From a virus, in IMG/VR virus record IMGVR_UViG_3300032046_000081, positions 1 through 39,664 of that record: a stretch of DNA of 39,664 nt; one strand, 5' to 3'. Position 1 is the stretch's first letter; each line of letters starts with the position of its first letter. The translations under genes and the position numbers were made by a program. Shown here piece after piece: positions 1-39,664 of this stretch. Under the pieces are notes generated by a model. That model ran no database searches. It saw nothing but the letters and a program-made list of their open reading frames with translations, and was not told where the DNA came from.

Positions 1-201
1 TGGTGGTGGGCATTACTAATCATCGGTTATATAATCTTTCTTATTATTAATTGGTTAATTAATCTTTAAGCACACTCATAAGTGCCTGCTAAAGTGAAGA
101 TATCATTCACTGCCCAAGTAAAGGGTGAGATGGCAGCAATACCATCCGCAAACGCGTAAGCGCCAGAAGCATCAAGATATGTCGGTTTTATAACGGTTGT
201 A
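1..201. repeat. Left copy of 201-bp terminal direct repeat
   Basis: This stretch matches 39464-39664 base for base except at two positions: 74 (A here, G at 39537) and 95 (T here, A at 39558). It carries the end of the Cys-rich plus-strand gene and the 3' end of the minus-strand tail gene. The simplest explanation is the overlap of a circular or circularly permuted assembly, with the two differences reflecting population variants. A true terminal repeat of the virion DNA is the alternative. Confidence 0.95.
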
Positions 202-824
202 GTTGACCAATAAGCAAAGGTAGGTACTTCGGCTGTCCCGTGGTCGTGGGCGTTACCCATGCCAACCATATCTTCAGTGATATATCCTGTCTTGGTGGCT
301 GTTGGCAAAGTAAAAGTCCAATCACCATTACCTGAAGCGGTGGTGCTTCCCCAGACTAAATCAATACGATAATGAATTGTATTGCCAATCCTGACATAAA
401 AAGCGGTTTTAGTTCCATTACCCAAAGTATTAGCCGTGCCTGTATTGCCCCAAGTGGTGGTATAAGCCGTCCAGGCCTCTTGTTTGATTAAAGAAGCAGG
501 ATAAATACCATCAGTCGCCCAATACAAACTTGAAGCCCCGCACTGCACTTTAGCCCCGTTAGCGTGGGCTACACCTGTTGTGCCTGCTTGTCCTCTGGTC
601 ATACCCGCTACCGCGCCCGTGCCAGTGGTATACGAGGTATAAATAATAGTTTCCGGCCCGTTATCAAGTCCTACGGCTGTCGTGGAATCATAATCTATCT
701 CTAATACGCCCCCCGTGGCGGGGATCGTTAAACCCGTGCCAATGGTCATTGTAGTAGCATTGTTAGTTAATGAACCTGATAAGGTTGTTTTTTGGAAGTC
801 CCCTGTGGGTAATATGACTGACAT
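66..824 (-). CDS. Putative tail fibre/appendage protein
   Basis: A 252-aa protein rich in Thr, Gly and Ala and poor in charged residues, as is usual for beta-structured virion appendages. Residues 10-40 (TTLSGSLTNNATTMTIGTGL) and the aromatic/Thr-rich C-terminus (PFTWAVNDIFTLAGTYECA) look like beta-strands of a fibre or spike. No enzymatic motif is visible. It is the last gene of the leftward morphogenesis operon and starts 17 nt after the AATTCGTATATTC motif, with GAAAGGA as ribosome-binding site. Its stop overlaps that of the convergent Cys-rich gene once the circle is closed. Receptor binding is inferred from position and composition only. Confidence 0.6.
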   Translation of the reverse strand: MSVILPTGDFQKTTLSGSLTNNATTMTIGTGLTIPATGGVLEIDYDSTTAVGLDNGPETIIYTSYTTGTGAVAGMTRGQAGTTGVAHANGAKVQCGASSLYWATDGIYPASLIKQEAWTAYTTTWGNTGTANTLGNGTKTAFYVRIGNTIHYRIDLVWGSTTASGNGDWTFTLPTATKTGYITEDMVGMGNAHDHGTAEVPTFAYWSTTTVIKPTYLDASGAYAFADGIAAISPFTWAVNDIFTLAGTYECA

Positions 825-840
825 TAAATCCTTTCAATTA

Positions 841-853
841 GAATATACGAATT
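841..853 (-). promoter_or_regulatory. Copy 1 of repeated motif, candidate phage late promoter
   Basis: Minus-strand AATTCGTATATTC, 17 nt upstream of the tail gene starting at 824. The same 13-mer occurs at 3624, 9345 and 11113. Copies 1 and 3 stay identical for several bases on both sides (ATAATTCG... to ...TAATTGAAAG). It contains a -10-like TATATT, with AT-rich sequence and no -35 box upstream. Confidence 0.6.
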
Positions 854-2951
854 ATATTTTATTAGTTGACGGAAATTTGAACCTTGAAAATGGTATGAGT
901 GCCTGCCCTATCTCATCCAAACGCCAACTGCCTGATTGAGAATAGATATAATACTGGATAGCAAACTTCTTGCCTTTGGCTTTGAACCTGATGGGTGTGT
1001 TAATAACACTGGTAATAGTGGTGATAGTGTTAGTCGCTTCGCCTAAAGATTTAACTCCCAAAGCATCCGTGCCTAACCCGCCTTGCGGTTGCACTTGGCT
1101 TAAAGATTTAGAAGTTGATATTTCGCTGTCATTAAAGATAACTTTCAAGGTAACCGATCCGTTTAAAGAACCAAAGATAAAAGTAGAATCCATATACAAT
1201 TTGAGAACATCGGGTATTCCCGAATCAAAAGATTTAGTTAAATAATGCGATTCAATTAAGACACCATCATCGGTTGTGCCAGAATACATCTCATTAACTT
1301 TGCCGTCAGTCGGTTGAATAAAAAACATCCGTCTTTCGCCGTCTGAATCAGTCAACAGAGTAGCATTATTGGCCGCTAAACTTCGCCAATCTTGCCACGC
1401 TTGGTAACGGGTGTCATAGACCATACAAGAATCATTAGAAGTGCCAAACAACGAATAATAAAGGTGATATTTAAATTTATGGTAAATACCCACTAATTTT
1501 TTCTTATTAGCGGCTGATAATCCGTCAAAAATCTGTTGGATTCTGGCTGACTTGTTGGTTGTTCTAACCTCGGTGTAATAAGCAATATCGCCTAAAGAAT
1601 AAACTCCATCATCAGCGGCAAAAAAGATGTCCTCGCCCACTTGGCAGATTGATCGGTGAGAAATACAACCTACCGCGTTGGTGATAAGGGTTACTGTAAA
1701 TTCGTTAACCGTGCTGGTGGTGATAAGACGATAAATAGAATCGTTTAAAAAAACATACAAGGCGTTCTTATAAACAATTAACCCTGTTATCTCCTTGCCC
1801 GCCCCTGGCTCAAAGGTTAAAGTCCCTGGATTAGAAGAAGTGCCGTTAGCGGTAAAATCCAAAGTTTTAGTAGCATCATAGGTTTTAGTGGAAAAATTAA
1901 GCGTATCTTTGTATGTCTCGTCTACGCACCACAAGCGGCGATCAAAATATGCCCCATATAATCCTTTAGTCCCGCCTGTATGGGCTGATACGGTTGACCC
2001 GTCAAACTTCTGCATTGCGTCAGTCCCATTAAAGGTAAATAATACCCCATCAGACGAGACAGGCGTGCCCGGGGTTGGCGTTGAAGACATAATCGCCGCT
2101 TGCACCACATCTACATCTTTATTGTCAGTAAAAGCAGTCCCCGTTTCATCTGTCCAAGTGGCTAAATCGTCAGAGTAAGATAAATAGATATTAGTGTTGT
2201 TGGAAATAAACTTAACCAATTGGTCTTTAGAGGAAGTGTGATATTCGGTGATGCCATAACCGCCACCATCATAGGAAGAGTATTCAATATCATCAATTAC
2301 CATAAAAGAACCTGCTGGTGCAGAAGGGCGAGGGTCGCACCGCACATAAAACATAACGATAGCGTTAGATATAGGAGAACCTGTCTTAGTGGCAGTCGCC
2401 CAATCAAATTTCAATAGATTCCAACCTGTGTGAATTGCTGCCCCTTGATAGTCGGTAACTACAATATTATACCAGCAATTAATTAAATCCGTTCCCCAAT
2501 AAAGTGCCACTTGATTGCTGGTGGCGCCAGCGGCGCCAAGATAATACCACATTCTGAAATAACCTGTATCTTCATAGGCAGATAAGTCTTTAGCGGTATA
2601 AGTCAAATTACCCAAATCACTAAGAAACTTCCCTTCCGCCATCTCCCAGTAGATGGCTTTTGTCCCTTCTTTTTTGTAGGTTGTTTGCACCGCTAAATTA
2701 TCACAATTAGAACCAGCCACCCATTCTCCATCGGCTGTTAACGAATCACAGGCGTCAATTTGGAAGGTAGTCACTGGCCCTATCGCCGCATACCCATCTC
2801 TATTACCCACGCCAGATTTACCCTTGAAATCACAATTAATAGCATCAGGCGATTCATTGTCTTTTACTTGTCTGGGGCCGAGATAATAATTAACGCCGCC
2901 GCTGAAATCCTTGAAGTATTCTTGGCTTAAAACATTTTCTTTGAGAGGCAT
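852..2951 (-). CDS. Large tail/neck structural protein, possible carbohydrate-binding insert
   Basis: A 699-aa protein. The N-terminus (FSGGVNYYLGP, then NESPDAINCDF) matches the pattern I know from phage tail/stopper proteins encoded just after the connector. Residues about 75-230 look like an inserted jelly-roll (Trp/Tyr-rich, ending in MVIDDIEY), compatible with carbohydrate binding. Residues about 230-560 contain repeating beta-propeller-like strands (LFTFNGTDAMQKFDG, GLIVYKNALYVFLNDSIYRL, DIFFAADDGVYSLGD). The C-terminus (GSWRLDEIG) is beta-rich. The start has a strong GGGAGGA and follows the connector gene by only 2 nt. It is probably a tail hub or adsorption component; the exact role is unproven. 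Confidence 0.7.
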   Translation of the reverse strand: MPLKENVLSQEYFKDFSGGVNYYLGPRQVKDNESPDAINCDFKGKSGVGNRDGYAAIGPVTTFQIDACDSLTADGEWVAGSNCDNLAVQTTYKKEGTKAIYWEMAEGKFLSDLGNLTYTAKDLSAYEDTGYFRMWYYLGAAGATSNQVALYWGTDLINCWYNIVVTDYQGAAIHTGWNLLKFDWATATKTGSPISNAIVMFYVRCDPRPSAPAGSFMVIDDIEYSSYDGGGYGITEYHTSSKDQLVKFISNNTNIYLSYSDDLATWTDETGTAFTDNKDVDVVQAAIMSSTPTPGTPVSSDGVLFTFNGTDAMQKFDGSTVSAHTGGTKGLYGAYFDRRLWCVDETYKDTLNFSTKTYDATKTLDFTANGTSSNPGTLTFEPGAGKEITGLIVYKNALYVFLNDSIYRLITTSTVNEFTVTLITNAVGCISHRSICQVGEDIFFAADDGVYSLGDIAYYTEVRTTNKSARIQQIFDGLSAANKKKLVGIYHKFKYHLYYSLFGTSNDSCMVYDTRYQAWQDWRSLAANNATLLTDSDGERRMFFIQPTDGKVNEMYSGTTDDGVLIESHYLTKSFDSGIPDVLKLYMDSTFIFGSLNGSVTLKVIFNDSEISTSKSLSQVQPQGGLGTDALGVKSLGEATNTITTITSVINTPIRFKAKGKKFAIQYYIYSQSGSWRLDEIGQALIPFSRFKFPSTNKI

Positions 2952-2953
2952 AA

Positions 2954-3601
2954 CTAATCCTCCCTAAGTTCGTATTCTAAATCCGTAGGAGAACCTGTCC
3001 TTAAAACGGGAGTAAAGTTAAAGTCCGCTTCTTTGAGAGTTTGTATTCTTTTTAGCCCTTCGGCTTCATAATCATCCTTTAATTTTTCATTTCTTTCATC
3101 CCCAACCCACATTTTAGCGGCCGCGATATATGCAACTGCCTCCCCATCAGGTACAACACAAACATCAGTGGTTGCCGACATATCTGTAGGAATAAAGTTA
3201 TAGTAAATAGTAACTGTTCCCGTTAAAGTTTTAGAGTTAAAAATATAAGTTTCTGTCGCGGTATCATAAGTTATCCAATATCTATATTCATCGGCTGTAA
3301 ATTCATCCCTGTCTTCAATTCTTATTTCGCTAAAAATAGTGTCATCGCTATCGTCCGAGGCCACAATTCTGGCGTCTTTTATATGCCACTTGGGATTGTA
3401 ATTTAAAGGCATTGTGGCCACGCCAGCCGCTAAAGTTAAATTAGCGGTAGTTAAATCCCAAGTAAAAGGCCAGATATTTAAAATATCCTGCACCGTATAA
3501 TTAATATGGTCTTTAACAATCGTTAAATCAGTTCCAGCCGTGCTGTAATCTGATTCTCCGCGCAGGTATTGAGTTCTTTTACATATATTCTCAAATGTCA
3601 T
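2954..3601 (-). CDS. Head-tail connector/adaptor-like protein
   Basis: A 215-aa protein placed between the capsid/glycosyltransferase block and the tail gene. The N-terminus (MTFENICKRTQYLRGESDY) is helical, followed by a helix typical of phage adaptor proteins (VKDHINYTVQDILNIWPFTW) and then a beta-rich middle. The C-terminal half has an Ala-rich helix (GEAVAYIAAAKMW) and a charged helix (KLKDDYEAEGLKRIQTLKEAD), as in podoviral connector proteins. The start is preceded by AGGAG and, 22 nt upstream, by motif copy 2. The family is assigned from architecture and position, not from a catalytic motif. Confidence 0.6.
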   Translation of the reverse strand: MTFENICKRTQYLRGESDYSTAGTDLTIVKDHINYTVQDILNIWPFTWDLTTANLTLAAGVATMPLNYNPKWHIKDARIVASDDSDDTIFSEIRIEDRDEFTADEYRYWITYDTATETYIFNSKTLTGTVTIYYNFIPTDMSATTDVCVVPDGEAVAYIAAAKMWVGDERNEKLKDDYEAEGLKRIQTLKEADFNFTPVLRTGSPTDLEYELRED

Positions 3602-3623
3602 TCGCTATTCTCCTGTCTATAGA

Positions 3624-3636
3624 GAATATACGAATT
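3624..3636 (-). promoter_or_regulatory. Copy 2 of repeated motif, candidate phage late promoter
   Basis: Minus-strand AATTCGTATATTC, 22 nt upstream of the connector gene (start 3601), touching the stop codon of the upstream glycosyltransferase. It would give the connector and tail genes their own start site downstream of the glycosyltransferase block. Confidence 0.6.
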
Positions 3637-4730
3637 TATTTAGAGTCCGGCTCCATGTCTTTGCGCCTCGGCAATTTGTCTAGCCAAGAAGCCAATTTGG
3701 TAGCAATATCCTTCATATTGTAATTCTCTTTAACAAATCTATGTGCCTTCTCACCCCAATAAAGTCTTTTACTCCTGTCTTTAATCAAATTTTCCAACCT
3801 GTCGTACCATTCATAACTGTTAAGGGCATAATTAATGGGCATATCTTTTTGGTTCTCGGTAGGCGAAGCGACAACCGGTATATGCAAACCCGACCACTCC
3901 AAGACATTAAGATTTGATTTAGCGCGGTTATATGAACTGTCAATCAGGGGAACGACCGCAATATCCAAACCTAAATCAGCTAACTTTTTATAAAAAGTAT
4001 ATTTAGTGCGGTGGGTTTTGGGGTCTTTATCGCAAAAATTAACCCAACTGTTCCATTCAACAGGAAAATCAGGGGCAACCAACCCTTCTTTAGGGGAAAC
4101 GCCTAAAACGACAAATTCCACTCCATAATCCTTGATCAACTGCTTCATCGCTGGATAAACAAGCTCCAGGTCGTCTTTGTGTCCATACGCTCCCCGCCAA
4201 CCAATTCTTATTTTTTTGTGTGGTCTTACCTTTAATCGGCTGAATAAACCAAAATCCAATCCATTGGGATTAATATAAATGTTCTTATTAAAAGGTTCAT
4301 ATAACTTTTTAAGATAAGGGACAGAAACCGTCAACCCATCAGCCACCTGAAAACTTTTCTCAATCTCTGGAGCAAGTTTTTTAGCCACCTCCCCTGGATT
4401 ATCCTTGGAAACAGCATAGACATTATCATCTATATCAATAATTAGTTTCCCCCCTGACCACTTACGGGCATCCAGCATTCTGACTATCTCATCCTTGGAA
4501 GCGGTAAAATTAGACCAGATAACATCCGTATTTTTACAAATCATCGCAAATATGTCTTCTTTTAAAATAAGTTTGCCTTTATACTCCCCCCAAGTATTGC
4601 TGCCGCTAAAAGCAGAAGAAGCAACCATTTTAATCAGTTTTTCTTTAAGCATAAAAAAAGCGGGTTGCCAGAGGCGATAGAAACCAACCGCAGAATCCAT
4701 ACGGACTAAACAACTGACTTTAGATAACAT
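3636..4730 (-). CDS. GT4-like glycosyltransferase
   Basis: A 364-aa GT-B-type glycosyltransferase, by similarity of layout. The N-terminal domain carries IIDIDDNVYAV and VADGLTVSVPYLKKLYEPF, a pattern seen in phage and cell-wall glycosyltransferases. The C-terminal Rossmann half has IRIGWRGAYGHKDDLELV and EFVVLGVSP. A nucleotide-sugar site follows (LDIAVVPLIDSSYNRAKSNL, VLEWSGLHIPVVAS), with Glu and Ser-Asn in the positions of the usual EX7E-like region. The ATG at 4730 is chosen because AAGGAGG lies just upstream; an in-frame upstream extension to 4781 lacks one. Third of three glycosyltransferases between capsid and connector. Acceptor unknown; virion or host-surface glycan are candidates. 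Confidence 0.75.
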   Translation of the reverse strand: MLSKVSCLVRMDSAVGFYRLWQPAFFMLKEKLIKMVASSAFSGSNTWGEYKGKLILKEDIFAMICKNTDVIWSNFTASKDEIVRMLDARKWSGGKLIIDIDDNVYAVSKDNPGEVAKKLAPEIEKSFQVADGLTVSVPYLKKLYEPFNKNIYINPNGLDFGLFSRLKVRPHKKIRIGWRGAYGHKDDLELVYPAMKQLIKDYGVEFVVLGVSPKEGLVAPDFPVEWNSWVNFCDKDPKTHRTKYTFYKKLADLGLDIAVVPLIDSSYNRAKSNLNVLEWSGLHIPVVASPTENQKDMPINYALNSYEWYDRLENLIKDRSKRLYWGEKAHRFVKENYNMKDIATKLASWLDKLPRRKDMEPDSK

Positions 4731-4731
4731 T

Positions 4732-4839
4732 TTACCTCCTTGACAAAGTATTGATGCAAAAATCTCGCCAAAATTCGTCATTTATGCAAAAGACACTATA
4801 TTGAATATTTGAGACATTCCCATTAGTTATCTTTTTCAT
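4732..4839 (-). CDS. Small coupled ORF, 35 aa
   Basis: MKKITNGNVSNIQYSVFCIN... (35 aa), not recognised. Its ATG overlaps the stop of the upstream GT2 gene (ATGA), and its own stop lies inside the AAGGAGGTAA ribosome-binding site of the next glycosyltransferase. It may therefore serve mainly to couple translation of the two neighbours. Confidence 0.45.
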   Translation of the reverse strand: MKKITNGNVSNIQYSVFCINDEFWRDFCINTLSRR

Positions 4840-5531
4840 ATTTTATTTTCTTTTCTCAGTATTTCAGTGATTTTTCTCACCTCTTTATCGTGGATAATGC
4901 TGACATTATCATCTCTTGAGAAATGCATTGTTAAGGGACGATTAAGGAAACTAAACTTATACCCCTTTTTAACCCAATAAAGAATAGTCCATAAATCGTC
5001 ATTTACCTTAAATTCAGGCCTATATGCCCCCTTAAAACACTCTCTTTTAGCTAAAATGGTAAAATTAGGCACTATCTGGTGGGCATTGGGGAACTTGCGG
5101 TTTAAAATATCCTTGTAACTCTTAATCTCTTTGTTTATATCCTCTGTGCCGACTACCCCCATATTCTGCCCCTGAAGTAAAGCATAGCTGGTATAAACAA
5201 TATCAGCATCAGCCCTTATAAGACGATTAAAGCACTTTTTTATCCTTGTTGGCTCCATTACGCAATCCGCGTCCATAATGGCAATATAATCACCTTTAGA
5301 GTGTTCAAAGGCAGCCTTGCGGGCAACAGAGATACCGGAATGTTTAACATTCACCGGTTTTACCCTTTTATCCTTTTTGGCATACCAATCAAGCAAGGTT
5401 TGGGTGCTGTCGGTTGAGCCGTCATTGACAACAACTACTTCTATGTCCTTATAAGTCTGGGCTAAACAAGAGTTAATATTATCAGCTAAAAACTCCTCGT
5501 CATTGTAGGTTGGAACGCAGATTGATATCAT
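4836..5531 (-). CDS. Family 2 glycosyltransferase
   Basis: A 231-aa GT-A enzyme. The N-terminus ISICVPTYNDEEFLADNI is the classic GT2 start. VVVVNDGSTDST is the nucleotide-binding loop, and the DxD metal site is MDADC near residue 90. The C-terminal acceptor half is short (FKVNDDLWTILYWVKKGY). It transfers a sugar from a nucleotide-sugar donor to an unknown acceptor, presumably in the cytoplasm. It overlaps the upstream bifunctional glycosyltransferase by ATGA at 5528-5531, so the two are translated together. Confidence 0.9.
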   Translation of the reverse strand: MISICVPTYNDEEFLADNINSCLAQTYKDIEVVVVNDGSTDSTQTLLDWYAKKDKRVKPVNVKHSGISVARKAAFEHSKGDYIAIMDADCVMEPTRIKKCFNRLIRADADIVYTSYALLQGQNMGVVGTEDINKEIKSYKDILNRKFPNAHQIVPNFTILAKRECFKGAYRPEFKVNDDLWTILYWVKKGYKFSFLNRPLTMHFSRDDNVSIIHDKEVRKITEILRKENKI

Positions 5532-7126
5532 GCCAACCTCCTAATTCTCTTGGCATATCGGTTAAAATCCATCTCCTTTTTCCAATATCTGCCCCATTTG
5601 AGGTTGATTACTTCTTTTTGGGCTTTTCTGATAGCGGCAATAATGTTTTTAATCTCTTTATCCGTTTGGATTGATCCTTTTAGAGGAACATTAACTATGG
5701 CTTGCCTGCCGGCAGTCATAAACTCTATGGGTAAAAGTGGAAGCCCATCATGTAGGCATACACGCAAATTACAGCTAAACTTACCCATCCATTTATCCAT
5801 CTTGATATACCCCAAATGTTCAAAGTTATCTCCTTTTTGCCCCTTAACCGCTTCATCGCCAAAGAGATAAAACTTAACATCCGGCATCGCCCTCATCACT
5901 TTAGCCATAATCTCTGGGTGGTACATTGGCGAGACAGAACTTTCATATATCGCGACAGCGAATTCTTTAGGTAAAGGCATGGGGTCATTTAACTGCTTGG
6001 GCGGGATAGGCACAACCTTAGAATCAATCCCCACTTCTTTAAGTTCTTTATGGGTAAAGTTGGCTTCAGTCAAGTTGATTATTTTGTTCTCCTTCATCCA
6101 ATTCTTAATGGCTTTTATCTTTTCAAAACTGCAGTCCCATCGCAGTTGGAATACATCTGTCCCTATCCAATGAATTATCTTTTTGGATTTGGGGGCGTCA
6201 TCAAAAACCTGCATATGAAGGCGGGTAACCATCGGCATCTGGGGATTCTCTTTGGTATAAAAGCCGATTAAGTAAATCAGTTTGTATTTATGCGCCTTGT
6301 AAGAGGGCATTGGCAGATAATCTGCACCTAACTTCTGGGCAATATGGAAGCCATGGTTAGCCGCCCCTAAAGAACAAACCACAATATCAGATTTAGGAAT
6401 GCCGTTTTTGTTGCGGATATAATCTGTCCTCTCAATCCAGTTCTGGTGGGAATCGTCAGACAAACCCCCTTTTTCTGGTGCTTCAGCCATAAAAAAGGAA
6501 TGGTCAATAAACTTCCAATCCTTGCCCTGAAAGTTATCCCTTTTTAACTGCCTAATCGCCCAGTCCCAGTCCTGCAAAGATTTAACAGAAACATCCCAGG
6601 GGATATAAGCCGACTTCCTAATGGGTAAAGTAGAATCGCAGTAATTGGAGTGTTTAAACCCCTCATACCAAATATCCCCATTGGGGTATCTGGGAAGCAT
6701 ATGGATCGCCCCCTGCACGCTTCCGTCAGGCATAATGTTGTCATATAAGCCCCAAACCCTGTTAATCTTGGGGTCTTCAAAAGCATTAGCCCACATCCGC
6801 AGCGCCTCTGGGTATAAATAGTTATCCGCATTTAAAAAACAAAAATAATCGCCTTTAGCAACAGTGGCGCCATAGTTTCTGGCGGCTGGAGCACCAGCGT
6901 GTTTGATCGTATGCCAAGAGATAGGGAACTTGTATTTCTTTTTTAATTTAGCCAATTCTTTCTCGCCTTGTTTAGATTTGCCGTCAAAAACAACAAGCCA
7001 CTCAAACTTTTTGTATTCTTGTTCATTTAAGGTTTGGGCGTTCTTGTTTAGATGCTTCCAGTCATCGCCATAACAAGGCGAAACGATGCTAAAGAGTTTT
7101 TGTTCCTTTAAAAATGGATTAGACAT
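5528..7126 (-). CDS. Two-domain glycosyltransferase (GT2 + GT4-like)
   Basis: A 532-aa protein with two glycosyltransferase halves. Residues 1-240 form a GT2 domain: FSIVSPCYGDDWKHL, WLVVFDGKSKQGEKEL, the donor/metal motif LNADN in place of the usual DxD, and LQDWDWAIRQLKRD. Residues about 250-530 form a GT-B-like half: VVCSLGAANHGFHIAQKLG, HWIGTDVF, AVAIYESSVSPMYHPEIMAKV, FYLFGDEAVKGQ, LPLLPIEFMTAGRQAIV. Fusion of two transferases suggests that two successive sugars are added. It lies directly after the capsid gene, separated by an 11-bp hairpin at 7159-7187. The start follows a purine-rich AAGGAAAATGAT. Confidence 0.85.
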   Translation of the reverse strand: MSNPFLKEQKLFSIVSPCYGDDWKHLNKNAQTLNEQEYKKFEWLVVFDGKSKQGEKELAKLKKKYKFPISWHTIKHAGAPAARNYGATVAKGDYFCFLNADNYLYPEALRMWANAFEDPKINRVWGLYDNIMPDGSVQGAIHMLPRYPNGDIWYEGFKHSNYCDSTLPIRKSAYIPWDVSVKSLQDWDWAIRQLKRDNFQGKDWKFIDHSFFMAEAPEKGGLSDDSHQNWIERTDYIRNKNGIPKSDIVVCSLGAANHGFHIAQKLGADYLPMPSYKAHKYKLIYLIGFYTKENPQMPMVTRLHMQVFDDAPKSKKIIHWIGTDVFQLRWDCSFEKIKAIKNWMKENKIINLTEANFTHKELKEVGIDSKVVPIPPKQLNDPMPLPKEFAVAIYESSVSPMYHPEIMAKVMRAMPDVKFYLFGDEAVKGQKGDNFEHLGYIKMDKWMGKFSCNLRVCLHDGLPLLPIEFMTAGRQAIVNVPLKGSIQTDKEIKNIIAAIRKAQKEVINLKWGRYWKKEMDFNRYAKRIRRLA

Positions 7127-7158
7127 ATCATTTTCCTTCCTTTGATTAAATACACTGT

Positions 7159-7187
7159 CTTGAACCTATTTTTAGTATAGGTTCAAG
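7159..7187 (-). terminator. 11-bp perfect hairpin after capsid gene
   Basis: CTTGAACCTAT and ATAGGTTCAAG pair perfectly around a 7-nt loop, 12 nt after the capsid stop. On the minus strand no T-run follows, so it is more likely an attenuator or an mRNA-stabilising hairpin that keeps capsid transcripts more abundant than the glycosyltransferase mRNA. Confidence 0.55.
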
Positions 7188-7198
7188 GGGTATATTCA

Positions 7199-8188
7199 TC
7201 AATCGCAAGTAATCAGAACTAATCCGCCAGACAAGTTAAGTCTGACTGGGACAAACAAAGCTTTCCAACCAATTGAAATGAACTCATCAATCGGGTCATA
7301 CTTTGATGCTCCGCCAGCCACAGTGTAGTATTTAACTCCACCGTCAAGCTCAGTAATACCAAGTCCGCCTCGAGACAAGAGAAGCGAGAAGTAAACTGTC
7401 GCTCCGCCCGAGCCATTAGCCGAACTCTTGATATTATTGTCAACTTGGATTCTAACACCGCCATATGTTCCAACTACACCTTTCTTCATATTCTCGGGGT
7501 CTGTGTATTGGCATGTTGCCTGCCAAGTCGTATCTCCCTGCAAAACTGAAGCGGTATTGGAATGACACACAAGAGCATAGAATCCATCTTCAAATCGGGG
7601 TGCATTACGTCCTTCCATTGTTTTAACCGCGTTGCGGATAGTCTTGGTAGTCATCACGTGGTCAGTGGCGTTAGCTGTCGTAAAGTAAGCTGAAACACTG
7701 GCGCCGATTTCTGCACTTCCAGTCGTTGAATACTGAATAGCCGAGAAACCAAGCCCTGTTGGGACTGCGTTAGACGAAGAACCGTAAGCTTCCTCAATGA
7801 TTCTGGTGTCTATAATCCCGCCAGCTTGGTCGGACATCGCATCGCTTGTTTCCGTTACTGTTGAGTTGATCGCCGCCAACTGCGTTACGTCCTGAATAGC
7901 TACCGCCCAACCATACTTCTCGATTGTTCCAGAAATCTGGGTGGAAACGATATTACCAGGAGTAATGGGTTCACGACCAGCCGAATACTGAATTCTGGCC
8001 GCTGAAACCGTCATTGAAGGAGTAGTTATCCTGGCCCAATAGGCGACCGTCCCATTATTATCCGGTAATTCCGTTGGTGTACAAAACTCACGCATTTTGA
8101 GTTTTGCCAAAAACCTCTCCAAAAACCTTTTATTGTAAAAGGATGGTACCGCGCCCGAAAGATCAGCTGTACCTGTATAATCTGCCAT
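7199..8188 (-). CDS. Major capsid protein (N4-gp56-like family)
   Basis: A 329-aa protein matching the N4-gp56-type capsid layout. An N-terminal helix reads FYNKRFLERFLAKLKMREFC, followed by GTVAYWARITT. A YSAGREPITPGNIVSTQISGTIEKYG segment corresponds to the family's 'EG..P' region. Next is AIQDVTQLAAINSTVTETSDAMSDQ with TRIIEEAYG, then a beta-rich C-terminus (PVRLNLSGGLVLI). Length is typical. It follows the scaffold gene by 55 nt, with GGAGAT as ribosome-binding site. It forms the icosahedral shell. Three glycosyltransferases lie just downstream. Confidence 0.85.
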   Translation of the reverse strand: MADYTGTADLSGAVPSFYNKRFLERFLAKLKMREFCTPTELPDNNGTVAYWARITTPSMTVSAARIQYSAGREPITPGNIVSTQISGTIEKYGWAVAIQDVTQLAAINSTVTETSDAMSDQAGGIIDTRIIEEAYGSSSNAVPTGLGFSAIQYSTTGSAEIGASVSAYFTTANATDHVMTTKTIRNAVKTMEGRNAPRFEDGFYALVCHSNTASVLQGDTTWQATCQYTDPENMKKGVVGTYGGVRIQVDNNIKSSANGSGGATVYFSLLLSRGGLGITELDGGVKYYTVAGGASKYDPIDEFISIGWKALFVPVRLNLSGGLVLITCD

Positions 8189-8243
8189 ATTAAAATCTCC
8201 AAATAATTAACCTCTAACTAACACGACCTTTGCCTTCATCAAG

Positions 8244-8921
8244 TTAGCTTACACGAGGGATACTATGATATTTAGCGTACTCCTCGGATGTCATTTTGCT
8301 TTCATCAACCTCTTGTCTGGGGCCGGAAGTACCTACCGCTCCAGCTTTCTGCTTCACCTTCTGTGTTTTGACACCTTCCTTAAAGCTGTCATCTTTGGTC
8401 TTCTGCTCACGGGTCTTAAACGATTCATCACAAAGTGCTTTTGCTTCAACCAAAGCGTCTTCAGGGTCAATGTAAAACCCTTGATTACCTTTGTCTCGAA
8501 TCACTTTTTGCACCGTGCCGTCTAACATAGGATCATTGGCTAACTCGGGATGGCGTCGGACAAATTCCTGCGCCCTAATTTCACGATAAGCGCTAATTGC
8601 TTCCTGTCTGGCAACGGGTCGCACTGCCGATTCAGCTTCAGGTTCAAGTGAAGGTTCAACTGGAGTTTGAGGCGTATTAGCATTAAACAAGGCCTGTTCC
8701 GCCTGTCGGCGGCGTTCCCGTTCTTTCTGTAATTCAGAAAGCGGTACTTGCTTGTCAACTTCGGGTTCAGGTGTCTCTGCTTCAACCTCCTCCTCTGCTT
8801 CTACCTCTGGTGTTTCTTCTGGCTTCTCTGCCGGTTCAGGGGTTTCCACTTCGGCGGTTTGTTCGGTCACTGGCGGGGTAACTTCAGGAGTTTCCGTCTC
8901 CTGTTTTTTTTCTTCTGCCAT
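8244..8921 (-). CDS. Capsid scaffolding protein
   Basis: A 225-aa, highly acidic, low-complexity protein. Residues 1-60 are almost all Glu/Pro/Thr/Val, followed by a basic coiled-coil (LSELQKERERRRQAEQALF) and a helical segment (SAYREIRAQEFVRRHPELAND). The C-terminus is Lys-rich. Composition, length and position between portal and capsid genes are typical of phage scaffolds, which fill the procapsid and leave at maturation. Ribosome-binding site AAAGGAG. Confidence 0.8.
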   Translation of the reverse strand: MAEEKKQETETPEVTPPVTEQTAEVETPEPAEKPEETPEVEAEEEVEAETPEPEVDKQVPLSELQKERERRRQAEQALFNANTPQTPVEPSLEPEAESAVRPVARQEAISAYREIRAQEFVRRHPELANDPMLDGTVQKVIRDKGNQGFYIDPEDALVEAKALCDESFKTREQKTKDDSFKEGVKTQKVKQKAGAVGTSGPRQEVDESKMTSEEYAKYHSIPRVS

Positions 8922-8945
8922 ATGGCTCCTTTCAGCAGTTGTTTG

Positions 8946-9037
8946 CCCAGTTGCGAGCTGGGATTTAATGAGCTATATCGGGAGTGTCGGGAGTGCTGAA
9001 GGCGGATGACTCCGACCCCGCAGTGGGGACACTCCCG
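8946..9037 (-). other. GC-rich multi-hairpin element between scaffold and upstream gene
   Basis: A 10-bp perfect inverted repeat (CGGGAGTGTC at 8979-8988, GACACTCCCG at 9028-9037) encloses two further hairpins. On the minus strand these are CCCC/GGGG with a 5-nt loop, and GGAGT/ACTCC. A separate hairpin CCCAG/CTGGG lies at 8946-8962. It is much richer in GC than its surroundings and fills the 126-bp gap 8922-9047. It could be an mRNA-processing or attenuation structure, or a DNA site; no T-run makes it a standard terminator. Confidence 0.55.
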
Positions 9038-9047
9038 AAATAGACCA

Positions 9048-9326
9048 TCAAGATTGATTTAATTTATCTGTTTCTTTAGCTAATTTCTTCTGCGCGTCTA
9101 TCTCTTTAAAAATGTTGTGAAAAGCGTATTTTAAGGATTTTATATGTTTTAACCTCGCCCGTATCTCAAACTCGGGCATAATATCAAATTTGGCATATAA
9201 ATCATCCTCTAATTGTGCAATTACAGGATCAATGGCCAATTCTCGCCAAGTCCTAAATTCGTTTAACCTGTTAAGAACAAGCAAAAGCTCTAATTTTTTG
9301 TCCTCTTTCTTAAAAGGCCACTTCAT
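9048..9326 (-). CDS. Small helical protein in morphogenesis operon
   Basis: 92 aa from the ATG at 9326, chosen because GAAGGA precedes it (the frame is open to a TTG at 9341). Strongly helical and charged (KWPFKKEDKKLELLLVLNRL, RLKHIKSLKYAFHNIFKEID). Not recognised. Its place between portal and scaffold and its own copy of the repeated motif suggest an assembly role. Confidence 0.6.
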   Translation of the reverse strand: MKWPFKKEDKKLELLLVLNRLNEFRTWRELAIDPVIAQLEDDLYAKFDIMPEFEIRARLKHIKSLKYAFHNIFKEIDAQKKLAKETDKLNQS

Positions 9327-9344
9327 TTTTCCTTCTTTCAATTA

Positions 9345-9357
9345 GAATATACGAATT
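9345..9357 (-). promoter_or_regulatory. Copy 3 of repeated motif, candidate phage late promoter
   Basis: Minus-strand AATTCGTATATTC, 18 nt upstream of the small gene starting at 9326 and overlapping the last codon of the portal gene. It would lead into the small gene, scaffold and capsid. Confidence 0.6.
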
Positions 9358-11104
9358 ATTTTTTTAATAAGGTTGCCGCCATCATCGGACTGGTAGGTGT
9401 TTGCGGTTGGGTTGGTTGCCCTTGCCCCATACCTTGCGGTATTTCTGAATAATACTGGTCTGGTTCCTTGATACCCGCTTTCAACCCTCTCTCGGTCAAA
9501 ATTTTGTCAATATCAAGCTGTTTGCCCATTGCCAACGCCTGCTGCACCCAACTGTCAAAAGATTGAATCTCTTTCTCTGTATCCTGTTGCGCCATTGAAC
9601 CAGTCTCTACCCTAACAATCCAATCAACATCAAAAGCCAGTTCTTTTTCAGGGTTCAACCCATTGGAAAGCATATCTTGAGCAATTTCGTTTATTTGCTC
9701 AATTTCAAGTATCTGGGCGGTCATTAGGTCATTTAAGGTAATCTTGCCTGTTAATAAGCCCTTGGTTATCTTGACCCACTTAGGGGAAGTTCCGCTCATA
9801 AAAACAAATTTAGTCTCGTCTTTGCCCATCATTTTGCCTGCCATCTTGAGCCACTTGTTAACCATTGGCTCAATCAAAGATTCCTCAAGATTCTGTTGTC
9901 TATCTGATATAGGCGTTGACCCCTGTTCCACCATTTGATTAATACCAGTGGCTGTCTTTTTGACATTAGCTAAATCTTGGTTATAGACATTAGTTGTGCC
10001 TGCGGCAGATTCCATCCTTGTCTGCAGGTAGTTCATCAGTTCAAAACTTACAGGGGGAAGATTAGGCATTGTTTGGTGTTGCGCCATTTGGGGATTAGCC
10101 ATTACCACTCCGCCCAAACGCCAAGCATTAGATAAAGTTGACTTATCTGAAGTAGTGATATTAGGGTCAACAAACAAAGGCGGGTTCAGGGCTTTAGCCC
10201 CCCAGTCAATTGTTTGGTTCAAGATTAAGTCTTTGGCTTTGGCGGGAAGCATAATATCGTCAATCAATCCCAAAGCATATGGCTGTTTGAGAAGTTCAAT
10301 ATCCATCGCAAAATTAAGAGGCGACTCTTCGATACCTAAAACATCATCATCTTCTTGGATAATCCATTGCCAGTTGACAATACGACAAACCTTACTGCCC
10401 TCGTATCGGCTTATAAGTTCAAGGTTTTTAGTTTGGTCTTGGTACAAAGACGATCCAGAACGGGTTATTTTGTTCTTGGAGGGATCATTCTGGATATTTT
10501 CCTCTGTCTCTTCTTTTTCTAACCAACCCTCAATCTTGTCTAAATTCTTAAAATCTTCTCTTTCTTTTAACTCTTCAAGGGAAACATATTGCCTAATATA
10601 ATGCACTTTTGATGTTTTCAGGGTCTGGGTCGGGTCAAAAATAATATCCTCTATCGGTATCACCCTAAAATCAGGGTTGTCCGCTTCAGAATCAAAGTAA
10701 ACTTCAACTGCCGTATTCCCGATAACGCAAAACTCCCTGCCGGCCATTTTAAGTTTAGGTTTTTTGGGGCCGGAAGTATTAATAGCTTCGGGATTATTCC
10801 AGAAATAAGAAGCGGTGGCAGTGATAATATCTGTTATCTCTTTAGGCACATCGAAACCACGGCCCAAAACATAAAACTTTGGTTCGCGCTCAAATAACTT
10901 CTGCACCACCTTTTCCACAATATCTGGCACAACAGGGTCTGATATTTTGGATTTAGTGGAAACGACCGAAGCTAAAGTAGTATATTGCTTGTAATTCTTA
11001 TCAAACCTATTGGTATGGTATTTATTGAGAACATTAAACCACTTCGTATATTCGGAGTTGTATTTGTCAATCAAACTTTGATCAGATTTAATCTTTTTAT
11101 CCAT
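9356..11104 (-). CDS. Portal protein
   Basis: A 582-aa protein with the look of podovirus-type portals. It has an N-terminal helix (DKYNSEYTKWFNVLNKYHTNRFD) and VVPDIVEKVVQKLFEREPKF. A conserved AGREFCVIGNTAVEVYFD leads to FRVIPIEDIIFDPTQTLKTSK (the 'P..D..F.D' pattern). A helical crown follows (ESAAGTTNVYNQDLANVKKTATGINQMVEQ, ISDRQQNLEESLIEPMVNKW), with a Gln/Pro-rich tail (MGQGQPTQPQTP). It forms the dodecameric DNA entry vertex and docks the terminase. Motif copy 4 lies 8 nt upstream of the start. Unusually, it is separated from the terminase genes by about 6 kb of glycan genes. Confidence 0.85.
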   Translation of the reverse strand: MDKKIKSDQSLIDKYNSEYTKWFNVLNKYHTNRFDKNYKQYTTLASVVSTKSKISDPVVPDIVEKVVQKLFEREPKFYVLGRGFDVPKEITDIITATASYFWNNPEAINTSGPKKPKLKMAGREFCVIGNTAVEVYFDSEADNPDFRVIPIEDIIFDPTQTLKTSKVHYIRQYVSLEELKEREDFKNLDKIEGWLEKEETEENIQNDPSKNKITRSGSSLYQDQTKNLELISRYEGSKVCRIVNWQWIIQEDDDVLGIEESPLNFAMDIELLKQPYALGLIDDIMLPAKAKDLILNQTIDWGAKALNPPLFVDPNITTSDKSTLSNAWRLGGVVMANPQMAQHQTMPNLPPVSFELMNYLQTRMESAAGTTNVYNQDLANVKKTATGINQMVEQGSTPISDRQQNLEESLIEPMVNKWLKMAGKMMGKDETKFVFMSGTSPKWVKITKGLLTGKITLNDLMTAQILEIEQINEIAQDMLSNGLNPEKELAFDVDWIVRVETGSMAQQDTEKEIQSFDSWVQQALAMGKQLDIDKILTERGLKAGIKEPDQYYSEIPQGMGQGQPTQPQTPTSPMMAATLLKK

Positions 11105-11112
11105 CTCTTAAT

Positions 11113-11125
11113 GAATATACGAATT
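11113..11125 (-). promoter_or_regulatory. Copy 4 of repeated motif, candidate phage late promoter
   Basis: Minus-strand AATTCGTATATTC, 8 nt upstream of the portal start codon, preceded by TTTTTT. Conserved core shared with 841, 3624 and 9345; no -35-like hexamer at 16-18 nt upstream. Confidence 0.6.
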
Positions 11126-11157
11126 AAAAAATCCCCCTTTTTGACTTACCTCTTTAT

Positions 11158-11451
11158 TTAAGAGAGATTTTGCTCCTCATCATCATAGGGCATTTTACGA
11201 GAGTATCCAATATCCAATAAATCGTGTTTGCCTCGGGCTAAATCAGTTATCTTGTGTCGACAGACCACAAAAGCCCAAGACTTTATTTTACCCTTTTTAG
11301 GGTCAAAACTGCCTAATTTAGACCACAAATGCAACCTCAAGTCTTGGGCTATTTCATCTTGGTCTTTGCCTTTAATCCTCCTATATCTGGACATATTGAC
11401 AATTAAAGGGTCAACAAAAAGTAAAAATTGTTCTGAATAGTTATTTTGCAC
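11158..11451 (-). CDS. Sigma-70-like factor with region 2 only
   Basis: A 97-aa protein resembling sigma region 2. FLLFVDPLIVNMSRY is followed by DQDEIAQDLRLHLWSKLGSF (the 'DL.QE..L.L' core-binding helix), and DPKKGKIKSWAFVVCRHKITDLAR is the -10-recognition helix. After that only about 25 residues remain, so region 4, which reads the -35, is absent. Such a protein could direct host RNA polymerase to -10-only promoters, as T4 gp55 does. The start is GTG at 11451 with no clear ribosome-binding site, 23 nt after a TATAAT. Alternatively it is a sigma-like protein of other function. Confidence 0.65.
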   Translation of the reverse strand: MQNNYSEQFLLFVDPLIVNMSRYRRIKGKDQDEIAQDLRLHLWSKLGSFDPKKGKIKSWAFVVCRHKITDLARGKHDLLDIGYSRKMPYDDEEQNLS

Positions 11452-11480
11452 TTGACAATTATGTGTCTGACAATTATATT
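11452..11480 (+). promoter_or_regulatory. Consensus-like promoter facing right (antisense)
   Basis: TTGACA, 17-bp spacer, TATATT on the plus strand. It contains a direct repeat of TGACAATTA. It fires into the antisense of 11474-11827, where no convincing plus-strand gene exists. The minus strand of the same stretch has TATAAT at 11474-11479, which could serve the sigma-like gene. Confidence 0.45.
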
Positions 11481-11827
11481 GCTAATTCAATCTGTTTAAT
11501 TGTCTGTTCAATACCAATGGCAATATCAGTGTTTTTGTATTGCAGCGCCGGCCCCTCCCAACTGATTAATAAACCAAAATTATTAGGCAGTGGTTCGCCT
11601 TTTTCCACTACATTTTGCGCAAAAATCCCTGTGCTCTTCCATCTTGATAATGCTTCATCATAGCCAATCAAACCTACCTGTTTGGCAATTTTGATAAGCT
11701 CTGGGGCGATAACATAACCTACGCCATCAGCATTTTTGTTTTGCTTGAGGATTTTTTTGATTTCCTCAAATGATTTGATTTCTACTTTCTTTGGTTCTTC
11801 TACTACCTCTTTCTCTTTTCCAAACAT
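11474..11827 (-). CDS. Hypothetical protein, 117 aa
   Basis: Not recognised. N-terminus acidic/basic (MFGKEKEVVEEPKKVEIKSF), then a helix-rich body (KIAKQVGLIGYDEALSRWKS) and an Ile-rich C-terminus (DIAIGIEQTIKQIELAI). It lies between the DegT-like aminotransferase and the sigma-like gene. The start has AAGGAGACAAA upstream. Confidence 0.6.
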   Translation of the reverse strand: MFGKEKEVVEEPKKVEIKSFEEIKKILKQNKNADGVGYVIAPELIKIAKQVGLIGYDEALSRWKSTGIFAQNVVEKGEPLPNNFGLLISWEGPALQYKNTDIAIGIEQTIKQIELAI

Positions 11828-11836
11828 TTTGTCTCC

Positions 11837-12421
11837 TTATTTAAATATTCTATATTGACTTAAATCCGCGTAATCATCCATCGGAAGTGGCTTATTGTGT
11901 TTCGGCAGAAAATATAATCTTGTCAAAGCATCAGCCGCGTCTCTTGGGCTCATATAACAATGCCAGCCAATAAAGTCAAAGTTATCCTTTTTAGGCGGCA
12001 CTCCAGGGGTTCGCCCGTCAAATCTGGCTCTTTTAAACCACTTTTGGGCTTTTCTGTTATCGTGTAATATCACCCCGCCTTGGCCTAAATTAAGTGTTTT
12101 ACCCCAGTGTAAAGACAAACAGATATATTGCCCTTTTTTATACATCCCCGAAGTTAAAAGCCGAGCCGAGTCCCAGATAGGATAAGGTTTGAGTTGATAC
12201 ATCCCTTGCCACTTGTCTTTATGGAATTTTACTTTCCCCCCAGCGTGAATAATTGACATTGGCACACTTACATAAGTTTTATGGGGAATAGTTACTTCTT
12301 TAACTTTTAGATAAGCGCAACAAAGTAATAGGGCATTGGTGCAAGAGTTGACTACAATAGCATATTTCGCCCCCGCGTATTTAGCAATAGCTTTTTCAAA
12401 TTGTTCTACAACTCTATACAT
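11837..12421 (-). CDS. Mini DegT/DnrJ/EryC1-type aminotransferase
   Basis: A 194-aa version of a family usually 360-390 aa long. Residues 5-30 match the N-terminus (VEQFEKAIAKYAGAKYAIVV, NSCTNALLL in place of SGTSAL), followed by VTIPHKTYVSVPMSIIHAGG. Asp84 in IWDSARLL corresponds to the cofactor-contacting Asp. Lys108 in SLHWGKTLNLGQGGVIL is the PLP-binding Lys. GWHCYMSPRDAADALTRL matches the family's interface helix. A middle segment and the C-terminal domain are missing. It would aminate a keto-sugar nucleotide, matching the dehydratase gene at 16587. Whether so short an enzyme is active, or acts as a partner subunit, is open. Confidence 0.8.
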   Translation of the reverse strand: MYRVVEQFEKAIAKYAGAKYAIVVNSCTNALLLCCAYLKVKEVTIPHKTYVSVPMSIIHAGGKVKFHKDKWQGMYQLKPYPIWDSARLLTSGMYKKGQYICLSLHWGKTLNLGQGGVILHDNRKAQKWFKRARFDGRTPGVPPKKDNFDFIGWHCYMSPRDAADALTRLYFLPKHNKPLPMDDYADLSQYRIFK

Positions 12422-12447
12422 ATTTAGAAATTATGGGGCAAGATCTC

Positions 12448-13173
12448 CTACTTGCCCCTAAGGCGGTTATTGTACTTCTCGCATGCTACCCACAGAGGGT
12501 GTTTGTGCTGAGATATGGCAGCTTGGGTGTCTTTTGGGAGGCATTTGCCACCATATCCTCTTTGTCCATCTTGGTTGATGACCCACCCCCACTTGGGGAT
12601 ATTGCGGTGAAAGGTAGCGCCTTGCACAGCTTCCTCATAGATGGACGGGTCGCCTGTCTGTTCAACAACCCAGTCGTAGCAGGAGTTCGCCAGGACAACC
12701 TGTGAGCTTCCCCATAAGTTGCAGAAGTATTTGGCGAACTCGGCCGAGATGGACTTCATCTCCAGGTAGTGTGCTGCTTCGGGCAGAACATCTTTGGCTA
12801 AGTCAATCCGAGCAAAGCTCTCAGGCGTGATGCCCAAGATGTAGTAACTCGGATGTGCCAGGTCGGCTTCCATCGTTGCCTCAAAGCCGAACTCCGGCAC
12901 AAACATCAGGGGGAAGTTGACTTCCTTTTGCAGCTTCTCGGTAGTGCCAGGCAGAACAGTTGAGCGCAAGATGATAAGCCTTGCCTTCTCAACACGGCTT
13001 ATCGCCTGCCTCACCTGTGTCAGGTCTTGGCGTCCCCCTATGGTCTCCGTGGGAACGCAGATGACGACTACATCCGTACATATCGGCTCTTTGCCTGGGC
13101 CAAAGGGGACAACCCCCATAGCTTTGGCAAGGGCGGTACCGACTGTTCCATCTCCTATCACAGCCATTCTCAT
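12448..13173 (-). CDS. Truncated UDP-glucose/GDP-mannose dehydrogenase family protein
   Basis: 241 aa against about 400-450 for the family. It has the NAD-binding GxGxxG (AVIGDGTVGTALA), ILRSTVLPGTTEK, Glu94 in FVPEFGFEAT, Lys148 and Asn152 in EFAKYFCNLWGS, and catalytic Cys211 in GYGGKCLPKDT. All active-site residues of the NAD and central domains are therefore present, while the C-terminal nucleotide-sugar-binding domain is missing. It would oxidise a sugar nucleotide to a uronate. GC content is clearly higher than in flanking genes, suggesting recent acquisition with the radical SAM gene it overlaps (ATGA at 13170-13173). Confidence 0.85.
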   Translation of the reverse strand: MRMAVIGDGTVGTALAKAMGVVPFGPGKEPICTDVVVICVPTETIGGRQDLTQVRQAISRVEKARLIILRSTVLPGTTEKLQKEVNFPLMFVPEFGFEATMEADLAHPSYYILGITPESFARIDLAKDVLPEAAHYLEMKSISAEFAKYFCNLWGSSQVVLANSCYDWVVEQTGDPSIYEEAVQGATFHRNIPKWGWVINQDGQRGYGGKCLPKDTQAAISQHKHPLWVACEKYNNRLRGK

Positions 13174-14333
13174 GCGTTCCTCCTTGCGTACTTGGTATAT
13201 AGCATCTCCTGAGCCCGCAGTATCTCCTCCGAAGTCATGTTGCTGGTTGAGGTGGTGCAGACATAGGCGTCTGACCTGCCCTTGCAGTGGTGGTATGGGC
13301 CGAACTTGACATCGTAGGCCTCGGGGTTCTTGTAGATAGCCGAGCCAGGGTAGACAGCCAGGATGTTGACATCCACTGCGTCAGGTCGGCTTTCCTCCAG
13401 AAACTTGTCGGTCTCGGCGATGGTCTCTTGGCTTTCGCCAGGCAGACCGACAATCATGAAGGCCTTGACCCGAAGCCCGACTTCGTGAGCCAACTGGATA
13501 CAGCGGCGTTGCTGTTCCACTGTCTCGTGCTTGTGGATGTTGTCGAGGATGGTCTGGCTGCCACTCTCTACCCCCAAAGCGATCTCACGGCAACCGGAAG
13601 CCTTCATTAGGTTCAGGATGCCCTTGTCAGCGTCATCGGCTCTGGCCAAGCAACGCCAGACAAGGTTGCGGTCATGGAACTTGTAGCACAAGGTCTCAAG
13701 GCGTTCCCTGCCGGTCATAAAGGTGTCATCGTAGAACATCACGGCTTGGTAGCCCTGACGCATCACCGAGTCAACCTCGGTCATCACGCTGTCGGCGCTT
13801 CTTGTTACCCTTACGCGCCCGTAGACATCCTTGGAGCAGAAAGCACACTCCCAAGGGCAACCCCTTGAGGTTACCATTGTGGTGGCCTTCAGCCCGTCAA
13901 TCTGGTAGTGGTAGCGATACTCCTGGTTGCAGTTGGGGAAGTGGTGGTCTAAGTCCCTGATCCGTGGGGCGGTGATGATGCCAGTGATGCCTCTCTCGAC
14001 TATCTGGCTGATGACGGAATCACCCTCGCCCTGAACAACTGTGTCAAAGCCCATCTCCAGCAACTCCTCGGGCTTGGCCGTGGCGTGTGGCCCACCGGCA
14101 ACCTTCAGCCCTGAAAGTTGGGGTAGAATCTCCGCCATCTGGTTAAGGTGGACGGAACAGCCGGTGACGCCATAGGCATCAGCACCCTCTGGGATTGTGT
14201 CTCCCAGACCCAAGTCAACAACGGTTACATTGTGCGCTTGCAGGGCGTTGGCTACATACCAAAGCCCTAGTGGAGGCATAACGGCTTGGTCGATCATAAA
14301 CGGTGAACTGGGGTTAATCAAAACCACTCTCAA
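13170..14333 (-). CDS. Cobalamin-binding-type radical SAM protein
   Basis: A 387-aa protein with two domains. Residues 1-130 are a B12-binding-like Rossmann domain (VVLINPSSPFMIDQAVMPPL, GVTGCSVHLNQM, KVAGGPHATAKPEEL, VVQGEGDSVI). From about residue 150 comes a radical SAM barrel with the CxxxCxxC cluster in SRGCPWECAFCSKDVYG, VMFYDDTFM, EIALGVESGSQTIL and KAFMIVGLPGESQETI. No HxxGG is visible in the B12 domain, so cobalamin binding is uncertain. Such enzymes methylate or rearrange unactivated carbons; sugar or lipid tailoring fits the neighbours. High GC (about 57% in the sampled part), unlike the AT-rich genes on either side. ATGA overlaps at both ends. Confidence 0.9.
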   Translation of the reverse strand: MRVVLINPSSPFMIDQAVMPPLGLWYVANALQAHNVTVVDLGLGDTIPEGADAYGVTGCSVHLNQMAEILPQLSGLKVAGGPHATAKPEELLEMGFDTVVQGEGDSVISQIVERGITGIITAPRIRDLDHHFPNCNQEYRYHYQIDGLKATTMVTSRGCPWECAFCSKDVYGRVRVTRSADSVMTEVDSVMRQGYQAVMFYDDTFMTGRERLETLCYKFHDRNLVWRCLARADDADKGILNLMKASGCREIALGVESGSQTILDNIHKHETVEQQRRCIQLAHEVGLRVKAFMIVGLPGESQETIAETDKFLEESRPDAVDVNILAVYPGSAIYKNPEAYDVKFGPYHHCKGRSDAYVCTTSTSNMTSEEILRAQEMLYTKYARRNA

Positions 14334-15118
14334 ACTTTACACCTCCTTGTCATTTTTATATCTGCCAACTGTTGGGGGCTGTTAAACTTCTGCTTAACTA
14401 TATAGTCTAAATCTATTATTTTGCCTTTCATAAATTCGTTATTTAGCCACTCTATGCTTATATCGCCTGTCCGATTATTTAAAAACTCATTCTGCACGCT
14501 GTTAAAGGGCATTTCCAACACCTTTTGCTTGGGATAGCAAAGCATCAAAGGTTGTGGCAGGGGTGTCTTGTGCATCTGCGCTTCAATATGCGAAGGTATA
14601 TCAAACTCTAACCTCTCAAGAATAGGTTTAATCTCATTGGTTCTGAAAATGGTGCAGGAGCAAGACATAGGGTAGCCCCAGTCAAGAGGGTATTTTTGCC
14701 ACTCCCACATCCCGTCTATCATCTTTGGCACTTCAACAGGGGTGTCTTGATCAAAACAATAATTACAATTTCTGCCCAGTCGTAAAGATAAACATAAAAT
14801 ATCTTTGTTTTTAGCAAACTGCTTGAATTGTTTATCTTTTAAGCTGACTTTACCGATGAAAACATCATCATCAGGACAAAACATCACATATGGTTTATTC
14901 AATTCTTTCATCACATAATTTTTAAGATATTGTTCACGATATTCAAACCTAACTTGAGGATTATCCTTAATCACCCGCTCATATCCTTTTTTGTATTCGT
15001 CGGTGTGCATATAAGTTACATAAATATCTTTAAAGTCGGTAAAACGCTTCATTGAACGAAGCAATAAATCTAACTGGGCGGGGCGGTTGTAACTAAAAAC
15101 AATTACTTTAAGATTCAT
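14330..15118 (-). CDS. Putative GT-A glycosyltransferase
   Basis: 262 aa from the ATG at 15118, which overlaps the end of the zinc-ribbon gene; the frame is open further upstream, but the protein-like sequence begins at MNLKVIVFSYNRPAQLDLLL. That start, DIYVTYMHTDEYKKGYERV and the acidic FCPDDDVFIG (metal/donor DxD site) indicate a GT-A fold. The C-terminus is less typical (SIEWLNNEFMKGKIIDLDYI). It is probably one transferase of the glycan pathway. It overlaps the radical SAM gene by ATGA. Confidence 0.7.
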   Translation of the reverse strand: MNLKVIVFSYNRPAQLDLLLRSMKRFTDFKDIYVTYMHTDEYKKGYERVIKDNPQVRFEYREQYLKNYVMKELNKPYVMFCPDDDVFIGKVSLKDKQFKQFAKNKDILCLSLRLGRNCNYCFDQDTPVEVPKMIDGMWEWQKYPLDWGYPMSCSCTIFRTNEIKPILERLEFDIPSHIEAQMHKTPLPQPLMLCYPKQKVLEMPFNSVQNEFLNNRTGDISIEWLNNEFMKGKIIDLDYIVKQKFNSPQQLADIKMTRRCKV

Positions 15119-15353
15119 ATTGTTTTTTATTTTGCCAATTATTTCCATATACTTTAAGTTTAATTCCACATTTAGCGCAAAAATGTATCTCTCTCTTAAA
15201 TCCACCACCTTTGCAATGAATATGCCACGCCTTGCGTATTTTTCTATAGCAATTAGCACAAGTAAATTCTCTATACTCTGGGTGGGCGAAGTCAATGGGG
15301 AATTTCTTGGTGGCTACCTCTAAAATTTTAACTGCCTGTTTGTTGGTTATCAT
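15108..15353 (-). CDS. Zinc-ribbon-like protein, 81 aa
   Basis: Two CxxC knuckles (FTCANCYRK and FCAKCGIKL) with His residues between them (AWHIHCKGG) suggest a single zinc-binding module. The function is unknown. It overlaps the nucleotidyltransferase upstream by 26 bp and the glycosyltransferase downstream by 11 bp, so it is translated as part of the glycan block. Confidence 0.6.
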   Translation of the reverse strand: MITNKQAVKILEVATKKFPIDFAHPEYREFTCANCYRKIRKAWHIHCKGGGFKREIHFCAKCGIKLKVYGNNWQNKKQYES

Positions 15354-16077
15354 TTTTTTTTATTTTTATATATGCTTCCAGCTCATCTGGCTTACCCAGC
15401 ATGCTGACTTTCTCATTAGGTATCTCATAGATTGTTACCTTTAATCCTTTCTTAATCATCCAGTTAAAGACCGGAGCATTGTAATACTCGTTATTAACCC
15501 TAAAATCTTCTTTCATCATTTCTTTGGCGGCTTGGACAAAGTCCTTGCCTCGCCTATACATAAACAAGCCAATCCCTGCGTGGGTGGAAACAACCTTTTT
15601 GGGCTTCTCAACTATCCTGATAACTTCATCGCTGTCTTTTTTGGTGATAGCAAAGCTGTGGTTCAATCCTGTATGCTGATAAGTTAAGAAAGCCCCGTCA
15701 TAAAACCAGCAAGAGTCAATAAAGTCATCTACCGGCATATCAATCAGCTGGTCGCAAGAGGCCATTAATAATCTGTCATCGGTGTTAATAAGATTCTCTG
15801 CTTTCAGGGCTGATTCTGTCGCTCCATCGGTCATATAGGGCAGTTGAATAATAGTTGAGTCTGGTCTTTTGAGTATCTTCTGCATTCTCTCATCCATATG
15901 GCAAGACAAGGTGATAAAAATAAACCTATGCTCCCTATATTTAGGCGTTAGGTTCTCAATCACCCTCTCAATCATCGGTTTGCCGTCAACATCAATCAAT
16001 GGTTTGGGGTCGGTGTAGCCGCCTTGCCTAAAACGATTACCCGAACCTGCCATTAATATAAGTATTGAGATTGGCAT
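15328..16077 (-). CDS. Sugar nucleotidyltransferase
   Basis: A 249-aa NTP-transferase fold. The N-terminal signature LILMAGSGNRFRQGGYTDPK is followed by PLIDVDGKPMIERVIENL, the nucleotide-binding loop and base-contacting Lys. MASCDQLIDMP holds the metal-binding Asp region, and VRIVEKP-like IRIVEKPKKVVSTHAGIGLF matches the family core. There is no C-terminal acyltransferase beta-helix. It activates a sugar-1-phosphate to an NDP-sugar, the first step for the dehydratase, dehydrogenase and transferases around it. The substrate cannot be read from sequence. Confidence 0.9.
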   Translation of the reverse strand: MPISILILMAGSGNRFRQGGYTDPKPLIDVDGKPMIERVIENLTPKYREHRFIFITLSCHMDERMQKILKRPDSTIIQLPYMTDGATESALKAENLINTDDRLLMASCDQLIDMPVDDFIDSCWFYDGAFLTYQHTGLNHSFAITKKDSDEVIRIVEKPKKVVSTHAGIGLFMYRRGKDFVQAAKEMMKEDFRVNNEYYNAPVFNWMIKKGLKVTIYEIPNEKVSMLGKPDELEAYIKIKKNDNQQTGS

Positions 16078-16156
16078 AATAATCCTTTCTTGTTTAATAA
16101 CTTGACAAGTTCTAATCGCAGGTTCATAGTTGGTATCAATGGCACAAAAGGCACAA

Positions 16157-16597
16157 TTAGCATTCCTCCTCCCAATCCTGTTTAAGTTTAAGGTTTTCTT
16201 TTACATCTTTGTTATAACTTTCAACCGCCTTTTTGCAACTAAATAAATATTCATTAAGTGAAACTTCATATTCCTGATATGGTGGAGAAACACCACTCAT
16301 AGCGATTTCAGATTGCGGATTTTCGCGAGCTTCTTTTAATCTTTCTTGCACCTCATTCCACGACTTTGTTTCTGCTCGTTCATTGTAGGTTCTAAATTTC
16401 TTGTTTAGACGCCTAATCATTCCTTCTATGCTTTTTTTCTTATATTTAGGTTTCTCTAACATTGAACCAATCAATTCATATCCTGATTTATCAATAATCC
16501 TCTTGGCAATCTTAATCTTCTTCTCTGGGACTTCTACACAATAATGCTCAATGTAATCATAGTCTGCCTCAAAAAAAACTAACCATTTATTTTTCAT
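16157..16597 (-). CDS. Hypothetical protein, 146 aa
   Basis: Not recognised. N-terminus KWLVFFEADYDYIEHYCVEV, central basic helices (KKKSIEGMIRRLNKKFRTYN), and a C-terminal coiled-coil (LFSCKKAVESYNKDVKENLK). The start overlaps the end of the dehydratase gene by 11 bp, linking it to the glycan block. Confidence 0.6.
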   Translation of the reverse strand: MKNKWLVFFEADYDYIEHYCVEVPEKKIKIAKRIIDKSGYELIGSMLEKPKYKKKSIEGMIRRLNKKFRTYNERAETKSWNEVQERLKEARENPQSEIAMSGVSPPYQEYEVSLNEYLFSCKKAVESYNKDVKENLKLKQDWEEEC

Positions 16598-17348
16598 AGT
16601 CCCACCTCAATTTTTCCTTCATCTTTTCTCCTTTCCTTATACCTATTATTTCAATCCTCCCATAAATGGAGTCATAGTTTAAGTTGTGCTTTCTTAATAC
16701 CTTGCAAAGCAAATCATATAGTTTAGTCGGTTTGCCCATATCAGGGATAATCAGCTTCTTACCCTCTAAATATCCCTGCCATATTTGCTCAACTGCTTTT
16801 TTGGCCTCTATGCAATATCTCTCCATATCCAAATCGGTAATCTTTATCTTTTTATTCTCACGGATTGCTTGTTCCCAAACGGGTATCACTGACCCGGAAC
16901 TGGAGGTTATATTGCCCAATCGGGCTATGTATCCGTTATAATGGGCGCATAGTTTCTCGCCTAACGCCTTGGTAAAGCCATAAGTTGAAATGGGCTCAAC
17001 CGCTTTGTCTGAACTGATAAAGAGAATCTCGGCATTATTCTTGTATGCTTCGGCGAACAACCTGCCTGATTTAACAACATTATTCTCAATAAAGTCGTGA
17101 GGGTTCTCCTCTCCCAAAGGCAAATGTTTGTAAGCTCCGCAATGAATAACCACATCGCAGGGATCTTGGTCATATCGCCACATCTCAAAATCCTTGAGCA
17201 TAATCTTAATAGTCGGATATTCGTTTTTAAGTTCTGCCACTGCCCATTCATTGTTGTCAACCACAATAACCCTGTGTTTTAGTTCCAATAAATACTTAAC
17301 AAACTCTTTACCTAAACTGCCTGCTCCGCCGGTTATTAGCACATCCAT
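16587..17348 (-). CDS. NDP-sugar dehydratase/epimerase (CapD/PseB-like SDR)
   Basis: A 253-aa extended SDR. It has the NAD motif VLITGGAGSLGKEFVKYLL, the CapD/PseB-type CGAYKHLPLGEENPHDFIEN, the catalytic region ISSDKAVEPISTYGFTKALG (YxxxK present as Y-GFT-K) and ARLGNITSSSGSVIPVWEQ. Family members average about 330 aa, so this is a compact form. Expected reaction: 4,6-dehydration (possibly with C5 epimerisation) of UDP-GlcNAc or a similar sugar, giving the keto-sugar an aminotransferase would use. It follows the terminase by 9 nt with GGAGGG as ribosome-binding site, so it is transcribed with packaging genes. Confidence 0.85.
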   Translation of the reverse strand: MDVLITGGAGSLGKEFVKYLLELKHRVIVVDNNEWAVAELKNEYPTIKIMLKDFEMWRYDQDPCDVVIHCGAYKHLPLGEENPHDFIENNVVKSGRLFAEAYKNNAEILFISSDKAVEPISTYGFTKALGEKLCAHYNGYIARLGNITSSSGSVIPVWEQAIRENKKIKITDLDMERYCIEAKKAVEQIWQGYLEGKKLIIPDMGKPTKLYDLLCKVLRKHNLNYDSIYGRIEIIGIRKGEKMKEKLRWDYEK

Positions 17349-17357
17349 ATTCCCTCC

Positions 17358-18608
17358 TTAACCATAGATAGGAATTTCAGCACCGCCAAAACCCTCCCTA
17401 TGGCCTATTATTCTTAATGGTTTATCTTCTTTTTGGTTTGACATCACATAATATCTGACAGCATCGCAGAAATCATCGTTTTCTTTCTTGGGCACTTGTT
17501 TAAACTGCCCATCCTCACCCCTTACCTCCTGCCACTCATACTCCTCAATCTGCCTTATTCCTTCGCTTAAGTGTTCTGATATGGTCATCCTTGGCTTATT
17601 AGTCAAGGGATTTATCTGCCAATACTCGGCTACCTTTGCCACCCCAAGTTCAATGTCCTTGTCAGTTTCAATCACCTGCCAACCAAGCCGTTTTAAGGAT
17701 TCAATCAAGTCTGGTCTGGCTGGATCAGGGACTATGCCTCTAATCGTCAATCCCTGCGTCTGTTGCCTCATTTTTTCTGAGACTTTGTCGATTGTAAGTC
17801 CTTCCTCAAGGAAGCCATCAAAGATAAATATCTCTTCCCCTTTACACTCAAACCACGCCACCGAAGTTGGATGCCCGACGGCAAACCCAAAGTCAATCGC
17901 TCCATAAGTCGTAGCATCGCTTGCCGGATTCCTTCTCTCTTTGCAGTGTAAATCTCTTTTGAACATAGGCCAGACCGCCCCTGACTTTTTGGTAAATTCG
18001 GCCATAATCTCTTGTTCAAATCTTTCAGGCGACATCGTTGTCTTGGCCTCTTCAATTTCTTCTGGTTTGATATATGGATTGTCATAGGTGGTAAAATGGA
18101 ATCTATCCCAATCTTTTTTATCCTGTGTTGATTCCCATAATTGATAAAAATGGTTATAGCCTTTGGGGGTGCTGATAAACATTGCCCAACCGCCACTATC
18201 AAACAACATTGGCCGAACAATCTCCTCCCAGACAAAAGGCTTCATAAAAGCATACTCATCCATTACACAACCGGCTAAACCTACACCTCTTAAACTATCC
18301 TCATTGTCCGCACCCTTTAACTTAATGGTTGAGCCGTTGGTTAAGTAAAAACTTAACTCTGTTTCATTCTTACCTGCGACCCAACTCAAGGGTATTAAGT
18401 TAATCAACATCCGCCAGATAATCTCTTTGGATTGTTTATATGTTGGCGAGATAAACCAATAGTCGCCCTTGAGCTTGACCGCTTCTTGTAAAAGAACGAT
18501 TGAGGCAAAATAACTCTTGCCGAACCTTCTGCCAGCTCTAACTATTTTGAACCTCGCCTTCGACCTCATTATCTGGCTTTGCGATGGATGCAACCGAATT
18601 TCTTTCAT
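17358..18608 (-). CDS. terL: Terminase large subunit
   Basis: A 416-aa packaging ATPase/nuclease. Walker A is RAGRRFGKSYFAS near residue 27, Walker B is CVMDEYAF with the catalytic Glu, and the coupling motif is FISTPKGYNHFYQLW. The C-terminal RNase H-like nuclease has Asp in TYGAIDFGFAVG, IFDGF and a final NDDFCDAVRYYVM. Length is typical for compact TerL proteins. The gene overlaps the DUF5681-type gene by 71 bp; its ATG lies in the shared TCAGATGAAA junction that also occurs at 19071 and 19249. Confidence 0.95.
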   Translation of the reverse strand: MKEIRLHPSQSQIMRSKARFKIVRAGRRFGKSYFASIVLLQEAVKLKGDYWFISPTYKQSKEIIWRMLINLIPLSWVAGKNETELSFYLTNGSTIKLKGADNEDSLRGVGLAGCVMDEYAFMKPFVWEEIVRPMLFDSGGWAMFISTPKGYNHFYQLWESTQDKKDWDRFHFTTYDNPYIKPEEIEEAKTTMSPERFEQEIMAEFTKKSGAVWPMFKRDLHCKERRNPASDATTYGAIDFGFAVGHPTSVAWFECKGEEIFIFDGFLEEGLTIDKVSEKMRQQTQGLTIRGIVPDPARPDLIESLKRLGWQVIETDKDIELGVAKVAEYWQINPLTNKPRMTISEHLSEGIRQIEEYEWQEVRGEDGQFKQVPKKENDDFCDAVRYYVMSNQKEDKPLRIIGHREGFGGAEIPIYG

Positions 18609-18897
18609 CTGATAAAATTATTTTAAGTTCTGTCTTGTGTTCGCTGTTTAAATCAACCGGCTGTCTAGGCAACCCGTCAATCATCTTAATCAATAATTCC
18701 CTTTTTCTTTTATCTTTCCAGTAGTCATCAATCAACTGCTTATATTCCTCTGGGTCTTTTTTCTTTATTTCGCGCAAACGCCTTTTTAAATCAGTAAGAA
18801 TAGAAATAGTACCTTTGGGTTTGCCAGCCGGATTACCAGAAACACCCTTTTTAAACTTAGTGTCCTGTTTTTTCCCTGTAATTTCAGGATTTACCAT
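18538..18897 (-). CDS. DUF5681-type protein, likely small terminase subunit
   Basis: 119 aa from the ATG at 18897 (a GTG precedes it). The N-terminus FKKGVSGNPAGKPKGTISIL is the DUF5681 signature often found before terL. A basic helical segment follows (LKRRLREIKKKDPEEYKQLI) and an acidic C-terminus. DNA recognition for packaging is inferred from position. It contains KIILSDERNSV, whose coding DNA also supplies the terL start codon. Confidence 0.7.
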   Translation of the reverse strand: MVNPEITGKKQDTKFKKGVSGNPAGKPKGTISILTDLKRRLREIKKKDPEEYKQLIDDYWKDKRKRELLIKMIDGLPRQPVDLNSEHKTELKIILSDERNSVASIAKPDNEVEGEVQNS

Positions 18898-18906
18898 CAC
18901 TTAAAA

Positions 18907-19071
18907 TTAAGTTTTTATGATTCCTCTTTTTCTCAATTCTGTTAACGCTTCTTCTTTTATGTCCCAAACTTCAATTCCTATTGCTTCGTCATCCACAAAA
19001 TCTTCTTTGGCTTGCACTAAATCATCTTCGCAACAATATGTATACCATTGCCCTTTTTTAACCTTTTTCAT
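18907..19071 (-). CDS. Small hypothetical protein, 54 aa
   Basis: MKKVKKGQWYTYCCEDDLVQ..., ending in ELRKRGIIKT. Not recognised; acidic middle, Cys-Cys pair at residues 13-14. Its start lies in the last codons of the upstream gene through the repeated TCAGATGAAA junction. Too short to appear among longer reading frames, but in register with the gene chain. Confidence 0.5.
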   Translation of the reverse strand: MKKVKKGQWYTYCCEDDLVQAKEDFVDDEAIGIEVWDIKEEALTELRKRGIIKT

Positions 19072-19249
19072 CTGACAATATTAAATTTTTAATATTTCTT
19101 TCAACCATCTTTTGTGGCAATCCTACTAATTGTTTTTGCTCCCCATTTTCATAATCAAGAATTATCCTATACTCAAATAAACCTTTATTTGTCTTATAAA
19201 AATACCTATTACCTTTCTTATATATCTTTATTAATTTCTCATTTTTCAT
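19058..19249 (-). CDS. Small hypothetical protein, 63 aa
   Basis: MKNEKLIKIYKKGNRYFYKT..., basic and beta-rich, ending KNLILSDEKG. The upstream neighbour ends in almost the same peptide (KNLILSDEK), because both gene ends overlap a downstream start through the same DNA module. Confidence 0.55.
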   Translation of the reverse strand: MKNEKLIKIYKKGNRYFYKTNKGLFEYRIILDYENGEQKQLVGLPQKMVERNIKNLILSDEKG

Positions 19250-19397
19250 CTGAAAGTATTAAGTTTTTACCAACCATATTTAACAAACTATTATAATCTT
19301 GTGTGTGCACATCTAACAATACCTGCGCGCAATCTTGGGTCACTTTAATTGTCGGATCACCTTTGGAATTTATTGCGATGTCACATTCAATTTCCAT
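19239..19397 (-). CDS. Small hypothetical protein, 52 aa
   Basis: MEIECDIAINSKGDPTIKVT..., ending MVGKNLILSDEK. Not recognised. It overlaps both neighbours by 11 bp. The C-terminal LILSDEK recurs in the next gene. Confidence 0.5.
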   Translation of the reverse strand: MEIECDIAINSKGDPTIKVTQDCAQVLLDVHTQDYNSLLNMVGKNLILSDEK

Positions 19398-19536
19398 AAC
19401 TTTTAATAATCTCAATACTATCTCTCACCCCTTGCAAGTAAATACTTGTCCAATCAAATCCTCTTGCCCATTCAGACTTCCATTTAATTTCAGATATTAT
19501 CTGCTTGAGGATTTTATTGGTTTTGTCAGTCGTCAT
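19387..19536 (-). CDS. Small hypothetical protein, 49 aa
   Basis: MTTDKTNKILKQIISEIKWK..., helical, ending IEIIKSYGN. Not recognised. Start and stop overlap the adjacent genes by 11 bp each, consistent with a translationally coupled chain. Confidence 0.5.
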   Translation of the reverse strand: MTTDKTNKILKQIISEIKWKSEWARGFDWTSIYLQGVRDSIEIIKSYGN

Positions 19537-19816
19537 AAAATTTAAATTTATTATCCTTTAATACTTGGTATAAACCTACTTCCAGGGTTTTGATTTTATT
19601 GTGTTCTAACCCCAATTCATACATATAATCCAATGCTTCTAAAATTTCGTGCAGTAAAACAGCTCCCATAATATCTGGTTTAGCATTATCATTTATCTCA
19701 ATCTTATTGGTATTAAAAATACAATCACCGTGTCTACCTGATTCAGTCATTAATTCTTTACTTTTTATCACCTCAAAATAATGACCGCCAATTTTAATTT
19801 TTTGAGGAATTTTCAT
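19526..19816 (-). CDS. Putative zincin metalloprotease-like protein
   Basis: 96 aa. N-terminus IPQKIKIGGHYFEVI (beta), then IEINDNAKPDIMGAVLLHEI with the zincin-type motif HEILE (His56, Glu57, Glu60) and a downstream EHNKIKTLEVGLYQVLKDN. The arrangement of a short beta-sheet, an HExx(H/E) helix and a C-terminal 'vL.dN' helix is that of a widespread small phage protein family. Glu in the place of the second His is seen directly. A protease role is inferred. Confidence 0.6.
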   Translation of the reverse strand: MKIPQKIKIGGHYFEVIKSKELMTESGRHGDCIFNTNKIEINDNAKPDIMGAVLLHEILEALDYMYELGLEHNKIKTLEVGLYQVLKDNKFKFYDD

Positions 19817-19949
19817 TGACGCTAATTAAGGGGCAGTTATTCATAAACTTTTTGGCTTCTTTTTTATCCACAATAAAATACTTTTTGTTATTAGAATCTT
19901 CAAAGGTCAAGCTTCCTTCCCATTCTGTGAATAATATTTTATATTTCAT
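19794..19949 (-). CDS. Small hypothetical protein, 51 aa
   Basis: MKYKILFTEWEGSLTFEDSN..., ending NCPLISVNENSSKN. Not recognised. The C-terminus overlaps the start of the zincin gene by 23 bp in a different frame. Confidence 0.5.
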   Translation of the reverse strand: MKYKILFTEWEGSLTFEDSNNKKYFIVDKKEAKKFMNNCPLISVNENSSKN

Positions 19950-19971
19950 TTCTTGGGTTTATATCCATTTC

Positions 19972-20271
19972 TTAGCAATAAATCAACTTCCAGTACTTAT
20001 TAAAATTCCTATGCAATTCTATTATTTCATTTGAGGTGATGAGGGATAGTGGTTTTTCTGGGATAATCTGTTCTAACGCATTTCTGTATTCTCTAAATTT
20101 AATATAAGGGGCATTATAATACAGAATATCATTGATTAAATTTAATCTTTTATCAATAGAGCGGGGGCGATAACATTTCCAAGTTGGCATCACAGGTTGA
20201 CCTAAAAAGAATCTGGCTTGTTCCGAAGCTTCCAATTCTCTTTTAATAAATTGTTCAAAGTTATTGTTCAT
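19972..20271 (-). CDS. Hypothetical protein, 99 aa
   Basis: Start taken at the ATG at 20271, because GTGGGGA lies upstream (an in-frame GTG exists at 20283). Helical, aromatic-rich (FIKRELEASEQARFFLGQP, CYRPRSIDKRLNLINDILYY). Not recognised. Confidence 0.55.
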   Translation of the reverse strand: MNNNFEQFIKRELEASEQARFFLGQPVMPTWKCYRPRSIDKRLNLINDILYYNAPYIKFREYRNALEQIIPEKPLSLITSNEIIELHRNFNKYWKLIYC

Positions 20272-20296
20272 ATTAGTCCCCACTTTATAGCCAGAC

Positions 20297-20425
20297 CTAT
20301 ACCAAATGGGATATTAAAAATTCTTTTTTGCCAGTATTAAAGATTTTAATGTATTTCGGTTTCCATATTTGCCACCATTGTCTATCTGGGTTTTCTATAA
20401 TATCTTCAATCCACTCTCCTTTCAT
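20297..20425 (-). CDS. Small hypothetical protein, 42 aa
   Basis: MKGEWIEDIIENPDRQWWQI..., Trp-rich (five Trp in 42 residues). Good AAAGGAAAAG ribosome-binding site. Its ATG overlaps the stop of the reading frame that continues from the upstream gene only if a frameshift occurs (see 20422-20582). Confidence 0.5.
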   Translation of the reverse strand: MKGEWIEDIIENPDRQWWQIWKPKYIKIFNTGKKEFLISHLV

Positions 20426-20582
20426 CTTTTCCTTTCTGTTAATTTCTGGTTTAATAATTCAATTTGCTCCTTGCCTGTTAGACAGGTTTTTTATCTTTAC
20501 CAATAGTTGAAAAATAATAATTAAAACTGGGATAGATGCGTTTCAAAATCTTTTTAATTCTGTAATTATTTATTATCTTCAT
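20422..20582 (-). CDS. Frameshift-split small gene (34 aa, or about 53 aa with -1 shift)
   Basis: The zero frame gives MKIINNYRIKKILKRIYPSF..., stopping at 20478 (KDKKPV). A -1 shift on the A6 run at 20487-20492 instead reads KTCLTGKEQIELLNQKLTER..., ending at a TGA at 20422 that overlaps the next ATG (ATGA). A hairpin CCTGT-CTA-ACAGG directly follows the A-run. The continuing frame is protein-like and restores the tight packing typical of this operon. The explanations are programmed slippage, a real frameshift mutation, or a one-base assembly error. Confidence 0.45.
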
Positions 20583-20872
20583 TTCCCCATCCAATCTTTG
20601 GCATTTTTGTTAATATTATCTTGGCAAGCATTCCAACCCATTTTGTAAAAAACATTGGCTTCGCATGCTGGTTTATAAGTTATTTTCTTTTCAGAGCAAT
20701 ACTTCAATGTTTGTTTGGCTACTTGGCGGGCAAAATCTAATAAATCTTCATTTTTCATAAAAATATCAGCGTAGGCAGGGTCTTTAGTTTGATAACGTCT
20801 ATATCTTATAACTAACCAACTTCCTACAAGTCTCTCAACCCATTTTTCCAAGTTTTCAGGTTCCTGAATCAT
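20579..20872 (-). CDS. Hypothetical protein, 97 aa
   Basis: Not recognised. Helical (LEKWVERLVGSWLVIRYRRY, EDLLDFARQVAKQTLKYCSE), with Cys residues in KPACEANVFYKMGWNACQ. It overlaps the downstream small gene by ATGA and the upstream gene by 17 bp. Confidence 0.55.
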   Translation of the reverse strand: MIQEPENLEKWVERLVGSWLVIRYRRYQTKDPAYADIFMKNEDLLDFARQVAKQTLKYCSEKKITYKPACEANVFYKMGWNACQDNINKNAKDWMGK

Positions 20873-21056
20873 AAATTCTATCTATCCAATATTTTTGTCT
20901 TTTAATTAAAACCTTGGCTCTTTTAATCGCTTCTTTTGCATTTGATGCTAAAACTGCCAAACTAATATATCTAATTTTTATTTTTTGACTACAATATTTA
21001 TCATCACAATGTCGTTTTTCGTCCCAAGCTGAAATTTTAAATGTTGCTTTTTTCAT
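20856..21056 (-). CDS. Small basic protein, 66 aa
   Basis: Start at 21056 selected for AAAGGAGAAG; an upstream in-frame extension to 21083 is less likely. MKKATFKISAWDEKRHCDDK... with an Ala/Lys helix (AVLASNAKEAIKRAKVLIKR). Not recognised. Confidence 0.55.
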   Translation of the reverse strand: MKKATFKISAWDEKRHCDDKYCSQKIKIRYISLAVLASNAKEAIKRAKVLIKRQKYWIDRIYDSGT

Positions 21057-21231
21057 CTTCTCTCCTTTGGGTTCTTTTTTCATAAGTGTTTTTTAGATAA
21101 TCTGATACTCCAGACGCATTTTTTAAATCTTTCCTTAACTGCCTAAGGGTTACTTTTTTGCCTTCAATCTCAAACTCTACAAATTCTGAAAACTCTGGAT
21201 ATTTAGGAATTATTGTTTTATCTTTTTTCAT
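21037..21231 (-). CDS. Small hypothetical protein, 64 aa
   Basis: MKKDKTIIPKYPEFSEFVEF..., then a basic helical region (LRQLRKDLKNASGVSDYLKN). The ATG at 21231 lies in the last codons of the zinc-knuckle gene. Not recognised. Confidence 0.5.
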   Translation of the reverse strand: MKKDKTIIPKYPEFSEFVEFEIEGKKVTLRQLRKDLKNASGVSDYLKNTYEKRTQRREDEKSNI

Positions 21232-21571
21232 CTTTTTTCTTTGTATAATACCTCTTTTGTGCTTCAACCCGTTTTTTATAACATTTCAAGGAACAACAAT
21301 TATGTTTATAAACTTCCTCCAGTTTTTTCCTGCACCATTGACATTGTTCATTTCTCTTTAAGCCCCGTTTTATCCTCCATTGCTTCATATATTTTTTCCT
21401 ATATTTCTTGACTTCTAGTCTTTGATTGTATTTTTTGTTATACCTTTTTAGTGCCTCCAAATTATTCTTATAACACTTAAGAGAACAACATCTGCTCTTG
21501 TAGATTTTCTTCAATTCGTGTCTGCACCAACGGCATAGTTTATTTCTTTTTAAATGTTCTCTTATATTCAT
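21218..21571 (-). CDS. Duplicated zinc-knuckle protein
   Basis: A 117-aa protein made of two copies of one module. LCRWCRHELKKIYKSRCCSL (residues 12-31) and QCQWCRKKLEEVYKHNCCSL (from about residue 76) are each followed by KCYK and a helix ending in LKRY or QKRY. Each module has CxxC...CCxxxC, a plausible zinc site. The linker is Lys/Arg-rich (KKYRKKYMKQWRIKRG), suggesting nucleic-acid binding. The tandem duplication is evident from sequence; the function is unknown. Confidence 0.7.
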   Translation of the reverse strand: MNIREHLKRNKLCRWCRHELKKIYKSRCCSLKCYKNNLEALKRYNKKYNQRLEVKKYRKKYMKQWRIKRGLKRNEQCQWCRKKLEEVYKHNCCSLKCYKKRVEAQKRYYTKKKDEKR

Positions 21572-21879
21572 AATTTCCTCTCTGGCGAGCTAAATTCTTC
21601 GACTATCTCTTTATGTCTTTGCTCTGCGTCTTCCCAAGTATGGTATCGCTCTTGTTCTCCATCTCTATCCCCGCCAAAAATCATTGTCTCAAACAATAAT
21701 GGCTCTCCTTTTCCAAAATTATGGTCAATCCCTAAAAATACAGTAGAAACTTCAACATCACCGATAATGTCATAAGCAACTCTCAGATTATTTATATCTT
21801 CAAAAAACCTTGCCCAAGTCATTAAATCGGTTTCTATTAGTTCGTGATTTTTGCCAAGTATGTATTTTTTGTTTGTCAT
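21568..21879 (-). CDS. Conserved phage protein of unknown function
   Basis: A 103-aa protein with STVFLGIDHNFGKGEPLLFE, TMIFGGDRDGEQERY and TWEDAEQRHKEIV. I recognise this pattern as a small protein common in phages and prophages, but no function is established. Overlaps the zinc-knuckle gene start by ATGA. Confidence 0.7.
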   Translation of the reverse strand: MTNKKYILGKNHELIETDLMTWARFFEDINNLRVAYDIIGDVEVSTVFLGIDHNFGKGEPLLFETMIFGGDRDGEQERYHTWEDAEQRHKEIVEEFSSPERKL

Positions 21880-21890
21880 TTTTATCCTTT

Positions 21891-22079
21891 CTATTTATCT
21901 TCTGGCGAGCCAAGGGCTTGTGGCTTCTTTAAATCAACTTCTTTAATTGCTAATCTCATTATTTCATCTTTGAATTCTTTGGCTTCTTTGGTTCTATTAT
22001 CCAATCTTTCAAAGCCATCATTTTTATTCTTTTTAGCTTTTAGCCAAAGTCTTTTTAATTTTGGATGATGTATTAACAT
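21891..22079 (-). CDS. Small basic protein, 62 aa
   Basis: MLIHHPKLKRLWLKAKKNKN..., helical and basic, ending KPQALGSPEDK. Not recognised. Confidence 0.5.
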   Translation of the reverse strand: MLIHHPKLKRLWLKAKKNKNDGFERLDNRTKEAKEFKDEIMRLAIKEVDLKKPQALGSPEDK

Positions 22080-22103
22080 ATTTTTGCCTTACACACCAGA
22101 TGT

Positions 22104-22754
22104 TTATATCTGTTCTGCTTTATCTTTTAATTCCTCCGCCTTCGCGATCAACTCACTGGCTTTGTCTAATAATTCTTGTTTCTTTTTGTTGTCCTTACTA
22201 TCAGGTTCAATCCCTGTAATCTCGGTGAATATCTTCCAGTCGAAGTTGGGCAGATTAAGAAACTTTGTCCTGTTTTCTGCCGTAGTTTCTCCCCAAAACA
22301 CCTTCCACGCCTCTTCGTAAGCTAATGTTTTTAAATATCCGCCCATTGTTTCCCAACCCTCAACTTCGTCTTTTTCCTTATCCGTCATATCTTCTTTGTA
22401 TATCCACCTATTGAGAGGAAAATTGTCCCAATCGGGGCAGGCATTACTATCGTAAAAATCAGATAATTTAATATTTGTCTCTTTGTTAAAAAATCTGGCA
22501 TATGGTTCATCAGTATTAAAACAGCCTGAGTTCCTGTAGCCTGAGTTCCAGTTGCCTGAGTTCCAGTTGCCTGAGTTCCTGTGGCCTGAGTTCCAGTCGC
22601 CTGAGTTCCGGTTGCCTGAGTTCCAGTCGCCTGAGTTCCAGTCGCCTGAGTTCCTGTAGCCTGAGTTCCAGTTGCCTGAGTTCCAGTTGCCTGAGTTCCA
22701 GTCGCCTGAGTTCCAGTTGCCTGTATTTTCTTCCCCTGTATTATTTTTTGACAT
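22104..22754 (-). CDS. Pentapeptide-type (NSGxW) repeat protein
   Basis: 216 aa from the ATG at 22754, which has TAGGAGGAAG upstream. Residues about 10-80 are 13 tandem pentapeptides of the form NSG(N/D/Y/H)(W/R), the Asn-x-Gly class of pentapeptide repeat, predicted to wind as a right-handed beta-helix. The rest (CFNTDEPYARFFNKETNIKL, then WDNFPLNRWIYKEDM) is globular. The C-terminus is an Ala/Glu/Lys coiled-coil (KKKQELLDKASELIAKAEEL). No signal peptide. Some repeat proteins mimic DNA and bind gyrase, but that is known for a different repeat class; the function here is unknown. Confidence 0.8.
   Translation of the reverse strand: MSKNNTGEENTGNWNSGDWNSGNWNSGNWNSGYRNSGDWNSGDWNSGNRNSGDWNSGHRNSGNWNSGNWNSGYRNSGCFNTDEPYARFFNKETNIKLSDFYDSNACPDWDNFPLNRWIYKEDMTDKEKDEVEGWETMGGYLKTLAYEEAWKVFWGETTAENRTKFLNLPNFDWKIFTEITGIEPDSKDNKKKQELLDKASELIAKAEELKDKAEQI
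22525..22735. repeat. 15-bp tandem repeat encoding pentapeptides
   Basis: CCTGAGTTCCAGTTG-type unit (plus strand), 13 exact CCTGAG steps spaced 15 bp from 22525 to 22705, with degenerate flanks. The unit equals one pentapeptide, so copy number can change without a frameshift. Confidence 0.9.
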
Positions 22755-22773
22755 CTTCCTCCTAAAATTTAAT

Positions 22774-23352
22774 TTATATATCTTTTTCCGCACTCATACC
22801 CCACATAATCTTGGTTACTTCGTAGGGATACATCTTATTCACCGAGTTATAAGTCTTGAGTTTGCCAATGGTATCCTTATTCTTGTAAAGCGCGCCTTGC
22901 CCTAATTTCTGCGAGACATAGCTTATCCCTTCCTCTATGCTTCCCCATTGGGTTTTGCCTGAATTCCAGCCCCAGAGGTTCGTGCCGTTCTTGGCACTGC
23001 CGCAACTCTGCTCCTGCATACTTATCGCTGGGAGTAGGCGGTAATCAATCCCTGCGATATCAGCCGATTGAACATATACTTTGCCAAACCCTACCTGTCT
23101 TGAGCATCTGAAATCTTTTAAGAACCATCTCTCTAATTCATCAGGTCTGGGGTCATACGGTGGCACGGGGGTAATCTTGGGGATAATCAGGATTTGTTTT
23201 ACTTCTTGTTTAGGCGCTTCTAAAATCTTCTCATTGAAAGTTAGTTTTAATGTTTTTGTTTCTGTCTCACTGGCATTGGCGATTAGGAAGCCAAACATTA
23301 TCAAGATTAAAGAGAGGATAATAATCACCAGATAGTAATGACATTTTTTAAT
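22774..23352 (-). CDS. Secreted muramidase/glucosaminidase-like protein
   Basis: 184-192 aa. An N-terminal hydrophobic segment (IIILSLILIMFGFLIANA) acts as signal or anchor. A Pro-rich linker follows (ITPVPPYDPRPDEL), then a lysozyme-like core: YVQSADIAGIDYRLLPAISM with QEQSCG (Glu as probable acid), NLWGWNSGKTQWGSIEEGIS and YEVTKIMWGMS. It would cut peptidoglycan outside the membrane, at entry or lysis. Start choice is unusual. The first standard codon, GTG at 23328, lacks a ribosome-binding site, whereas an ATT at 23352 follows GAGTGAGG and adds IKKCHYYL, giving a proper positive signal-peptide start. Confidence 0.75.
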   Translation of the reverse strand: MKKCHYYLVIIILSLILIMFGFLIANASETETKTLKLTFNEKILEAPKQEVKQILIIPKITPVPPYDPRPDELERWFLKDFRCSRQVGFGKVYVQSADIAGIDYRLLPAISMQEQSCGSAKNGTNLWGWNSGKTQWGSIEEGISYVSQKLGQGALYKNKDTIGKLKTYNSVNKMYPYEVTKIMWGMSAEKDI

Positions 23353-23431
23353 GTGTCCTCACTCTTTAGTTAATAAACTGGTGCTTTTCAGGTTACACAC
23401 TGTCAGTCGGGACTGGGCTACAAACCTCTTA

Positions 23432-23590
23432 TCACCGCTCTTTAATTGGTATTTCTATATCACTTTTAGGTATCCGATAAGTACACTCTTTTGCCCTTTT
23501 ACAAATCCCAACACAATCAATACACTCTTTACATACTCTCTTACACTGCCATTTGTGGGGGGTATGGATTGCTAAAAGTTGTTTTTTCAT
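23432..23590 (-). CDS. Small Cys-rich protein, 52 aa
   Basis: MKKQLLAIHTPHKWQCKRVC... contains six Cys in a CxxxCxxCxxxxxxC-like cluster (CKRVCKECIDCVGICKRAKEC). It may bind zinc or an iron-sulfur cluster. Not recognised. A 79-nt gap with a small CAGTC/GACTG hairpin separates it from the muramidase gene. Confidence 0.55.
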   Translation of the reverse strand: MKKQLLAIHTPHKWQCKRVCKECIDCVGICKRAKECTYRIPKSDIEIPIKER

Positions 23591-23595
23591 AATCT

Positions 23596-23727
23596 TTAAT
23601 TAAATATTTGTAAATAATCTTCAGATTGAAACTTCAGATTGAAATCCTTATAAACCATAGCAACAAATACCACCAAGACAATAAGCATAAAGACGGCAAC
23701 GAGACTGATTGTGAGGTGGGGTTTCAT
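23596..23727 (-). CDS. Small membrane protein, 43 aa
   Basis: MKPHLTISLVAVFMLIVLVV... has one transmembrane segment (residues 6-25) and a short acidic tail (FQSEDYLQIFN). ATG overlaps the nuclease stop (ATGA). A possible holin-like or accessory membrane peptide; unproven. Confidence 0.55.
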   Translation of the reverse strand: MKPHLTISLVAVFMLIVLVVFVAMVYKDFNLKFQSEDYLQIFN

Positions 23728-24299
23728 AACTTAAATCCTATCTCATAATCATATACTTGCTTAAAAGCCAAAAATACCTTGAATATACCTTTTGTTTCCC
23801 TATCCAACACCTCCCACGAATTGGAATCTTTATCGAGATGAAGAATCTTGGAATTTTTAACATCAGGCAGACAAGCAAGATAGGCGACTAATTGCACCGA
23901 TTCCTGCCCGTCATATAAATTCCCTGTCTTAATGTCGATTAAAGTTTTAACCCCGTCAATTAAAGCAATCGCATCAGCCGTCCCGCCATATTTATATTTT
24001 TTATTTAACAATACCTTTTCGCTCTCCAACCACTCCCAACTCTTAGTCACCAGTTTAAAATTTTCCAGAATATCATTAAGTTTGTCAGGTAAGGTTTGTT
24101 TTTGCCCGCCAATATGCGCTTCAACTATATTATGCACCTTTTCGCCAAACTCTCTGGCCTCGTTTGAAATTCTGTTACACTCCTCAGTTCCGTTTTTGCC
24201 ATACCAAAATAACAAAGGTTTAGCCGCACGATGCCCGATAATCGAGGTTACGCCAGGGACTGATTTGCCGTTGATTAAATATTTGTTTATTTTTCTCAT
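23724..24299 (-). CDS. RecB/Cas4-like PD-(D/E)XK exonuclease
   Basis: A 191-aa nuclease. His56 and Glu60 are in EFGEKVHNIVEAHI (the GxxxH motif). Asp109 is in YGGTADAIALID, Asp122 and Lys124 in LIDIKTG (motif II/III), and the QxxxY motif in QLVAYLAC. There are no four-Cys iron-sulfur residues as in Cas4, so this is the phage RecB-type exonuclease form. Its placement after an SSB-like gene suggests a recombination pair that processes replication ends. The start codon has no obvious ribosome-binding site. Confidence 0.85.
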   Translation of the reverse strand: MRKINKYLINGKSVPGVTSIIGHRAAKPLLFWYGKNGTEECNRISNEAREFGEKVHNIVEAHIGGQKQTLPDKLNDILENFKLVTKSWEWLESEKVLLNKKYKYGGTADAIALIDGVKTLIDIKTGNLYDGQESVQLVAYLACLPDVKNSKILHLDKDSNSWEVLDRETKGIFKVFLAFKQVYDYEIGFKL

Positions 24300-24310
24300 A
24301 AGTCAGGATC

Positions 24311-24368
24311 TGCGCCAGAAAGTAAAAGGGGGTAAGCCTCCTGGCGCAAGTCCCGCCTTATGGGCGGG
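24311..24368. other. Two adjacent hairpins in the 74-bp gap
   Basis: TGCGCCAG (24311-24318) pairs with CTGGCGCA (24341-24348) around 22 nt containing a CAGGAGG-like sequence. Next to it CCCGCC/GGCGGG forms a tight hairpin at 24352-24368. They lie between the SSB-like stop and the nuclease start, where no ribosome-binding site is seen, so they may adjust nuclease expression. No T-run follows on the minus strand. Confidence 0.5.
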
Positions 24369-24373
24369 TTTGC

Positions 24374-25027
24374 TTAAAAGGGAATAGAACTTGCGTCAAC
24401 TTCTTCTTGTTCTTTTTTAGGTGGTTCGTTGCCATAAGGGTAACCTGTTTCATCATCAGAAGGCGGCACTGCTTCTGCGGTATCTTTATTAACTTGTATT
24501 TCTGGTAATTCTTCCTTGACGCTTTGGTTTGTTTCAGCGATTGGTTTAATTTCTTGAGTCTTTTCAATTTTGATTAAACCATCACCCATATTGACCACCG
24601 TAATTATCCCACTGGAATACTGGGCAAAGAAAGTGGCTGTTTGGACTATTTGTTTGCCTGTGAGGTATTTAAGGGCTTTTTTAAGCCCCTGTTTGCCCAT
24701 CTTAGACATTAAAACGCTTTTAGCCACATTGTATGCCACTGCGTTGCCTAAAGCGTTCTGGCGGATAATCTGCTCTTGTGTGCGCGGATCGTTCTTGCCT
24801 CCGCTGAAGCCGCCTGCTCGTTCCTTTTTTAACCTTTTGCCATACTGAGAGGTTGTAATCGTGCCTTCTACCATACTGCCCACTACGGGCACGGGTGTTT
24901 CAGGTTTTTGTAATACTTCTACCTGCCCCTCTTCGCCTTCAAGCCCAAGGCCATAAACCGCCAAGAGTGTGCCGTTAGGCAAGGTTAAGTCTTTGATTTT
25001 GATTGAACTTAATATCTTGTAATTCAT
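24374..25027 (-). CDS. SSB-like single-stranded DNA-binding protein
   Basis: A 217-aa protein. The N-terminal 80 residues look like an OB-type region (DLTLPNGTLLAVYGLGLEGE, VVGSMVEGTITTSQYGKRLK). A helical part follows (DPRTQEQIIRQNALGNAVAY). The long tail is acidic and Pro-rich, ending EEVDASSIPF. The last three residues, IPF, are those of bacterial SSB tips that recruit partner proteins. It is not a textbook SSB, so the assignment rests on architecture, tail and the neighbouring exonuclease. Confidence 0.7.
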   Translation of the reverse strand: MNYKILSSIKIKDLTLPNGTLLAVYGLGLEGEEGQVEVLQKPETPVPVVGSMVEGTITTSQYGKRLKKERAGGFSGGKNDPRTQEQIIRQNALGNAVAYNVAKSVLMSKMGKQGLKKALKYLTGKQIVQTATFFAQYSSGIITVVNMGDGLIKIEKTQEIKPIAETNQSVKEELPEIQVNKDTAEAVPPSDDETGYPYGNEPPKKEQEEVDASSIPF

Positions 25028-25164
25028 TTTGTCCTTCCTATTACCTTTATGGCTTTATCAATTGTTATTAAACAATCTGCCAATACCTGATTTAATCTCG
25101 CACACTCTTTTTGTAATTGCTCTTTACTCCAATTTTCAAAAAATTTAGGATTAGTGTTTTTCAT
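25024..25164 (-). CDS. Small hypothetical protein, 46 aa
   Basis: MKNTNPKFFENWSKEQLQKE..., helical, ending KAIKVIGRTK. ATGA overlap with the SSB-like gene and 14-bp overlap with the upstream gene. Not recognised. Confidence 0.5.
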   Translation of the reverse strand: MKNTNPKFFENWSKEQLQKECARLNQVLADCLITIDKAIKVIGRTK

Positions 25165-25336
25165 TTTGCCTCCATTTCCATCCCTTTATTCCCTCTCCTT
25201 TAATATCTTGTCCATCATCTTTTTCCCAATAATCCAGCTCGTCCGGGCAAGTGTGGCCTATTGACTCATAATACTTCTGCCCACAGAATTCGCACTCAAT
25301 CTCTATGCTTTCTAATTGTCGTTTGGTTAAGCTCAT
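25151..25336 (-). CDS. Small zinc-finger-like protein, 61 aa
   Basis: CEFCGQKYYESIGHTC has CxxC with a following His and Cys, a plausible single zinc finger. The rest is acidic and Trp/Lys-rich (GEGIKGWKWRQNEKH). Not recognised. ATGA overlap upstream. Confidence 0.55.
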   Translation of the reverse strand: MSLTKRQLESIEIECEFCGQKYYESIGHTCPDELDYWEKDDGQDIKGEGIKGWKWRQNEKH

Positions 25337-25476
25337 CTTTCTCCTTTTATTGATTGAATAGTTCTAAAAACATATTCTAAATCTTCACTATCATTTATTT
25401 GAACGCCATCAAATTCCAATCTTTGGTTTTCTTCATTAAAAGTTATTCTTTTTTTCCAATTATTCTCTTGTTCCAT
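25333..25476 (-). CDS. Small hypothetical protein, 47 aa
   Basis: MEQENNWKKRITFNEENQRL..., ending QSIKGER. Strong AAAGGGGAATT ribosome-binding site and ATGA overlap with the next gene. Not recognised. Confidence 0.5.
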   Translation of the reverse strand: MEQENNWKKRITFNEENQRLEFDGVQINDSEDLEYVFRTIQSIKGER

Positions 25477-25487
25477 AATTCCCCTTT

Positions 25488-25646
25488 CTAAAACTTAATT
25501 TTTAAAACTTCGTTGTCAAAACTTCTCATACTTGCTTTGAATCGCTCGACACAATCATCAGTCTCGGCGGCAAAAGCAATACTGTCTTCAGTGATAGGAT
25601 TCTCTAAGTCCTCAACTCTGAAGTTTTTGAACATCCCTTTTAACAT
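25488..25646 (-). CDS. Small hypothetical protein, 52 aa
   Basis: MLKGMFKNFRVEDLENPITE..., ending NEVLKIKF. AAAGGGAACAAG precedes the ATG. Overlaps the KGG-type gene by 35 bp. Not recognised. Confidence 0.5.
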   Translation of the reverse strand: MLKGMFKNFRVEDLENPITEDSIAFAAETDDCVERFKASMRSFDNEVLKIKF

Positions 25647-25779
25647 CTTGTTCCCTTTCTTTTAGTTTATATTTCATTCCCTTTTTGCTTTTTGCCAGTT
25701 CGCTAAAATGCTTTGCGCCATATTTAGCCAGAGTTGTAGTTCCCCCTTTGCGCCCGCGTTCTCTTAGATCATTTAGCAT
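25612..25779 (-). CDS. Small KGG-motif protein, 55 aa
   Basis: MLNDLRERGRKGGTTTLAKY GAKHFSELAK... The GRKGG...KYGxxHFSE pattern is shared with small bacterial 'KGG' stress-type proteins. The start codon is only 8 nt from the -10 box of the promoter at 25788-25815, so the message would be leaderless or nearly so. First gene of the early-type operon. Confidence 0.6.
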   Translation of the reverse strand: MLNDLRERGRKGGTTTLAKYGAKHFSELAKSKKGMKYKLKEREQDVKRDVQKLQS

Positions 25780-25787
25780 ACAAATAT

Positions 25788-25815
25788 ATTATACCGCTCG
25801 CAATATGTGTGTCAA
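25788..25815 (-). promoter_or_regulatory. Sigma-70-type promoter for the small-gene operon
   Basis: TTGACA (25815-25810), 16-bp spacer, TATAAT (25793-25788). It should drive the leftward chain from 25779. The start codon begins 8 nt after the -10, predicting a leader of 0-2 nt. Confidence 0.8.
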
Positions 25816-25860
25816 GTGTTTTGCAACCTAACAGCCCAATATCGCAATAGCAAGCCATAA

Positions 25861-25953
25861 TCACCCAAAGATTGCGACCAAAATGATGAATACAATCAAC
25901 GACATAATCGGCACACACAACAACCATAGGAAATAATATAGACAGGTTTTCAT
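25861..25953 (-). CDS. Small membrane peptide, 30 aa
   Basis: MKTCLYYFLWLLCVPIMSLI VFIILVAIFG is almost entirely hydrophobic, one membrane-spanning helix. The ATG overlaps the upstream stop (ATGA). Function unknown; a lysis or superinfection accessory is possible. Confidence 0.5.
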   Translation of the reverse strand: MKTCLYYFLWLLCVPIMSLIVFIILVAIFG

Positions 25954-26195
25954 AAATTCTTGTATTTTTTTAATAACCAAATAAACAAACCCACCCGATT
26001 ATTGGCCACCTTAATCGCTTCCTTGAGATCGTCTAAGGCGTGCCGGACAACCCATTCATTCTTACATTCCCTAAGCCAGCGTTGGGGTTTGGTTTGGGTG
26101 ATTTTAGCGCATTCGCAAGCCAATAAATATACCTTATTGGTTGGTTTTGTCTGTTTTAATACCTTTAATTTACGCTTGAATTTGTTTAGATCCAT
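25950..26195 (-). CDS. Small basic protein, 81 aa
   Basis: Start at 26195 inside the end of the RNase H-like gene. MDLNKFKRKLKVLKQTKPTN..., with CECAKITQTKPQRWLRECKN and a helical C-terminus. Not recognised; basic, possibly nucleic-acid binding. Confidence 0.55.
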   Translation of the reverse strand: MDLNKFKRKLKVLKQTKPTNKVYLLACECAKITQTKPQRWLRECKNEWVVRHALDDLKEAIKVANNRVGLFIWLLKKYKNL

Positions 26196-26553
26196 ATTGC
26201 ATATCCTCAATCAAAATACCTGCTTTATTTTTTTCACGCGGCAACCAAATTATATCCACTTTTTTATCTTCTAATTTTCTTTTAATTTGTCTTAAATATG
26301 GTATCAAATGTTTCTTGCGTGCTTTCCAAATTCCATTAACCAGATTAACTGCCAACTGCGAATCAGAGTAAATTGTATCACCATTTTTGGCATAATCTAA
26401 ACCAAGATAAATCGCCATTAATTCGCCTTCGTTATTGGTTTTGTCCCCAATGCGTTCTTTATAAAATTCAGTCCTTTTTAAAACAACAATAAAAGTATCT
26501 TGTCCCTCTTGTCCGTTTTTATAAGTCTCTGCATCTACATATATTTTACTCAT
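26170..26553 (-). CDS. RNase H-like protein
   Basis: A 127-aa RNase HI fold. Asp7 is in IYVDAET, Glu44 in TNNEGELMAIYLGLDYAKNG, and Asp64 in IYSDSQLAVNLVNG, then IIWLPREKNKAGILIEDM. The last motif in active enzymes has Asp after 'NxxA'; here it is Gly, with Glu116/Asp117 nearby as possible substitutes. It may remove RNA primers or be a degenerate nuclease. It follows the 440-bp non-coding stretch, which could be its leader. Confidence 0.8.
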   Translation of the reverse strand: MSKIYVDAETYKNGQEGQDTFIVVLKRTEFYKERIGDKTNNEGELMAIYLGLDYAKNGDTIYSDSQLAVNLVNGIWKARKKHLIPYLRQIKRKLEDKKVDIIWLPREKNKAGILIEDMQYGSKQIQA

Positions 26554-26569
26554 ACAATCACTTTACGCT

Positions 26570-26760
26570 ACTTGAGAGCCTATTTGTTAGTTATGGTAGT
26601 TAGATAGTGTAGGTAGGTAGTTATTAAGCATACTACTACTTCAGTTAGTATGTGGTGATTGTTGAACAGAGCAGGCTTTCGTCTTTAGTAGCACCTGTTG
26701 TCAAATGCCTCTTTCGTCAGGTCTTATGCTTCCTTAATAACTATGGTAGGCAGGGGGTCC
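26570..26760 (-). ncRNA. Structured non-coding element upstream of RNase H-like gene
   Basis: No credible reading frame. TAGTTATTAAGCATA (26618-26632) pairs with TATGCT-TCC-TTAATAACTA (26725-26743, 3-nt bulge) to close a domain of about 125 nt. Inside are CATACTA/TAGTATG, an ACCTG/CAGGT hairpin, and two copies of GACGAAAG (minus strand). An A7 run lies at about 26769-26775. Strand is assumed from the neighbouring genes. It could be a leader, riboswitch-like element or stand-alone RNA. Confidence 0.5.
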
Positions 26761-26823
26761 TTCGAAACTTTTTTTCTTTAGAGATTGCCTAAAACTCTTT
26801 ATTCTAACTAAATTTATGCAACC

Positions 26824-26848
26824 AAAAACAGGTCTCTTGCGAAACCTG
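26824..26848 (-). terminator. Intrinsic terminator with GNRA tetraloop
   Basis: CAGGTTTC (26848-26841), loop GCAA, GAGACCTG (26836-26829), followed by TTTTT. Eight base pairs including one G-U. Confidence 0.8.
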
Positions 26849-26926
26849 CTCTTGGAATATATGAGAAAACCTCAAAAACTCTAATTGTCGCTAAACACCT
26901 AATTGTTTTAAGGTCATCCATATATT
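26824..26926 (-). ncRNA. Candidate small RNA of about 100 nt
   Basis: It begins at the predicted start of the promoter at 26933-26961 and ends at an intrinsic terminator. The 5' end AATATATG (26926-26919) pairs with CATATATT (26863-26856), with a second internal stem (CCTTAAAAC with GTTTTTGAGG). No ATG-started frame of note lies inside. Own promoter, terminal stem at the exact 5' end and terminator together make a small RNA more likely than a simple leader. Confidence 0.65.
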
Positions 26927-26932
26927 ATTTTA

Positions 26933-26961
26933 AGTATAAATCTTGTTAAAAAGTTTGTCAA
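26933..26961 (-). promoter_or_regulatory. Sigma-70-type promoter for the candidate small RNA
   Basis: TTGACA (26961-26956), 17-bp spacer, TATACT (26938-26933). It lies just downstream of the nuclease-like gene's stop (26994). Confidence 0.8.
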
Positions 26962-26993
26962 GGGGCGGGGCTGATAAGACCTCCTTAGACTAA

Positions 26994-27446
26994 CTATTTT
27001 TGGTAAATAAGTTTAATTAGATTTGTTGGTATATCTTTTATCGGCACGATTTTATTTTCAGTAATCCCCCATCCCTTTTTTGATATTTTGCTTTCAAATC
27101 TATCTTCGTTTTGTTTAAACCAACTTCTGAAGTCTTTTAAAGGTAGACGATAAATATAAATCTGCTCGCCGAACATGCCATAGATTAAAAAATCGGCCTT
27201 AGAATAATCAATCCATCCTGCCGAGTTTGTATTCGTGTCTTGTAAAATTTCTACGCAGATGTCATCCCAGACTTCCCGCCTTGCTTTTTCCTCGACGGTA
27301 AATATGTATGTTTTGTATCTTAACTTGGCATCATAAAATTTATTGTCTATTCTGGAAATAATATCAAATCCTAATTTGCGGTAGATTTTATTGAACATAT
27401 CTTTATTTTTCTGTTCAAAAGTCAAGTTTTCATTGAAAGTGTTCAT
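26994..27446 (-). CDS. Nuclease-like partner of the adenine methyltransferase
   Basis: 150 aa from the ATG at 27446, which overlaps the methyltransferase stop in ATGA. (The frame is open 24 nt further, but that start lies inside the methyltransferase gene.) A charged beta-strand pair YKTYIFTVEEKARREVWDDI supplies E-x-K-like residues, and FYDAKLRYKTY and KADFLIYGMFGEQIYIYRLP fit a PD-(D/E)XK restriction-type fold. DFRSWFKQN follows. No unambiguous PD pair is visible, so nuclease activity is inferred from pattern and pairing. Possible roles: restriction partner, host-DNA degradation or a protein of unknown function. Confidence 0.5.
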   Translation of the reverse strand: MNTFNENLTFEQKNKDMFNKIYRKLGFDIISRIDNKFYDAKLRYKTYIFTVEEKARREVWDDICVEILQDTNTNSAGWIDYSKADFLIYGMFGEQIYIYRLPLKDFRSWFKQNEDRFESKISKKGWGITENKIVPIKDIPTNLIKLIYQK

Positions 27447-28390
27447 GCTTCTAACCCCCATGTATCCCATCCATCAACTTTTTTTCTGGCAAATAGTTCT
27501 ATTTTTTTAGTATCGGGATACAAGGTTTCAATTATTTTTCTAAATTTCTCCGGTTTCTCGGAGTGCCTTAATGATTTTTCTACTTGTTGAACTGAATCTA
27601 TACTCTGTATGGTTTTGCCATCACAAAGTGGGGCGTAATTTCCCTTAACAGCAATAATCAAAATCTCATGTCTTACAGATGAATAATGACCTAAGTTGGG
27701 TTTTATTTTATCCCAGATAAAATTAGTTTTATATTCAAATCCCCATGCTTCCAAAACTTCATTCAGCCAGTTAAGTTTAGGGGCGGTAATCCACATAAAT
27801 AAAACACAATCATCAACGGATATTTCTTTAACTTTTTTGCTAAATTCTTTAAGTTCTTCTAAATTCATAACTGGATAATTATTTTCTGGACTTCTTGTCG
27901 CGCCAGTTGACAAATCAACATCATACTCCCACGGAGGGTCAGCATAAATAACCTGATATTTTCCTTTAGGCAGTGGCGGCGTGGGTAGTTTTTTAATTTC
28001 TTTGACGAGTTCTCTTGTCTCTCGGCTTGATAGATTGTTCTTCGAAGCTTCTTCTAAAATTTCAAATCTTTTTTCACCCGCTTGAGCCGCTTCAAAGTGA
28101 ACAGAAAAACTTAAATTGTCATGGCGACATGACAAATCAAAAGCATCAGACACCCAAATATAATTTCTAAAAGTCCCATAGTCCATATCTAAACTTGCCG
28201 CTGTTGCTTTCGCCTCGCCATATTTTCTTACACCAAAATTCCACCAATCACCAATCCAAAAACCACACGACTTGTGCATCATTTGCAGTTGTAGTCCTAT
28301 CTGCTTCCAGTCAGTATAATTTAAGTTCTCATCAAAAGTTAAACCAATTAGAGATACCTTACATTTTTTTATTTCTACAAGTTCTCCCAT
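27443..28390 (-). CDS. MT-A70-type DNA N6-adenine methyltransferase
   Basis: A 315-aa protein. Residues 1-135 form an N-terminal DNA-handling region (FWIGDWWNFGVRKYGEAKAT, DYGTFRNYIWVSDAF, LSSRETRELVKEI). The MT-A70 catalytic domain begins with YQVIYADPPWEYDV, with DPPW at 151-154. FMWITAPKLNWLNEVLEAWG, TNFIWDK and HEILIIAVKGNY follow, then EKPEKFRKIIETLYP, ending WDTWG. It would methylate adenine in phage DNA, protecting it from host or its own nuclease. It has a dedicated promoter (28533-28561) and a 136-nt structured leader. Confidence 0.9.
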   Translation of the reverse strand: MGELVEIKKCKVSLIGLTFDENLNYTDWKQIGLQLQMMHKSCGFWIGDWWNFGVRKYGEAKATAASLDMDYGTFRNYIWVSDAFDLSCRHDNLSFSVHFEAAQAGEKRFEILEEASKNNLSSRETRELVKEIKKLPTPPLPKGKYQVIYADPPWEYDVDLSTGATRSPENNYPVMNLEELKEFSKKVKEISVDDCVLFMWITAPKLNWLNEVLEAWGFEYKTNFIWDKIKPNLGHYSSVRHEILIIAVKGNYAPLCDGKTIQSIDSVQQVEKSLRHSEKPEKFRKIIETLYPDTKKIELFARKKVDGWDTWGLEA

Positions 28391-28526
28391 CTCCTTTATC
28401 CTTTCTTAAATTAAAAAATCAGCACTTAGTATCTGGGGCAGGTGCATCAAAGACACACCCTTATTAGGGGCAGTTTTCCTACCCCAGCTACTAAAAGCTG
28501 ATTGTAAATTTGGTCTTTGATGCATT
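28391..28526 (-). promoter_or_regulatory. Structured leader with two interleaved inverted repeats
   Basis: Minus-strand order: arm A (TGCATCAAAGA, 28524-28514), arm B (26 nt, 28503-28478), arm A' (28453-28443), arm B' (28442-28417). A/A' pair perfectly over 11 bp. B/B' pair over 26 nt with four mismatches, and B' is followed by TTTTTT. Because the arms interleave and A' abuts B', both stems can hardly form together, which suggests alternative structures: a terminator-like B stem and an antiterminator. A CCC/GGG hairpin sits between B and A'. Confidence 0.6.
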
Positions 28527-28532
28527 AGCTAA

Positions 28533-28561
28533 ATTATACAGCAATCGTTTTTTCTTGTCAA
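28533..28561 (-). promoter_or_regulatory. Consensus sigma-70 promoter for methyltransferase
   Basis: TTGACA (28561-28556), exactly 17 bp, TATAAT (28538-28533). Predicted start at about 28526, 2 nt before arm A of the leader. Confidence 0.85.
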
Positions 28562-28565
28562 GTTT

Positions 28566-28880
28566 TTAATAGATATTTAATTTTTTGCTACAATTCCACC
28601 ACCCCCTTGTCGTGCCAAACCTGCCCTCTTCACTCCATATTTTGTAAGCCCAAGCAATATTGATTTTGTAGTCTAAAAGTTTATCAATATTTGGTCTGCC
28701 CTTAAGTCCGCGAATCTGAAATACCCCGTAACTATGTGGAGTTATCCACAAGTCCCCCACCCTTGCAGGATTAAGTCCTGATTCGCAAACAGCGATCGCC
28801 CGGGCCTGATTGTAATCCCAAGAATACTTTTTAATCTCTTGCTCAACAGCTGTAAGCCCCATAGACGCGGAGGGCGACAT
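28566..28880 (-). CDS. Lysozyme/transglycosylase-like protein
   Basis: A 104-aa lysozyme-fold protein. TAVEQEIKKYSWDYNQARAI leads to AVCESGLNPARVGD, with the catalytic Glu in CESG. SYGVFQIRGLKGRPN is the conserved 'GLfQI' stretch, and KINIAWAYKIWSEEGRFGTT with RGWWNCS the C-terminal helix. It has no signal peptide of its own, and its ATG lacks a ribosome-binding site. The frame stays open upstream through the end of the 57-aa membrane-protein gene in the -1 register, so an anchored fusion by frameshifting is possible. Confidence 0.75.
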   Translation of the reverse strand: MSPSASMGLTAVEQEIKKYSWDYNQARAIAVCESGLNPARVGDLWITPHSYGVFQIRGLKGRPNIDKLLDYKINIAWAYKIWSEEGRFGTTRGWWNCSKKLNIY

Positions 28881-28909
28881 TTCTGCCGCCCTAACTTCGT
28901 CAACAGCTG

Positions 28910-29083
28910 TTATTTTGACTCTACTGGCTGTTCTGTCTGCAACTTCTCATAATCCTGTCTGTCCACGATCACCAGATTGGCTTTTAGATAAGAATAAGCA
29001 ATAAGCGCGAATAACAGGATAATCCCTACCAAGACTGCCACAGCAACCTTATAAGGGTTCTTTCTGACTTTTGTCTTTTCCAT
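28910..29083 (-). CDS. Small membrane-anchor protein, 57 aa
   Basis: MEKTKVRKNPYKVAVAVLVG... has a basic N-terminus, one transmembrane segment (residues 13-33) and a charged outer tail (VDRQDYEKLQTEQPVESK). AAAGGAGGACACA precedes the ATG. It is the first gene after the consensus promoter at 29142-29170. It may act as a spanin/holin-type peptide, or supply the membrane anchor for the lysozyme-like frame that follows. Confidence 0.65.
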   Translation of the reverse strand: MEKTKVRKNPYKVAVAVLVGIILLFALIAYSYLKANLVIVDRQDYEKLQTEQPVESK

Positions 29084-29141
29084 TGTGTCCTCCTTTTTAT
29101 TTTTGTATTTTTGTTTTGAGCGCTTTTAACGCTATATACCT

Positions 29142-29170
29142 ATTATACGCCTCTTTTTTGTATTTGTCAA
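29142..29170 (-). promoter_or_regulatory. Consensus sigma-70 promoter
   Basis: TTGACA (29170-29165), 17-bp spacer, TATAAT (29147-29142). It drives the membrane-anchor and lysozyme-like genes. Confidence 0.85.
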
Positions 29171-29382
29171 GTAGGGTAGGGCAGGGGAGGAAAGCGAAGG
29201 GTGTTTTGGCGTCGTCGCCAGTTGTTGTTGTCCCTTGTTTCTGATTCCCCTGCCCAATGGTCAGGCCGACCTTCTTGGCCGTTAGGCGACCGTGAACTCC
29301 ACGATGAACTGCTTGCGGTGGTCTGTGCGCCGTTTCATCTTCGTCTTCTCCTTGCCTTTCGGCAGGCCACGACAGAAACGTG
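29171..29382. other. GC-rich stretch without a firm gene
   Basis: About 57% GC in the sampled part against about 35-40% around it. On the minus strand the only start with a ribosome-binding site is an 18-aa frame (MKRRTDHRKQFIVEFTVA) at 29282-29338 after AAGGAGAAG. Open plus-strand frames here look like shadows. Together with 29383-29716 it forms a small island of foreign composition. Confidence 0.5.
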
Positions 29383-29631
29383 TCAGCTTGTGGGGTTCTG
29401 TGGCTGTATCACCTCCTTTTTCTCGCCCTGCGGCGCCTGTCTTGTACTGACTTCTTCATCGGCACGAAGTTTGCGGACAAAGCCGATAATGATACTCTCG
29501 GCTTCCGCCCAGGAATCGAGGAGGGTATTGCCGAACCTCGCTCCGAAGCGAACCTTGAGCCGTACTTTGTCCCCTTCTTCTGTAAGCTCAAGGTTTACCC
29601 TCCTGTGCGATGAGGCGATGGCGAGCTTCAC
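29383..29631 (-). CDS. Small charged protein, 82 aa (GTG start)
   Basis: Begins with GTG at 29631 after a strong GAGGAGGAAAAA. VNLELTEEGDKVRLKVRFGA, then LDSWAEAESIIIGFVRKLRA: a beta-hairpin followed by a helix. Not recognised. GC-rich, unlike most of the genome. The last codons contain AAAGGAGGTGAT, a near-perfect anti-SD match, although no clear gene follows. Confidence 0.6.
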   Translation of the reverse strand: MKLAIASSHRRVNLELTEEGDKVRLKVRFGARFGNTLLDSWAEAESIIIGFVRKLRADEEVSTRQAPQGEKKEVIQPQNPTS

Positions 29632-29716
29632 GCTTTTTCCTCCTCTCTTGAAGGAAGTTCAGGGTGAAGGTCACGATGAAGAAAACGACTAGAACGGCTA
29701 CCGCGAGCCATTTCAG
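29588..29716 (-). CDS. Small membrane protein, 42 aa, probable CTG start
   Basis: (M)KWLAVAVLVVFFIVTFTLN FLQERRKKRE... has one transmembrane helix and a strongly basic cytoplasmic tail, a typical small membrane protein. GGAGGT lies 6 nt before a CTG codon, and no ATG/GTG/TTG exists in this frame. An ATG 4 nt further is in another frame and gives an Arg/Ser-rich 27-aa peptide without protein-like character. Overlaps the GTG-started gene by 44 bp. Confidence 0.5.
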   Translation of the reverse strand: MKWLAVAVLVVFFIVTFTLNFLQERRKKREARHRLIAQEGKP

Positions 29717-29982
29717 GGCGTTACCTCCTGTTGGATAAAGTTATTAACGGGGCGGGAGTTGATTATTGCTATCAACATATTTTACTAATAGGGGTAATGA
29801 ACCTCACCAAGCCCGCCCGCCACACACCGCTTGTAAGCGGCAATTATCACAAAAAAGGTTAGTGTGGAAAGAGCTTTTTTGCTATCCTTCTCGGCAATAA
29901 CGGAAGGAAAGTTATATCTTGCTCTTGGCAAGGCAAAGCTCCCAATACCTCGAAGAAATGGGAGCTTCGCTTCGCTATGAGG
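29717..29982. other. Non-coding gap with hairpins after holin
   Basis: 266 bp without a supported gene. AAGCTCCCA (29936-29944) pairs with TGGGAGCTT (29959-29967), and CCGCTT/AAGCGG forms a hairpin at 29827-29840. No T-run sits directly behind either on the minus strand, so termination here is uncertain. Confidence 0.5.
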
Positions 29983-30249
29983 CTATATCTTCTCTTCTCC
30001 TCTAATAGGCTCAACAATGCCTTTGTAAACAATCGTTGCCAAAGCAAAGACAATTAAACTCTTGCTTGCTACATCAGCCAAGCCAAATTCTGCTGGCTTG
30101 GTGATAAGGATAGCAACAATCGCCACCACAACTGAAACCACAAAAGCCAACGACAAAGCCAGGTACTTTTTCCAGCCTGTCAGCTTTTTAATCAGCTCTG
30201 TCAAAAGGGGGGCGACAATCCCCGCAATTCCAAGCGCTAATACTTCCAT
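29983..30249 (-). CDS. Holin
   Basis: An 88-aa protein with hydrophobic segments at about 3-17, 29-48 and 61-77 (VLALGIAGIVAPLLTELI, YLALSLAFVVSVVVAIVAIL, KSLIVFALATIVYKGIVEPI) and a charged tail RGEEKI. Size, topology and the amidase gene just upstream identify it as the pore-forming lysis protein. Ribosome-binding site AGAAAGGAATTT. Confidence 0.85.
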   Translation of the reverse strand: MEVLALGIAGIVAPLLTELIKKLTGWKKYLALSLAFVVSVVVAIVAILITKPAEFGLADVASKSLIVFALATIVYKGIVEPIRGEEKI

Positions 30250-30260
30250 AAATTCCTTTC

Positions 30261-31151
30261 TTATTTAATATGCAATATCTTTTTTATATAAGTCAGGAGT
30301 GTCTTCAGCCAACCAATTATGATAGGTGGAGTTGGGGGCGTAGGTTCTGGTTCTACGGGTTTTTCTTCTTTTTTTTTCTGCAAGTCATCAATAGCTTTGA
30401 TTATTGCTATTTTGTTGTCCTCTACCCCTAATTTATCAGCTATGGCTATTAATTGGTCTAGTACGCCATCAAAATCACTTCTTGGCACCACATCCAGTTC
30501 TGTTATGTTCTTGCTCCAATCGCCTGTCATCATTCTTGAGGCCGCTTCTAGATTGTCAATAAGAATATAACATTTGTCATTGCCCTTGAACTTGGTAACT
30601 TCTGGTTGGGTCATTTGGATAATTGTTCCTCCCGCCCAGTCTTCAGGGGCTAGGTGACCATAAAGGGCATCGCTTTCAAACTTAATTGCTTCTGTCCATT
30701 TTTTCATAGGTTCTCCTTTGGCTAATTCTATTATTTTGTCTATATCTAAACCATTCGGACACGCTGTTTTTACAAATTCGTTATGCCCTTTAATTGTATC
30801 ACGGTTAATAGGTAGTCCGTATCGTTCACAAATTTCTTTTATAAGTTTAGCCGAAGTTTGATAGGTTGCTTCGCTGGCTGGTCTGTCTGGCGTAGCTGAA
30901 TGCTCAATGGATATTGACCATTGGTTTATTTCCCAATTCCCAACAGCCCAAGCGGTTGCTCCCTCTCTGACACATTGCCAAATTGTGTTATCTTCAATCA
31001 CATAATGGGCAGAAGAGACCTTGTTATTTGGTGAGGCAAACCAGTTGGCCGCACTTTGTCCCGTGCCTTCGCCTATCCAATGGCAAACTATATATTTTAC
31101 TCCTTTGCGCCCCTCAGTAAATTTGTTTGCTTGTTTCCAGATAGTATTCAT
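30261..31151 (-). CDS. Endolysin: N-acetylmuramoyl-L-alanine amidase
   Basis: A 296-aa Amidase_2-type endolysin. Zinc ligands are in VKYIVCHWIGEGTG (His24) and GHNEFVKTACPNGLD (His plus Cys-Pro loop); SISIEHSATPDRPASEATYQ and SSAHYVIEDNTIWQCV match the family core. Residues about 155-225 form a second region (ALYGHLAPEDWAGGTIIQMT). After that come a coiled segment and a Pro/Glu linker (KKKEEKPVEPEPTPPTPPII), ending in a basic hydrophobic tail. It cuts the amide bond between muramic acid and the stem peptide. It follows the XhlA-like gene and precedes the holin. Confidence 0.9.
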   Translation of the reverse strand: MNTIWKQANKFTEGRKGVKYIVCHWIGEGTGQSAANWFASPNNKVSSAHYVIEDNTIWQCVREGATAWAVGNWEINQWSISIEHSATPDRPASEATYQTSAKLIKEICERYGLPINRDTIKGHNEFVKTACPNGLDIDKIIELAKGEPMKKWTEAIKFESDALYGHLAPEDWAGGTIIQMTQPEVTKFKGNDKCYILIDNLEAASRMMTGDWSKNITELDVVPRSDFDGVLDQLIAIADKLGVEDNKIAIIKAIDDLQKKKEEKPVEPEPTPPTPPIIIGWLKTLLTYIKKILHIK

Positions 31152-31159
31152 AATATCTC

Positions 31160-31468
31160 CTATAAATATTTAAAAACTAATTGAATTAATATGCCCACAA
31201 CCACCCCGACAAGCCCTGCCCAAATCAGGATTTTGTAACCCAGTTTCTCCAGTTTATCCACCCTTTCTATCAGCTTGCTTTCTTCGTCTGGGCTTAATCC
31301 TTGGGCAATTTTTGTCTCAATATTCTCGATTGAAACCTGCATATGGGCTAAATGGTTTGTTTTAATTTCAGAAATATCTTTCTGGATATAATCTAAACAG
31401 GTGGCGGTTTTGATAGCCATATCTCTCAGTTCTTTAATTTCATTTTCCTTGCTGCAAGGTTGAGTCAT
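31160..31468 (-). CDS. XhlA-like coiled-coil protein with C-terminal membrane anchor
   Basis: 102 aa: an amphipathic coiled-coil (ELRDMAIKTATCLDYIQKDI, SKLIERVDKLEKLGYK), then one transmembrane helix at the C-terminus (ILIWAGLVGVVVGILIQLVF). This is the layout of XhlA-type proteins found next to holin and amidase genes, where they assist lysis. Confidence 0.7.
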   Translation of the reverse strand: MTQPCSKENEIKELRDMAIKTATCLDYIQKDISEIKTNHLAHMQVSIENIETKIAQGLSPDEESKLIERVDKLEKLGYKILIWAGLVGVVVGILIQLVFKYL

Positions 31469-31471
31469 ACC

Positions 31472-31630
31472 TTATTTTTTATTTTCCTTTTTTGGTTCTT
31501 TGGGCTTCGGTTGCAACATCTGGTTGATTTTGCCCAATAACTGGGCTACTGCCATTGATTCTGCCCCTTTGATGTCAGCCCTGCCGATTAGTTGGGCGAT
31601 TGCTTGTAGTTCTTCTTTGGTAAATTCCAT
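31472..31630 (-). CDS. Small hypothetical protein, 52 aa
   Basis: MEFTKEELQAIAQLIGRADI..., helical, with a Lys/Pro tail (LQPKPKEPKKENKK). Not recognised. It sits between lysis and fibre genes; a fibre-chaperone or lysis accessory is possible. Confidence 0.55.
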   Translation of the reverse strand: MEFTKEELQAIAQLIGRADIKGAESMAVAQLLGKINQMLQPKPKEPKKENKK

Positions 31631-31639
31631 AAATTATTT

Positions 31640-31870
31640 TTAAGTTATTAAAATATCGGGTTTCGCATTTTCCGCTTCTCGGGTAATCTCAACCGCCTTA
31701 TCAATTCTATTTGATTTTACCACTTCCTTGACAAAGTTAATAATTTGTCTTTTAGCAAATTGGGCTTTGGTCTCATCTTTTAATTTTTTCTCGTCATAAT
31801 TGTAAGCCGAACACAAAGCGTCAATGACTTCGGTCAGTTTGTCATCTGGAATCGTGATTGAAATTTGCAT
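31640..31870 (-). CDS. Small conserved-looking phage protein, 76 aa
   Basis: MQISITIPDDKLTEVIDALC..., then ETKAQFAKRQIINFVKEVVK. This beta-strand-plus-helix pattern recurs in small phage proteins next to tail genes, but I know no function. Confidence 0.6.
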   Translation of the reverse strand: MQISITIPDDKLTEVIDALCSAYNYDEKKLKDETKAQFAKRQIINFVKEVVKSNRIDKAVEITREAENAKPDILIT

Positions 31871-31901
31871 CTTACTCCTTCCATTGATTTATTATTTAGC
31901 T

Positions 31902-32918
31902 TTAGGCGGCGGCAATAAGCCCGTGAGTTATTAAGGCATCTCTTATTGCATCAATAACTCCATCTGTCGTCGCATCGCCTGAATTTATTACATCGTCTAT
32001 ACGGTCATCTATCACTCTATTATTTACTACTTGGACATCGTCAATCTTTAATACTCCCGTTAAATTTATATTTCCAGCGACATCAAACTTCTCTCCGGGG
32101 GCACTATCGCCTATCCCCACCCTGTCCGCCCCTGCGTCTAAGTATAGCAGATTAACATCAGTGTCGCCCTCTACTCTTGAGTCAGCGTCAGCCCCTTGTT
32201 CGTTAAAAACAAAAGCCCCATTAATATCAATTAACGCTAAACTCTGGTTGGAAGTATTCCAACACTCAAAAATATTGCCTGTCTGGCTTGCTTGGGGTAT
32301 TAACAGAAGAACTCGTCTTGCTGTCCCTGTGTTATTAACAATATGTAACTGTGCGGTTCCGGGCGTAGAGGCAGTCCCCGTCCCCAGTGTCATCACACCG
32401 CCTGAAAAATGCTGAAAGCCATACTCACCCGTCCTACTGTAATAGCACATATTAGCTTTAGTGCCGATAGTGCCCAAATTAGTGCCAGAAGGATAGCGGA
32501 GAATTATACCAGGATAACCGCCAGGTGTGGTAAAAATAATATCAGACGCAGTTGCCCCAAAATACCAAGTTTGCGCTCCACTTGCGGCAAGTTTAGAACG
32601 AAGCACAGCATCTTTGTCATACCATTGCTGTAAATCAGCCGTGCCTGCCCCGCCGCCTTTTAAGGTGAGAGGAACGACATCGGTGGCGGGGGTGATGTTG
32701 ACTGCTCCTGTTAGGTTGCCGCCTATAAGTTTGAGGTAGGTTGTGTCTAAATTGGTGGGGTCTATTTTGAGGTTGCCTGAATCGTCAACTTGTATTCTCC
32801 TCAAAACACTATTGGCTGAATCGTGGCCCAACAGTTCAATCTGTGCGACCTGAAAAGTAGGGTCAAAACCCATATTCTGCATTTCCTGCGGTGTGTCTTT
32901 AATTTGCTGTTGGGTCAT
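31902..32918 (-). CDS. Tail fibre/appendage protein
   Basis: A 338-aa protein. The N-terminal 55 residues (IELLGHDSANSVLRRIQVDD) form a probable attachment domain duplicated in the neighbouring 53-aa protein. The middle is beta-rich (GNLTGAVNITPATDVVPLTL, STPGTAQLHIVNNTGTARRV). Near the C-terminus, NLLYLDAGADRVGIGDSAPG with EKFDVAGNINLTG is a motif common in trimeric phage fibres. The end is DAIRDALITHGLIAAA. It probably contributes to host recognition. Confidence 0.75.
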   Translation of the reverse strand: MTQQQIKDTPQEMQNMGFDPTFQVAQIELLGHDSANSVLRRIQVDDSGNLKIDPTNLDTTYLKLIGGNLTGAVNITPATDVVPLTLKGGGAGTADLQQWYDKDAVLRSKLAASGAQTWYFGATASDIIFTTPGGYPGIILRYPSGTNLGTIGTKANMCYYSRTGEYGFQHFSGGVMTLGTGTASTPGTAQLHIVNNTGTARRVLLLIPQASQTGNIFECWNTSNQSLALIDINGAFVFNEQGADADSRVEGDTDVNLLYLDAGADRVGIGDSAPGEKFDVAGNINLTGVLKIDDVQVVNNRVIDDRIDDVINSGDATTDGVIDAIRDALITHGLIAAA

Positions 32919-33076
32919 ATTGCCACCTTTATATTGCCTGAACTATCTACTTGAATTCGCCTTAAAACATTATTAACAGAGTCGTGGCCTAATACTTCTG
33001 CCTGCAATACTTCAAACTCTGGATCATAAGACATATTTTGAATTGTTTGTTCTGTTTCAAGCGTTGTTTTTGCCAT
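32915..33076 (-). CDS. Stand-alone copy of fibre attachment domain, 53 aa
   Basis: EVLQAEVLGHDSVNNVLRRI with QVDSSGNIKV is nearly the same as residues 20-53 of the next protein (LLGHDSANSVLRRIQVDDSG, NLKID). QNMSYDPEFEV also matches QNMGFDPTFQV. So this gene is a free copy of the fibre N-terminus, joined to it by ATGA. It may cap, chaperone or compete for the attachment site. Confidence 0.7.
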   Translation of the reverse strand: MAKTTLETEQTIQNMSYDPEFEVLQAEVLGHDSVNNVLRRIQVDSSGNIKVAI

Positions 33077-33560
33077 ATTCTATTAACTTTTTTAATTGAA
33101 CAGAGTTTAAATCAGCAATATCCGCTTTTAATAAATTTTCTTTTTCCGCGACTGCGTCAATTAGTTTTCTTTGTATTCTAATAAATTCAAGTAATCTTTC
33201 TATCTTGGTGTAAATATCCATTTTTTGGTCTATGCGGGCTTTTTTTAAATAATCAGTCAATAAGTCGTCATATGTCTCTTTAGTGTCTTGTAAGCCATTT
33301 CTTGTCATTTCTTCCCTTAAAAAATTATCTATCTCTTCAGATTGGGCTTTAACCTCAAAATGGTTCAGTTGGTCTTTATAATCAAGCAAATCAACCATCA
33401 AGGGATGGTGTTTTATCTCGGCATAAACGGAAGGCGGCAGGTTTTCTTGCTCACTAACTATCTCTGGGGGGGTATCGTTTCTGGGAGCTTGTTTAATCTC
33501 TTCTTTGGTTTGTGGTACCGCTATTTTAGCTATTGTCGAATCGTTTTTTAAGATTTCCAT
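33057..33560 (-). CDS. Hypothetical virion-region protein, 167 aa
   Basis: Not recognised. N-terminal 50 residues disordered and Pro/Glu-rich (KQAPRNDTPPEIVSEQENLP), then long helices (KIERLLEFIRIQRKLIDAVA) suggesting a coiled-coil. Overlaps the fibre-domain gene by 20 bp. Confidence 0.6.
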   Translation of the reverse strand: MEILKNDSTIAKIAVPQTKEEIKQAPRNDTPPEIVSEQENLPPSVYAEIKHHPLMVDLLDYKDQLNHFEVKAQSEEIDNFLREEMTRNGLQDTKETYDDLLTDYLKKARIDQKMDIYTKIERLLEFIRIQRKLIDAVAEKENLLKADIADLNSVQLKKLIEYGKNNA

Positions 33561-33780
33561 TTTTTAATTCCGCCTCCTCCGGCTTATATCTAATTCCCAT
33601 TGGGCATTTAATACATCTGGCGTTCATATACCCCTCCTCATCAAAATCATAATCTGCGTAATGATGTTCGCACGAACCGCCTCTGTAAATTACTTTTGGC
33701 TTGGAACGGATAACTACCTCATCGGCGCTTTCGGCTTCCGCTGGACTTTCGTCTGGTTGTTTTTCTAACTCTCGATCCAT
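33526..33780 (-). CDS. Small Cys/His protein, 84 aa
   Basis: Start at 33780 after GTGGAGTACC; an in-frame TTG lies upstream. Acidic N-terminus, then CEHHYADYDFDEEGYMNARC with CIKCP, a possible zinc site formed by Cys, His and CxxC. Similar short proteins occur beside ejection-protein genes in other phages, as far as I recall. Overlaps neighbours on both sides. Confidence 0.6.
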   Translation of the reverse strand: MDRELEKQPDESPAEAESADEVVIRSKPKVIYRGGSCEHHYADYDFDEEGYMNARCIKCPMGIRYKPEEAELKNGNLKKRFDNS

Positions 33781-33862
33781 ACTTGGTACTCCACTTTCTG
33801 GCAAGACTGGGTTTTTTAGCCCAGAGATACCTTCTTTGTTTCTCTGACTTAAAGGGACTCAT
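33719..33862 (-). CDS. Small basic SEKQRRYL-type protein, 47 aa
   Basis: MSPFKSEKQRRYLWAKKPSL..., then RKWSTKYGSRVRK and an Arg/Ser tail. The KSEKQRRYLWA...A.KW...YGS pattern is a small protein I recognise as common near phage structural genes. Perfect AAGGAGG at the proper distance, inside the end of the ejection-protein gene. Overlaps the next gene by 62 bp in another frame. Confidence 0.7.
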   Translation of the reverse strand: MSPFKSEKQRRYLWAKKPSLARKWSTKYGSRVRKTTRRKSSGSRKRR

Positions 33863-33871
33863 AAAACCTCC

Positions 33872-36800
33872 TTAAACCATTTTTTTGACCCTCAAACGGG
33901 TAGGCCGCCCCACTGGCGCTTGGGGTATTCTACCAACTGATATTTTTATTGCCTGCGGTTTTAGTTGTGATGTTTTATACCTGCCGGCGGTCTTGACCGC
34001 CAGTTTAATCTTTTTAGCTTTCTTGACTTTCTTGCCTTTTTTGGGTTTGGTGAAGCCGCCATATCCTTGGTATTTTTGGGCTTCAGCCACCAAACTATCT
34101 ATGCTGTTTTGTATTTTAATCTTTTCCAATTCATCTAAACTTGAATCTTGTAGTTGCTCTTGATAATTATTAAATAACGCATCCGCGTTTTCTAACCAAC
34201 CCTTGAAATTACCATTCTTTTTGAGTGAGGTCTTTTTGGCTTCCATTACATCGCCGTCATATGAGAGTTTGGATTGAGATTTAACAGACCCGTCTGCATT
34301 TTTTCTTAAAACTACATCCCCTAAATTCTTGAAATTAGCGTCAGAGTTTTCAAAATTAATCTTTTCCACCTCAATCTGGGTTTTTCTGTCTAACCCCCTT
34401 GTGTCTATTTTCCCCCCAGTGGCTAAACTATTTTTTTGCGATTCTTTAACGCTCTCAACCACCTTATCAATTATTTTCGCCTTATCATCTTTGTCTAAAT
34501 TTTTAAAACCTGAAGTATTGACAATCCCGCCCAATGCCTTATCTATCTGACCACCAGTGGAAGCATTAAGTTGGTCAAGTTCTTTTTCATTTAATTGCAC
34601 ATCTTGTTTTAATATTCTTAATTTATCCTTAAATTTAGTTGGTGTTGCTCCTGCTTCACCTAATTGTTCAATCACTGGGCTTGTTTTGGCTTTGGTGCTA
34701 CGAGTCCAATCCGCCATAGTTCTAACAAATCCTGGGGTTTCTATCTCCTGCCCCAAAACATCTCTTTTGGGGGTTAGTTTTTGTCTTAAACCAATAATCC
34801 TGCTTTGTAGGGGTTGTAAAACATTGCCTTTAGTGCTTCTCTCAAATTTATCAGTTGCTCTGGCCACATCTGCAGCTATCGTTGGCACTACCGAGCCGAC
34901 CGTCCTACCGATATAACCACCGGCATATCTGGTTGGGTCTTGCAAAGCGTTAATCATACCTGATATACCTTGTAAAAAAGTTTGGTCAACTACTGTTTTA
35001 CCTGCGCCTGCGATGGCTGACGCTAATGCTTGAGTTTTACTGCCTGTTTCCTCAAGTCCCTTTTGGTAATATCCGCCAACAAGTAAAGTCATACCTATCG
35101 GGCCAAAAGAACCTGCCTGATACCATCTATCCCCAATCTTAATAGAATTTGGTTGTTTGCCTTCAAGTTCCCATTGATTGCGTTCCGCTTCTGTCTGGGG
35201 GAAGCCCAAAGCCATTATGCCTTTTTGGGCTAACTTATAACCAACATATAAAAGCCCCGTTCCAACAATCCCCTTGCCCATTAATTGGGAAAATGCTCTT
35301 TGGTCAAACCTGCCCTTGCCGATATTCTCGCCAATGGCTTTAACTATGCCTACGGGCGAATAATTTAATACTTCCATTGCTACCGAAGTTGGAGTGCGTC
35401 TAAATGGCGCTATAACTTCGCCTACGGCACTCTTGCCTAAACCTTGTGCTAATTTGCCCAAACTGGTTTGGTTCTGGAAAACTGCCGTTTCGCCGTCATT
35501 AACCGCATTTTGCAACATTTTATCATTAGGATTTTTAACTAAATTTTCAACAAATTTAGTCGCTTTATCACCTTTTAATCCCTTATTCTTGGCTTGGGCA
35601 AATGCTTGGTCATATAAAGAACGAGATTTAGCTCCATAATAAAATGGCTGGTCTTCAGCTCCCATTAGTCTAAATATGCCATCTTCGTAAGTCTGCAAGA
35701 CTTTAGCAAATTTAGAATTGCCAAAATTTACTTTCTTATAATCAAATTTAGCAGCGATATTGCGTTCGTCATAACCAGTGCGCAGATAACGCCAACCCTT
35801 CTCAATACCCTCTTTCAATCCTCCGCCAGTTCCCTTTAAGGTAAGGGTTTTGGTCCTTTTGCCTGTAAATAAAGAAGCGATACTATCCACTGCCACCGCT
35901 GGTATATCTTTTATCACTTCAGTTGCTCCGTGGGTGATATTAGAAGTTATGTTAACCCCTGTCGTTTTAAGACCAGTTAATAATCCTGCCTTCCATAAAC
36001 CAACTACTTTATTTATTGTTGGCGTTGGCACTAATCTGGCTATCTCATCTGTCATCTTGGCAGTCGCTATCGCCCTTTGTTCGGGATCAATTATCTTTTG
36101 CACTTTGAGTGCCATTTCACGAAGTCTTGCGGCATCTTCTGCCTTTAATACTAAACCGAGTTTTGGGTTGGCTTGGTTGGCTCTATTTATCTCACCTGCG
36201 GCAAACCTGACAATCCCCTCTGGGGTTAATCTGTTGTATAAAGATACCGCTTGATTAGCCCTGCCCGCTTCAGTTAGACGAGGAGCTAAATCATTGGCTA
36301 TTTTAGCGGCTAAAGTATGATTTCCTTCTTTGGCATATTTATCCATTAATTCAATGGCGGTAGAAACAGTAATATCATCTGTTTTACCTGCGTCAATTAT
36401 CTGTTGGGCTGTTTCAGGGAAATTTTTAACTAAATTTTTAGCTTTTTGCCCTAATTCTTGGGTATTTCTAACTTGATATAACCCTTCAACCGCACTTTTT
36501 ACTTCGGGTGCGGTTTTGGCGCTTTCTTTGACAGTGGTAATCAAACCTCGTTCTCTGATCAAATTTTTACCAACTTGTTCAATCTTTGGCACTATCTTTT
36601 CCGCCTCCGCAATCACCTTGCCTATCTTTACCTCATCAGTAGCTTTAACAAGTTTTTGAGCTATCCTCGGAATATACTCTTCGGCGATTTTAGTCCCTTT
36701 CAATACCTTGCTTATCTCATCCGCATTTTTAAGTTTGGCTATCTGGGATACCGCCTTTTTACCCCCGCCAGATAAAGGGTTTATGCCAAATATATCAGCC

Positions 36801-37582
36801 GCCGCCAAACCAACACCCACATAAGGGGCGGCTTTGCCAAAACTAATCCCTGTTTCTTGTTTGGCGTATTTGCCGATAGGCACAACCTTTTGGTTAGTGC
36901 CAAACAGTTCTCTCTCAAACTTACTTGTAGGAGTAAATTCAGGCATTTCTTTGGGTTTGGTAATACTTAAATATGCTGAACCTAAAGCCCTTGCCGCTGG
37001 TCTTGTAGTTATATTTTTTAATAGTTCCGGCCCAATAACCCTTGAAGCCGCTTGTGGTATTTCCCTTACTATATCTCTAAATCTTACTTTATTAGGTATA
37101 GGTTGACCTGCAAGACGCGCTCTTGAGATTATATCAGCCAAAGCAAAAGAAGGTGCATACATTTTATCCATAGGTTCACCTTTGCCTGCTTGGTATTCCT
37201 CTTGGAATTGTTTAGGATGCAATGCCGCAAATCCTGCCATTCTGGCCCCACTAACTATTGGTTCAGCATAAGGGGCAATTTTAGGGTTCATTAAGATAGG
37301 ATTGGATAAATCCTGCACCCCCTGAAACCAACCTCTTTTTCTTGTATCTTCCCCTAAATCCTGAACCCAATGAGAGTATTGTGGACCAGCAGATTTTACT
37401 GCGGCACGATTAACAAGATTTGTTACTCGTGGCACAACCCTTTGCTGAACCTGCCTATTCACAAAAGAGGCCGCGCGAGGCAATACCGGCCCCGCTATAC
37501 GAGACATATAATTAGACGGTACCAGATTATGTGATACCGCCTGCTTAACCTGACTATATTTATTTTTTAAATAATCAAAAAT
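33872..37582 (-). CDS. Very large probable ejection/internal virion protein
   Basis: 1211 aa from the ATG at 37507, or 1236 aa from an ATT at 37582. The ATG has no ribosome-binding site. The ATT lies 9 nt after GGAGGT and adds a good N-terminus (IFDYLKNKYSQVKQAVSHNL). The protein is mostly helical. The middle has an 'LPD38'-like pattern (APFRRTPTSVAMEVLNYSPV, then GKGIVGTGLLYVGYKLAQKG hydrophobic, SIKIGDRWYQAGSFGPIGMT). The C-terminus is strongly basic (KKPKKGKKVKKAKKIKLAVK-like). Such giant proteins in podovirus-like phages are packaged and ejected with DNA to form a channel. Confidence 0.75.
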   Translation of the reverse strand: MFDYLKNKYSQVKQAVSHNLVPSNYMSRIAGPVLPRAASFVNRQVQQRVVPRVTNLVNRAAVKSAGPQYSHWVQDLGEDTRKRGWFQGVQDLSNPILMNPKIAPYAEPIVSGARMAGFAALHPKQFQEEYQAGKGEPMDKMYAPSFALADIISRARLAGQPIPNKVRFRDIVREIPQAASRVIGPELLKNITTRPAARALGSAYLSITKPKEMPEFTPTSKFERELFGTNQKVVPIGKYAKQETGISFGKAAPYVGVGLAAADIFGINPLSGGGKKAVSQIAKLKNADEISKVLKGTKIAEEYIPRIAQKLVKATDEVKIGKVIAEAEKIVPKIEQVGKNLIRERGLITTVKESAKTAPEVKSAVEGLYQVRNTQELGQKAKNLVKNFPETAQQIIDAGKTDDITVSTAIELMDKYAKEGNHTLAAKIANDLAPRLTEAGRANQAVSLYNRLTPEGIVRFAAGEINRANQANPKLGLVLKAEDAARLREMALKVQKIIDPEQRAIATAKMTDEIARLVPTPTINKVVGLWKAGLLTGLKTTGVNITSNITHGATEVIKDIPAVAVDSIASLFTGKRTKTLTLKGTGGGLKEGIEKGWRYLRTGYDERNIAAKFDYKKVNFGNSKFAKVLQTYEDGIFRLMGAEDQPFYYGAKSRSLYDQAFAQAKNKGLKGDKATKFVENLVKNPNDKMLQNAVNDGETAVFQNQTSLGKLAQGLGKSAVGEVIAPFRRTPTSVAMEVLNYSPVGIVKAIGENIGKGRFDQRAFSQLMGKGIVGTGLLYVGYKLAQKGIMALGFPQTEAERNQWELEGKQPNSIKIGDRWYQAGSFGPIGMTLLVGGYYQKGLEETGSKTQALASAIAGAGKTVVDQTFLQGISGMINALQDPTRYAGGYIGRTVGSVVPTIAADVARATDKFERSTKGNVLQPLQSRIIGLRQKLTPKRDVLGQEIETPGFVRTMADWTRSTKAKTSPVIEQLGEAGATPTKFKDKLRILKQDVQLNEKELDQLNASTGGQIDKALGGIVNTSGFKNLDKDDKAKIIDKVVESVKESQKNSLATGGKIDTRGLDRKTQIEVEKINFENSDANFKNLGDVVLRKNADGSVKSQSKLSYDGDVMEAKKTSLKKNGNFKGWLENADALFNNYQEQLQDSSLDELEKIKIQNSIDSLVAEAQKYQGYGGFTKPKKGKKVKKAKKIKLAVKTAGRYKTSQLKPQAIKISVGRIPQAPVGRPTRLRVKKMV

Positions 37583-37597
37583 TCCCGTGTTACCTCC

Positions 37598-38524
37598 TTA
37601 AAAAGCACTTTTTTTAGCCAATAAGGCGTCTAGAGGGTTGGGGTTGTAAAGATAATTAGCTATTGCCGGCGCACCTGATACTTGAGATTGAGTTAAGGCG
37701 GGATTACCTGCTATGGCTGGGGCTGAAGCTGCTTTGTAAGCACTTTTGATACCTTGCAGTTCATTAAATTGATTCATTATATCCTCTGGGTTTTGGGGCA
37801 TGGCTGATTGCCAGTCGGGAACTCCTGCCGAATAATCAGTATAATTGCCATAGGCGGGGTCAAAGTATTCGGGAGTAGCGCCATAGGCAGTGTCGGCCTG
37901 ACCTTGTCTGTTAGTAATCACGCCTTGATAATTGCTTAATTGTTGTTGTCCTTGTTTTTGGCCGACATCATAAACATTCTGGGTTTGGCCATATTTAGTC
38001 GCTTCGGCTGATTGATAGACTTGGGGGGATAGGCCAGAAAATCTGCCTGAAATCGCCTCTATGGTCTTCTGTTTGACGTCACCAAGATTAGAAATATAAT
38101 TTTCGTAATTGATTATGCCCTCGTTAAAAAGTTTCTGCAGGGTAGATTTTTGGGTATTATAATTAGTCAAGGCAGTTTCAGGATTCCATGGAGGCAAGGG
38201 TGCGGGTTCGCCACCACCATCCGTGGGAGGTGGTTCCTCTCCGGCCATTGCTGTTTGCCCACTCATTAGATTATTAGCGGCATAATCTTCATAAGTGGAT
38301 CGATTTAAGCCAGATAAATCCCATTGGGCATTGGTAATTGCTTGACCATTAAGAAAATAATCAAAACCTAAACTACCATCAGCGTTTACTTTAGCTTTAA
38401 TGACATACGCGCCCCGTGGGCCAGGTTGTGACACACCTGTGGGTGGTTGGTCGTAGGGTACCGTGTTGGCTACCCCAGGGGTTGATGTTGAATAAGGCCT
38501 GAATGTTCTTGGTGCTTGTGACAT
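37598..38524 (-). CDS. Hypothetical structural protein, 308 aa
   Basis: Pro/Gln/Tyr/Gly-rich protein: N-terminus RTFRPYSTSTPGVANTVPYD, then FDYFLNGQAITNAQWDLSGL. The middle helix reads KSTLQKLFNEGIINYENYIS, and the C-terminus is Gln-rich (VYDVGQKQGQQQLSNYQGVI). No enzyme motif. It precedes the ejection protein with a 15-nt gap and starts after TAGGAGAAC. A minor virion or ejection component is the likeliest role. Confidence 0.6.
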   Translation of the reverse strand: MSQAPRTFRPYSTSTPGVANTVPYDQPPTGVSQPGPRGAYVIKAKVNADGSLGFDYFLNGQAITNAQWDLSGLNRSTYEDYAANNLMSGQTAMAGEEPPPTDGGGEPAPLPPWNPETALTNYNTQKSTLQKLFNEGIINYENYISNLGDVKQKTIEAISGRFSGLSPQVYQSAEATKYGQTQNVYDVGQKQGQQQLSNYQGVITNRQGQADTAYGATPEYFDPAYGNYTDYSAGVPDWQSAMPQNPEDIMNQFNELQGIKSAYKAASAPAIAGNPALTQSQVSGAPAIANYLYNPNPLDALLAKKSAF

Positions 38525-38539
38525 AATTTTGTTCTCCTA

Positions 38540-38568
38540 TTGACTTTTTATTAGTTATTTGGTAATAT
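38540..38568 (+). promoter_or_regulatory. Promoter of the plus-strand secreted-protein pair
   Basis: TTGACT, 17-bp spacer, TAATAT. The ATG at 38569 touches the -10 and would be upstream of the transcription start, so translation should begin at the ATG at 38578, giving a leader of about 3 nt. It lies in the 53-bp divergent gap, back to back with the late genes. Confidence 0.7.
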
Positions 38569-38577
38569 ATGTTTAAT

Positions 38578-39117
38578 ATGAAACGGTATAAAATTGTACT
38601 GTTAGTTATCTCTTATTTCGTGGTCGCGGGCATTGTCTTTTTTGGTGTTTGGTATTTTTATAAAAACCATCCTCGAATTGTCACTGAAACCAGAACTGAA
38701 ACTAAATATGTTTTACCTTCTACTCCTCCGTGCCATTACAGCAATCTAACCCGCGATTCTATTCGTAATGGGGTAAATGAATACAGATTGCAAAACAATC
38801 TCAATACACTTTACATATCACGCGATTTAGACAAGTATGCTCAATCAAGAGCAGAAGAAATGGATAAAAATGGAAAGGTCAGTCATGATACGCAGTATAT
38901 CGGCTATTTCCAGTGGCAAAAGGATCATCCGAAAACTGATCTGGTAACCATTAAGGCTGTGTCTGAGGATTTAACTTTTGCCTTAAATGGATGTGCTGTT
39001 ATACAAGGTTTCAAGGATTCTCCTGTTCATAATGCAACTTTTATAAATCCTGAATATAACATTATTGGTATTGGTGTATCAGATAATTATGTTGCCATTG
39101 AGTTGGGTAAATATTAA
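38578..39117 (+). CDS. Membrane-anchored CAP/SCP-domain protein
   Basis: 179 aa. An N-terminal membrane segment (YKIVLLVISYFVVAGIVFFG, residues 4-23) is followed by a CAP fold. RNGVNEYRLQNNLNTLYISR, LDKYAQSRAEEMDKNGKVSH with the conserved His, and NPEYNIIGIGVSDNYVAIEL are its landmarks. CAP proteins are secreted and bind lipids or modify surfaces; the role in phages is unknown. Transcribed opposite to the rest of the genome with its own promoter, so it may be expressed early or independently and alter the host surface, for example against superinfection. Confidence 0.75.
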   Translation: MKRYKIVLLVISYFVVAGIVFFGVWYFYKNHPRIVTETRTETKYVLPSTPPCHYSNLTRDSIRNGVNEYRLQNNLNTLYISRDLDKYAQSRAEEMDKNGKVSHDTQYIGYFQWQKDHPKTDLVTIKAVSEDLTFALNGCAVIQGFKDSPVHNATFINPEYNIIGIGVSDNYVAIELGKY

Positions 39118-39130
39118 GGTACAAATATAT

Positions 39131-39532
39131 ATGAAATGGCTTCTAATCGTCTTTTGTTCTCTTATTCTCGGTTCTCTTATTATTAGTATCTGTTTTGCCG
39201 GTCAGGGATGTTGCAGTTATCACGGAGGGCAACAATATTGTGATTGTTCAACTGGTCGTTGGGTTTGTAATGACGACACATATAGTCCTACTTGTAGGTG
39301 TTCTTGCCCTAAACCCAGACCAGTTTGGACTCCGCCTCCTACTCCTATCCCTACCCCTACCCCATCTATAATCATTCCTTCGCCCAGCCCATCTATTATT
39401 CAGTTATCACCCAGTGTTGCCGGTACTTCTGCTTCATTTGATTGGTGGGGTTGGGTAGGCGATTGGTGGTGGGCATTACTAATCATCGGTTATATAATCT
39501 TTCTTATTATTAATTGGTTAATTAATCTTTAA
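39131..39532 (+). CDS. Secreted Cys-rich CCSYHGG protein with C-terminal membrane helix
   Basis: 133 aa. Signal peptide KWLLIVFCSLILGSLIISIC, then the Cys-rich core GCCSYHGGQQYCDCS with CNDDTYSPTCRCSC. A Pro/Thr/Ser linker follows (PTPIPTPTPSIIIPSPSPS), then a Trp-rich stretch (DWWGWVGDWWW) and a transmembrane helix (LLIIGYIIFLIINWLINL). The CCS-HGG core is seen in small secreted proteins of many bacteria; the Cys pattern suggests disulfides or metal binding. Second gene of the plus-strand pair. An in-frame upstream start at 39065 lies inside the CAP gene and would spoil the signal peptide. Confidence 0.75.
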   Translation: MKWLLIVFCSLILGSLIISICFAGQGCCSYHGGQQYCDCSTGRWVCNDDTYSPTCRCSCPKPRPVWTPPPTPIPTPTPSIIIPSPSPSIIQLSPSVAGTSASFDWWGWVGDWWWALLIIGYIIFLIINWLINL

Positions 39533-39664
39533 GCACGCTCATAAGTGCCTGCTAAAGAGAAGATATCATTCACTGCCCAAGTAAAGGGTGAGATGGCAGC
39601 AATACCATCCGCAAACGCGTAAGCGCCAGAAGCATCAAGATATGTCGGTTTTATAACGGTTGTA
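39464..39664. repeat. Right copy of 201-bp terminal direct repeat
   Basis: Copy of bases 1-201 with substitutions at 39537 and 39558. Closing the molecule here gives a unit of about 39,463 bp. It also restores both interrupted ends: the plus-strand gene ending at 39532 and the minus-strand tail gene ending at base 66 then converge, with overlapping stop codons. Confidence 0.95.

Follow-up and report, generated by a model that had tools for sequence, protein, structure and literature searches.

In phage phiEco32, the sigma factor gp36 uses a single promoter element, tAATGTAtA, with transcription starting 6-8 bp downstream, and the missing -35 element was attributed by the authors to the lack of region 4 homology in gp36 (PMC8948821). 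A sigma factor and a motif as in phiEco32 were described for SU10 (PMC4281155). In phage 7-11, the sigma factor gp47 shows homology to region 4, and its promoters are bipartite, GTAAtg-(16)-aCTA (PMC8948821).

The window analysed here is the complete record IMGVR_UViG_3300032046_000081, 39,664 nt of an uncultured phage. Judged from sequence comparison, a small protein of this phage very likely redirects the host RNA polymerase to a short signal before the virus-particle genes. This kind of system is already known from phiEco32; the one described here would be far smaller and belong to an uncultured clade. Relatives were found by capsid and portal alignment queries among uncultured viral contigs (L092-L100 and L200-L206). 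The relevant features of the window are listed below.

66..824, minus strand: tail-region gene of no named family (phrog_13144; synteny with tail genes)
841..853, minus strand: AATTCGTATATTC, proposed late promoter of the tail gene 66-824; equivalent site in L092
2954..3601, minus strand: adaptor/connector protein (Pfam SU10_adaptor, 6.5e-9)
3624..3636, minus strand: AATTCGTATATTC, proposed late promoter of the adaptor (connector) gene; equivalent site in L092, L096, L098, L099, L100, L202, L204 and SU10 (8994)
7199..8188, minus strand: major capsid protein (phrog_1357, 6e-27)
8244..8921, minus strand: scaffold-like protein, downstream of the 9345 promoter (position and homology in relatives)
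8922..8975, minus strand: hairpin before the scaffold gene; in relatives at L092 9236-9279, L095 3400-3462, L100 4925-4972, L202 8770-8819 and L206 12370-12415
9048..9326, minus strand: small gene between portal and scaffold, no named function (SU10 gp07 holds the equivalent position)
9345..9357, minus strand: AATTCGTATATTC, proposed late promoter of the small gene 9048-9326 and the downstream scaffold and capsid genes; equivalent site in L092, L095, L097, L098, L100, L202 and L206
9356..11104, minus strand: portal protein (Pfam SU10_portal, 1.7e-14)
11041..11053, plus strand: one-mismatch copy of AATTCGTATATTC inside the portal gene, probably due to chance
11113..11125, minus strand: AATTCGTATATTC, proposed late promoter of the portal gene, 8 nt ahead of the ATG; orthologous sites in L092, L095, L100, L202, L204 and L206
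11158..11451, minus strand: proposed late sigma factor of 97 aa, sigma-like with region 2 only and ECF-like (Pfam Sigma70_r2, 2.5e-9)
25788..25815, minus strand: host-type promoter TTGACA-16-TATAAT before accessory genes, perfect consensus match
28533..28561, minus strand: host-type promoter TTGACA-17-TATAAT of accessory genes, perfect consensus match
29142..29170, minus strand: host-type promoter TTGACA-17-TATAAT of accessory genes, perfect consensus match

A previous sequence-only reading of this DNA had reported four minus-strand copies of AATTCGTATATTC, each 8-22 nt ahead of a structural gene, and no copy elsewhere. Scanning of the whole record returned these four exact copies, all on the coding strand (841-853, 3624-3636, 9345-9357 and 11113-11125), and no further exact one. 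With up to one mismatch there are five matches against 0.10 expected from dinucleotide shuffles, none of 100 shuffles reaching five; the additional match is the plus-strand copy in the portal gene. The gaps between AATTCGTATATTC and the start codon are 16, 22, 18 and 8 nt for the sites at 841, 3624, 9345 and 11113, the third being measured to the ATG at 9326, with the TTG at 9341 not required. A blind degenerate scan of the entire coding strand ([CT]GTATA[TA], 2-40 nt ahead of an ATG with a frame of at least 50 codons) returned exactly the same four sites, and the chance that four random places would land at those four gene starts is about 1e-7. Among the neighbouring genes, the portal and the connector were correctly named in the sequence-only reading, as judged by Pfam; its "assembly protein" at 9048-9326 is a small gene without a named function, and the tail assignment of 66-824 is by synteny, with no named family. 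Its statement that accessory genes use TTGACA/TATAAT agrees with the three perfect host promoters, which lie on the same strand.

The same reading had described the motif as containing TATATT and no -35 element, and this holds in a promoter alignment of 27 element instances from 11 records. The information is limited to about 13 positions around GTATATA, with no upstream information peak and no shared upstream activator box among the 27 aligned instances; TTGACA matches at 15-19 nt are as frequent as in shuffled upstream controls. The distance from the element to the start codon is 4-31 nt across genomes. Seven instances lie 4-10 nt from the ATG (the portal site of this phage, L092 portal and tail, and the portal and adaptor sites of both L202 and L204), and none of these seven has a good Shine-Dalgarno sequence between the element and the ATG, whereas one is present at 19 of the 20 instances located 14-31 nt away. 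With phiEco32-like transcription starts, 6-8 nt downstream, the messages from the 4-10-nt sites would be leaderless or nearly so. The L204 sites, 4 nt from the ATG, fit only with [C/T]GTATA as the recognised hexamer, not with TATATN.

The 97-aa protein encoded next to the portal gene consists of sigma region 2 and has no region 4, as had been suggested from the sequence alone. In addition to the Sigma70_r2 match it has a match to phrog_1740, "RNA polymerase sigma factor" (2.6e-4), and the Pfam profile search gave no region 4 model match. The AlphaFold2 model built from a 12-sequence alignment has a three-helix core with pLDDT >90. Both the profile search and the predicted fold of 11158-11451 give sigma region 2. 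All 50 structure matches listed for the model are sigma region 2, including T4 gp55. Foldseek against PDB matched sigma region 2 chains, none below E 0.001. VIA-align 2 comparison with sigma region 2 structures gave Z 8-10, with Z 9.1 for E. coli sigmaE region 2 bound to the -10 strand (4lup) and Z 8.5, rmsd 2.5 over 74 residues, for the T4 gp55 open complex (7d7c). A Z of ~10 for a three-helix model alone is not conclusive and is common for helical models; thus the sequence profile and the context carry more weight in the identification. A direct repeat, ATAATTGTCA-gacac-ATAATTGTCA, lies where the sigma gene starts (~11452-11480); on the plus strand it also forms TTGACA-17-TATATT, and it could act as an operator of that gene.

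Among known systems, that of phiEco32 and SU10 (Kuravirus) comes closest, ahead of T4, in the sequence and placement of the promoters and in gene order. As would be the case in this phage, a phage sigma without region 4 goes with a promoter of one element in phiEco32 and SU10. The CGTATATTC of this phage has the GTATAT core of the phiEco32 tAATGTAtA and no -35, and the phiEco32 core ATGTATA is matched by TAATGTATATCTA of L202. In SU10, AATGTATAT at 8994 lies directly ahead of gp011, itself of the SU10_adaptor family, as does the site at 3624 here ahead of its own SU10_adaptor gene. The two phages share the gene order portal, small gene, scaffold, capsid, adaptor and tail; their portal and adaptor belong to the same Pfam families, and SU10 gp32 and the 97-aa protein both belong to phrog_1740. 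Direct hhalign comparison of these two proteins gave a weak match (E 0.0027, probability 11), and tblastn of the SU10 stretches 1-14400, 14000-40000 and 46000-54000 against this phage gave no match; hence the relatedness to SU10 rests on profiles. Common descent of the two sigma factors is likely, though their sequence similarity is too faint to establish it. The systems differ in the size of the sigma (97 aa here versus 214 aa in phiEco32), in the position of its gene (adjoining the portal versus among the middle genes in phiEco32 and SU10), in the additional proposed promoters here ahead of the portal and small gene, and in genome size (~40 kb versus 77 kb); no gp79 regulator came to notice here. 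New relative to phiEco32 are the 97-aa size, an uncultured lineage in which protein and promoter diverge as pairs, and the closeness of sites to the ATG, which would leave transcripts almost without a leader.

The parallel originally drawn was with T4 gp55, and it stands for the region 2 fold and for the late promoters, which are -10-only and have no -35. As the nearest system, T4 gives way to phiEco32, whose gp36 is closer, so that the idea is less new than it appeared: the element YGTATAW is near that of phiEco32 rather than that of T4, the gene context is unrelated to T4, and no counterpart of the gp33 partner or the clamp gp45 was noticed among the proteins examined here. Phage 7-11 gp47 is likewise phage-encoded and for late virion genes; unlike the 97-aa protein, it includes homology to region 4, and its promoters are bipartite. 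By region 2 sequence the nearest proteins are bacterial ECF sigmas (E. coli RpoE, CnrH, SigW), with Rhodobacter RpoE as the best PDB match. The GTA-type -10 element is similar to the -10 boxes of ECF sigmas. ECF sigmas have both regions 2 and 4, whereas the 97-aa protein has no region 4 and its proposed promoters no -35.

Single-sequence searches of uncultured viral contigs with the sigma protein and the portal gave no match, and alignment queries were needed; portal tblastn in phages gave no match, and searches of genome contigs found distant prophages and nothing closer. The relatives are 39-64% identical to this phage in the capsid protein where aligned and 40-51% in the portal. A small region 2 protein is directly ahead of the portal in every record spanning that spot (L092, L098, L100, L200, L201, L202/L203, L204 and L206). 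Sigma70_r2 is found in 12/12 aligned proteins and region 4 is missing from 11 of them, the sole exception being L209, an outside relative with another gene context. None of 26 more distant records, found via capsids mostly ~23-31% identical, has Sigma70_r2. In a further contig (L214 4765-5153), a region 2 protein is followed directly by GTGTATATAC. The sigma-like C-termini of L098, L100, L206 and L214, and a frame upstream of the L095 portal, share an acidic-hydrophobic motif (variants LELDDFI, IRLEDIL, INIWDYL, MDLDDFL and MTLDDLS), which may be a tail that binds a clamp or a partner; the 97-aa protein of this phage does not have it.

The 13-mer AATTCGTATATTC is not found in the relatives. 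Most of them carry their own repeated variant of a common form, [C/T]GTATA[T/A], at equivalent genes, constant within a genome and different between genomes; an exact scan of uncultured viral contigs for the extended motif gave no matches, which fits motif drift. In L092, GTGTATATA precedes the portal, the small gene, the adaptor, the tail gene and the next gene, and ranks first among the over-represented 9-mers of the locus (5 versus 0.03 expected). L096, L097 and L098 have GTGTATATAC, the top over-represented 10-mer of the L098 locus; in L098 the copy that follows the sigma gene lies ~340 nt away from where the portal begins, with no start codon close by. [TG]CGTATATA in L100 and TAATGTATATCTA in L202 are both found ahead of the portal, small gene and adaptor, and TAATGTATATCT is the top over-represented 12-mer of L202. 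L204 has GCGTGTATATGG ahead of the portal and adaptor, L095 and L099 have AGCATATATA, and L206 has [GA]CGTATA; TCGTATATA is also among the repeated variants. The pattern [CT]GTATA[TA] is upstream of 10 of 22 orthologs of the four genes versus 0/92 other orthologs in the relatives (Fisher p = 9.5e-9, for a degenerate pattern chosen after inspection of the sequences and for genomes that share ancestry and are not independent).

The sequence-only reading had counted relatives that keep the protein and have no motif as evidence against itself. The two occur together in eight genomes including this phage, counting L214 with a presumed portal promoter; in L200 and L201, which have the protein, the element is missing before the portal, and in L200 also before the small gene, the adaptor sites being off the contig. 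The tail-gene site is kept in L092 (1/5 relatives) and was not seen in L094, L098, L100 and L204. The outer relatives (~25-31% capsid identity) have scattered pattern matches, mostly intragenic, with no within-genome repeat. The helix of region 2.3-2.4 (A6) reads VMRN in all genomes with TG before TATA (L092, L098, L202, L204 and L214), and VCRH, VIIN and VMKN in the CG genomes (this phage, L100 and L206). With few independent cases, this variation is a possible lead to the recognition code.

The conserved position of the protein, the drifting motif at orthologous genes, the absence of a -35 and the region 2 fold together suggest that the elements are, with good confidence, single-element late promoters read by the 97-aa sigma on the host core RNA polymerase, the accessory genes being transcribed earlier from host promoters. 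The 97-aa protein would be a minimal phage sigma that docks on the host core RNA polymerase with region 2 alone and reads one element, [C/T]GTATA[T/A] (AATTCGTATATTC in this phage), before the portal, portal-scaffold, adaptor and tail genes. The virion genes would then be transcribed late by a holoenzyme needing no -35, and the accessory genes earlier from ordinary host -35/-10 promoters. The link between protein and motif, proposed from the sequence alone, is supported by the comparison across relatives; polymerase binding, motif recognition and late timing are what we infer. More tentatively, and with slightly more doubt than trust, we suggest that a free-standing region 2 of ~97 residues could be a complete, partner-free late sigma, the smallest known, with specificity that diverged together with the protein across one phage clade, and that some transcripts could start at or near the start codon.

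The elements could instead be promoters read by the host housekeeping sigma, with TATATT as a -10 without a -35 and an activator or high AT content in support, the phage protein being otherwise employed, e.g. in competing with the host sigma. TATATT is identical to TATAAT in 5/6 positions and the sequence upstream of the elements is AT-rich; however, the conserved [C/T]G directly before TATA does not correspond to the extended -10 of the host (TGN), the sites have no activator box in common upstream, and perfect host promoters serve the accessory genes of the same phage. This reading, which we consider unlikely, also has to face a repeat that varies between genomes yet is constant within each, and an element and a protein that occur in one clade and are both missing from outer relatives. 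The host extended -10 as such was rejected, as the TG register does not fit.

That the element is an operator, an RNA-processing site or a translation signal ahead of the virion genes, rather than a promoter, seems to us very improbable: it agrees with the phiEco32 promoter element, which was mapped by experiment, is not consistently palindromic, and in all cases has a spacing compatible with a start 6-8 nt downstream. The nearness of the element to start codons (4-31 nt) and the seven sites without Shine-Dalgarno would suit a non-promoter role, but a site 4 nt from the ATG leaves scant room for a ribosome-related one. Chance or local duplication could be suspected from the longer stretch, AATTCGTATATTCTAATTGAAAG, common to the copies at 841 and 9345, but it has next to no credibility, since the flanks of the remaining copies differ, the relatives have other sequences at equivalent sites, and the ortholog comparison (10/22 vs 0/92), the shuffle statistics and the blind scan contradict it. 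An archaeal TATA box needs a transcription start ~26 nt downstream. The element looks similar to such a box, and this candidate was rejected because such a start would in several cases lie within the gene, and the protein is a sigma of bacterial type.

If the late-sigma reading is true, this phage would offer a naturally occurring minimal sigma factor with which to study the requirements of region 2 on its own in promoter opening, and the phiEco32 strategy would be extended to an uncultured phage lineage. The clade would also offer matched protein-promoter pairs for reading and testing the recognition code that links region 2 to the -10 element, the promoter versions being CGTATAT in this phage and L100, CGTATA[A/T/C] in L206, GTGTATATA in L092 and L098, ATGTATATC in L202 and GTGTATATG in L204.

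The small hairpin just before the scaffold gene is common to relatives (e.g. CGAG-ACATAA-CTCG and CGTC-ACTAAA-GACG), with compensatory changes in 4/4 pairs; an Rfam search with it gave no match. In several relatives it is inside an outer CCTTTC/GAAAGG pairing that would mask the ribosome-binding site, and it is a candidate translational operator. The structural cluster contains, at 3636-7126 and 11837-16077, many glycosyltransferase, radical SAM and sugar-nucleotide genes, as it does in the relatives. The gene at 22104-22793 contains thirteen DNA copies of GGAACTCAGG, which encode NSG repeats.
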